This document shows positions 1 to 64,000 of a stretch of 64,000 nt of DNA, piece by piece. Origin of the DNA: Cladopsammia gracilis. Taxonomy: Eukaryota; Cnidaria; Anthozoa; Scleractinia; Dendrophylliidae. Position numbers and translations under genes: made by a program. Where the stretch lies: assembly GCA_022457155.1 (NCBI GenBank), contig JAJGOT010000136.1, positions 217,501 through 281,500 of the forward strand, given 5' to 3'. Under the pieces are notes generated by a model. It made no database searches and had not been told where the DNA came from. It saw only the letters and a list, made by a program, of their open reading frames with translations. Numbering within the stretch: position 1 is the first letter of the stretch; each line of letters begins with the position of its first letter.

Positions 1-13800: not shown

Positions 13801-16356
13801 TCCTTGTTGTTTTTGGTGCTGTTAGTGTTGTTTCTCTGTGGTGTGTTTTTGGCCAAGTGCGAAGGACTGAATCTCGTAATAGCTCTTTGTGACTGACTTG
13901 CATGTGCTTTATACTCAAGCGGGTGGGCTTCATGTTGTCACTCAGGGTGGGCTTCATGTTGTCACTCAGGGGTGAGGGACCTGTGTCACTCAGGAAAAAA
14001 TTATGTCTAAGTGACTTGTTTTATTTTTCTTGCATTTTCACTAGATGGCTCGCCTTTTCTACCACAAGCCACAGTTCGCTATTCTTGATGAATGCACGAG
14101 TGCGGTTAGTGTGGACGTTGAAGGATTTATGTACACTCGGTGTAGAGAGGTAGGTAGAAACTACACTAAGCTGAGCCAAATTTAAAGGGGCTCTGTCACC
14201 AATATGTGGTGTCACTTTGGAAAGCCAAAAGGCGTATTTGCCTTTAGTGGAAACCCAGAAATAATGGTGTAGTGTTTATACCTGATCGTATCTTTTGGTA
14301 CGCTTCGGCGGCATATCAGGCGAGTTTGGTCGAGCCATGGTTCGTATTTTGGCGAGTTTGGTTGTGCCAAAACGTACACAACTTCAGCCCAAGTCCGGTG
14401 ATATTTTAGGCGGTTACGGTAATAAAATCTAAAATCTGTCAGGCGTCCTATCGTGTGGCCCGCGAGGAGAATAATACGAGTCAACAAACAGCGCAAAAAG
14501 TGGTGAATGAAAAATAATTTTACTTTGAGTTTTATACAGCGAGCAAAGTGACAAATCGTGGTAGCAAACCTTTCTCTGCAAACTATTATGAAAACGAGAA
14601 AATTACAGTGTATGCCGAAGAAATCATTTTACATGTCTTAGCTCGAGGGAGCGAACACTTAAATAGTTTCAATGTCACATGGAAGCTTCAAATACTCGCT
14701 TCAGCAGTTCAAATGTTCAGTTGAAGGAATTTTTGGAACCAGAGGTAAAGTTGACGTTAATGGTTGCATTTTCAAACTTTGCACCCTAAAATCGTGCGAT
14801 ATCAGGTCAGTGACTTGATATCGTACGATATCAGGACAATAGACTAGGCTTCTGATTGGCTAATTGCGAATTTGGGTACGGTATGTTTAAAATTAATCTA
14901 TGAAACTATAAACAAGTATCTCTGACTACAGATGGCCAGGATGGAAAATGATTGCAACTTTCAAAATGTGAAGTTCGTTCCATGTGTTTTGGAACATTTG
15001 TTAAACACTAACTAATAAAAAAGTATGGTTGTCCTTCCTTCAAGAATTTACTTGATATCTTCTTCTTGGTGTCCTAAGTGCATTTCGTGTTTGAAATAAG
15101 ATTCTCAGTTTTAATTCTAGCATAGTCTGAGATAAAAAACCGCCATGAGGTAGCCGCTTTAAGCGTTCTTTTGTTGGGTTGTGCAGGGATGTAGCTAGTA
15201 TACTCCACAAGGCAGGTTTAATGTTCAATTTAAGAAGGTCCTTGGCTTGAAAGACGTTTGCAGGGCCGAACGCGCAAAGCTGTAGGGCGTCTGAAGGCAT
15301 ACTCATCCGGAAAATTGAAGTTATTTATAATGACCCCAGTCGAGGTCAATGTGAATTAATGTGACTTTTATTGATTCCGTTTTTGTTTTTGTTACAATTT
15401 AAGGTTGGCATTACGCTTTTCACTGTGTCACATCGCAAGTCGCTGTGGAAATACCACGAGGTTTGTAAAGCGTTGCTAATTTATTTTACAGTCGTAAACA
15501 CCGCACCGCTCACAACCGGTTTGTCGAGTTTAGCAAGCAGCACCACAGGAAAGGACTGCTCAGTAGCTTTCATTTGAATGGTCACACTTTGGAATTTCAT
15601 CCACAGACTCAAAAGTTAATACACCTTGTACAGCATAATAAACAGTACCACAGGAAAGTACTGCTCAACAATTTCATTTGAATGGTCACGCTTTGGGATT
15701 CCATCCACAGACTCAAAAGTTAGAACCACCTTGAACAGCATAATAAACAGTACCACAGGAAAGTACTGGTCAGTAGCTTTCATTTGAATGGTCACACTTT
15801 GGGATTTCATCCACAGACTCAAAAGTTAGAACCACCTTGTACATCATGATAAACAGTGCCACAGGAAAGTAATGCTCAGTAGCTTTCATTTGAATGGTAA
15901 CATTTTGGGATTTCATCCACAGACTCAAAAGTTAATACCACCTTTTACAGCATAATAAACAGTACCACAGGAAAGTACTGCTCAATAGCTTTCATTTGAA
16001 TGGTCACACTTTAGGACTCAAAAGTTAGAACCACCTTGTACAGCATAATAAACAGTACCACAGGAAAGTACTGTTTAACAGCTTTCACCTAAACGGTCAC
16101 ACTTTAGGATTTCATCCAAAGACTCAAACGTTAGTACCACCTTGTACAGCACAATAAACAGCACCACAGGAAAGAACGGCTTAGTAGTTTTCATGTTGTA
16201 ATATCCAACGTTTTCGAGAACCAAGGAACTGTTAAAGTGATGTTGAATTTGAATTGTTCTTTTTGTTTGTTTCTGTAGTACGTGCTTTACATGGATGGAA
16301 GGGGTTCCTATGAATACAAGCCAATTGATTCTGCCACCACAGAATTCGGCTCTTAG
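4712..16356 (+). CDS. ABCD3: ABCD3 (PMP70) peroxisomal ABC half-transporter, 3' twelve exons
   Basis: Twelve exons join in frame into about 309 residues that I recognise as the C-terminal half of ABCD3, the peroxisomal membrane half-transporter that works as a dimer to import long- and branched-chain acyl-CoAs. Exons: 4712-4803, 5924-6033, 7063-7129, 7850-7913, 8508-8585, 9117-9182, 10452-10565, 11866-11916, 12492-12536, 14045-14149, 15404-15460, 16279-16356. Visible in order: the end of the transmembrane domain, Walker [10 protein letters not shown], the VPQ|RPYMT Q-loop, the [10 protein letters not shown] signature, Walker B FAILDE, the SH switch histidine, and the C-terminal EFGS before TAG. 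The phases are compatible and no frameshift is seen. Human ABCD3 is about 659 residues, so the membrane-domain exons lie left of the window. The satellite-rich introns are host introns, not coding. Confidence 0.95.
5250..5682. mobile_element. MITE with TA duplication (Tc1/mariner-type)
   Basis: Ends are ccttattcttactaa and its inverse ttagtaagaataagg, flanked by TA on both sides (5248-5249 and 5683-5684). Internal sequence is rich in aatttcgcga. Lies in the ABCD3 intron before exon b. Confidence 0.7.
5695..5898. mobile_element. 204-bp MITE with TAA duplication, adjacent to ABCD3 exon b
   Basis: Inverted ends gggtgtgttcgactgac and ccaatcgaacacgcgccc. TAA duplications lie at 5692-5694 and 5899-5901, which fits PIF/Harbinger. 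The right end is 25 nt from the first base of the exon at 5924. Confidence 0.7.
5924..6033 (+). CDS. ABCD3: ABCD3 exon b
   Basis: Encodes the [20 protein letters not shown] segment linking membrane and nucleotide-binding domains. Acceptor is a T9 tract plus tag; donor is gtgcgg. A MITE ends 25 nt before this exon (see 5695-5898). Confidence 0.93.
7063..7129 (+). CDS. ABCD3: ABCD3 exon c
   Basis: Short linker exon ([20 protein letters not shown]...). Acceptor tttgcag, donor gtaaat. The least conserved part of the family, so the call rests on phase and position. Confidence 0.85.
7850..7913 (+). CDS. ABCD3: ABCD3 exon d (start of nucleotide-binding domain)
   Basis: Reads [20 protein letters not shown], the first beta strands of the ATPase domain with the A-loop region. 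Acceptor gttttag, donor gtaatt. Confidence 0.93.
8117..8285. mobile_element. Foldback MITE (attcgccactttag family), copy 1
   Basis: A 169-bp near-complete palindrome from attcgccactttag to ctaaagtggcgaat, with long matching arms around gggccgagtgaactttcgc. Another copy is at 10587-10746 and a diverged relative at 21957-22173. Confidence 0.8.
8508..8585 (+). CDS. ABCD3: ABCD3 exon e (Walker A)
   Basis: Carries the P-loop [16 protein letters not shown], which binds ATP phosphates. Acceptor ttctcag, donor gtgaga, phase 0 at both ends. Confidence 0.96.
8690..9055 (+). repeat. Homopolymeric C/G and (GGGGGA)n tracts
   Basis: Runs of C (8701-8718), G (8806-8823) and a gggggagggggg-type array (9001-9051) in the ABCD3 intron. 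G-quadruplex potential is obvious; no gene. Confidence 0.8.
9117..9182 (+). CDS. ABCD3: ABCD3 exon f
   Basis: Encodes [20 protein letters not shown] then PQ; the Gln is the Q-loop residue. Acceptor ctaatag, donor gtaaga. Confidence 0.95.
9476..9528. repeat. Short perfect hairpin in ABCD3 intron
   Basis: The arms gccatcttggtgtaccac and its inverse surround an 'ttt' centre near 9501. The rest of 9183-10451 holds no gene; 9890-9975 matches, inverted, the insert at 26141-26404. Confidence 0.6.
10452..10565 (+). CDS. ABCD3: ABCD3 exon g with GC donor
   Basis: Encodes [18 protein letters not shown] and on to EDYLNQ. The acceptor is tctttcag. The donor is CAG|gcaagt, a GC-AG intron with an otherwise consensus donor. 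Reading must stop here because the frame joins cleanly to [10 protein letters not shown] at 11866. A foldback MITE starts 21 nt downstream. Confidence 0.94.
10587..10746. mobile_element. Foldback MITE, copy 2, next to the GC donor
   Basis: Same family as 8117-8285, with the right end truncated at tctaag. It begins 21 nt downstream of ABCD3 exon g. Its long arms could fold into a hairpin in the pre-mRNA next to the weak GC donor. Confidence 0.75.
11866..11916 (+). CDS. ABCD3: ABCD3 exon h
   Basis: Seventeen codons, [17 protein letters not shown], between the helical subdomain and the signature. Acceptor ttttcag, donor gtacat. Confidence 0.94.
12492..12536 (+). CDS. ABCD3: ABCD3 exon i (ABC signature)
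   Basis: Fifteen codons, [15 protein letters not shown], containing the LSGGE signature that contacts the partner ATP site. Donor gtaagt is followed within about 15 bp by the 106-bp satellite. Confidence 0.96.
12556..13745. repeat. 106-bp satellite array in ABCD3 intron
   Basis: About ten head-to-tail units with period close to 106 bp. Each contains gctttcatttgaatggtcac, ggatttcatccacagactca and cataataaacagtaccacag. Further arrays or single units in the same orientation lie at 15535-16200, 46800-47330 and 47633-47710. Diverged remnants occur near 1-30, 42360, 42600, 43140 and 60280. Open frames in it are artefacts of the period. Confidence 0.9.
12802..12955. mobile_element. 154-bp hAT-type MITE inside the satellite
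   Basis: Inverted ends gggtgtcagtgaaacgcggg and cccgcgttttactgacaccc. The satellite sequence TTTAGGAT is duplicated exactly on both sides (12794-12801 and 12956-12963), and the interrupted unit reads through once the insert is removed. An 8-bp duplication fits hAT. The interior is an inverted run of attagg-like words. Confidence 0.85.
14045..14149 (+). CDS. ABCD3: ABCD3 exon j (Walker B)
   Basis: Encodes [20 protein letters not shown] and then [21 protein letters not shown] is Walker B with the catalytic Glu; VSVDVEG follows as in the family (D-loop). Acceptor ttcactag, donor gtaggt. Confidence 0.96.
15404..15460 (+). CDS. ABCD3: ABCD3 exon k (switch histidine)
   Basis: Nineteen codons, [19 protein letters not shown]; the His of VSH is the H-loop residue. 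Acceptor aatttaag, donor gtttgt. Confidence 0.95.
15535..16200. repeat. 106-bp satellite array, second block
   Basis: Six or so further units of the satellite seen at 12556-13745, in the last ABCD3 intron, ending about 80 bp before the terminal exon. Confidence 0.88.
16279..16356 (+). CDS. ABCD3: ABCD3 terminal exon
   Basis: Encodes [20 protein letters not shown] then TEFGS and TAG, matching the family's conserved C-terminus. I see no canonical AATAAA close downstream; the 3' UTR probably runs into the repeat-like sequence after 16380. Confidence 0.94.
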   Translation, partial: YVLYMDGRGSYEYKPIDSATTEFGS

Positions 16357-16738
16357 ACGCTACCTTTCTACTGCCAACATCTCAAGAGCTTTCATTTGAA
16401 TGGTCACACCTTTGAATTTTTTAAATCAAAAACTATAACCACACTAGATAAGGTTCAGCTCATGCAGTGAAGACATTAATGGGTATCGAATCGTCATCAG
16501 CCATCATCAAGGGCATTTTTAAGAGTTAATGTTCACACGGACGATCACTAGACAAGGGATAGTCGAGCGAAACTCGCGAGTCCGCGCGAAGCGCGAGCGC
16601 GCGTGATAGTCGGCTGTTGCAAGGAGATGATTTGCATGATTCGCTTGCTTGTCTTCTACGAAACAAAAGTGGGACTGACGTCATTTTTTACATTTTGTTT
16701 TATTGGCATACGAATTTACATCGTGCTGAATGCGAATG

Positions 16739-16894
16739 GGCCATTTCCGAGTTGCGTTTAGCCTCTCTATCAAAGCGAGGCTAGGTGCGAAACCTTTCAT
16801 ATGAAAATGAGTTTTCGAAAACTCATTTTCATATGAAAGGTTTCGCACCTAGCCTCGCTTTGATAGAGAGGCTAAAGGCAACTCGGAAATGGCC
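16739..16894. repeat. 156-bp near-perfect palindrome
   Basis: Centred between 16816 and 16817 at gttttcgaaaac; arms run from ggccatttccgagttgcg outwards with only a few mismatches. It ends two bases before the target duplication of the element at 16904. Confidence 0.85.
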
Positions 16895-18670
16895 TATTGA
16901 CTCTAACCTGCGATCAGGTGCTCTTTTTTTTCGGAGCGGGAGAGCGCGAACGCGCGAAAGTCGGTGGAAGGGCGCGGGGAGGGAAAAAGAGAGCCTGATA
17001 TAATTGTTTAACGAACCTTCTGCAAAAAAGTCAGAATCTGACTTTTTCTGATTGGTCGTAAAACAAAAGAATCAATGAGCTGCATTCTGATTGGTTACCT
17101 GGGTTAAATTTCTGACTTCCGGTCTGAAGCGTGCCCAAACACTAGTTTATCATGGCGGCTGTCACGTTGAATGTTGAAAGTGAATTATCATTGGCTTTGA
17201 ATTTGTCTCTTCGAGATTTTATTCGTAAATCCTTGAAGGACAAGCTGAAAGAATAATGTATTGGACGAATTATTTGTTTACGAGATGACGCTCTCGCACT
17301 GACCAGTCTGGTAGAACTTTAATACACATGTAAATTCAAAGAGCGTTTTCTCTGTTTTCTTTTGCCCAAAATATTACGTTAGTTAGTTGCGGGCCCATTA
17401 CACTATTTCGTTGCTAAGTAATGCGGTTGCTATGCGGAGCTAAATCAAGTACAATTTTACTTCCGGTGAAAGAGACGGGCAGCTTCGCGCGAGAGTCCGT
17501 ACAAATTCAAAACTGTCCAAAATAATGTCAAATTTGGAGTTGGTCTCGTTCAACTCCTGAATTCTTGGTTAGTACTTAAACTTATTTGGAGCTGGATATT
17601 GTTGCTCTGGAAAGAATCGTCTTGGAGGTTTTCAAGCTGATTCAAAACGAAGAATTAACTGAAAGAGTAAGGACGCTCAACTGATCAGTTCACAGTTATC
17701 GGTATTTGCTGAAAGTTTATTCCTACTGCTTCAGTCTTCGTACCGTTTTTCTCTTCTTTTGCCGACGAATTCTGGACTGAAAACTTAGAGGATATCTGGA
17801 GCCAACATGTGAGTAAGAAGTTAACATTTGCAGAAAAGTGAAGGGAAGCGTAGCGAGTTTGTTTTTCGCGTAGCTACAGTTTTTACTTTAGCTGATTTAT
17901 CAGGGCCGATTTCTGGTACAAACTTAGAAGCCGTCATAGTTGTACAGATTTCAACGTAGTGTGAATGAACAAAGTACAGTGAGTTCAAATTTGTTTCACG
18001 GAAATCATGAAGAAAAGGAAATAACTCCCAATTCGTTTAGTTTTATTACTCGCACGTTTTTCCGTCCGTGGAAGGAGGGGGCATTGGGCATTGGGGATTT
18101 TGGTTTTTCGGTTTTGGTCATTTTCTAGATCGGTTTTTCGGTTTTTGCACTCAAAATTTCTGGTTTTTCGGTTTTTGTATTCGTTGTGGTTTTCGGTTTT
18201 ACCTTTTTAAACATCCGGTTTTCGGTTTTTATGAAAAAGAAAAGCAGTTTTTCGGTTTTGGTTTTTCGCTTCCTAGTTTCCAGAACAAGAATAGAATAAG
18301 AATTACGAATAAGAAGAATAAGAACTATATATTGAAAAAGTTGCCAAAGGAGGATATCTAGTAATTTATATATTTTTTGTTCCTAAGCTTCTAGACTGTT
18401 GTTTGAAAAAGAGCTAAACAGAAAGAGAGAGAAAAGTTTTTGTTTCAATGTAAGTACCATGCTGCTCTTCAAATTCAAGAAAAACTGCCTCACAGATGCA
18501 TAAGTTCCATTCCCAGAACAATGCTTTGAACATTTTGGACATGAATGCATTTTCCTTTTCACACATGCCGGCTGAAGTGATCGAAAGGCTTGTGTCAGAC
18601 ACAGCCATGGCTCGTTTCTCCCTGTCTGCAAAGAAAGGCAACTTTCTCGAGCGATGGTTGAAACGAAACG

Positions 18671-20515
18671 TACAACAACAACAACAACAAACAAAACTTT
18701 ATTAGACATATAAACTTAATTACAGTTGCCCTGCAAATTAGCAAAAACGCCATTCGAGGCAGGGAAAAGTAATGTAATTGAAAATAATAAAGGTTAGACA
18801 ATATAACAATACAGAAGCTGATCTGTAGAGTTACAGATTATTTTAAAGATTTTGATAAAATCATGATATTGGTGGCAGACACGGGAAATAAATGAAATAT
18901 GCAAATTATAACAATTTCATTTGTTTAATATCACAAAGTATTTGGGGAACATCAATATAGTCATCTGTTTTCTGAAGAATCTCCAGAAGAATTTGTTTGA
19001 TTTTCGATTTGAATTGAGATTTCCTCAACGATTTTAGAGATTTAGGTAGTCCGTTCCATATCATAGCACCAGTTCTCGCAAATGATTTTTTTCATTTTTT
19101 CCGTTCGGGAGTACTCAACATAATAATTTTGGTTTGATGCAGCTGGTTCTATAGTTATGTACATCGGTCGTTAGTCTGAACAAACTTCTCAGATTACTTG
19201 GAACAGTTTGGTGATAAACGTCATGCATCAACAGCGAAAGACGTTCAAAATTTAAAAAGGTTAATGGTAGAGTCCTCGTTTGATGGAAGAAGGGAATGGC
19301 ATGGTCCATAGGTTTAGCGAAAAATATCAATCGAAGAGCTCTTTTCTGAAGAATCAATAATTTATTTGTATGAACTTTAGCACCTTGGCCCCAAGCACAT
19401 AAACCATAGGTTAAATAGGGCGAAATTAGGGACTGAAAGATAGTCAAGAGCGTTTGACGAGGAACAAAATGCCTTAACTTTGCTATAACACCAACGCATT
19501 TACTGAGTTTTCCAGATATGTGCTCAATATGGTGTTTCCAGGAGAGAACAGCATCAATATAAACTCCTAGGTATTTAAGGTTACAGTGTACCTTCAGATC
19601 GAAAATTTATCGAAAATTTTTTTTTGGCGTCAAAATAAAGTTTACAGAATGAACTTTTATCCAAAAAAAAATTATCGACAAATAGTGAAAATTGACGGAG
19701 AAATGACGGTATAACTTTTGTAGGCAGAGTTTGTTTATGAAGCGATATGTTTTTTAAGCGCTGTTTTCTCAAAGTTCATTTTTCGCTTGTTGGGGACACT
19801 TTAAAAAGCTACAACTCAAAGGAAATTTGTTCGATTTTCCTCAAATTTGGACAGAAGCTAGGCTAACATATAATCAACAAAAACGTGTCGGCGAATTTCT
19901 TATTTCCGAAAACTTTTTCGTCAAGAGCCATTTCCGTGCGATCATTCCAATTTTTTTTCTCCCTGTTTCGAAAATATTCTGTAACTTTTCACTGCAATTG
20001 AATATGGGAAATCGCCGACACGTTTTTTTAGCGCTTCGTGTCCGGAAACCCGATAAGAAATCAAATTAGCAAAATACAATAATCGCTTTGAGTTATAGCG
20101 TTTTAAAGCTGATTCGGACGTTCGAATTAAAGCGTCGTAAAAAATTCGACAATTCACTTTATTACCAAATGGTTTCCATATTTAGATAGCCAGCTCTATA
20201 AGCTTTAATTTGATATCTGGGTTTAGGTATATTAAGTGTAATCTTAAGACGCTAGAGCTGTTATACTGGAGACACCCCCGAAGGTACACTGTAACCTTAA
20301 CATATTCCTTCATCTCAAGAGGTTTGTGTGAATTTGTTTCATTATCAAGAACAGTAATGCGTGGAATAAATGGTAAGGATTTTTTACGCCGACGAAAAAT
20401 TACAAAGTTAGATTTCTTGATATTAAGTGATAGCTTATTGGCCTTCAGCCAATCACAAAGATTTCCAAGTTCAGTGTTAATTTGTACTTCAAAACGATAA
20501 CCATACTTAACAAAT
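18671..20515 (-). mobile_element. CR1/L2-type LINE 3' fragment (reverse transcriptase C-terminus)
   Basis: On the minus strand, the sequence at 20300-20500 encodes LCDWLKANKLSLNIKKSNF, typical of reverse transcriptase just after the catalytic core. The sequence at 19110-19575 encodes YLGVYIDAVLSWKHHIEHIS and then LISPYLTYGLCAWGQ, the thumb region. The end is a (TTG)n tail near 18672-18696. The 5' end is truncated at about 20515, and a frameshift occurs near 19110. It is interrupted by a MITE (19579-20296). The 44462-44890 fragment belongs to the same family. Confidence 0.85.
19579..20296. mobile_element. 718-bp MITE with TTAA duplication inside the LINE
   Basis: Inverted ends ggttacagtgtaccttc and gaaggtacactgtaacc, flanked by TTAA at 19575-19578 and 20297-20300; the LINE frame resumes on both sides. 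A TTAA duplication with GG-starting ends suggests Kolobok, with piggyBac as the alternative. Confidence 0.8.
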
Positions 20516-21956
20516 CATAACAAAATGATGGTCTCATTTCAAGAGATCGGCAGCTTCCAATTCATAGCACACGAAACCCAGGCTGACAACAGGCCGCCCT
20601 ACTTCCGGTGCAGACAAAGGCGACCCTTTCTCGGCGCAAATAGAGGTTAATGTTTTTTTAAATAATTCAATCTAAAGATCAAAGATTTTTCGTGAAACGT
20701 TAGCGTGCTTTTTTGCGAAAAATCAAAAAACAAAAAAAGAACACATTTTTCGGTATTTTATTTTTATTTTTCATCCTTAGGGAAAATGCATGCTTACGTT
20801 TTTTTTTAAATGGTGTATAAAATCGAATGATGCTAAAATTTGTGGATAAAACTGTAAGTTTCTGAAGTTATGCTCATTTTTCTGTTTTGGGTCACGTGAC
20901 ATTGGGCGTGGCCTAATGACGTCATAACCCGAACCACCGATGTACTTAAAGGTTGCTGTTCCATTTTGGTCAAATATAAGCAAAAATTTGCTGAGCTAGA
21001 GCAAACTGATTTTTCCCTAGCAACGGCCTCAAAAGATAGTGTAATGGGCCCTTAAACGGTCTTCAGTTCGGCGAAGAAATCCTCGCAATTTCGTGAGCTT
21101 TCTCCTGTAGAATGAATGTTAATGTTTATTTTTATTCCGACGCTCTTAATCAAATCTGATAAAATCGTTCTTTCAGCTGTTCCACAGCTCTTTCTACGTT
21201 GCACCTACCGTTTAACTGGTTTTGCAAAAGTAGCTGTGCTTGTCCAATGATTTCGTTAGTGACATCTCAACTTGCCATTTTTTACTGATCGGAAAACCAA
21301 ACATTTTTACTAGCACTGAGAAATTATACGAAGGCGGCAAGTCGCAAAGTCTGCCAAGCGCCAACTGTAAACAAAAAGCAACGTGATATTCGGTTAAATC
21401 TGATTGGCTACATTTTTCGATAACTTGGCTGCAGACAGATTTCTTAATCTGGGGGCGGCAGGGGAGGTCGTTAAATAAATATATCAGACGGTCTTTTTTT
21501 CCCTCCCCGCTCTCCGCCGACTTTCCCTAAAAAAAAAAGAGCGCCTGATCGCAGGTTAAATTGACTCCAAAAATCGAACTGTCTTGTTAAACTTACTTAT
21601 CTATGTAATTTTTAACTTTCGCATGTAACGTTTAAGGAAATATCAGTGATCAAAAAACATGAAAATTGTTGGGCGTCAAAAGCGCTAATAAGCCGTACAT
21701 TCTTTGTACATTCTTTGTACTTTAAAAACAGCATTATACGAAGGGTATGTTGTATATCGGGCTCAAATTTCCAGAGAAAACTAATTGAGCTATACCCTTT
21801 CAATATTTGGAGTTGATGTAATTGTAGTTTGATTAGAGAATGATGCGCATATGCTAATGAGGCAATAATTATAAACAAATATTCGCCAATAGAAAGACTA
21901 CTTTTAAATCCATGCCAATAATTTATTCATAACTTATGCAATGCTGAGGAAATGGC

Positions 21957-22173
21957 ATTCGCCACTTCAGAACATTCGGGGAGACTGAGCACTAGCTTTC
22001 AGCACAAGGCTTTCTGGGATAGTTTGGTTAACCAGCGTTAGTTACGATTGGTTGATGGTTTCCAAAGGCAACCATTAACCAATCATAGCTCATATTGGTC
22101 ACCCAAAGGATCCCAGAAATCTTAGTGCTAAAAGCTAGAGCTCAGTCTCCCCACAGTTTCTGGAGTGGCGAAT
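21957..22173. mobile_element. Foldback MITE, diverged relative
   Basis: Ends attcgccacttcag and ctggagtggcgaat, with arms continuing through gagactgagc and gctcagtctc. Same architecture as 8117-8285. Confidence 0.7.
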
Positions 22174-22191
22174 AGGCTGGTCTCCTTCTCA

Positions 22192-22543
22192 GGGTTGTGC
22201 CTAAAGAATACCGTTTAGAGGGACGTCGGACACCTTATTAAGACTTATATAACGTAATGTCGACACTTAGAATTTTATTTTCAATAAATTTTTAAGTGTA
22301 AAAAAAAAAAAAAAAAATCTAAAATCCCCCACTCAGGATTGAACCTGTGATCTCAGCTAGGCTTAGGCTTAGATAGCCTACCGTACCACTGTACCACCTA
22401 GCTTCTCGGGTTGTTCAGGCCTAAATTTAACTATATAAACTGCTACCCATAACATCAACTGAAAGCTAACCAGTTACTCCGTTATATAAGTTTCAATAAG
22501 GTGTCCGACGTCCTTCTGAACGGTACTCTTTAGGCTTAACCCC
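22192..22543. mobile_element. 352-bp TIR element with an internal tRNA-like promoter
   Basis: Arms of about 65 bp: gggttgtgcctaaagaatac on the left and the inverse ending gtactctttaggcttaaccc on the right. In between, on the minus strand, is a tRNA-like stretch (about 22320-22410) with an A-box-like tggtacagtggta and a B-box-like ggttcaatcc. A51-type A/T runs (22298-22318) lie beside it. The hairpin at 22554-22602 (gtgtcgtcacgc...gcgtgacgacac) follows directly. Confidence 0.65.
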
Positions 22544-23374
22544 TACCCAACCGTTATTTGTGTCGTCACGCTTGAGGAGCGTTGCGTGACGACACAATAA
22601 CGACTGCGCAGGAGACTACATGTAGGTGAAGGCAGACTATCCAAAACAGAACTACCCCATATCCTTTTGATATACATTTAAATGTGAATATCTGCGATTA
22701 GAGGAAATTTGATTTTAGTGTTTTTGTACAAATGTAATTTTAACAGAAAATGTACACGTAGGTAGACGGTGAACTATGTTGTCATTTAGCTACAATAGCT
22801 TGGTATACAAATTGCCTCAGTAAGGGAGCACTTCTCTTATCTACGAGTCTTGTTTTCCTGGTAAGATGTTGGTAGTCGGGGGGGGGGGGGGGGGGAGGGG
22901 AGGTAGGTGTGTGCGTCCTTGAAGGGTATCGTTTTTAACTGTTTTAGTCTGAAAATGGGCATGTTTTGCCTAATCTCGTACCCAAATCTCACTCGTGCAA
23001 TTGTACCGACCGTTGGAGATCTGGGTACGAGATTATGTTTTGTCTTCTAGTCTGAATTTGGGTGTAGATTTTTTGCGATTTTGGACATTTTAAGAGTGAA
23101 TTGGTTTTAAGGCAAAGTCAGATACTTTGGTCTGAAAGTAGACGGGGGTTTCAACCAGCGGGCCACACACCCCTACGAAATATATTCAGGAGTACCCCAT
23201 CTCCCCTTCCTTTCAAAAGGCCATCCGTTCTTCTGATTAACTTCGCGTGGCATGAACAGCCATGTACAAAATAACGTGCTCTTGTTCTGTCATATGTAAT
23301 CTAAATGGAAATAAGTTATTTTGATGTCTTGTGTTATTCGCTTGAAGTGGTTTCCTACTAAGTCCCTGATTAAG

Positions 23375-24459
23375 CACCCTGGATCCAGAGGTCCGTTCTC
23401 TGAATATCATGAGTGAAATTAACCGCATAAACGGTTAGAAGAAGCTCGCGAGACGGACCTCTGGTCACTCGAATATGCAACCTCATTTCCATGCGAGGAT
23501 CTAGTTCAGAATCTGAACTAGGTCGCTGATTGGTTACTCCTACTTGTTTCCAGACTCTACCGGGAGTTAACGATGCAACAGCAACTTCGATTGGCTGGAC
23601 CAAAGTAATTCGCAACGGGCGCGTGAAAAACCGGTTTCCCAAAGTGAAGCCACACAAACAACAATGGCGGACGTAGATAGAGATCGCGGCCTTTTGCGAT
23701 CTTTAAGAAACGCTGTGGATTACTCTTTAGTATCCAAATTTTCAAAATATCAGAAAACTAAAGCCAGTTTAGAAAGAAGCGCTGTTGAAATTTATTCAGC
23801 GCAAGGATGTCTTGAAAAGAGGTGTTGACAGGCCAGACACGACTTATTAATTCGTGTTATCGTGGAGTGTGACCTTTTAATAGAGTTTTGTTTGAACGAG
23901 GAAAATTTTTTATCTCTATTTAATTTTTATCTCTAGCACGGAGGCGTGCTTTGGAGTTGCAGGTATTCTCGCTGAACGATTTCGCTGACCACTGGTAGGT
24001 GACAGGAAGAGAAATAGGTGTACTGGATTAATTGCGTGCGGATATCAAGGATTCTTTGTTTGTTAAATCTCTCGCCTTTGAAAACGGTTGTATCCAGAAA
24101 GTTTACCTCTTTGTCTGAGATTAATGTTTGTTTGCAAGGACAATAAAATCTTCTATCTCCTTTTTCTCGACACTCTACAGTGAAAAAATGTCATCGATGT
24201 ATCTTTTCCACTGGAGTGGATTTGATTTAATATTTCCGTCTCGACCACATTTTAAACATGTCAGCTGTTAGATTTAATGTAAACAAACAGACACGGTTTG
24301 GTGAGATATCCGATCCACAAATCGCATGGAAATGAGGTTGTGTACTCGAGTGCCCAGAGGTTGTTATTTTTTCTCGGCGCGTTGCGCCTCGTTGTCGCGG
24401 CTTCGCCGCTCAAACTCGCCGTTTTCACTAAAAAATAAAAACCTCTGGCACCCAGGATA
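23375..24459. mobile_element. 1.09-kb TIR element with 9-bp duplication (Mutator-like?)
   Basis: CTGATTAAG is duplicated at 23366-23374 and 24460-24468. Ends are related inverted repeats (caccctggatccagagg versus cctctggcacccaggata), with a second pair around catttccatgcga and tcgcatggaaatg. A 54-codon frame at 23664-23828 starting MADVDRDRGLLRSLRNAVDY is the only candidate gene; I do not recognise it. Confidence 0.6.
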
Positions 24460-24469
24460 CTGATTAAGG

Positions 24470-25639
24470 GACTTCAGATCGGACTACGAGTACGACTTTT
24501 AAAACCTAGTTTGCGTGCTCCAAATAACCATTTATCACACCAATTATACACCAAGAGTCTTTTTATCTTCTGGTTTGTAACAGGAAGGACCGACAGCTCT
24601 GGGGACGTGACTGGCTTTAAATTCAAAAGTTATTCTTGTACTCAATCTCGTACTCGTACTCAAATCTATAGTTCCCCAATGTCCAACGTACGGCGAGGTT
24701 TTGGGTACCCCGCCCCAGGGCCCTATCCGCTTTCAAAATGGCGGGCAGGGCGTGGAAACCCCAGGACCAGAAATCCTGGAGTATTTGATCGCGTAAAACA
24801 TGAACAACGGTTTCAGATCGCCTGGGAGGGGTGCGTAGGGAGAGGCCGACTAGCCGTACAAGCTTTATTTGATTCAGGAACAACAAAACATACGAAACAA
24901 AAACCATTGTCGTATAGTTAAACAATAACTAGATTAACGAGCCGTCTGATGAAGGGAATAACAGTGGTGACAAAACCCGCAAGGGGGGGGGGGGGGAGGG
25001 GGTTGGGGGAGGGGGTTGGGGGGGGGGTACTGCCGTATACGAGCCATATAGGTATGTACCGGTTTTCAGGCAGTTTAGTCTGGGATAGGGTATAGTATTC
25101 AGAGATTTTTGGTCTAGAATAGGGTATCATTTTCCGCGAAACTGATCAGTTGCGTGAAGAATTTAGTCTAGACAAGGTTTACTGGCAAATGGCATTTAAA
25201 AATCGGTACGACAGGCAGTACAGCATTTTTACTGACTCCTGGTAACTAATAACAAAGAAAGCGTTCAAAAATTTGGTCTAGCATAGGGTAGGGGTTTTCG
25301 TTGTTTAGTTTAGAATAGGGTTGCAAAATGTAGCTAAAATGGTCTATAATATGCAGAGTACCTCCCCCCCCCACCCCTCGTGACAAAACAACCCAAAACG
25401 GCTTGAAATACCCCAAAGGACAAAAGAATACACCAGAGGTAAGTTCAATAGAGTCACTTTATTGAATTAACGCCTACATTTCGCTTTATTAAGCGTTCGA
25501 AATCTACGTTGATTTTACAAGAGCGAGCGGAACTGACAACTTGATCGGAATTATTAATTTCACCGCACGCAAAATGGTAGCCACCTTTAAATTCTTATTG
25601 CCAATTTAAGTTAATTTTGAACAAATGTTTTACATCCTT
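24470..25639. other. Intergenic, no gene seen; G-rich minisatellite at 24983-25030
   Basis: I see no exon with splice signals here. A G-run array ggggggaggggg lies at 24983-25030 and a C-run at 25360-25375. A 136-codon frame at 24511-24921 has no composition or motif supporting it. Confidence 0.6.
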
Positions 25640-26465
25640 AAATTTTATTTCGGTCAACCTGCCGATTGCTATGTCCTTTTAATGGGTTTTTCTGTTGAAC
25701 CCATCACAGCGATAAGAATCACAAACGAGCTGTATTTGATGGCTCGTCATTTCTTAACTTTGAAGTTTATACAGCACTCTGATATTTCAAAATATTTCAA
25801 TCTAAAATTTTAGTATGTTATAAAACAAGTACAATACAATACTATAAAGTTCATCAGGTTCCCAAACGGGATATTCATACCTAATTTAAAGTGAATTTAA
25901 AACAAAAATTCGATGATGACAACGGCTTCCCTTTTAAATATTCGGTCAACCTGCTAATTACTGTCCCTTTAATGGGTTTTTCTATTAAACCTATCACAGC
26001 GATAAGAATCGCAACTTAAAGCTGTATTTGATGGACTCGTCATTTCTTAACTTTGAAATTTATACAGAACTCTTATACTTCAAAATATTTCAACTTAAAA
26101 TTTTAGCATGTTATGAAACAAGTACAATACAATACATTATAAAATGCTCAAGGAAATGCGCGCGCTATGATTTGTCAAATCGGGTTCATTATAACTCGAT
26201 AAAGCACGTGCGAATTCTTGTCCCTTTGTGGTCGTTTTTATTTTATAAAAGAAACAAAAACTTATTCCTCGTGCGTTTTTCAGTTATTGGAAAATTTTAA
26301 GAACACGAGAGAAGTGCGAGAAGTGCACTTCTCTCGTGTTCTTAATAATTTCCGCGCGTTTATATAACTCAACAATGCACTCGGTTCGTTTTTTATTTCT
26401 TTTATAAAGTTCATCAGGTTGGGATATTCATACCTAATTAAAAATGAATTTAAAACAAACATTAT
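25640..26465. repeat. Tandem duplication of about 290 bp, second copy interrupted
   Basis: The block from attcggtcaacctgc to tttaaaacaaa occurs at about 25645-25905 and again from 25936. The second copy is split at 26141-26404 by an insert with a perfect hairpin (aagaacacgagagaagtgc and its inverse) and ttataaa on both sides. Confidence 0.7.
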
Positions 26466-28902
26466 TACTATTATATCCTTCTTTAACGTATTAGAAAACT
26501 AAACAGGAGTTTTGAGGTGCTATTTTTACACGAGCGGAGCGAGCGAGCGGACAGCTGCTTATTCGTGTTTAACAGTTTGAGCACGCAAAAGGTGTGCTGC
26601 CCTGCTAATCCCAATTTTTCGTAAATTTAACGAAAGTGGCACATCGTCCAATGCAATGCCGAGAAGTTATCGAGTTTACCACAAACAACACGTATGTTAT
26701 ATAAAACCCATCACTGCTCGAGACTTATAACGTTGAAAATAAAACTCGATTTCCAGTTTCTTTTGCATCGACGACAATTCAGACCGGAAGAGCTGAAAAA
26801 GCGCTCGTTCCAGTCCTACTACACTTCATACATCGCATGAAGAGCGCAAAGTTTGCGTTTCATCGCCCAACATAACATATATAAACCCATGTAACTTTCG
26901 TCGCGAACAATTTCACATCATTTTTAAATAATTCCTTATTTTACGCCAGCATCTCCACATGGTGATAACTTTTTAATAACACCTTTAACCAGTTTGGCGA
27001 ACTAAAAATATGCAAATTACGTCACCCATAAGCCGTCTTGTTATTAATGCCAAAAATCAGCCAATGAATCCGTGAGTCCTGTGTCTGTACTGTTATGAAA
27101 AAGTCTGCTAACGCTACTACCAATACGCTAATTTCCCCGATTTGTGATAAGGTGGGTTTTTATTGCAAGCTCTATTTTCAGCTGTTTTAACCGCAGTTTT
27201 ATTTCATGGTCATTTGGCACTAGGTGAGTGAATATTCTCTCTCAATGTGACGAGAATTATATATTAATGTGTTGTTTTATTTTTCTTGAAGTAAGATTAT
27301 TATTTTCGTCCGGAAAAAAATGTCAATGGTGTTTTTTTTTCACCTCATGGTCATCGCGAGAGGAAGTAGCTCTCGATAATTTTTTGTTCCAACATTTTTG
27401 TTTCCTTTCATGACAGTAGCTATAACATTGTTAATATAACTTTATACCACCAGAACAACGGAGCTCGAGAATGTGCGCCTCAACTTTCTTGATAATTTCT
27501 TCACACTAGTTGCATTCATTTTGACAGGCTAAGGCTTTTAGCAGCTTTTCATGTTTTCTACGAACACATTTTTATGTACGCAGTTTTTTCTTCCTTCTTC
27601 GAGGGTTATTGTTCCCTTGTGTGACGACAATATGAATGCGCGGGAATAGCTTAGATACAAAATTCCCAAAAATGGGGTAAAATTCTTTCCGGAATTTCTC
27701 CAAAAAGGCTCTAAAATTCTGTTAAAACTTTCCAAATTTCCTTCAAAAATTTCTAAAATTCTCCAAAATTCTTAAAATTTCTCTCTTGTATCTGACTGTG
27801 AGCTGGCAGATGGCTCAGCGGAATCAGCCATTTTGCTACCTTCCGAGATGGAATTCATTGAAAGCATAATTTGAGTGAGAAACCGCTGATTAGTTTCACT
27901 AGGAGGGATATTACAGGGCCCACACTGATAACAGTTGTATAACTGAAGTGGCTACCCTGTTTACATATTTGTTGTTACTCATGCGCGAAGCGGCATGAGG
28001 TAAGGTTTCGGCTCCGTTTTTCTTGTTATTATTTTTATTATTATTATTTTTATTTTTTGGCAAATTGATGCACGCATATTTTAAATTGTGCACTTCCGGT
28101 TTATGCCTTCGCCATTTGCACTTCCTATTTAGTGACTTCCGGTTACTGTCACTTCCGGTAAAAGATCGTTACTTACGCGTCACGACAGCATCTCCTACAG
28201 CCCTACATACATTACTATGTTCACGTTTGGTATATATAAGACTTAGAAGAATCACTGGCTTCATTGTGGTACAGCTTTCATTTCCAAAACATTTAATAGT
28301 AAACAACGTGGTTTGCAGGAATGATGACTGAATGAAAGGAGTAACTTATCTCCAGGTCGGACATCTTCTTATCATGTTTCAAATATATCATGAAATTTTC
28401 TTACGCATGCGCTTGAGTAAAGGCTGCTTGGAGCCTCTTGTTATTTATTTATTATTTATATTTTAGGACTTCTTCCACAGGGGGGTACGGAGGGTGAGGT
28501 TGTAATCCCCCAGAGTGGTGACGTCATCTGAAAGGACGATGTCATGAGTTAAAAATAGAAAATGAGGTTATATATTTTTATGGTGGAATTTGACACGTTC
28601 CCAGTGAAGGGGGATCTAAAAACAGATAGAATGATTATGCATAATACCCCCAGCAGGCTGACATAATCTGAAAGGATGATGTCATAAGTTAAGAATAGAA
28701 AATGAGGTCATATATTTCATGGTAGAATTTGACACAAAGTGAAGGAAGAGTTATTTTTATCACTGAAGGCACAAGATTCTGTCATTATAAAAATGATAAA
28801 ATTTATCTTGAAGCGACAGAAGAAGTCATCCGTTTTCCCGAATAAAAAGCTTGAAATCATGTGTAACTCAAATTACTTAATATTTTTTTACGTTCTGAGA
28901 AA
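26466..28902. other. Intergenic upstream of the Ig gene; repeats, no gene seen
   Basis: A dispersed element at about 27975-28440 (catgcgcgaagcggcatgag ... agcctcttgtta) recurs at 62848-63607. It contains three cacttccggt ETS-type motifs between 28089 and 28160. An imperfect 150-bp direct repeat with gatgtcat motifs lies at 28495-28735. No exon found. Confidence 0.55.
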
Positions 28903-29368
28903 ATGATACACCTAATTGCAATAATGTTGTCATAGAAAAATGAAAAATGTAAAATGAAAAATGAAAAAGCCAAATAGCAATTAATTAGCTTAATCATCAC
29001 AACGACACGCGGCACGATTAAGCGTGCAGTGGCTACTGTTAATTTAAATTAAGCGTGCATGCAGCGGCTATTGTTATTTGAAATTTACCTAGGTAAAGGT
29101 TGAAATGATATGGTAACCGTCCATGTTGGAAATATGTTGCTAACAGGTTGATGTCATTTTCCGAGAATAACTGTTTCATGTGCACAGTTGCACTACGAAA
29201 AAACCTGTTCTTTAACGTAGTTCTTGTGCATACTTTGAGAATTATTAAAATCTGGCGAGAATGCATTTTGTGAAGCTAATTAATTCCTATTTGGCTTTTT
29301 CATTTTTCATTTTTCATTTTACATTTTTCATTTTTCTATGACAACATATTGCAATTAGGTGTATCATC
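28903..29368. mobile_element. 466-bp TIR element just upstream of the Ig gene
   Basis: Arms of about 95 bp: atgatacacctaattgcaat on the left and its inverse on the right, continuing through aaaaatg/catttttc repeats. It ends 143 bp before the start codon at 29512 and therefore lies in or next to the promoter or 5' UTR. Confidence 0.75.
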
Positions 29369-29511
29369 CTATCAAAAACTAAAAATAGATACAGGGTAGA
29401 GCTAAGAATAGATAGTGCTTCAATTCATGTTAGGTTGCAATCATTTACGAAGTTGTGATATCAATTTGCAGTAATTTACAAGCTGAATAGAAACTCTGAT
29501 TCAATGGTACT

Positions 29512-29560
29512 ATGCTGTTCCGTTTAAAACTTCTGTTGCTTTTGAGTCCTGCTCTTCTAG
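29512..29560 (+). CDS. Ig gene exon 1, signal peptide
   Basis: ATG followed by MLFRLKLLLLLSPALL|G, a basic n-region then leucine core, then donor gtaagt. It splits a Gly codon in phase 1, matching the next exon's GT. Confidence 0.88.
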
Positions 29561-32500
29561 GTAAGTTATTATTACTGGGTTTGTCTTCGCTAAAATTTTT
29601 TTTTTCAACTGCCTTGAATTTTTAAGACATTTTTGTTGTTTCCCTGGTAAATCTTTGTGACATTTCAAGGTTCGATCTTCGCAGTGTTTGATTATTCTTT
29701 TTGATGGCTACTGCTAGGTGTCGCTGTTAAAGCGTTCACACTGACCACAAGCAGAGACAAAGTTCAAGTGAACGTACGACAAAACGCCACACTGCAATGG
29801 AATTACGAAGTCGCGGCCGGGGAAATGTATGCTGTTTTATGGTTAACGAGCAGTGGCGGCACAAATGTCAAAGAACTTTTGTTCAGGAGAGACGAAGGAC
29901 AATCACAGGCACAGCCTTCATCGAATATGCCGCCAAAGTTTGCTGGAAGGGTAAAAATTATTAAGCAAGCGACTCTCTTTATCCAGCGCGTCGATCTGTC
30001 AGACGATGGTTTTTATATGTGTCAGATAAATGGCCAGTTTGTTACACTCAGGAAGCCGATCCAACTTATCGTAATAGGTGAGTGCAAAAGTTTAATTTTC
30101 GCGTGCAAAGCTGAGAGTTTTTCGTTTTAGAAAGCATTTATGCAAGGATTTTTATGATCAAGGGTCGCGAGCCGCAACTATGTTATTATTTTTAATGACG
30201 CTCTTCAGAGCACTTTTGCAGTTTTAAGTAAATACAAGAGATTATAATAGGACAGAGAGGGAGTCTAGGGGCCTTGGCTGGGATATCTTAATTGCAAAAA
30301 AGTTATTTTTAGTAACAATGCGGACCAATGCGGAAACATTTTCCGGTGAGCTGGTTGACTTCCGGAAGACTCGCTTTCATGAATCAGCGCGTCAAGCCAG
30401 GCGGAGTCAGCAAATTAAAAAAATGGCGACCATCGCGGTGGGCCTCGCGGTGGTAATTTCGCATGTGAAAAAGAAAGTAAAATGGTCCTGTTTGAGCTAA
30501 GAACGTTATATAGTACCACAGTGGCTGGATACATATCTTTATCTATCTTTATACACAAACTGTTGCAACTGAAGCGGTAAAAAGGGGGCTGGACAATTCA
30601 ACTTACCGGACAGATGCCAATCAACCATCTACTCCAATCTCTTGTAAGCGTCGTTTCTAAAAGTTTGAAGTCACTTTGCTCGATCGATGGCCAGCCCATC
30701 CAAACTTTTCAGACGTGAAATAGTTGCATACTGTAGAATTCAAAGTTGTTATGTTTTTTGTAGCTGAAGAATAGGATGATTCTCTTCTGGGAAAATCACT
30801 TTTTAGGAATTTCAACACGGCAAGGAGTTAAAAACGCTAAAACCGGTTCACATGCATGCATGGATTTGTTTTCTATAACTTAAGCTTACGTTTGGAAGGA
30901 CTTTCTCAGGAGCATCTTCTTTCCATGGAAAATGAATATCAGTTCTGTTGAGGTCAGCTACCAAGGAACTCTATACTGACAGCCGGGTTAGAGGTTATTT
31001 AGAGCTAAAGTGTAAGTAAAATTTCTGGAAAAGTGATTGAATTTTATTTATTCGATAGGCCGCGTGTTTTATTCATGCGTAGTTAGTTTTCATCTATACG
31101 TTTTTGGATTAAGCTTATTGACTTCGAAAAAATCCAGTAGACTTGTATTATTTTATTTTTAAAAAGCGAATAAATAAAACACACTTTTCTAGTGATGTCA
31201 CCTTAATTTATTCATAGAACTTTGTGATAAAAGGCCACCATTTCTTTTTAGTAAACTCGCATGCGGCAACGATCCTTTGTTTATCAAAGTACAGCTTAAC
31301 CTCAGTTTAAAAGATTGCTGAACACGGTATCACGACGTCAAAAACTTGGTCCACTCTAGACTAAAGCCAATTAATATTATTAATTTTTGTGTTTAGGCTT
31401 AAAGAAGTTTAGCTAAGTTTCAATACGAAAATGCATCATACCCAAGGCCACGTTTATTTATAAATGAAAATTACGGATGATGCCTTGTTTATATAATTAG
31501 AAGCGCCGTCGGTTACACGCTTTCTATTTACCTTTTCTAATAAAAAAACAATGGATCGGACATCTTCATAGTTCACTTTGTCCAAGTTATGTTTCATAAA
31601 AATCAATAAGTTGCTTTGATTGGATTTTAACTGGTCACTGAGAATTTTAAGGACTTCAACAAACAACGCGCGAGTTTCAGCCGACTAAACGCATTATTTA
31701 ATAGCTTCACAAAAATGTTTGCTGGCCTTTCCTTGGAGTTTATTCCAAAACGATGCCTGCTTGTTTTCGCCATTGGAGTATCGTCTGAATTTCAGTTAAA
31801 AAATAAAGTTTTCATTCATTTAACAACTGCTGGGAAAAGTGGACCTGCAAAGTTCCTTCGAACTGAGTGCATGACAAACTTCAGGAATTTCCCGGGTTAC
31901 CTTAGCTGTGACCCGGGATAAAAGACATCACAGATATTACAAAATTCTGTTTGTATGAACCAGCAAATATATAAGAACTTATATGAAAGTATGAAAGTAA
32001 AACTGTGGCCGTGGAGACAAGCTGAGGCTACAAATTGTAAGCCAAGTATCTTGTTGTGTTTTGCACGAAAATGTCGAAGAAAACGAATTTTAGAAAGTCC
32101 GAAGTGAATATTTTGGTTTACTCACGAAAATATCGATTTTGGATTTCCTTTCCCATCTTAGATTACAACCAAACTTCAATGAAAAAATAAGCCAGTGGTG
32201 TTAACCGTATTAAAAAGAGGCATCGTTAAATAAAATCCAAGGAAAAGTCAGGAAACTATTTTTGTGAAGTCGGACGCTGAAACTCGTGTACACGCGAAAA
32301 TAAAGTCCTTTCTCTGAAACTATTTTGGCGAAATAATCCAATAACAGCAACCTACACTCACTGGCGGAAAAGGATCTAATCGATTCGTTTATGAAACATA
32401 AATGTGAGAAGGCGAATAAAGATGTCCATAGAAATTTATTCAAAAAATGCTAAATACAAAGCGTGTAAACGGCGGCCGCTTCCAAGCAAGGCATCGATCC

Positions 32501-35500
32501 GCTCTTGATCTTTCGAAATCATTTATTGAAAAAAATGGCCTTGGGTGGAATTTAAGTGTATGATCAATGCATTTTGTCCTTAGCTACAATTCTTAATTGA
32601 TTGCCTTTATTTTCTAGAGTAGGTCATTTAAGCTTAAGTTTTTTGACGCCGCATACAGTGTCAGCCAAACTTTCTGATCTTTTGTCTGACAAAGGGGAGG
32701 CCCGCAATTTTATTATAAGGTCTTAAGCTTAAAAAAGCTATAAGCTTACTAAAAAGAAATGGTGGCCTTTATCCCAAAGCTCAATGAATAAATTAAGGTG
32801 ACATCACTGAAATAAAATAATACAAGTCTACTGGATTTTTTTTGAAGTCAATAAAAAATAACTTAAGCTTAAGCTTAAATGAATTTAAGCTTAACTTAGA
32901 ACACGCGGCCTATCGAATAAATAAAATTCAATCACTTTTCCAGAAATTTTACTTACACTTTGGCTCTAAATAACCTCTAACCTGTCAGTATAGAGTTCCT
33001 TGGTAGCTGACCTCAACAGAACTGATATTCATTTTCCATGGAAAGAAGATGCTCCTGACAAAGTCCTTCCAAACGTGAGCTTATAAAAAACAAATCTATG
33101 CATGCATGTGAACCGGTTTTAGCGTTTTTAACTCCTTGCCGTGTTGAAATTTTCCCAGAAGAGAATCATCCTATCCTTCAGCTACAAAAAACATAACAAC
33201 TTTGAATTCTACAGTATGCAACTATTTCACGTCTGAAAAGTTTGGATGGGCTGGCCATCTGGCGATCGAGCAAAGCGACTTCAAACTTTTAGAAACGACG
33301 CTTACAAGAGATTGGAGTGGATGGTTGATTGGCATCTGTCCGGTAAGTTGAATTGTCCAGTCCCCTTTTTACCGCTTCAGTTGCAACAGTTTGTGTATAA
33401 AGATAGATAAAGATCTATGTATCCAGCCGCTGTGGTACTATATAACGTTCTTAGCTCAAACAGGACCATTTTACTTTCTTTTTCACATGCGAAATTACCA
33501 TCGCGATGGTCGCCATTTTTTTAATTTGCTGACTCCGCCTGGCTTGACGGGCTGATTCATGAAAGCGAGTCTTCCGGAAGTCAACCAGCTCTCCGGAAAA
33601 TGTTTCCGCATTGGTCCGCATTGTTACTAAAAATAACTTTTTTGCAATTAAGATATCCCAAACCCATTACTGGGAGACTCCCTCTCTGTCCTATTATTTT
33701 CTCTTGGTAAATATTGGCCGTGTTTTCACGAGCGATTTTTCAAGTCGCTGAGCGAGTGACAGTCGGAAATCTCGTGAAAACAGTTGCTTGTCCAACTCGC
33801 TTAAAGTTAAGGGAGTCAGCGAACTACAATAGAATTCTCATTAAATTTAAGCCACCAAACCAGGTCGCTTAATCTTGTCGGCAATTAAACAACAAAGAAG
33901 GGCATTGTATTGTCATTCTTTTGTGTTCTAATTTTCTATTGTTTTAACAAAAGAAAATATATCGCGCATGGTATAAGAAAAATGAATAAAGTTCTGTCCG
34001 TGAAAACGCATAAATTTTTTAAGCTGCTTAACGCGGTCAGTAAACAAATTACCTACAGGAATGTTAAGCGAGAAAAACCGCCTCGAGAAAACACAGCCAT
34101 TATTTACCGTGTATAAGGTAATGAATGCGTTTATCGTCCTATCTGAACTTTATGTTCAAACAAAGTAACCGAGAAGACTTCCAGATATTTTCGGTGCGGT
34201 TAATTCGGTTTGGAACGCGGAAAGCTATCTTGACCAAGTTAGACTAGGAGATCAGATAAAGGTAACACTGATCCTGCAGAAAATTTGTTCCTGGAGAGAA
34301 AGCTCAGGCATAAACAATGCGATAAACGAATTCCTTAAAGGAGAAGTTCACTCCAGAGGGCTTGTTGAAGCCACAAATGTAATAATTGACCACAAATGTA
34401 ATAAAGCCCTCAAATGTAATAAGGATTGACCACAAATGTAATAAAGCCCTTCTCTGATTCGTCTTAAGGAAATACTTGTTTGCTGTTGAAATTGTTAGTT
34501 GAAGCTTCTGAATGCATGCATTTCCGTATGTGGGACTCGTATCATTTGTGTGCGATTTGAACAATTAAAAAAAGTATATAAATTACTTTTAAGTGGCATA
34601 CCCTTCGGTCGCACTAAGTTTTCTCTCTGTGAGTTGATTGTCACGAAACCTGTTGTACACCGGTATCCTGTCTATGCGTGTAGTTTATACTGTTTCATAC
34701 AGAGGAACTGCTACTGGGTGATGTTACGGAGATTTTATTTGCCTCTGAAATGGTAGAGTAGCCAGCTGAAAGTAGTACGCAGTTTATTTTACAAAAAATT
34801 TACAAAGTCTGGTTGCGAGTCGCTCTTCAGTATTGTAGTTGTTACTTCGGGATTGAACAAGTGACCGATGACGTGGTATACCGCTTAGACCTCAGTGAGC
34901 TAAAATGAAATGACAAGAGGCTAGCATAAATAATTGCTTCGTTCGTTCAGGTTGTGAAATGTGAATAAACGTTTCTTAATTCAACTTGACAGATATTCAC
35001 TCCGAACATTACTTCGTTTACATTTTATAACTGGGCCTTGGTTCCGTACTAGAAAATGTTTAGTTGAGATAACAGCAACCTCAGGTTTGGTCACGTGAAT
35101 GACAGATGATGTCCAACGCACTACAAAGACAACTTCAGTTTGTCCAAGTTTGGTTGTCCAAGAAAGATATGCATGACTGGCAAAATCCTGGTCTTCACAA
35201 CTTAGGGCTGGTAACCCTGCTGTGCAAACTGAAGAACGCACGGTAAAATCCATTATTACATTTGTGGTCAATTCGTATTACATTTGAGGGCTTTATTACA
35301 TTTGTGGTCAATCCTTATTACATTTGAGGGCTTTATTACATTTGTGGTCAATCCTTATTACATTTGAGGGCTTTATTACATTTGTGGTCAATTATTACAT
35401 TTGTGGCTTCAACATGAACCTTCTAAATCAAAATCTTTATTAGATACTGAAATTGAAGAGGAACAAACTGAAGAACAAAGTGACAAACAAAAACCTTCAA

Positions 35501-38500
35501 CATCAAAAAAAAATAGAAAATTATGATTTGGATAAATTTTTAAATAATAAAGAATCAATTGATATATTAGATAAATATGGTTATAATTTACCATCATATT
35601 ATAAAGATATTGAAAATATCAATGAACATATTGAAGATGTTGATGACTTAATTAAAGAATTAAAAGTTACACAAAGTATAGCTAATTTTTCAACAGATGA
35701 ATTTGGATGTAAAGTAGCTAAACCTAAAGCAAAAAATCCTAAACCAGAAACTTTGGAAAAATTAAATATTTTAAAAAGTAGATTGTCAGCAATCAGAACA
35801 AGTCGTGGAATAAAAGGTCAAGGTTTAGGAAAAAGAAGATATAAACAACCAAGAAGAAATGCTTATAAAATTCAAAATAATCAATATGGTGGATTAATGA
35901 TTGATGTATCAAAATTAATGAAAGATTTAGAACTGAATGCTTATCGTGGTGGTAAATTAGTTTATGAAGCAGATGCTGATAAATCTCTTACAAATTTATT
36001 AACAAAGAGATACAATCCAAAAAACAAAATATTCAACGAATGCTGTAAGAATCTTTAATGATAAATATGCTAAGTGATATGCCATCTCATAAATCATCAG
36101 GAAAATCTAAAATGGTTGGGTCAAGTGTAATGTATTATCAAGATCCAAATCAGATAGATTAAAGGTGTTAATTGGTTCAATAGCTGCTGGAAATAACTCA
36201 CCAGTTATAAAAAATGATATTTCACAAATTAATGATGAATTATTAGGAATAGAAGCTATTGATAAAAAAATTACATGAAAAAATGTATAAAAATGGGTAA
36301 GGTCTTAGATTTTAATACTTCAATTAGTATTAAAATAAAAAAATATATAAAAAAATTTTTATGCTTTTATAAGTAATTTTCCAGAAGAAGTGTATAATTC
36401 AATTTCTTTTTCATGTAAAACCAATGCGTGTATTGTATAATTTGTTGGATTAGCACCGTTTAATTCATATCTAAAAGTTAGTGAAACAACGCCATCTTTT
36501 ATATCTTCTTCTTGATTTCTAAGATCAAAATATAAAATTCCAAAAAGATTATTGAAATTTGCTCTATCAATTAATGGTCCACTAAGGAGATCATTATAAG
36601 CTGAAGAATATGACATTAATGTTCGATAAAGTCTTGATTCCTCATCTGATGTCATTTCCAATTGTGGATAGTATTTGCTATTATTTATTTCCAATTGTGC
36701 TCTACTAAATTTTCGATTATTAGCACCAATACTGAATGTTTTAAAAGTGAAAATATTTTGTTCTTGATTTCCATAATTTGCAGTAGGCACAACCCAAATA
36801 AAAACATGTCTTGGTCTTCTAATTCCTGTACTTATATACGAAAGTAACTGTTTACTGATGTTGATTGTGATATTTCACTATGTTCTCTTAAATAAGTCCA
36901 TTTTTTTGGTTTCAAATAATTTTCAAGATATAACTTCATTCCTTCTCCATTAAAAATATTTTTGGACACCATAATCGTAATTTAGTTAGAATAACTTTTG
37001 AATCTGGTGCAGCTCCTTTTCTGAAAATAATATTATTATCATTTTCTAGTCTTAATAAAATATTCATTTTAATATTGGGATGAAGATTATTTTTGAAAGC
37101 TGCAAAATAACTATATAAATTCAGAGGAATTGAAAATTTGTTAATTTTTGCATCATCTGTTAAAATTTTCCGTCTAGCAAAACCCTCATTATATGTTGTT
37201 ACTAATAATTTATCATCTAGTTGTTTTCGTCCTTCTGTAGTTCCTTCAGATGAATCTAAATAGAAAAATTGATCTTTTCCAACTGTATCTGCATAACTTT
37301 TTGTGTATTTCAAAAGTGATAAAACATTTAATGTCTCATACATACATACATACATACTCATTAGCTCTTGTATTATTGTACACAGTTGTTCCGTTGCATT
37401 CAACTTGGATTTCATTAATGAAAGTATTACCATTAGTTGTTGTGCAATCTTGATTACCATTATCTGGTCCTGCTGTTATTCCAGTTGCACTATCAGCAAG
37501 TGTAACAAGTTTAAACTTAACTTCTAAATAAGCATTATACCAATCAATTGGATTTGCTTCTGATGAATTATCAACTGTGAATCGATAATTATCTTTTACT
37601 TGTCTATTGTCTATTGTTATTCGCTACATTATCAATCAATGGTGTTTCCAAGTCATAATAAGTATATTCGTATCTTTTTACTAAATTTGGGCTTCGAAAA
37701 TTTCCATTCATTTTATTTATAAGATTATATAATTTTTTTTAAAGACGATCTTTATAAACATCTTTAACATAAGAATATTTATCATTATTTTTTTGTAAAA
37801 GTTTAACAATTTTTTCACCTTTATCTTCTTTTGGTTCAACAGGATGAATTACAAAATCTTTTATTTCATGTGTCGGTCCTGGTTCTTTTTTCAGTTCTTT
37901 CTTTTTTGATTGTTTAGGTTTAGTCTTAAATTTATCATAAATCTTTTCACCAATTAATTCACCTGTTTTCTCACCAATCTTTTCAGAACCTTTTTCTATT
38001 AATTTCTCTGCAGCTTTTGAAGCAAATTTTTTAGGAGTTTGACCAGTAAGTTTTGCACCAAAATTAGAGAATGCATCAAATATACCTCCACCTTTTGTTT
38101 CTGTATCGGTATAATAATCTTCCCCAGTATCATAATCTCTTATTCTTCTTTCCATTTTTATTTAAAGAATATAATAATTTCCCTTTTTACTTTTCACCAA
38201 TAATAACAGTCAAACTTATATCAATATCATTCAAATCAACTTCTCTATCTAAATCATCTGTAATGTAAAAATTCACTTCAGAAATATCATCTTTATTAAT
38301 TTTGTTCCATAAATATTTCATAGGTTGAATTTCAAACGGTAACGATCTTGTTTTTGTATTTGTTGAAAATGTGTATAAAACATTTGACCGTTTTCCTGAA
38401 ATAATACTATCAGACAATAAACTAGTTCTAATATATAAATTATCAATATCATTACTAATATTAGGAAAATTCTTTCCATATGTACTTTTCTTTAAAACTT

Positions 38501-41500
38501 TCTTTTCAAATCCTAATAATTTACCAAAATTACCACTATTAGCAAAATCAATAAAATATTCTTGATCAAGAGCAATAAAAACTTTATAAGTTGTAAGATC
38601 AAATAGTATATTAATACGATAATTTTCTGTATTTCCAATTTTACCAATTCTTTTTTGAATAAAATTATTTAAATCTTCACAATCATAAATCATAAATTCC
38701 TGATGGAAATACAATAGTTTGATACGTTTTACCTTTATCTTTTGATATTTTCACTTCATTGTTTTGATACTCAGGTCTAATATTACAGTATGTTGCCCAG
38801 TTTCCGGCCACTTTAGTTTGTAATCGCTATAACTCCTTTGTTTTGCACGGAAAATTTCTCAATTTCCTTTCAAAGACAGTTCATTTACTTACCTTTAAAA
38901 TGTTAAATGGTTGGCGGCCTTCCCCAAGTATTAAAGAAATTATACCATTTTTCGCAAAACTATTAAGTTGCCCAGTTTCCGGCCAGCTAGCCCAGTTTCC
39001 GGCCACCGACTTAAAGTAAATTTTCCTTGAAACCGCTCGACGTAAACCGACTTGTAAGTCCCTTGATAATAGTGGTCGCCTAGTTATAAATATCAGGTAA
39101 GTTTCAATATTAAGCTTTGTCACCTACCGTTTTACTCAGTATTCAAAATACGTATGACCTTAGTGACCCGGAAGCGTGTCTTCCGCAGTTTGTTGACAGA
39201 CTACTACTAAAACAAATCATGACTTACGTACTTTTAATCACGCTATACATGCATAAGCTGTTGTTAATTCGTAATCTTTGTTACACTAACACATGTATCT
39301 TTAATTTCTCGACCAGGAAATTTTAATATTCGGTTCATTCACTTAATAAGAAATAGGTTTTGAGCAATGTGTCTTTTAGTGGCCGGAAACTGGCACACTA
39401 GGTCGAAATCTTCGCTGAGAGTTTGACTGCTAAAATTTCAGGAACAACCCTATTCCAGCTGACGATGATAGATTCCCTAATCACTTTCATCTTTAATCTA
39501 ATATTTGTCCAAAAATTATGAAGCTCCTTGGGATATTTCCTGTGAAACGAGCTATTTGTTTATCTACGGTAGTTTTGATGTGCAGTGAAACGAGCCAAAA
39601 TTAATCGCTAAACGTTCAATCACCTGGACAAAACATTTCCTTCCTCGGCCGTTCCTTGTTCAAAAAGAACGCCAAAACCACCAATGTGTAGCGGAAATGT
39701 TCGTCTTTCTTTCGGAACGCTTCGGTGGACGAAAATTTAAAACTCCGACGAACATAACCGACGTAATTGTTTTTTGGCCGGAAACTGGTACTGGCCGGAA
39801 TCTGGGCAACACACTGTATGCCAACTTGCAGTCATAGAAAGATGGTCTAATGCTAAATAATGACAAGAAGCTGTACACAGCTTGAACTCGTGGCGCCTTT
39901 AACTCATTGCAGCATTGATTCCCAAGTGATTTGAGTGCTTTTACAGAGAAACATAAGCTTAAAATTATATCTAATCAAAGGCTCCTAAGAGCCAACCCGA
40001 GAAGAAGAAATGCTAACGCGTAACGTGTAACGCAATATTGCCGTAAGCTTTAATACGTTTTCACACTGACACAGTTCGATATATATTTTTTTAAATTAAA
40101 CGTAAGGATTTTTGACGAACGAAAAAAAAAAGTACATCACTTTCATAATGTCCAGTTCGAAAAAAGAAAAAAAAAAAAAAAAGGAAAAAAAAAAGAAAAA
40201 AAAAAGAGGACTTGATGGAGATTCGAACTCGGGCCGTCCGGGTCTAAACCACAAACTCAATCACTGCGCTGTCCAAGAACACATACTACCTACGAACTAA
40301 ATTTTATTATTTAAAGCTAGATACGCATCAGAACGCGCCTTTAGGTTGCAAAATCCTTTTAGATCGATTTTAATGTTGCACTAAAAACTCCAAATGCGAA
40401 ACATCTGTAAGCTTATTGTTGTCTATATTCGTTTACATCAAATTAATTATTGTTATCGTTGGATTCACGTTGAATTCCTGTTACGAAACGTGTTCGTAAC
40501 AAAGCATTTGCTCACTAAGTATACAGCTGATGGAAGGAGCGAGTGAGTGAGTGAGTGAGAGAATGAATTTTATTTAAATACCCTTGCCGATAACCTGTTC
40601 ATCATGCTTTCACGTATACACGGGTTTAAAAGTAAGACTACACTGCATTCACTAGATTCAGTAGCTGACACTTAAGCTCGACCCGGAGCTCGATCGCTAG
40701 GCAAATGGCAAGTTTAATATATAAAACACAAAACTTGCCAGAGCAAAAATCCCACAGGAATAAGCGGCGAACACAATATCAAACGGTCCTATCCATCCAT
40801 GAACGCCTTGAATTGTCTTGAAAGTGTGCAGTTGTACGCAGTAGTTCTTTATCTTGCTTCTGGATTACACAAACGGAGAGATTTTACGGTATGTATTTCA
40901 TGGCCGAAAGCCATATAGTCGTCTATATAGACTTAAATATGCGTGCATAAATTTGCATGCGCTAATGTGACACGAAAAAAAACAACAAAAGTCAACGCCG
41001 GATTTATACCTCGTGTGCTTCGCCACGAGTAATTAGTGTTTGAATCTAATTTCAATTCAGGAATAAATTTTGTTGCAAAATTACCTGGTTTATTTGATGG
41101 ATTTTGTTTCTTTGCATCAATTCTTTTAAAAACTAATACTCTATTATGAATCATTTTCTTTATTTAATGTTATAGATAAAATAATTTTTAATAAAATTTT
41201 CATTATACTGCTGATCATTAATTTTAAAAACTTTTAAAAGATTGTAAAAATTGGTATCTTGAATATTATCAAGAAAATATAAACAGTAATAACCACATCT
41301 TACAGATTAAATATCTTGAATTGGATAACCTTTATTATAAATAATTTTCATGTTTAATCTTTTTGAATGTTCTATAAATTCTAACGAAGCGAAAAAGAAT
41401 CAAAGTAAATTCTGCAACCCAATGAGTTCCTTGTCCTATCTTATCATCAAGATTAATTATACAACATCCTGTTTCATGAATATGATCAAGTGAATCTCTA

Positions 41501-44500
41501 GAATAAGGTTTACCATCATCAAAGTGTCTTTGCACTCATCAGTTATCTTTAATTCTTTTGAGCACTCTAGAATTTTTCAATGCTCAAAACTTTGGACTGT
41601 TCTTTTTAATTACCTTCCAAAACAATGAAGAAATCCCTCACTTTCCTCGAGCAGATATAAAAACAACATGGTGTTCTTTCCATAGCCCTAACCATAACCC
41701 TGGGAATGCACCACTTGTCCCAGTTCTACAGACTTGTGCACAAGATTGAACAATCCCACAAAATTCCCAGCACAATCAATGCTTTTTGCTGTGCAATTCC
41801 CCCCTCCCAAATCCTGCACCCTGTCAGAAGCCCTGTCAAAGAGGAGTACCCAGGGGACCCCTCCTTTTCTCCTTTTTTCAAAAAAAGTAAACGAAACACC
41901 TTGTGTCATAGTATAATAAACAGAACCAAAGCAAAGTATATATATATTTTATTTATTTATTTTTATTAATTCCAAAGTACGACAATAACAATAATTATCA
42001 CATGTACATACCCACACAGACTATACACCTATACACACATGCAATCATACAATCCCTACATCAGCTTATTCAAATAAATTACTTAAAAAATCGTTTTAGA
42101 TATTAGATTACAAAGTCCACTTGTCCATTAATTTTTGTAGACTTTTATTCTTGGTACAGATATATTTTTCTGTTTCATATTTAATATTTACCCTAACTAT
42201 AAAACTATCTATGTTTGGAAGTACTTCATTCCTTCCGCAACTCCACAAATATATTTTCCCTATAAGTCAAAGAGGAGTACCCAGGGGACCCCTCCTTTTT
42301 TCCTTTTTTCAAAAAAAAAAAAGTAAACGAAACACCTTGTGTCATAGTATAATAAACAGAACCAAAGCAAGGTATATATTGCTCATTAGCTTTCATTTGT
42401 ATATATTGTATTATTATGTACTTCAATAATTTATTGGATTTTTTCATGTATACAGAATATAATAATATGAAGCAATTTATTCAATCTACAAACCATTTTT
42501 AAGGACTTCTGCATTATTCTTTCATTCTCTTGTCATTTGCTTTAACAAGCTTTATAACAGAATATACCACAGTTACCATTGAGATTTTTTTATTTGTTAT
42601 TTGCACAGCACTGCTCACTAGTTTTCATCCGAATGTGCCCACACTTTAGAATTTCACCCACAGAAAATAATAAATTGGAACACATAAAATGACTCATTTG
42701 TAATAATTGCAACCAAAAAATGATCTTAAAAAGGGATAATTTAATAGATTTTATTGCCTCTGAATTCTGGTAGAAACGTGACATTGATCACACAAGGGTG
42801 ACTTATTATTTTCATTCCAGAGAAAATTTGACAATAAATAACCCACAAGTGATAATTAATTTTAACTGAGATGGGTTTCCTATCAGTTACTTTAATATCT
42901 TGTGGTAAACTCCTGCTGTGAGTACTGTTATTAAATTTCAGTGTAATAATATAACTGTCACTTTATATGAACATTTAAGAAATTGAATTTTGTAAAGAAT
43001 GTTCTAATAATTAGATGAGTGGAGCACAAGTATTTTAATCTGTTGAATTTTTCTTAACCCTTTACATGTAACTCCCAAGAAAAAAAATAAACAAATTTTA
43101 TTTTGTAAAATATTGAAAAACAAAGTTTACCATGCAAAAGTACTGCTGAAGCGGTTTCATTTGAATGGTCACACCATTAAGGATTTTGTTGACAGACTCA
43201 GAAGTTAGAACTACACTACATGTCTTCATAATTGAATCTGAGAACAGAATGTAAGGGTTAAATTTCAAGCAACCCATTCACTCTAAGTTAAAAAGTAGCT
43301 GATCTCAATCATTATTTTTCAGTTTTAGAACTAATGTACACATTTTTGGCTGAATATTGAGGGTGTGCAAGTCATATATAAATATTAAAGAATTTACCCA
43401 AGTATAGGAAAAGATGTTGTTGTAAAAGCAAAAAAGGGTATGTGTGGTTGCCTAGTTTCCTTCCTATAAAGGAAGGGGAGGGAGGGGGAGAAACATGTTT
43501 CTCTTTCACATTTACTAGCTTTACATCTGCCAATGCAAAGGAATATTTCCCAGTACTTACAGATATTTTAGAGATGTTTTTCAGACGCTTAAACGAGCGA
43601 GAAACAATGTTTCCTAGCCGCGCAAACGAGAAAAACACTAACTGGGAAAGAAATGCGCGCTGATATATGGGATACGGCACTGGGCATGCTCAATTTATGA
43701 AGTGCAGTCCGGAGCAGTCCTCGCGAGCCCGGAACCTAGGCAACATTGTTTCCTCAGCGCGCAAACGGGGAAACATTTGTTGAAGAAACAAAATGTTTCT
43801 GAAAACAGTCAGAAACATTTTTTGTTTCTCGGAAACAAAAAATGTTTCCGCGACAAATGTTTCCTCGTTTGCAGGGGCCTTAATAAGCTGCACCCCAGTC
43901 TTCAATGTGGCTCTGTTAATGAATACCATGTTCAAAAATATACCCATCTTCAAATAAGTGACCTCCTTCAACCTTGGACAGTTACAAGTTGGACTCCACT
44001 GGGTCAAGCTATTTTGAGAGAATTGGGGGGAGGGGGGGGGGGGGGAATTCAATTTACTGGCCCCAAGACAAAGTCACCTAGCTTATACATAAGGATGCTT
44101 TTCTAAAATATTTCTGTTTTCATTGGTAGATCCTCCACGAATTTTGCCACTGTTGCAGCAGAAATATGTTTGGAATGAAGGTAACAATACAGAGCTTGCT
44201 TGTCATACGGATGGAAAACCAAAGCCGAAAGTAACTTGGAAGAAAGGCAATGTTGTTCTCAAACGAAAACGAAAAGTAGCAAAGATCAATTTTCCATCTG
44301 TTAGCTACAAAGATGCTGGCTTGTACACTTGCATAGCGGAAAATGCGGGAGGCAAAAAGCAGACAGAAGTTCAAATCGATGTCCTTTGTAAGTACATTAT
44401 TCTTTTTGCAGACCCCTAATATTGGCTATTTTCACATTACATTATGTAGAATATTGAAAAAATACATGTAGCAGCACCAACAACAACAAACAAAGACAAC

Positions 44501-47500
44501 AAAAAGTCTTTATTTAAAAAAATAGTTACATTTTAGCTGACCGCGTTTAGCAAAAGCTATTCTAGGCGGGCAGATTATAGAAAAAGTACACGGAGAAAGT
44601 AATAATTTTTTACAGTTAGAAAGTTTAAAATTGAGAGAAAATAAATGAATGGTTAAATAAATAAAATAATTGTTGTTGAATTTAACTAGAAATCAATTCT
44701 CTTTATTATCAAAGGCGTTTCAATATAGTCATTTTCGTTTTGTAAAATATCAAGTAGCAGATTGTGTAGTGTTTTAAAACTTTTTTCCTATGGAGATCTC
44801 TAATATAGTGAGGTATCTCATTCCAAAGTTTAACGCCAAATTGAGAGAGTGAATATTTGAGTTTATCCATCCTGGAGCTTTTTATGTATAGTTTAAAAAA
44901 CGAGCAGTAGTGTATTATCAGGTTTAAAAACTCGAGGCGAAGCCGAGAGTTTTTACACCTGATAATACACGTGCTGCGAGTTTTTTGAACGGCTTCAAAA
45001 ACGTTCTTTCAAAAGCGTGTCCCTTCGGAATTAAAACATTTGCGCTTTTGTGCAAAGAGGAAATTAGCATACGAGAAAAACAAGTAGACTAGACAGATTA
45101 GCATACAACACATGTGCCACGTCTTCGACGAAGTGATCATTGCTTCCCGGCTCCTGTCGAAAGTTTTGGGATTTTATAGTTGTGAGGGAAAACATCTACT
45201 GAAAAATGCTATACTAAAGTTGTCAGGTACGGCAGATAAAACGGCTGACAATTTTTTTTCAGAGGTAGAGAACGAGTAGAAATAAACAGCTTGCATCTGC
45301 GAACCAGTCGCTTACCTGGCAATTTACACGAGTCATTCAAATAACGGCTCACTTGTTAAACTGTTGGTTGTTTATTTTGTTGAGAAGATTCCAAATAGAA
45401 TGGCGAAAGACCAGATTTCGTAAAACAGTACTGCACAAAAATATTAAAGTCACCATTTGTTGCACTAAGAATCCTGAACAATTACTACCCATATCAGTAA
45501 TCTTTATATAAAGATTACGTGTGATCTTAATATAAATATCACGGTCATTTTAAAATCATTCTCATTAAAAATTCAGCGATAATTGTATTGTTTGCCCATT
45601 CAGCCCCGAACTCCCCTGTGACTGAAATCAAAGCCGCCACCAGGGTTTTCATAATGATCGTAGATTACCAGGTATAAAGGGTCATACACGTGATCGATTT
45701 GCGTCGTGTGATTGGCTGATATGCTCATGAATTATTAATGAGTTTTTGAAGAATGTTTAAAACACGAACAGCAGTGTTTTATCAGAGCGCGAAGCGCGAG
45801 AATTTTTAGACTTGATAAAAGACGTGCTGTGAGTGTTTTGAACGGCTTCAAACACAAACCGCCAAAAGCGTGTCCCTACGGAGATTAAACAAATATGCTT
45901 TTTGTGCAAAGAGGATATTAGTATACGAGAAAAACAAGTAGACTGATTAGCATACTGCACGTGTGCTACTCTGGCATCGACGAGGTGACCATGGCTTCCC
46001 GGCTCCTGTCGAAAGTTTTGGGATTGTAAAGTTCTGAGAAAAAAATAATCCGTGGAAAATGCTATACCAAAATTGGCAGGTACGGTGGATAAAATGTCTG
46101 ACAATTTTTATTCAGTGGCAGCGAACGAGTTAAAATAAGCAGCTTGCATCTCTGAACCACTCGCTTACCTACCATTTTACAAGTGGGCGATGGTGTCATT
46201 CAAATAACGGCTCACTTGCTAAACTATTGGTTGCTAATTTTGTTGGAGAAGATTCCATATAGAATGGAAAAAAAGCTGCATATCGTAAAACAGCACTGAA
46301 CTAAAATATTAATGTCACCATTTGCTGTACTAAGAATCCTGAATAATTACTACCAACATTAGCATTCTTTAAATAAAGAATACTAATTCGGAAAAGAAAC
46401 CTATTGTCTTCTACCCTTATTAGTAATCTTTATATAAAGAATACTAATGAGAGTAATTTTTTATATTAAGAATACTAATGAGTTAAAATACAATCAGCCC
46501 CGCACTCCCCTGGGACTGAAATGACCACCACACTTTTCAGAATGACCATAGATTACCAGGTATAAAGGTCCATGCACGTGATGTATTTACGTCGTGTGAT
46601 AGGCTAATATGCTTATGAATTATTAATGAGTGTTTGAAATACAATTTACCAGAGGTCAATGACCGTGTATTTTATGAATGAACATTGGAAGTTATTTGAA
46701 ATAGGTTTAAGATATTTTGTGGTGAAATGTTGTTATTTATGTCATGCATTATACTAGCTATAGACTTGTAATACATGAACGATACAGGTACGATGTCAGG
46801 GAAGTACTGCAGCTTTCATTTGAATATAAGTCCACTTTAGGATTTCATCCACAGTCTCAAAAGTAAGAACCATCTTGTTCAGCATAATAAACAGTACCAC
46901 AGGAAAGTACTGCTCAGTAGCTTTCATTTGAATGGTCACACTTTAGGATTTCATCCACAGACTCAAAAGTAAGAACCATCTTGTACAGCATAATAAACAG
47001 TACCACAGGAAAGTACTGCTCAGTAGCTTTCATTTGAATGGTCACACTTTAGGATTTCATCCACAGTCTCAAAAGTAAGAACCATCTTGTTCAGCATAAT
47101 AAACAGTACCACAGGAAAGTACTGCTCAAAAGCTTTCATTTAAATGTCACACTTTAGGATTTCATCCACAGACTCAAAAGTCAGAGCTACCTTGTACAGC
47201 ATAATAAATAGCACCATAGGAAAGTACTGCTCAGTAGCTTTCATTTGAATGGTCACACTTCAGGATTTCATCCACAGACTCAAAAGTTAGAACCACATTG
47301 TACAGCATATTAATAAACAAGTACCACAGGGTGTGGGCGGCACGGTGGTCTAGTGGTTAGCGCGTCGGACTTTCAACCTGAAGGTCGGTGGTTCGAGCCT
47401 GGTCTCTGCCGTCGTGTTGTTTCCTTAGACGAGAAACTTTACTCCACACTGTCTCTCTCCACCCAGGTGTATAAATGGGTACTGGCGACCAAAATGCTGG

Positions 47501-50500
47501 GGGTAATCCTGCGATGGACTAGCATCCCATCCAGGGGGAGTAGCAATATTCCTAGTTGCTTCATGCTACGGAAACCGGGTTAAGCTCCGGCCGTGTGGGC
47601 CATCGTGGCCCGAGTGCGACTTTACCTTTACCTACCACAGGAAAGCTGCTCAATAGCATTCCTTTGAATGGTCACATTTTAGGATTTCATTCACACGCTT
47701 AAAAGTACATGTAAAATTTAATTAAAATTCTTTTACACAACTCGAAGGTTGTTACCTCTAGGATTGAAAGAGTTAATCCTTTCCCTGCTATAGGGTCAAT
47801 CTTAATGGCTATAGGGTCAATCTTAATGGTTGTAACCTTTATGTCGAACTTTTGAGATTGCATCATTTGCATGTTAATGAAATTTAAATAATAAAGTGGA
47901 ATTCTGTCTAATTCAATACAAACATAAATGTTATCATTTTATTTGCAGATGCACCTAAGGACACAAACATTACAACGAATGCACCGTACGACACCGTAAG
48001 TGATGGATCTTCCATAACCATCACGTGTAAGGCCCAGGGAAATCCTCCCCCAGAATACAAGTTTTACATTGGAGGTAAACGTATAAGAGATAGGCTTTCT
48101 GAGAGGTCAGGGGTGTTGAGTCTCGCGGCACTCAGCTTTGCTCAAAGTGGATCAATCTACAGCTGTCAACCTGAAAATGACAAGGGAAAAGGCCCAAGGA
48201 AGGAGGTCATGGTTTATGTCAGATGTAAGTAGACTTTGGCTTTATAAAGGGTACATTAAGACATGTACATGTGTGAGGTACGTGCATGCATGAGATATGT
48301 GCGCACATTTCATGCAATGTATGTACAGAATTCTTATTTCTTTACACTGCATTAATTTGAAATTACGATAATATACCTATCTGGTAAAGGTGTTACTGTT
48401 AGTAGTTTCTAAGGAAACTGTGGCGCTACTTTACAGTGTACATGAGAAAGTGAAATAATGAAGTTTAATATTCTGAGCCAAGCTGACGCAGAAGTAAAAG
48501 TAACAACCCACTGAAAGTAATGACCCCCGAAGGAAGTTCCCGAAGGCTGCTTATTCCAAAAGTAACAATTAGGGTAATATGTAATATGATATTAATGTCA
48601 TGTTTCTTTATAATTATTACTCCCTTCATGCCTGCAGATTCTCCAGAAATAACTCTGTCTCCTCAAGATAAGGCCGTCAATGAATATCAGCAAATCAGTG
48701 TACGATGTGAAGCTAAAGGTTTCCCACCACCGAAAATAAAATGGGTCAAACTTCTTGGTAACAAAACGATCCAAGAAGGAACTTCCTTGTTCATTCAAAG
48801 TGTTCAAAGATCAGACCAAGGACGTTACAGATGTACAGCAGATAATGGTTTTGGCGAGCCTGACACTGCAGATTTTGAAATAAATGTTTATTGTAAGTAA
48901 TATTGTTCTTAGAATACCAGAAGTCTGAATAAGTAGTTCCTTGTTCCCAGGTCTCAGCTGTGAGCACGGTAGACTTGCAGTGAAAGTAGCAACGGAAATT
49001 AATTTTGGAGCACTTGCCACCTGGGGGCAAGTTAATTTTAAAATGCATTTATTTTCCCAGATTAGGTTTTACACATCTAAAAAATAAATATCTCTTCAGC
49101 CCCACTATTGAAACAATAATCTCTCTACAGAACTAACACTGAACTAAGAATAACAACTGGTAGAAAGTGGGGTTTTTATAAATCAAACCAATGGTAACCA
49201 TGTGATAGACTAGCATCCCATCCAGGGGGTAGTAGTAATACTCCTAGTTACTTCATAGTATATAAACCAGGTCACCCTGTGATGGACTAGCATTCCATCC
49301 AGGGGGAGTAGGTATACTCCTAGTTACTTCATACTATATAAACCAGGTCACCCTGTGATGGACTAGCATCCCATCCAGGGCAGTAGTTATACTCCTAGTT
49401 ACTTCATAGTATAACAACCAGGTCACCCTGTGATGGACTAGCATCCCATCTAGGGGGGAGTAGTTTTTCTCCTAGTTACTTCATAATATGTGAAACAGGT
49501 CACCCTGTGATGAACTACATGTGGCATCACATCCAGGGGCAGTAGTTATACTCCTAGTCACTTCATAGTATATAAACCAAGTCAACCTGTGATGGACTAC
49601 ATGTCAACGAGGGGTGGGGGGGGGGGGAGGGGGAGGGGGGGGGTTGTTGTAATACTCCTAGTCACTTCATAGTATATAAACCAGGTCAGAAGTTCGGTGG
49701 CTGCGTGGCACTTGGATTTCATGAAAAACTTTTATAAATGGTATTTTAAAGTGCCAAAGTTTTTGAATAAGTTCCAAACGTTTCGGGCTTTGCCCTTCTT
49801 CAGTGGAAATATGTTCCTTGAGAAATACGCCACGACATCTAAAGTTTAAAATTATTGTCTCTTGCATGCGCGCGCGCGACCTTCAGAAGAAACGAAAGTC
49901 AGAATTTAGGCCGCGCGGTTGACAGGTACCAAGTTGGAAAATAAGGCGCATCTCCTGCCGTTTCCTTTGCTTGTTTCCGTCGCAGAGCTTGACGCCGCAA
50001 ACCAGCACGTCATCCGCAGTGTCCATTGGAACTGAAATGCTCTGAAATGCTCTGAAATGTTCATCACAGGTCACCCTGTGTTGAACTAGCATCCCATTCA
50101 GGGGGGAGTAGTAATACTCCTAGTCACTTCATAGTATATAAACCAGGTCACCCTGTGATGAACTAGCATCCCATCTAGGGGGAGTAGTAATACTCCTAGT
50201 CATTTCATAGTATATAAACCAGGTCACCCTGTGACGAACTAGCATCCCATGCAGGGGAAGAAGTAATACTCCTAGTCATTTATAAACCAGGTCACCCGGT
50301 GATGGACTAGCATCCCATCCAGGGGGGAGTAGTAATACTCCTAGTCACTTCATAGTATATAAACCAGGTCACCCTATGATGAACTAGCATCCCATCCAGA
50401 GGGAGTAGTAATACTCCCAGTTCCTTTATGTTGCAGAAACCTAAAAAGCCATCAACCCTTTACCTTTCCCCAAGGGTAACCGGGAAAGTATTGGAATAAC

Positions 50501-53500
50501 TGACAAGAGAGACAGAGTTGTGAAATGATTTTAAAAGTTGTATTTTAGTAGTTATAGTAGCTCAACCTGACCCCTGACCAATCAGGAGCGAGTACATCTC
50601 ATTAAAGATGGCGCAGCCAATCAGAGACGCGCAACGAAAACATGTACACGGCAATGACGTCATGGGTGGAGGATGAGTGACCGGAAGTGGTGGTATCAAT
50701 CGACCGGAAGTGAGTCGACCGGAAGTGATTGGGTGGGTTCCAGATCCCGCTCGGTCAGAGAGACAAAAAAAACCAGAAATAACACAAAAAATGCCTTTTA
50801 ATAGTCACACAACGAATCAAAATGCAAGCGGGAAAATGGGTTCCATCCCCGAATGGGAGAACGCCCCTAACATGCGAAGAAAAAAAGCAACAACAACAAA
50901 GGCTAGTTTACAAACGGGGACATGGGTTCCGTCCCCGAATGGGAGAACGCTCCTTTTAATCGGTGAGATCCTCGTCGGGTCGAAGCCAACTGAAGCTGTA
51001 AGGGAGAGTCTTGAAACTGAATTCATCGGCGAGGACGCGTTTGTCGTAGACCACCCCCCGGAGTTTATCCCTGCGAACGGTGGTCAACGTCTTGGTTCGC
51101 TTGTCTCTCTTGATGAAATGCGGGTTGGGTACGTTGATGTGCGCGGTTTGGGGAGAAGCGAACGCAGTTCGAGGAACAGGGTGTCTCTTATGGATTGAAA
51201 ATGAAGGTGTTCTTGCCTGCGCATGTTCAAGGTGAACCCGCGAATTTTCTCTTCCGTCTTCCCCAAACGTGTCTTGTAGGCATAGTTTTTGGGGCCGCAG
51301 GATAGGAATTCAACGATGACGTCACGATTCCCTTTCCCGTCGTCCAATTCGTCCGTCATCTCGCCGAGAAAATTACCTAGGGGGATCTCGGGTTCGCCGG
51401 GTTGCCATTTGTAGACCACAGAATCCATGTAAAATTACAGGGCATTGTCTCCCCAAAAAAGAAACAGTTGTTGTTATTGTTGTTGTTAAAAAAATAAAAA
51501 AAAAAGTGGTTGAAAAAAAGAACGTTTCCGGTGCATTTTTTTATTTCACAGGAAAAAAAGAGACTCATTTCACCGCGAGTGATCTGATGGTCTAGCGGTA
51601 AAGACGCTGCCTTGTGGCCGCAGAGACCCAGGTTCGAATCCTGATCATTGCATCTCTTTTTTTCTTTTTCTTAATAAAAGAACCATCCCTTTTGGGGAGG
51701 GAATCATTGTTTTTTTTCGGGACGCCTCTTCAACATGCCGAAAGGGAATCGAACCAAACGACGACGACGACGTACCCGAGGGTTCACGGGTAAATCGGGA
51801 TCCAATCCCTCTTTTTTGACGGTGTTTGGAAATCGCGGGCAGATGGGCGAGGCCTTGCGACGCAAACGAGAGCAGACGGGCGGGATCTTCACCGTGCTAG
51901 CGTCGGCGGCCAAACTGGGATACCAACTGGGAAAAATGAAATCCTACAAAAGGATGGGCGTGACGGGAGCCACGGGTCATTATCGCGGTCGACGCAAACC
52001 GTGGGAAGGGTTGGGAGTTGGAATGGGAAAAAATTCTACATCACCCCGAGGATGTCTTATGGAATCGATGGGATTATCGTCATTATCATCGATTGCGTGA
52101 ATTGGCCGAACGAGGCGCCTGGGATGCCTTGGTGACCGCGCTTCGGTCTTGCGGGGAAACGCATGTCAGGTAAAGCGTGGAAACCCTCATAAAACAGCGC
52201 ACCCTTCGATGGTACGATCACTACCTGGCACGATGATTCACATGCCGAATAGCGCCATGATCGGCGGCCCCTCGGGGTGCGGAAAAACCCAATTGCTGGA
52301 CATGTTGACGGAGAAACGCGTGTTTCAACGGACCCCGGCTCGGATCCTGTACTGTTGCGGGGTATGGCAACCCCGCTTTGCTCGCATGAAGAAGAAAGGC
52401 ATTCGATTTCATCAAGGGATCCCGACCCCCTCTCACTTGGGACAATGGCTCGAGGGTCGAGGGGGCGATATTATGGTGTTGGACGATCTCATGGAAGAAG
52501 GGGGCAACGACAAGCGTGTGTTGGATTTATTCACCAAAGATTCCCATAATCGAAACGTCACGGTGTTTTATTTGACGCAAGATTTGTTTCCGCCCGTAAA
52601 ATTTGCCAAGACCATCAACCGAAATGCGCATTATGTCATCGCCTTCAAGAATCCACCCGATCGCACGGGCATGCGAAATTTGGCGTTGCAAGCGTTCCCG
52701 GACAAATGGCAGGGGGTGATGGACGTGTTCAACCTCTGCACGCAGAACCCCTTTGGCTATTTAATGTTGGATCTCCACCCGGCGTCCAACGATCGGTTTC
52801 GGTTTTGGACGAAGCTGCGCGAACGAGAAACGCCTTTTTTCAGGTTTTATTATAATTATTATTATTATTATTAATAATGCACATCTTTATTGAAGGTGTT
52901 AAGATCTAGTTACAAATAGTACAATGGTATATTACAATGGTATATATGCTAACAATAATAAAAAAATGCGATTGCATTATTTACTACACACACACACACA
53001 CAGCAAGAGACATATACAAAAGGTAGACATACACCAGTAAGGACAGTACTTTTTGTTACATATATTCTTAAAATAGGACATGTTAAATATGACCTAAGTT
53101 AATACTTTAAAATTAAATAGATTGAGCTAAGAAAGGCCTTCAATGAGAAATTTGAAGGCAATTCGTTGCTTAAATTCATCCAAATTTATTCGTTTATTGT
53201 TTAGTTTTTGGGATTATAGATAATATTTTGCAAATAACAAACAGTAATTTCACTTTTTTAGTGTCTCATCGGAACGCGCTAATTGATCATTGTCAAATTC
53301 AAATTTACCAAATAAAAATTCTTCTGTGGAGAGTGAATAGGAGGTGGCATGTTCGCTGTTAAACCATATTAAGACCTGACTGAAACATGACTTGGAAGGC
53401 AGGCAGTCAATGAAAGTATGACCTATCGAGTCACTTTCATTACAGTATAGGCAGTCTTTGTTACTTTCAATACCAAAAAGATGCAATTCCTTCTTTGTAG

Positions 53501-56500
53501 CGATAATTCTACGTAGAAATTTGTAGTAAAATTCTCTAAGTTTAGTCTCCTTACAAAGTACCTTCAATTTACTAAAGTAGCAAGGCCAATTCAAATTCAA
53601 CAATTGAATTTCGTGTTCCCATTTCATTGGGCCAGTAGCTTTAGTGACAGACTTGTTAGAAATAAGCCAGTAGAAATCTTTGCTTTTCATCTTAAGTTTA
53701 TTGAGGCTCTAGGTGACAGAGGAAATATAAAGTTGTTGTTTTCGAATTTGTGTTTGTCAACCGCTCTGGCTAGCTTTTTCTCGCAGATGTTTGCGAATTG
53801 CTGCCAAAACTTGGAAATATCGAAGAGAGTTGCACTTGAGGTTATATTTTTGCAGGAATTCCTGGTAAGAGAGAAATTTCCCCTCGTCATTTAAAACATC
53901 TCGGATAGAAAGAATTCCTTTTTGATGCCATTCATCGTAATAAAATGACTTCTCATTTATTAAAATTTCTGTATTATTAAATAGCACCAAATCTTGCTTA
54001 TAGGCTCCCCCGCGTCACCGCCCACGACCGTCTCGGCCACCAGGACGGTGGCAGGCGCCCCCGGCGGACCGGGAGGGTCCCCTTCCTCCTCCTCGTCGTC
54101 GCCCTCTCCCCCTCGTTCCCTCGTGGACGAGGTAGGCGACCCAGAGGACGCCGGGGACCTGGACCCACCAATCGACGCAATCAAGAGGACATGCGTCAAC
54201 AAATGGATCTAATGGCGGAAGATGTCAGACAGCAAGCTCGGGACCTTCGCATACGCAATATCACGCATACCAACACCGTGATCACGGTGAACGAAGACAA
54301 CGGCGAGGCCCCCACCGTACGACGGACGTCCTCCCGCATCAGCAATCCATAAAAAGGCGAAACACACACACACACACACACGCCAGTGGAGACGATCGCG
54401 ATGGTACGAAGAAACGGAGTTCGCAGACGCACGACCTCTCGCAACCGACGACGTCGTCGTGGAAGGTCGCAACATGGGACGGTTTGGAAGAATTACTTCC
54501 CCCCATCATGAGTGTGGTGAAATCCCTCATGGCGGGACAAACCGTGGGGGCCTTTGCGAAAAAAGCCGTGAAAGAATTGGCCAAAGAAACCGTCAAGAGT
54601 GGAGCTCGAGGGGTGGCCCGAAAAATGACGAGTACTGTGCGAGGCATCAAACGGAGAGCCACGCGGGCTGCGCAACGCGTCAAACGACGCCTTCCGGGTC
54701 TATAAAAACGGCCGAGGGTCACCGAGGATGTCATCATTTCCCCGTCGACACACGACCTTCACCATGCCGAAAAAATACGACGCCGACGTAGTGCCCTGCG
54801 TCGATGCGACGATCCCGCGGCCTTCAACAGGGAGGCGTGCTTCCTTTACTGGCGTTAGCCGTGCCTGCCTTGATCGCCGCGGGAAAAGCGGCCGCCTTGG
54901 GTGCGGCGGGAGGCGCGGCGGGGTACGGTGCCAAAAAAGCCTTGGAAGCTGCGACCCGAAAACGGAGGTGAATAGAACAAAACAAGAGAAGAGAGAAAAA
55001 CCCGTCGAGTATAAAGTGTGCACGATCCCTAGGGACGACGGTCGATCTGAGTGCGTCGTCATACGTCGCATCCATCGTCAATTGCCTTTCTTGAAAAGTG
55101 TCTTGAAGGAAGCCGAGCATCATCGACGACAAGAACGTTTGCAATTAGCCAATGCGGATCAAATCAATGCTATCAGCGAACTGGCGATGAACACGTTACG
55201 GGGAACGGTACCCTCTCCCGCGCCAATTATCGAGTGCTACTCCCCCACCATCAGGCCTTGCGTGACATGGCGAAAAAAAGAATTCGATAAAAAGACGTCG
55301 AGAGACCATGCAATCTCAAACGGGGGCGTGCCTCTGGCGCGGGTTGAATTGCATCTGCGAAAGAGCCTTCAAGGCGCGATGAACCACGTTTCGCATCTTA
55401 TGAGAAGAACGGAACGACGGGAACAACAACGACAGGCCGCCTTACAGCGCGTGGTAGAGACCTTGCAAAGTCGAAATCGAGAGGTGGAGAGGCTGGAAAA
55501 GGACCTCGAGACGCTTCGCGAGCGATTGAGGCAAATGGAAGACCACTTGGAGGTGTTGTGTCAACATTTGCTGAATCTACGCGATCACCAACTCTGCCGC
55601 TACTGCCAAGCCTACGCCAACGTGTTGGGAGACGGGAGCAGCAAGGAAAGATCATGAGTGCGTTCCAGGCCCAAGCCGTCACCGACCCTCAACGGTTTCT
55701 TCAATTACAAGAACAGTACAAGCAACGATTGATGGAAGACAGTCGATTGAACAAACAGCGACTTTGGCGGCCGAAGAAGACGTGTTGCTCAACTCCGACC
55801 TCGACCCGGGGCTCAAAGTCGCGTTGGCCAAACCCTTGGCGCGTCAAGTGCGCGTGTGGACCAAACGCGTCCGACAACCGGGCATGACAGCCCCGGGAAC
55901 GCAGGTGGGGGCACCGGCGGCGGAGGAGGAAGATCTGGCCGAGGCGCCCATCTCCACCTTCATCAAACAAATGATAAAAGGACGCACCACTACAACCCCC
56001 GCACCAGGTCCAAAACCAGCCAAAGCGACAGGAACCCCGAAAAAGGTCAGCGTCAAGAAACTCACGACGCCCTCGGGCATTCCGAAACCCATCCGTCCAA
56101 GACAACTTCCCTTGGACACGCCCGCGTCGGCACCCGGGCCCTCGACATCTTCATCCCTCAGCAGCACTCTGAAACGAGCCAAACAGACGATTGGGAGTGT
56201 GGCGAAAAAAAAACAAAAAGCGATAAGAGAAAAAAGCCCAGGCGGCCGTCAAACGAAAGGTGAAATCGGAGCTAGAGAGACTCAAGACGGATTGGTTGGA
56301 TTGGAAGTAATGGGGCGCGGTCAAACACCCAAACGGTGAAGGAAGGCTCCCCGTCGACGAAGAGCCATTCGCGGAGGGAGTTTTGACATTCAAAAATGGC
56401 TGGCCAAAACGGGGATCGAATTTCATTGGCCGGGGTATCAATACATGGGACCCGAGACGCATCTCGCCAAACGCCTGAAACGAGGGGATCCCGGAAAAAA

Positions 56501-59500
56501 TCGGTTGGATCGATTGGCCAAGCAACACGACATCGATTAAGGTCGTGCCCAGACGATACAAGACAAGTGGAAAGCGGATGAAAAAATGATCCGAGGGATT
56601 GCCAACCTGCCGGGAAAACACACCCTGACGGAGAAGATCGTCAAGAAAATCATGCATGCCAAGAAACGTTTAAAATTGTAAAATGACACTTTTTATTGGT
56701 ACAAGGTTGTGTGCAAATAAAATCAAGCACTTGTAAAACAAACGTGTGTTTTTTTCGCGTCAGTTCACTCTTTTGAATCCTCCTCTTGTTCCTCCTCCTG
56801 CCAATCATGTCGGGGGTGACAAAAGTATTCTCGTAGTCCGGCAGTACACAACGTAATATGTTTCCAACCAATTTACACTGCGCCGAGAAACAATTGGGGG
56901 TCCAGGTAAAACCGTGTCCAGTGAGATAGGCGGCATCTTTCTCCTCTTCGCACCCCCTGCACAAACATTGGTCCAACAAGAGATCGCAGCGCACTTGCCA
57001 TTTCAAGCCGCGACGACGTGCCTCTTTCATGTCTTTCAACCACTGCACTTTGTCCCTTTGCAACGTCTCGACTCGAGCGCGGAGGGAAGTGTTGTCGGTC
57101 TTCAAGGCCTCGACGCGACTCGGAATCTCGCTGCAGGGTACCCCACTGAGTTTACACGTCACATCAGCCATGGCCGCTCGAAGGGAAAAATTTTCTTTTT
57201 TCACGTCGTTCAATTCCTGGGTCAATAACGCGTTCGTCATGGACAACGGATCCATCGCATAGCCCAACATCGTGCCTGTCCTTCCTTCTCTCTCGAGGCG
57301 ATTAAATAGAACGAGGTGGGTGGCGAGAGAACCTGGGGCGAGTGAAGAAAAAAAGACCCATACCCCCCATTGGTACCGTGTTCATTCCCAGCGTTCTTTG
57401 TCCTCCTTCCCGAGGGTATAATAAGAGCAGTGGTCCCACCGTTTCACTCTTCACTCAGTTGTTACGAGCGAACTTATCAAACATGGCGTCCAACAAAGTC
57501 GTCACCACCTCGGTGGTGGAAGTCATGCGCGCCAAACGGAAACGTGCGATGAAGGATAAGGAGAAGGAGACCCCGGCCGCCAAACGCGTGAAAGTGGAAC
57601 CGGTGGAAGAGAAGAAGAAGAAGGAGGATCCATCCCAGACTGCCTTGCTTCCACATGGAGAGTCGTATTGGGATTATCTATCCGTCATCCTCCAAGAACG
57701 CATCCAGGATTTGGCGGCCAGGCAACTGCACCGCGAACGCATGGCACGGGTATGTCTCGAGATTGTATTTCATCGGATTTGCCAACATCATAAGTGGATC
57801 AAATATTCAGTTTAATGTGTCGGTTGCAATCATTGCACTCAAAAACGGCGTTACGGGTCCATCGATCAATTATTAGCCAATGTGCGTTCCATCAAAAACC
57901 CCCATCCCGCCCATTGGACCAATGGCTATTGCAGTGAATGCTACTGGGATATCATGCCACTCTAATTGATGGTTTTCGTGACCTTTGTTTTTTTCTCCTT
58001 GACTACAAGGTGATGGTCGAAATCCGCACCTTGCTTCGCTGCCCTGTCACGCAATGGGTGCGACCCACCTCGAGTCGACGTTCTTTTATTGGGTGGTACC
58101 TCTCTTGCCTCTACTGTCGACGACGTGTTTTTTTCGTTTCACCCCGCAAAATATAGATCATGGGACACTTGCGGCAATTGTACTTCTGCCTACGATCGTT
58201 ACGGTTGAACGCCGAATATCATACGAAAAATCCCGACCTGTGCCAACATTGTTATCGTAAACTCGTCAAGGGCAAAATTAATCGTTTTGTCAAAAGAAGG
58301 AAACGCAAAGATCACTAATGGAACCTTTTTTTTTTTCATTTTATTTCACACTGAACAGTTGATTGGAGAAATACAAGACTTGCCCGTTTGCGCCGTTTCC
58401 GATTGGGGCGATCCTACTCCGTCACCTTTTTGTCAACATTGTTTGCGACGATGGACAGACGGGGACATTGACGACCGTTTTCTTCTCCGTTTTTTTTAGT
58501 TAATGCAAGAACTCGGGCATTAATCCATCGTATGTCCGGCCACCGAATGGGTCAGCAGTCCCTCGTTGGAGTATTGCCAACATTGTCGACGCATAGAACT
58601 GTTTGGGCGACTCGATTTCCTCGTCGCCCATTCCATCGATTGGGATCACGAGGACTTTATGGACAATCACGATGCCCTTTACAACGACGACCATCTCGTT
58701 GCTTTTGCGGACAAACGTTTAAATTTACGTTTTTATCAACACGTGAAATTATTTTTTTAAAACTTGTGAATAAATGTGTCGTTGTTTTTTTTTTTAGATC
58801 CTGGATCAATTGATGTCTCTACGCGTTTGCCCCTTCTGCCTATGGTCTACCCGAGCCTTCTTTCTATCCATTCCATGCTGCCATTGCGTGCGGGGTTTGG
58901 CCATAGGAACGATTGGATGAAATACAAAAAACAAAAAAACACTCAACGTGAATAACCTTTTTTTTCAGGTCATGGCGCAATTGGAATCCCTGATCGGTTG
59001 CGGCTTCCGACAGTGGACCACCTGCAGCGCCGACCCATGGATTCTATGCAACCATTGTATTCGGTATTTTGTTCTCGGGTCCATTGACGACTGGCTCGAA
59101 AAGACCAAACTGCCCGCCCACCATCAGAGACTTGCCCTTACGGGTTCAGTTGACTTCCACCCGACGAGGAAAACACCAGTCAGTGGCGTTCTCTCTTTAG
59201 GGGATGGAACTCATGTCCCCGCTTGTATTTTGTTTCGTTTTGTGACTATTGAAAGGCATTTTTTGTGTTATTTCTGTTTTTATTTCGTCTCTCTGGCCGA
59301 GCGGGATCTGGACCCACCCAACTAAAATCACTTCCGGTGACGTCACTTCCGGTTTACGGTACTCCCGGTCGATTGATACCGCCACTTCCGGTCACTCACC
59401 CCCCACCCATTATGTCATTGCACGTTTGCAGATTTTCGTTGCTTGTCTCTGATTGGCTGTGATGTCATTGTACTTGTACAGATTTTCGTTGCTCGTCTCT

Positions 59501-60722
59501 GATTGGCTGCGCCATTTTTATGAGATGAAAATGATATGCTAATGAGATGTACTCGCTCCTGATTGGTCAGGGGTCAGTTTGAGCTACTATAACTATTTAT
59601 TTTTTATTTATCCCACAAGATGCTCCAAAAATCAACGGGACTGCATCAAGCCAAAATGTACCTGCATGGGCAGGTGCTACAACAAACTTGTCATGTGTTG
59701 CCGATGGTAATCCCGCACCACGTTACATCTGGACTAACAGCTCTGGTACAGTCGCTACTTCAGAAGCGAGTAGATTACTGCAGGTGACACCTCAGGGTTT
59801 AGATGGCTTTGGCCCATACACGTGTACAGTATTCAATAAAATGGGCAATGACCAGCTGGCTATAAACCTGGTGAGAGTTGGTAAGTTTGAAAGATATTTT
59901 AAGAAAGATTAAATGGACTTAAATTAAATGCTTAAAATTTGAAAATATTAATACTCAGGTACCTTATAAATATTTTCACCTTTATTCAGGGCTATAACTT
60001 ATTTTGTAATTAGACGGGGAAGTAAAAAACATGTATCTTGGAAATAATAACTGCCATTACTATTTCTTTATATGGGCTAATAACAACATTGTTGAGTATT
60101 TCTTTTAATGGTGCTGTTTCCATATTTTAAAATTAAATTAAAGCATTTGGAACATTTTGTGTAGTGTGAGCTGGCCATGGGCCACTAACCCTTAACTCCC
60201 AAGAGTGTCAAAGATCAAAATTTAGGAAAAATTCCAAATTTCGTTTTGTTAGAATACTGCAAAACAGATGTTTACAATGCAAAAGTACTGCGGAAGAGGT
60301 TTCATTTGAATGGTCAATTAAACCATAGGTTTTTGTTGACAAACTCAAAAGTTCAAACTACATTACATGTCTTCATAATTAACTCTGGGAGTCAGAGGGT
60401 TTTAAAGGAGTTTTATTGCTTTTGTTTCCAGATAAGCCTGTGGTGCAGCTTAGACTTCAAAGCAGTTCTGACGATTCCCTCTCCTTCACATGGTCACTGC
60501 TTTCTCAGGAGAGCAGCAACGTGTTTTTACAATATTATACCTTGGAGTACCGTACAGCTGACACAAAAAGCTGGAAAAAATCCATTAAATTTCTCTCTGA
60601 CACAACAACTTACAAGTTAAGTGGTTTAAAGCCATACACTGACTATGTTGTTGAGTTACTTGCAACAAATAAACACCTCACCAGCAATCCGTCCCGTGTT
60701 CGAGCAAGGACTACTGAAGCAG
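29512..60722 (+). CDS. Immunoglobulin-superfamily cell-surface protein, 5' seven exons (signal peptide, 5 Ig, 1 FN3)
   Basis: Exons: 29512-29560, 29718-30077, 44130-44387, 47949-48224, 48638-48892, 59620-59880, 60432-60722. The first encodes a signal peptide (MLFRLKLLLLLSPALL). Each later exon encodes one complete extracellular domain in phase 1-1: an Ig V-like domain, four I-set-like domains with the C...W...DxGxYxC pattern, and one fibronectin type III domain. The donor of the last exon is a good gtaaga, so the gene continues beyond the window, presumably to more FN3 repeats and a membrane segment. The order Ig-then-FN3 resembles NCAM/contactin/DSCAM-type adhesion proteins; I cannot name the orthologue. 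Intron 2 (14 kb) and intron 5 (10.7 kb) carry the two virus-derived elements. Confidence 0.9.
29718..30077 (+). CDS. Ig gene exon 2, V-like Ig domain lacking the first cysteine
   Basis: After the acceptor gctag comes a 119-residue domain with NATLQWNYEV where the B-strand cysteine is expected, VLWL for the core Trp, and DDGFYMC for strand F. The canonical disulfide therefore cannot form. Donor gtgagt. Confidence 0.9.
30235..33706. mobile_element. 3.47-kb foldback transposon with inverted repeats of about 1 kb
   Basis: Left arm 30235-31257 and right arm about 32742-33706 are inverted copies (for example ggacagagagggagtct and its inverse, gcggaaacattttccgg, tcgataggccgcgtgt). GTAAATA is duplicated directly outside (30228-30234 and 33707-33713). 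The 1.5-kb centre has no convincing gene. A 7-8-bp duplication with kilobase arms fits a Foldback/Galileo-like or hAT/P-type family. Confidence 0.8.
33714..34362. other. Intron sequence, no gene seen
   Basis: Contains a hairpin with gttttcacgag and its inverse (about 33720-33782). Nothing else supported. Confidence 0.5.
34363..35414. mobile_element. 1.05-kb MITE with minisatellite-like TIRs
   Basis: Ends tgttgaagccacaaatgtaa and its inverse. The subterminal 85 bp are alternating ccacaaatgtaata and gccctcaaatgtaata words. No target duplication is clear. The right end abuts the viral reading frame at 35415. Confidence 0.7.
35415..36337 (+). pseudogene. Conserved Polinton-like-virus protein, function unknown, frameshifted
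   Basis: An acidic, Lys-rich N-terminal part (35415-35525) ends in a TGA. The frame then shifts to a 200-residue stretch with YGGLMIDVSKLMKDL, a GGKLVYEAD strand and LLTKRYNPK before another shift near 36030. Conserved-looking coding continues to about 36337. The combination IDxxKL...LLTKRYNPK is one I associate with an uncharacterised gene common in invertebrate Polinton-like elements; the role is unknown. The 5' end is cut by the MITE at 34363-35414. Confidence 0.6.
36359..37711 (-). pseudogene. Major capsid protein (double jelly-roll, Polinton-like virus), frameshifted
   Basis: Minus-strand frames cover about 450 residues. The N-terminus MNGNFRSPNLVKRY is at 37711. The central part carries YSYFAAFKNNLHPNI and DSKVILTKLRLWCPK. 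The C-terminal third carries FTFKTFSIGANNRKFSRAQL, YYPQLEMTSDEESRLYRTLM and FGILYFDLR. This pattern matches the double jelly-roll capsid family of Polintons and related viruses (F54H12.2-like in invertebrate databases). The reading frame is broken by an 8-bp duplication near 37608, a TGTA microsatellite near 37340-37360 and one or more changes at 36790-36950. It cannot encode an intact capsid protein. Confidence 0.72.
37739..38155 (-). CDS. Small virion-type protein, intact frame (pVI-like?)
   Basis: 138 residues on the minus strand, starting MERRIRDYDTGEDYYTDTET. A glycine patch GGGIFDAF is followed by an amphipathic Ala/Lys helix (AAEKLIEKGSEKIGEKTGEL) and a charged tail. Position between penton and capsid genes and the Gly-then-amphipathic layout recall minor virion proteins of adenovirus-like and Polinton viruses. 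This is the only frame in the fossil without a break. Expression is unknown. Confidence 0.55.
   Translation of the reverse strand: MERRIRDYDTGEDYYTDTETKGGGIFDAFSNFGAKLTGQTPKKFASKAAEKLIEKGSEKIGEKTGELIGEKIYDKFKTKPKQSKKKELKKEPGPTHEIKDFVIHPVEPKEDKGEKIVKLLQKNNDKYSYVKDVYKDRL
38786..39816. mobile_element. 1.03-kb pogo/Tigger-type MITE
   Basis: Ends cagtatgttgcccagtttcc and the inverse ending gggcaacacactg, flanked by TA (38784-38785 and 39817-39818). A subterminal copy of gcccagtttccggccac lies at 38992. CAGT...ACTG with TA duplication fits pogo-like Tc1/mariner elements. No transposase frame. Confidence 0.8.
39867..41029 (-). repeat. 1.16-kb dispersed repeat with tRNA-like head, copy 1 (minus)
   Basis: Inverted copy of 61541-62661. 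It contains, on the minus strand at about 40205-40275, a tRNA-like stretch (gacagcgcagtgattgag, A-box-like; cgagttcgaatctcc, B-box) followed by a long T run, which fits Pol III transcription and termination. Both ends carry hairpins containing ctcgtg. Inserted in the penton pseudogene. Confidence 0.7.
41160..41535 (-). pseudogene. Adenain/Ulp1-like virion maturation protease, frameshifted
   Basis: Minus strand: the part from 41535 reads HIHETGCCIINLDDKIGQGT followed by HWVA, the strand and catalytic His region of adenovirus-type cysteine proteases. In another frame YFDSF follows near 41400. In a third, CGYYCLYFL near 41290 supplies the catalytic Cys region. Deletions and frameshifts separate these, so no functional enzyme is encoded. 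Such proteases cleave virion precursors. Lies immediately upstream of the penton start. Confidence 0.65.
41551..44129. other. Intron 2 remainder, repeats only
   Basis: A 110-bp block (tcaaagaggagtacccaggg ... gtgtcatagtataataaaca) occurs at about 41836-41945 and 42266-42375, linked to satellite remnants. Short inverted words around gaaaca/tgtttc fill 43490-43880, and a G run lies at 44027-44045. I see no exon. Confidence 0.55.
44130..44387 (+). CDS. Ig gene exon 3, I-set Ig domain
   Basis: Reads DPPRILPL..., TELACHTDGKPKPKVTWKKG and DAGLYTCIAENAGG. Both cysteines and the Trp are present. Acceptor ttggtag, donor gtaagt. Confidence 0.93.
44462..44890 (-). mobile_element. LINE 3' end (same family as 18671-20515)
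   Basis: The minus strand encodes SRMDKLKYSLSQFGVKLWNE and later LLDILQNENDYIETPLI with one shift, matching the C-terminal tail of the earlier LINE (ILQKTDDYIDVPQI). It ends in a (TTG)n-like tail at 44468-44485. Confidence 0.75.
44890..46640. repeat. Direct tandem pair of an 860-bp repeat
   Basis: 44890-45745 and 45755-46640 share gttttttgaacggcttcaaa, agcgtgtcccttcggaa-type and cggctcctgtcgaaagtttt blocks in the same order. Each begins with a hairpin around the centre tcgaggcgaagccgaga or gcgcgaagcgcg. No coding evidence. Confidence 0.75.
46800..47330. repeat. 106-bp satellite array in Ig gene intron 3
   Basis: Five units of the same satellite as in the ABCD3 introns, same orientation. It is interrupted by the SINE at 47331-47632 and continues to 47710. 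Confidence 0.88.
47331..47632 (+). mobile_element. tRNA-derived SINE with 9-bp target duplication
   Basis: The head has an A box in tggtctagtggttagcgcg and a B box in ggttcgagcc. The body includes gatggactagcatcccatcc, and the tail is (ttacct)n-like. TACCACAGG is duplicated at 47322-47330 and 47633-47641, cutting a satellite unit. Confidence 0.9.
47949..48224 (+). CDS. Ig gene exon 4, Ig domain
   Basis: Reads YAPKDTNITTNAPYDTVSDG, ITITCKAQGNPPPEYKFYIG and SGSIYSCQPENDKG. The usual core Trp is replaced by Phe/Tyr. Acceptor atttgcag, donor gtaagt. Confidence 0.92.
48638..48892 (+). CDS. Ig gene exon 5, I-set Ig domain
   Basis: Reads DSPEITLSPQDKAVN, ISVRCEAKGFPPPKIKWVKL and SDQGRYRCTADNGFG. 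Acceptor cctgcag, donor gtaagt. Confidence 0.94.
49180..50440. repeat. Minisatellite of about 75 bp derived from the SINE body
   Basis: Units of ccaggtcaccctgtgatgga, ctagcatcccatccaggggg and agtagtaatactcctagtt repeat at 49190-49690 and 50066-50430. Each matches the SINE's region 47510-47580 (gatggactagcatcccatcc ... attcctagttgcttcat). A G run lies at 49615-49643, and 49690-50065 is an unrelated insert. Confidence 0.85.
50550..51013 (+). repeat. Left terminal inverted repeat
   Basis: Pairs with 59130-59594. It carries three ACCGGAAGTG ETS-type sites (50680-50727), a TGACGTCA CRE/ATF site (50655-50662) and CCAAT-type boxes (ccaatcag). The inner part overlaps the PolB C-terminal codons, and an internal 60-bp duplication (ccccgaatgggagaacgc twice) is present. 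Confidence 0.85.
50956..51428 (-). pseudogene. Protein-primed DNA polymerase B, C-terminal stub
   Basis: Minus strand. It begins at DSVVYKWQPGEPEIPLGNFL, the tail of polymerase motif C (TDS), followed by GPKNYAYKT and RGFTLN, the conserved thumb segment of Polinton PolB. After a frameshift near 51130 comes NPHFIKRDKRTKTLTT and the terminal VVYDKRVLADEFSF...LPYSF, ending at TAA 50956-50958. Everything upstream of motif C is deleted, as are the exonuclease and most polymerase motifs. It cannot be active. Confidence 0.8.
51575..51651 (+). tRNA. tRNA-like Pol III unit (His-GTG-like anticodon loop)
   Basis: A-box tggtctagcggtaaagac and B-box ggttcgaatcc at normal spacing. The anticodon arm is ctgcc-ttgtggc-cgcag (GTG if a tRNA, one C-C mismatch). 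An extended terminal stem forms between gcgagtgatc and gatcattgc, and a T7 terminator sits at 51657-51663. The acceptor stem is unlike a standard tRNA, so it may be a tRNA-derived small RNA and not a functional tRNA. Confidence 0.55.
51735..52171 (+). pseudogene. Basic core-like protein, frameshifted
   Basis: Begins MPKGNRTKRRRRRTRGFTGK, a protamine-like N-terminus, and runs about 95 residues (GGIFTVLASAAKLGYQLGKM). From about 52015 the better coding frame is a different one, with WELEWEKILHHPEDVLWNRW and RLRELAERGAWDALV, ending at TAA 52169-52171. The Arg-rich start suggests DNA condensation as in adenovirus-type core proteins; that is an inference from composition. The two parts could also be two genes. 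Confidence 0.5.
52209..52840 (+). pseudogene. Packaging ATPase (FtsK/HerA-A32 type) interrupted by a LINE
   Basis: Walker A GGPSGCGKTQLL, Walker B GGDIMVLDDLM, and the sensor-like NVTVFYLTQDLFPP with NRNAHYVIAFKNP match the Polinton/adintovirus genome-packaging ATPase. The start at MVRSLPGTMIHMPNS is chosen because family members begin just before the P-loop strand; an in-frame ATG lies 60 nt upstream. The reading ends at FWTKLRERETPF where the LINE begins, so the C-terminus is lost. This is the best preserved motif set in the element. Confidence 0.82.
52841..53997 (-). mobile_element. L1/Tx1-type LINE fragment inserted in the viral element
   Basis: The minus strand encodes the C-terminal region of ORF2: WHQKGILSIRDVLNDEGKFL and EFLQKYNLKCNSL (53757-53990), then CLYCNESDSIGHTFIDC, the C-terminal zinc knuckle (53250-53690). 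It ends in a (TAA)n tail at 52850-52875. The 5' end is truncated. A different LINE class from 18671 and 44462. Confidence 0.82.
53998..54352 (+). pseudogene. Viral frame resuming after the LINE
   Basis: A proline/arginine-rich stretch leads into MRQQMDLMAEDVRQQARDLR and then TNTVITVNEDNGEAPTVRRT before TAA at 54350-54352. Another frame in the first 200 bp is Gly/Ser/Pro/Asp-rich and also open, so which is genuine is unclear. It could contain the ATPase tail plus a separate short gene. An (ac)n run follows at 54361-54381. Confidence 0.35.
54401..54705 (+). pseudogene. Arg-rich, amphipathic core-like protein, one frameshift
   Basis: Starts MVRRNGVRRRTTSRNRRRRR. After a one-base shift near 54470 it continues as LLPPIMSVVKSLMAGQTVGA with a Lys/Arg amphipathic helix, ending RRATRAAQRVKRRLPGL. 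This recalls pVII/pVI-like DNA-binding or membrane-active virion proteins; composition only. Confidence 0.45.
54701..54707 (+). promoter_or_regulatory. TATA box of the pX-like gene
   Basis: TATAAAA about 60 nt before the candidate start at 54764; the same spacing recurs at 55010 and 57417. Confidence 0.5.
54764..54971 (+). pseudogene. Adenovirus pX/mu-like peptide
   Basis: A basic start at 54764 (MPKK, then frameshift) joins a frame from 54804 in which a Gly-Gly leads into LPLLALAVPALIAAGKAAAL, then an Ala/Gly-rich segment and a KRR tail, stop at 54969-54971. A basic head followed by a GG-hydrophobic-Ala segment is the signature of the pX/mu-type protein found in adenoviruses and adintoviruses. 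It is thought to condense the genome. The frameshift lies in the A-run at 54769-54774. Confidence 0.6.
55010..55015 (+). promoter_or_regulatory. TATA box of the 55061 gene
   Basis: TATAAA 51 nt upstream of the degenerate start codon ATA at 55061. Confidence 0.45.
55061..55290 (+). pseudogene. Conserved small Polinton protein, start lost and frameshifted
   Basis: Reads RRIHRQLPFLKSVLKEAEHH and INAISELAMNTLRGT. After a shift near 55205 it reads NYRVLLPHHQALRDMAKKRI, stop at 55288-55290. The pattern of a leading helix, 'LxxxALNxLxGxVPL', then 'LxxHKxxLRxLA' is one I associate with a very common uncharacterised Polinton gene. ATA stands where ATG is expected from the TATA spacing. Function unknown. 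Confidence 0.5.
55318..55657 (+). pseudogene. Coiled-coil protein with C-terminal Cys pair
   Basis: From MNHVSHLMRRTERREQQRQA (ATG 55379) a heptad-rich helix runs through LEKDLETLRERLRQMEDHLE, ending CRYCQAYANVLG. An upstream ATG at 55318 opens a Cys-containing N-terminus in another frame, probably joined before a frameshift. Its stop overlaps the next start as ATGA. Similar layout (coiled coil then Cys region) to the minus-strand gene at 56764-57270. Confidence 0.45.
55654..56310 (+). pseudogene. Protein in the pVI/minor-virion position, two frameshifts
   Basis: Starts MSAFQAQAVTDPQRFLQLQE, with the ATG overlapping the previous stop. After about 32 codons coding shifts frame to LAAEEDVLLNSDLDPGLKVA and LARQVRVWTKRVRQ, then a Pro/Thr/Lys-rich linker with ISTFIKQMIKGR. 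It shifts again in the A-run at 56200-56220 to reach KRKVKSELERLKTDWLDWK and TAA 56308-56310. The N-terminal helical part resembles a conserved Polinton protein of unknown role. Confidence 0.45.
56310..56681 (+). pseudogene. Phospholipase-A2-like virion protein, two nonsense codons
   Basis: The start ATG overlaps the previous stop (TAATG). In one frame: a basic head, then FHWPGYQYMGPETHLAKRL, RGDPGKNRLDRLAKQHDID, and a Lys-rich helix to TAA 56679-56681. This is the viral PLA2-like fold shared by Polinton proteins and parvovirus VP1, used in family members to breach membranes. TGA replaces a sense codon at 56337-56339, and TAA stands at 56538-56540 directly after HDID, where the family has the Tyr of its catalytic motif. 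The Ca-loop is GPE, not the usual GPG. Not functional as read. Confidence 0.78.
56764..57270 (-). CDS. Coiled-coil/cysteine-rich protein of the viral element
   Basis: Minus strand from ATG 57268-57270 (MLGYAMDPLSMTNALLTQEL). Residues 10-90 form a coiled coil. A Cys cluster follows (CDLLLDQCLCRGC, then CFSAQC). The continuous frame runs to 56650. The better-looking end is in another frame after about 56865, with Cys, Cys, His and an acidic QEEEQEEDSKE tail stopping at about 56764, which implies one frameshift. A TATA-like TATTTAAT on this strand at 57301-57308 lies 33 nt upstream. Family unknown; the Cys/His cluster suggests zinc binding. Confidence 0.55.
57417..57424 (+). promoter_or_regulatory. 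TATA box of the 57483 gene in a divergent promoter
   Basis: TATAATAA about 65 nt before the ATG. The interval 57271-57482 serves both this gene and the minus-strand gene ending at 57270. Confidence 0.45.
57483..57963 (+). pseudogene. Probable nuclear protein with Myc-like NLS, internal TAA
   Basis: Starts MASNKVVTTSVVEVMRAKRK. A lysine-rich region contains PAAKRVKVEP, almost the c-Myc nuclear localisation signal. A helical region (DYLSVILQERIQDLAARQLH) leads to HRICQHHKWIKYSV and TAA at 57813-57815. The same frame continues in clearly coding style with CVGCNHC, a helix and GYCSECYWDIM to TAA 57961-57963, so the first stop looks like a nonsense change or a readthrough site. Cys/His content suggests a zinc module at the C-terminus. 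Family unknown. Confidence 0.5.
58013..58156 (+). CDS. Small Cys/His protein, array unit 1
   Basis: 47 residues: MVEIRTLLRCPVTQW near the start and YLSCLYCRRRVFF near the end. It aligns with the next five units as M-x-[EQH]-[LI]-x-x-L-x-x-C, a central Trp, then C-x-x-C, here with Tyr in place of the usual His. The ATG follows cttgactacaag|gtg, a T-rich tract, AG and three bases. No family recognised. Confidence 0.6.
   Translation: MVEIRTLLRCPVTQWVRPTSSRRSFIGWYLSCLYCRRRVFFVSPRKI
58160..58318 (+). CDS. Small Cys/His protein, array unit 2
   Basis: 52 residues with LYFCLRSLRL, PDLCQHCYRKLVKGKI and a basic tail KRRKRKDH. The four likely ligands are C-x(18)-C-x-H-C. The AG of the previous unit's TAG stop is followed by atc and ATG, so the same AG-NNN-ATG layout applies. 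Basic tail unique to this unit. Confidence 0.65.
   Translation: MGHLRQLYFCLRSLRLNAEYHTKNPDLCQHCYRKLVKGKINRFVKRRKRKDH
58362..58499 (+). pseudogene. Small Cys/His protein, array unit 3 (start codon ATT)
   Basis: Reads IGEIQDLPVCAVSDW and SPFCQHCLRRWTDGDIDDRF, stop TAG 58497-58499. A long T tract then tttcacactgaacag|ttg precedes ATT, exactly where the paralogues have ATG; the start is therefore probably lost. The stop lies in a T8 tract that doubles as the next unit's acceptor-like signal. Confidence 0.6.
58503..58760 (+). pseudogene. Small Cys/His protein, array unit 4 (early TAA)
   Basis: ATG 58503 lies three bases after ttttttttag. Codon 7 is TAA (58521-58523), near the conserved Leu position. 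The same frame continues with CPATEWVSSPSLEYCQHCRR and a longer acidic tail (SIDWDHEDFMDNHDALYNDD) to TAA 58758-58760. Longest unit apart from the last. Confidence 0.6.
58801..58920 (+). CDS. Small Cys/His protein, array unit 5 (start CTG, or ATG at 58813)
   Basis: Three bases after tttttttttag stands CTG where others have ATG; an in-frame ATG follows four codons later. Reads LDQLMSLRVCPFCLW and IPCCHCVRGLAIGTIG, stop TGA 58918-58920. Confidence 0.5.
   Translation: MDQLMSLRVCPFCLWSTRAFFLSIPCCHCVRGLAIGTIG
58972..59325 (+). CDS. Small Cys/His protein, array unit 6, running into the TIR
   Basis: The ATG follows ccttttttttcag|gtc. Reads MAQLESLIGCGFRQW, then PWILCNHCIRYFVLGSIDDW. The conserved part ends by about 59130. 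The remaining 65 codons lie in the terminal inverted repeat and are probably an accident of reading into it. Confidence 0.6.
   Translation: MAQLESLIGCGFRQWTTCSADPWILCNHCIRYFVLGSIDDWLEKTKLPAHHQRLALTGSVDFHPTRKTPVSGVLSLGDGTHVPACILFRFVTIERHFLCYFCFYFVSLAERDLDPPN
59130..59594 (-). repeat. Right terminal inverted repeat
   Basis: Inverse of the left repeat. It has three cacttccggt sites (59329-59392), TGACGTCA (59338-59345) and repeated gattggctg boxes, and ends ctactataact. The inner part overlaps the end of the last small Cys/His frame. Confidence 0.85.
59620..59880 (+). CDS. Ig gene exon 6, Ig domain, just downstream of the viral element
   Basis: Reads DAPKINGTASSQNVPAWAGA, NLSCVADGNPAPRYIWTNSS and FGPYTCTVFNKMG. 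Its acceptor atttatcccacaag begins 25 nt after the end of the Polinton-type element. Donor gtaagt. Confidence 0.93.
60432..60722 (+). CDS. Ig gene exon 7, fibronectin type III domain
   Basis: Reads DKPVVQLRLQSSSDDSLSFT with the core Trp in FTWSL, YYTLEYRTADTKSW, and LSGLKPYTDYVVELLATNKH (the FN3 L..Y...V signature). Acceptor gtttccag, donor gtaaga. Confidence 0.93.
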
Positions 60723-61540
60723 GTAAGATGTCCCTAGGAAATTAGTTTGGTATGATATCCTTGGGAAATGGGCAGGGTTTAGATATCCCAAGAAAATGGG
60801 TTGATGGTAAGACAGTAAAAACCCGCAAGTAAGAACCTGCATTTTCCCAAGTTAGCCTAAACAGGTTCTTACATAAATGGTAATTAGCACAAATTTAGGC
60901 TATTTATAATTAGGTTCTTAAATAGGTTCTTATTTTCTGAAGAAAAAAATTACATTGCAGCTAATAGAATTTAGTGGTATTCAGCGTATTCATTATATAA
61001 CATCTGCATACCAAGTAAGTATTTATGTAAAAATAACAATAATTAGAAAAATTGAAGCACTGATCACAGAACAACATTATATTCATATACAGTAATGCCT
61101 TGTCCAATTACATAAACTCTTAAACAATTATTACAAAGTAAAGTGCCCATGAAATGAAATTTTCAACTCGTTTCTTATACTAAAACAATGAAGTCCATGT
61201 TCCACTGATTTATAATTTTCCAATTTAAGTTATGGTCAAGCGACGAAAAGTATTTTTTTGGACATCCAAAGTTGGTAAATGAACTTTTCGTGTCCTGGAG
61301 CCTGGAACTAGTGTAAAAAGAAACATAGAAAGCACGATCACTGCAATAAACCGTTGAGAATGGCCGGATCTGACCTAGATCAGTGTTAATACTTGAAGTG
61401 AAACAAAAAAAACGGCAAACTGATCCTTACGGCAGAAAAACAGAAGCAGAAGTAAATAACATGGTGACGTCATGAGTTGTGCAAAAATGCGGTGTCGCTT
61501 TCAGACGCTTCAGTATTTCTCGGAAACAAACGACTTTTTA
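60723..61540. other. Intron after the FN3 exon, no gene seen
   Basis: AT-rich intron with no splice-flanked exon that I can support; satellite-like remnants precede exon 7 at about 60270-60390. Confidence 0.5.
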
Positions 61541-62661
61541 CTCGTGGTGAAGCACACGAGTTGTAAATCCGGCGTTGACTTTTCTTTTTTTTTTTTCGTG
61601 TCACATTAGCGCATGCAAATTTATTCACGCATATTTAAGTCTATATCGACGACTATATGGCTTTCGGCCATGAAATACATACCGTAAAATCTCTCCGTGT
61701 GTGTACTCGAGAAGCAAGATAAAGAACTACTGCGTACAACTGCACACTTTCAAGACAATTTAAGGCGTTCATGGATGGATAGGACCGTTTGATATTGTGC
61801 TCGCCGCTTATTCCGGTGGGATTTTTGCTCTGTGTTTTATATATATTAAACTTGCCATTTGCTTAGCGATCGAGCTCCGGGTAGAGCTTAAGTGTCAGCT
61901 GCTGAATCTATAGTGAATGCAGTGTAGTCTTACTTTTAAACCCGTGCATACGTGAAAGCATGATGAACAGGTTATCGGCAAGGGTGTTTAAATAAAATTC
62001 ACTCTCTCACTCACTCGCTCCTTCCATCAGCTGTAAACTTAGTGAGCAAATGCTTTGTTACGAACACGTTTCGTAACAGGAATTCAACGTGAATCCAACG
62101 ATAACAATAATTTGATGTAAACGAATATAGACAACAATAAGCTTACAGATGTTTCGCATTTGGAGTTTTTAGTGCAACATTAAAATCGATCTAAAAGGAT
62201 TTTGCAACCTAAACACGCGTTCTGATGCGTATCTAGCTTAAAATAATAAAATTTAGTTCGTAGGTTGTATGTGCTCTTGGACAGCGCAGTGATTGAGTTT
62301 ATGACTTCGTCCCGGACGACCCGAGTTCGAATCTCCATAAAGTCCTCTTTTTTTTAACTTTTTTTTTTCTTTTTCGAACTGGACATTATCAAAGTGATGT
62401 ACTTTTTTTTTCGTTCGTCAAAAATCATTACGTTTAATTTAAAAAAAATATATATCGAACTGTGTCAGTGTGAAAACGTAAGCTTACGGCAATATTGCGT
62501 TACGCGTTACGCGTTAGCATTTCTTCTTCTCGGGTTGGCTCTTAGGAGCCTTTGATTAGATATAATTTTAAGCTTATGTTTCTCTGTAAAAGCACTCAAA
62601 TCACTTGGGAATCTGCAATGAGGTAAAGGCGCCACGAGTTCAAGCTGTGTACAGCTTCTTG
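61541..62661 (+). repeat. 1.12-kb dispersed repeat with tRNA-like head, copy 2 (plus)
   Basis: Inverse of 39867-41029 over its length, with scattered differences. The tRNA-like stretch is at about 62285-62350 (gacagcgcagtgattgag; cgagttcgaatctcc; T run). Lies in the intron after the FN3 exon. Confidence 0.75.
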
Positions 62662-62847
62662 TTTAGCTATATTTTTAGCAGTTTTGCTCAGTTGGAAATG
62701 TCCTCCGACGTGCTGTTTGTCCTATGTTTTTGGCTCAAATAGGCTCAACCTTTGAGGTAAGAAAAAAAATAGATTGCGCGCTCGACCATAACTTAAATTG
62801 GAAAATTTTGTTTTGGATGAATTAAATTTTTGGACACCTAGTAATGG

Positions 62848-63607
62848 TAATGAACTCATGCGCAGAGCGGCATGAGGTTATAAAATGGACTCTGTTTTTT
62901 TTGTTTTTATTTTTTGTGTCACGATTTTGCATGCAAATTTATGCACACATATTTTAGTGTACACGAACTCGCCTCTGCCTCCCCTAGAAAGTTATTTTTG
63001 TCTCCTATTGTTATAAAAGGCTTCAGGAAGGTTAAACCAATCAGAATCCGTCTACTGAGTACATGTCTCGATTTGGGGGGGGGGGGGGGGGGCACTAGAG
63101 AGAACCGGTTTGTCACTCGGAGGACGTTCAGATTTCAAACAAATATGGCCTCTTCTGTACTCTACACTTCAATTTTTCAGACGTTCATTTTCCATTACCA
63201 ATGGTAAATACGCCTTTTAAGACATCGAATACGCCTTTTAAGATATCGAAATGGAAAGAAAAAGTCCTTAAGATGATTTGTATGCATCTGAAGTGGCGGT
63301 TAGGGAGCTGAAAGCGATGGAATCTTCCTGTGAGGATCCTGTGATTTAAGTATTAGACTAGTGTGGGTTTGATCAGGTATCAATAAGTTAAATATTCAAA
63401 GCGAGTACAGAAAAATTGGTAGCTTCAATCAACATGTCTTGCGTGATGGTGCATTGTGTGTCATGCAAATTTCGTTGAGGGGGGAGGGGTTCGTGACCCG
63501 GTGTCATGCAAAATTCGTTGAGGGGGAGGGGTGAGTGACCCGTTAAAAATAAACCATAAAACTTTCTTACGAAAACGCATGAGTGTAGGCTACCAGTAGC
63601 CTCTTGT
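62848..63607. repeat. Dispersed repeat (second copy of 27975-28440)
   Basis: Begins catgcgcagagcggcatgag and ends tagcctcttgtta, matching the ends of 27975-28440. The interior has a G17 run at 63076-63092 and a 50-bp direct repeat (tgtcatgcaaatttcgttga) near 63450-63540. Confidence 0.6.
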
Positions 63608-64000
63608 TAATTGTTAATTGAGAAGCTGAAGGAAGCGACTCGGGCAATTTCTTCAGCTTCTGAAAACACGCGTGATATTAATCCTTAATTTTACGAGGGA
63701 ACATGCGATTACTTGTTTATAACATAGAGGGCAAAATTATAGGGAAAACTTTCAGACTTTTTAAGAGTCACTCAGACTTGAAACCAACCAAAGTGAAAAT
63801 ACTCTCTCGCAAACTGACAAGAAAAACTTTTCAACTCACTGTGGTTTAATAAATTTCTATTCGGTCAAAGATACATTTGGCTGTTATGTACATCTAGAAA
63901 ACACATACGACACTTTACGACAAAAACAAAGCAAGTTTTATTTAAGCGTACCTGTGTTTTGAAGTTTTTGCCGCTTTGATAACAACAAAAAATGACGAGA
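63608..64000. other. Window end, intron sequence, nothing recognised
   Basis: No exon, repeat copy or motif could be supported here. Confidence 0.4.

What the first reader, a model, noticed from the sequence alone, without database searches (positions are those of the whole stretch)
58013..59325. Tandem array of six micro Cys/His proteins, each three bases after a T-rich AG
Six paralogous frames of about 40-85 residues share M-x-[EQH]-[LI]-x-x-L-x-x-C...W...C-x-H-C-x-R...G-x-I. In every unit a T-rich tract ends in AG, then exactly three bases, then the start-codon position (ATG in four, ATT and CTG in two). In two cases the AG is part of the previous unit's TAG stop. I read this as one spliced leader joined to alternative acceptors, each delivering a different small zinc-binding protein, like early regions of adenoviruses. 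I recognise no family for the proteins.
Basis: partly seen in the sequence, partly recalled or inferred. Interest (0 to 1): 0.92.

Follow-up and report, generated by a model that had tools for sequence, protein, structure and literature searches.

The report
Virus gene with swappable protein ends
A virus-like insertion in a probably animal genome carries one gene whose shared first part is predicted to be spliced to any of six look-alike end pieces lying in a row, or read straight on into a seventh, which would let a single transcript make a set of likely zinc-binding proteins that differ only at their ends.

Summary
The array is real, but the six "start codons" are not starts. Six paralogous units (58010-59325) each begin in phase 0 immediately after an AG, five of them T-rich. 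The supposed start codon is just the second residue: ATG is rare there in u2, u3 and u5 (2, 0 and 1 of 41 related copies) and absent from all 16 top-scoring units in two copies of a very divergent relative. The key piece lies upstream: an ORF at 57483 (exon 1) reaches a GTATGT donor at 57750 in phase 0, and its unspliced read-on is itself a seventh unit in register with the other six. I infer one gene with a shared coding exon and seven alternative C-terminal Cys/His modules, chosen by alternative 3' splicing or intron retention. Donor, acceptors and phase are conserved across copies. In the divergent relative, the eight best matches among 1951 positions all directly follow AG. The element is Polinton-like by its ends; polymerase, integrase and capsid were not identified. 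No RNA was seen: splicing, zinc binding and function are untested. An F-box-like shared domain is a weak lead.

The parts
57483..57749 (+). Shared exon 1 (89 codons): basic N-terminus with NLS-like runs, then a conserved core WDYL..(I/L)..LA....HRERM
   Evidence: ORF. Close relatives P0001 and P0002, 64 and 67% identical over the query. 88 matching places in the same genome, some of them two pieces of one copy. pN/pS 0.41 in this frame against 0.86 and 1.07 in the other two.
57750..57751 (+). Splice donor (CGG|GTATGT), phase 0
   Evidence: GT in 38 and GTATGT in 37 of 41 copies. AAG|GTATGT at the same place in L040 and L051. In the window it ties with a second donor-like site, 57882 AAT|GTGCGT, also phase 0. 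Predicted, no RNA.
57750..57965 (+). Unit 0: the unspliced continuation of exon 1; broken in this copy by a TAA at 57813
   Evidence: Aligned in register with u1-u6. Frame open through the Cys motif in 34 of 41 copies and in P0001.
58010..58156 (+). Unit 1, predicted alternative terminal exon after AG 58008-58009
   Evidence: AG in 37 of 41 copies; pN/pS 0.44 against 0.65 and 1.90.
58157..58318 (+). Unit 2 after AG 58155-58156
   Evidence: AG in 38 of 41 copies; ATG at the claimed start in 2 of 41; pN/pS 0.65 against 0.82 and 1.00.
58359..58499 (+). Unit 3 after AG 58357-58358; its TAG stop carries the AG of unit 4
   Evidence: AG in 38 of 41; ATG in 0 of 41. Stop is TAG in 32 of 34 open copies.
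58500..58760 (+). Unit 4 after AG 58498-58499; in-frame TAA at 58521 in this copy
   Evidence: AG in 39 of 41; frame open in 30 of 41.
58798..58920 (+). Unit 5 after AG 58796-58797
   Evidence: AG in 35 of 41; ATG in 1 of 41.
58969..59325 (+). Unit 6 after AG 58967-58968; its frame runs on into the terminal repeat
   Evidence: AG in 37 of 41; pN/pS 0.29 against 1.09 and 1.11.
57411..57424 (+). TATA-like promoter (CGAGGGTATAATAA), 66 bases before the exon 1 ATG; L040 has CGAGGGTATAAAA 47 bases before its ATG
   Evidence: Read directly; function inferred.
56650..57270 (-). Divergently transcribed neighbour: coiled coil plus Cys-rich ORF, kept beside the array in most of the copies examined
   Evidence: Pfam only weak coiled-coil matches.
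56340..56540 (+). Phospholipase A2-like (parvovirus VP1 type) ORF of the element
   Evidence: PF08398, E 8.2e-5, 23.2 bits, just under the cut-off of 23.9.
52149..52874 (+). Likely packaging ATPase (P-loop GGPSGCGKT, recognised from memory)
   Evidence: Pfam matches all below cut-off, e.g. ABC_tran E 0.036, Adeno_IVa2 E 0.044.
50547..51011 (+). Left terminal inverted repeat (in pieces, 82-98% complementary); 6-bp flank TATTTT at 50541-50546
59128..59597 (-). Right terminal inverted repeat; 6-bp flank TATTTT at 59598-59603

Best explanation
The array is the 3' half of a single gene, in a decayed, about 9-kb virus-like element, whose shared coding exon 1 (57483-57749) is predicted to be spliced in phase 0 to any one of six tandem homologous terminal exons, or left unspliced into a seventh, so that one transcript would yield a family of proteins with one N-terminus and interchangeable, likely zinc-binding ends. 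Shown by sequence: the paralogy of the units, their register at the donor and at every AG, the phase, and the conservation of donor, AGs, frame and Cys/Trp positions in copies and in a divergent relative. Inferred: that the splice sites are used; that each unit is a terminal exon (each has its own stop) sharing one poly(A) site downstream; that C...C-x-[HYNQ]-C binds zinc; that the proteins are nuclear early adaptors. Most likely working: the common part (NLS-like, with a weak F-box-like core) docks to one host machine and each end recruits a different target. The F-box step has perhaps a one-in-three chance of being right.
For:: seven units in register at the junctions; donor GT in 38 of 41 and AGs in 35 to 39 of 41 copies, while ATG at the claimed start varies from 0 to 38 of 41; the junction frame has the lowest pN/pS of three frames in all 8 segments; in L040 the eight best of 1951 positions all directly follow AG (82 positions do), the best non-AG position scores 8.5 against 15.8-26.5, the other strand at most 3.5; in L051 likewise (2650 positions, 139 after AG). 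One of the eight in each is unit 0 at the donor. T-rich tracts and AG-free stretches before unit AGs in all three arrays. AAG|GTATGT (8 of 9 consensus places) is the only site at 8 or more between exon 1 and the last unit in L040; 15 units from both families share C11, W16 and C-x-x-C without exception (the weak last unit of L040 was not included). P0001 reads exon 1 plus unit 0 as one intact 162-residue frame.
Against: No RNA evidence of any kind. A second donor-like site of equal score lies inside unit 0 (57882; AAA|GTGCGT at the same place in L015), also in phase 0: it could instead join unit 0 plus a further unit. This copy has stops in units 0 and 4. The 41 copies are related and come from one genome, so their counts are not independent events; only two array families were seen, in that one genome. 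The u2 AG has a poor T tract here. No AATAAA lies after unit 6 in this copy, nor within the fetched stretch in 2 of 7 longer copies. Zinc binding, nuclear location and adaptor role are untested; the AlphaFold models were poor.
Confidence: 0.85

Rival explanations
1. One reading: a non-coding (or short) spliced leader delivers each unit as its own micro-protein, starting at the codon three bases after the AG.
For: ATG at that place in 36, 38 and 32 of 41 copies for u1, u4 and u6.
Against: ATG in 2, 0 and 1 of 41 for u2, u3 and u5; Met in 0 of 16 units of the divergent arrays; the residue before it is conserved too (V, I or L); exon 1 is coding, in phase and under constraint.
Confidence: 0.06
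2. The downstream units are silent donor cassettes that replace unit 0 by gene conversion, as in antigenic variation.
For: Tandem homologous units behind one expressed copy.
Against: Units share no flanking sequence with the expressed site: coding DNA precedes unit 0, T-rich AG precedes the others. Silent cassettes need no conserved AG, yet the AGs are kept, and for u3/u4 the stop codon stays TAG in 32 of 34 open copies.
Confidence: 0.04
3. Units are consecutive internal exons of one long multi-module protein, or two modules are combined through the second donor-like site inside unit 0.
For: All units are phase 0 at their start; a second phase-0 donor-like site exists at 57882 and in L015.
Against: Units end in their own stop codons in the window and in open copies; in L040 the only donor-like site scoring 8 or more of 9 is the one at exon 1.
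Confidence: 0.05

Closest known systems
Insect serpin-1 genes with alternative C-terminal exons (PMC10513286, listing abstract and passages seen; Manduca serpin-1 from its reference list)
   Same: A constitutive body joined to one of many homologous alternative C-terminal exons (21 C-terminal forms in PpSerpin-1).
   Different: Cellular gene, different protein; here the array sits in a virus-like element, and the first alternative is predicted to arise by simply not splicing.
Polyomavirus T-antigen early region (recalled)
   Same: Shared N-terminal exon, unspliced product with a Cys-rich end, spliced products with other ends.
   Different: There the alternative ends are unrelated to each other; here they are tandem paralogues.
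Adenovirus early regions / major late leader (recalled)
   Same: One donor used with several acceptors.
   Different: Leader largely non-coding; downstream genes unrelated in sequence.
Adintoviruses / Polintons (definition from passages of PMC11071296)
   Same: Inverted terminal repeats, 6-bp flanking repeat, likely packaging ATPase, PLA2-like ORF.
   Different: PolB, integrase and hexon not identified in this copy; no matching early array found in the passages seen.
Finger-type relatives P0003-P0009 and L033-L039
   Same: Same exon 1 core (WDYLP..HRERM..VC.SI).
   Different: C-terminal Cys/His (C2H2-like) end in one frame. In the downstream 3.2 kb that I scanned, no array of units was recognised (L033-L039); P0003-P0009 were seen as proteins only.

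Membership tests
Polinton/Maverick-type element | Long terminal inverted repeats | tested here: met
   Pieces of 28-107 bases, 82-98% complementary, between 50549-51011 and 59128-59595.
Polinton/Maverick-type element | 6-bp target duplication and 5'-AG end | tested here: inconclusive
   TATTTT on both sides; left end AG, right end AA. The flank is T-rich, so chance is not negligible.
Polinton/Maverick-type element | Protein-primed PolB and rve integrase | tested here: inconclusive
   None among the ORFs given to Pfam from 50.5-59.6 kb; the search of the genome for PF03175 did not complete.
Adintovirus | OTU-PolB, hexon and chromodomain integrase (definition from passages of PMC11071296) | tested here: inconclusive
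   Not identified in this decayed copy; neighbouring regions of other copies were only partly examined.
F-box domain | Match to the F-box family by sequence | tested here: inconclusive
   No F-box model matched any of 21 relatives in Pfam; the F-box-like PRANC matched 3 of 21 below cut-off, best E 0.018. hhalign against 20 host F-boxes: probability 21%, score 18.1, above 300 of 300 column-permuted controls (max 16.8); but the array-type subset was reached by 4 of 150 and the finger-type subset by 1 of 150 permutations.
F-box domain | Three-helix F-box fold | tested here: inconclusive
F-box domain | Binding to SKP1 | not testable with these tools
   Needs a binding assay.
Zinc-binding module | Conserved set of Cys/His ligands | tested here: met
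   C11 and C-x-x-C invariant in 15 of 15 units aligned, W16 too. A fourth ligand is not clear: His inside C-x-H-C is not invariant.
Known zinc-finger family | Match to a Pfam model | tested here: not met
   No unit-containing ORF matched a Pfam family near its cut-off; profile A3 found nothing in the protein collection (3 candidates).
Gene with alternative tandem terminal exons (serpin-1 kind) | Common exon, homologous in-phase alternatives each with own acceptor and stop | tested here: met
Gene with alternative tandem terminal exons (serpin-1 kind) | Isoforms seen in RNA | not testable with these tools
   No transcript data were at hand.

The most novel reading that the evidence does not exclude
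A DNA virus of animals carries a combinatorial early gene: one promoter and one F-box-type N-terminus, spliced to a tandem battery of seven to nine zinc-binding heads, each steering the host ubiquitin machinery to a different target. The battery would grow and diversify by unit duplication, as in insect serpin-1 genes, giving a small virus a tool kit from less than 2 kb.
Probability: 0.22. Interest if true: 0.92.

Novelty: new variant of a known kind. Interest (0 to 1): 0.74.

Why it matters
One shared exon with tandem, homologous, interchangeable terminal exons is known from insect serpin-1 genes (PMC10513286, passages). I found no report of it in a virus, within the limits (adintovirus; Polinton terms; alternative splicing terms) and passages of PMC11071296, all in one open-licence library. 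It would show how a small DNA virus can evolve many related host-targeting proteins without many genes, and it gives a clear annotation lesson: gene callers that ignore splicing would report these units as spurious micro-proteins or miss them. With tens of copies in one genome, the idea can be tested directly with existing or new RNA data.

Tried and rejected
Start-codon reading: rejected. Silent cassettes and a multi-module single protein: considered, kept as rivals. F-box: tested by Pfam, PDB sequences, hhalign and fold search; left as a lead. BC-box and E4orf6-like readings were only considered from memory (spacing L-x-x-C does not fit the BC-box as I recall it); no test was run.

Nothing found: viral contigs with the ATPase, exon 1 and two wider alignments; the unit profile against the protein collection; tRNA scan (although a tRNA-like stretch is visible by eye); PolB-like left ORF in Pfam and PDB. 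First structure model useless (mean pLDDT 48).

Not answered, though repeated unchanged: PF03175, a single unit as query (106, 109, 114, 124), the ATPase (115, 117), the left ORF (122), all in the window's own genome. So gene content of intact copies and other array families remain open.

Rows dropped: u4 from the anchored score; L033-L040 from the 41-copy tallies because they belong to other families, and L001 because it is the window; pairs under 60% identity or under 70% of codons from pN/pS; copies with under 90 bases left; unit 8 (last) of L040 from A9. I fetched 50 of the 88 match places (30 by the search, 20).

Full report
What is there. The window lies in an unnamed 878-Mb genome. Ig-domain exons next to the insertion suggest an animal host; the species was not determined. 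Between 50547 and 59597 sits an insertion with inverted terminal repeats of roughly 0.5 kb and TATTTT on both sides. Inside are a likely packaging ATPase (P-loop recognised from memory; Pfam matches below cut-off), a phospholipase A2-like ORF (PF08398, E 8.2e-5, just under the cut-off), basic core-like ORFs and, in the 1-kb GC-poor stretch near 53 kb, a fragment with a retrotransposon zinc domain (zf-RVT, E 2.7e-7). The copy is decayed. At its right end, after a divergent promoter region, lies the finding.

The units. The peptides are paralogous far beyond chance when aligned from the base after the AG: 268 against a shuffle mean of -240, sd 35, 0 of 20000. The important addition is upstream. 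An ORF with an ATG at 57483 runs to a donor-like CGG|GTATGT at 57750 in phase 0. Its unspliced continuation, starting V-C-L-E-I...C-x4-W and, beyond a stop specific to this copy, C-N-H-C...G-S-I, is a seventh unit in exactly the same register. Two database proteins, P0001 (162 aa) and P0002 (158 aa), read through exon 1 into unit 0 as one frame; P0002 departs from P0001 at its very end.

Copies in the same genome. Exon 1 plus the start of unit 0 matches 88 places, some of them two pieces of one copy. I fetched 50 of these. In 41 array-type copies other than the window, the donor is GT in 38 and GTATGT in 37; the AGs of u1 to u6 are kept in 37, 38, 38, 39, 35 and 37. In copies whose frame is open through the Cys motif (34, 28, 31, 34, 30, 28 of 41 for u0-u5 and 27 of 40 for u6), the first residue is V, I or L in all but one row (a G in u0), while the second is C, M, T, I, M, L and M in most rows of u0-u6. 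The Trp five residues after the first Cys is present in 33/34, 26/28, 30/31, 34/34, 30/30, 26/28 and 27/27. The stop of u3 is TAG in 32 of 34 and coincides with the AG of u4 in 30; in 4 the frame reads through that AG. The frame that starts at the junction has the lowest pN/pS of the three frames in all 8 segments (0.41, 0.60, 0.44, 0.65, 0.48, 0.48, 0.52, 0.29 for exon 1 and u0-u6). These copies are related, so counts are not independent events, and post-insertion decay pulls the ratios up.

An independent test. A distant match, L040 (44% identity), turned out to carry its own array. I scored every position of 1951, in whatever frame, against the six window peptides. The eight best all directly follow AG, which only 82 positions do, with scores 15.8 to 26.5; the best other position scores 8.5 and the opposite strand at most 3.5. 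L051, a second copy (91% identical over the query), gives the same picture (2650 positions, 139 after AG). One of the eight in each is unit 0 at an AAG|GTATGT donor, again in phase 0. None of the 16 has Met at the claimed start. A further, weaker unit follows in each. Unit AGs have more T before them than other AGs in the window, L040 and L051 (10.7, 11.4, 10.9 against 5.5, 5.7, 5.6 of 20; 9, 0 and 0 of 20000 random sets) and longer AG-free stretches (74.5, 45.8, 44.9 against 37.7, 19.6, 17.6; 250, 121 and 89 of 20000). Fifteen units of both families share C11, W16 and C-x-x-C without exception. Unit-by-unit similarity between the families supports clear partners for unit 0 and unit 3; the rest are not one-to-one.

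How it most likely works. One promoter (CGAGGGTATAA before exon 1 in both the window and L040) would drive a transcript whose exon 1 is joined to one of the tandem terminal exons, or not spliced at all. All forms could use a poly(A) site after the last unit: AATAAA or ATTAAA 249-289 bases after the start of u6 in 5 of 7 longer copies, 165-185 after the last unit start in L051 and L040, but not in the window copy. Each protein would have the same first 89 residues, with NLS-like basic runs and a conserved core, and a different Cys/His end. This resembles insect serpin-1 genes in logic (PMC10513286, passages). A caution: a second donor-like site inside unit 0 (57882) scores as well as the first in the window (7 of 9 each) and in L015, also in phase 0; it is not among the sites scoring 7 or more in L040 and L051. 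RNA must decide.

The shared core. Its relatives P0003-P0009 and L033-L039 carry a C2H2-like end instead. The latter lie by ORFs with the YqaJ viral recombinase domain in two of the ORFs tested (L035 E 1.1e-16, L038 E 1.6e-11), so they look like another class of viral element. The pattern WDxLP...I..L...VC.S recalled F-boxes. Tests: PRANC, an F-box-like poxvirus domain by my recollection, in 3 of 21 relatives below cut-off; hhalign against 20 host F-boxes, probability 21%, beating 300 of 300 permuted profiles as a whole, but 4 of 150 and 1 of 150 permutations reach the two subsets; PDB sequence searches nothing relevant; fold model with one long helix and no F-box match. I hold it at about one in three. 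In L040 the divergent neighbour is RING-like, also below cut-off (zf-RING_2, E 0.0097).

Verdict. The array and its splice grammar are well supported by sequence; splicing, zinc and function are inference. It is a new variant of a known kind: alternative terminal exons, here tandem and in a virus-like element.

Noticed in passing
window 35453-38714: A second, AT-rich virus-like element: two minus-strand ORFs give weak matches to the double jelly-roll capsid domain (PF21738, E 0.0014 and 0.027, below cut-off).
   Followed up: partly
window 53250-53708 (-): Retrotransposon fragment (zf-RVT, E 2.7e-7) inside the element, next to ATT and CA microsatellites, where further viral genes may have been lost.
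   Followed up: partly
window 51084-51434 (-): ORF beside the left repeat reads like the C-terminal end of a viral PolB (GPKNYAYKT...KIRGFTLN, from memory); no Pfam or PDB match.
   Followed up: partly
window 51582-51652 (+): tRNA-like stretch with A-box and B-box motifs (recalled) inside the element; ARAGORN reports none.
   Followed up: partly
window 59598-59627: The element sits just before what looks like the 3' splice site of an Ig-type host exon (TTTATCCCACAAG|ATGCTCC), within its T-rich tract; it might affect host splicing.
   Followed up: no
window 49227-50398: Direct repeats of about 75 bases in two clusters just left of the element, plus 106-base repeats at 46822-47313.
   Followed up: no
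L040:4741-5220 (+): Divergent neighbour of the L040 array is RING-like (zf-RING_2 E 0.0097, below cut-off), where the window has an unrelated-looking coiled-coil/Cys ORF.
   Followed up: partly
L033-L039: A different virus-like class with a YqaJ domain (confirmed in L035 and L038) encodes the same exon 1 core fused to a C2H2-like end; similar proteins P0003-P0009 sit on contigs up to 2.7 Mb.
   Followed up: partly
window 57483-57749: Exon 1 holds VKVE, a SUMO-site-like motif (recalled), kept in many copies but not in L040.
   Followed up: no
L031, L032: In these copies the terminal repeat lies directly after unit 0, so the spliced units appear to be lost.
   Followed up: no
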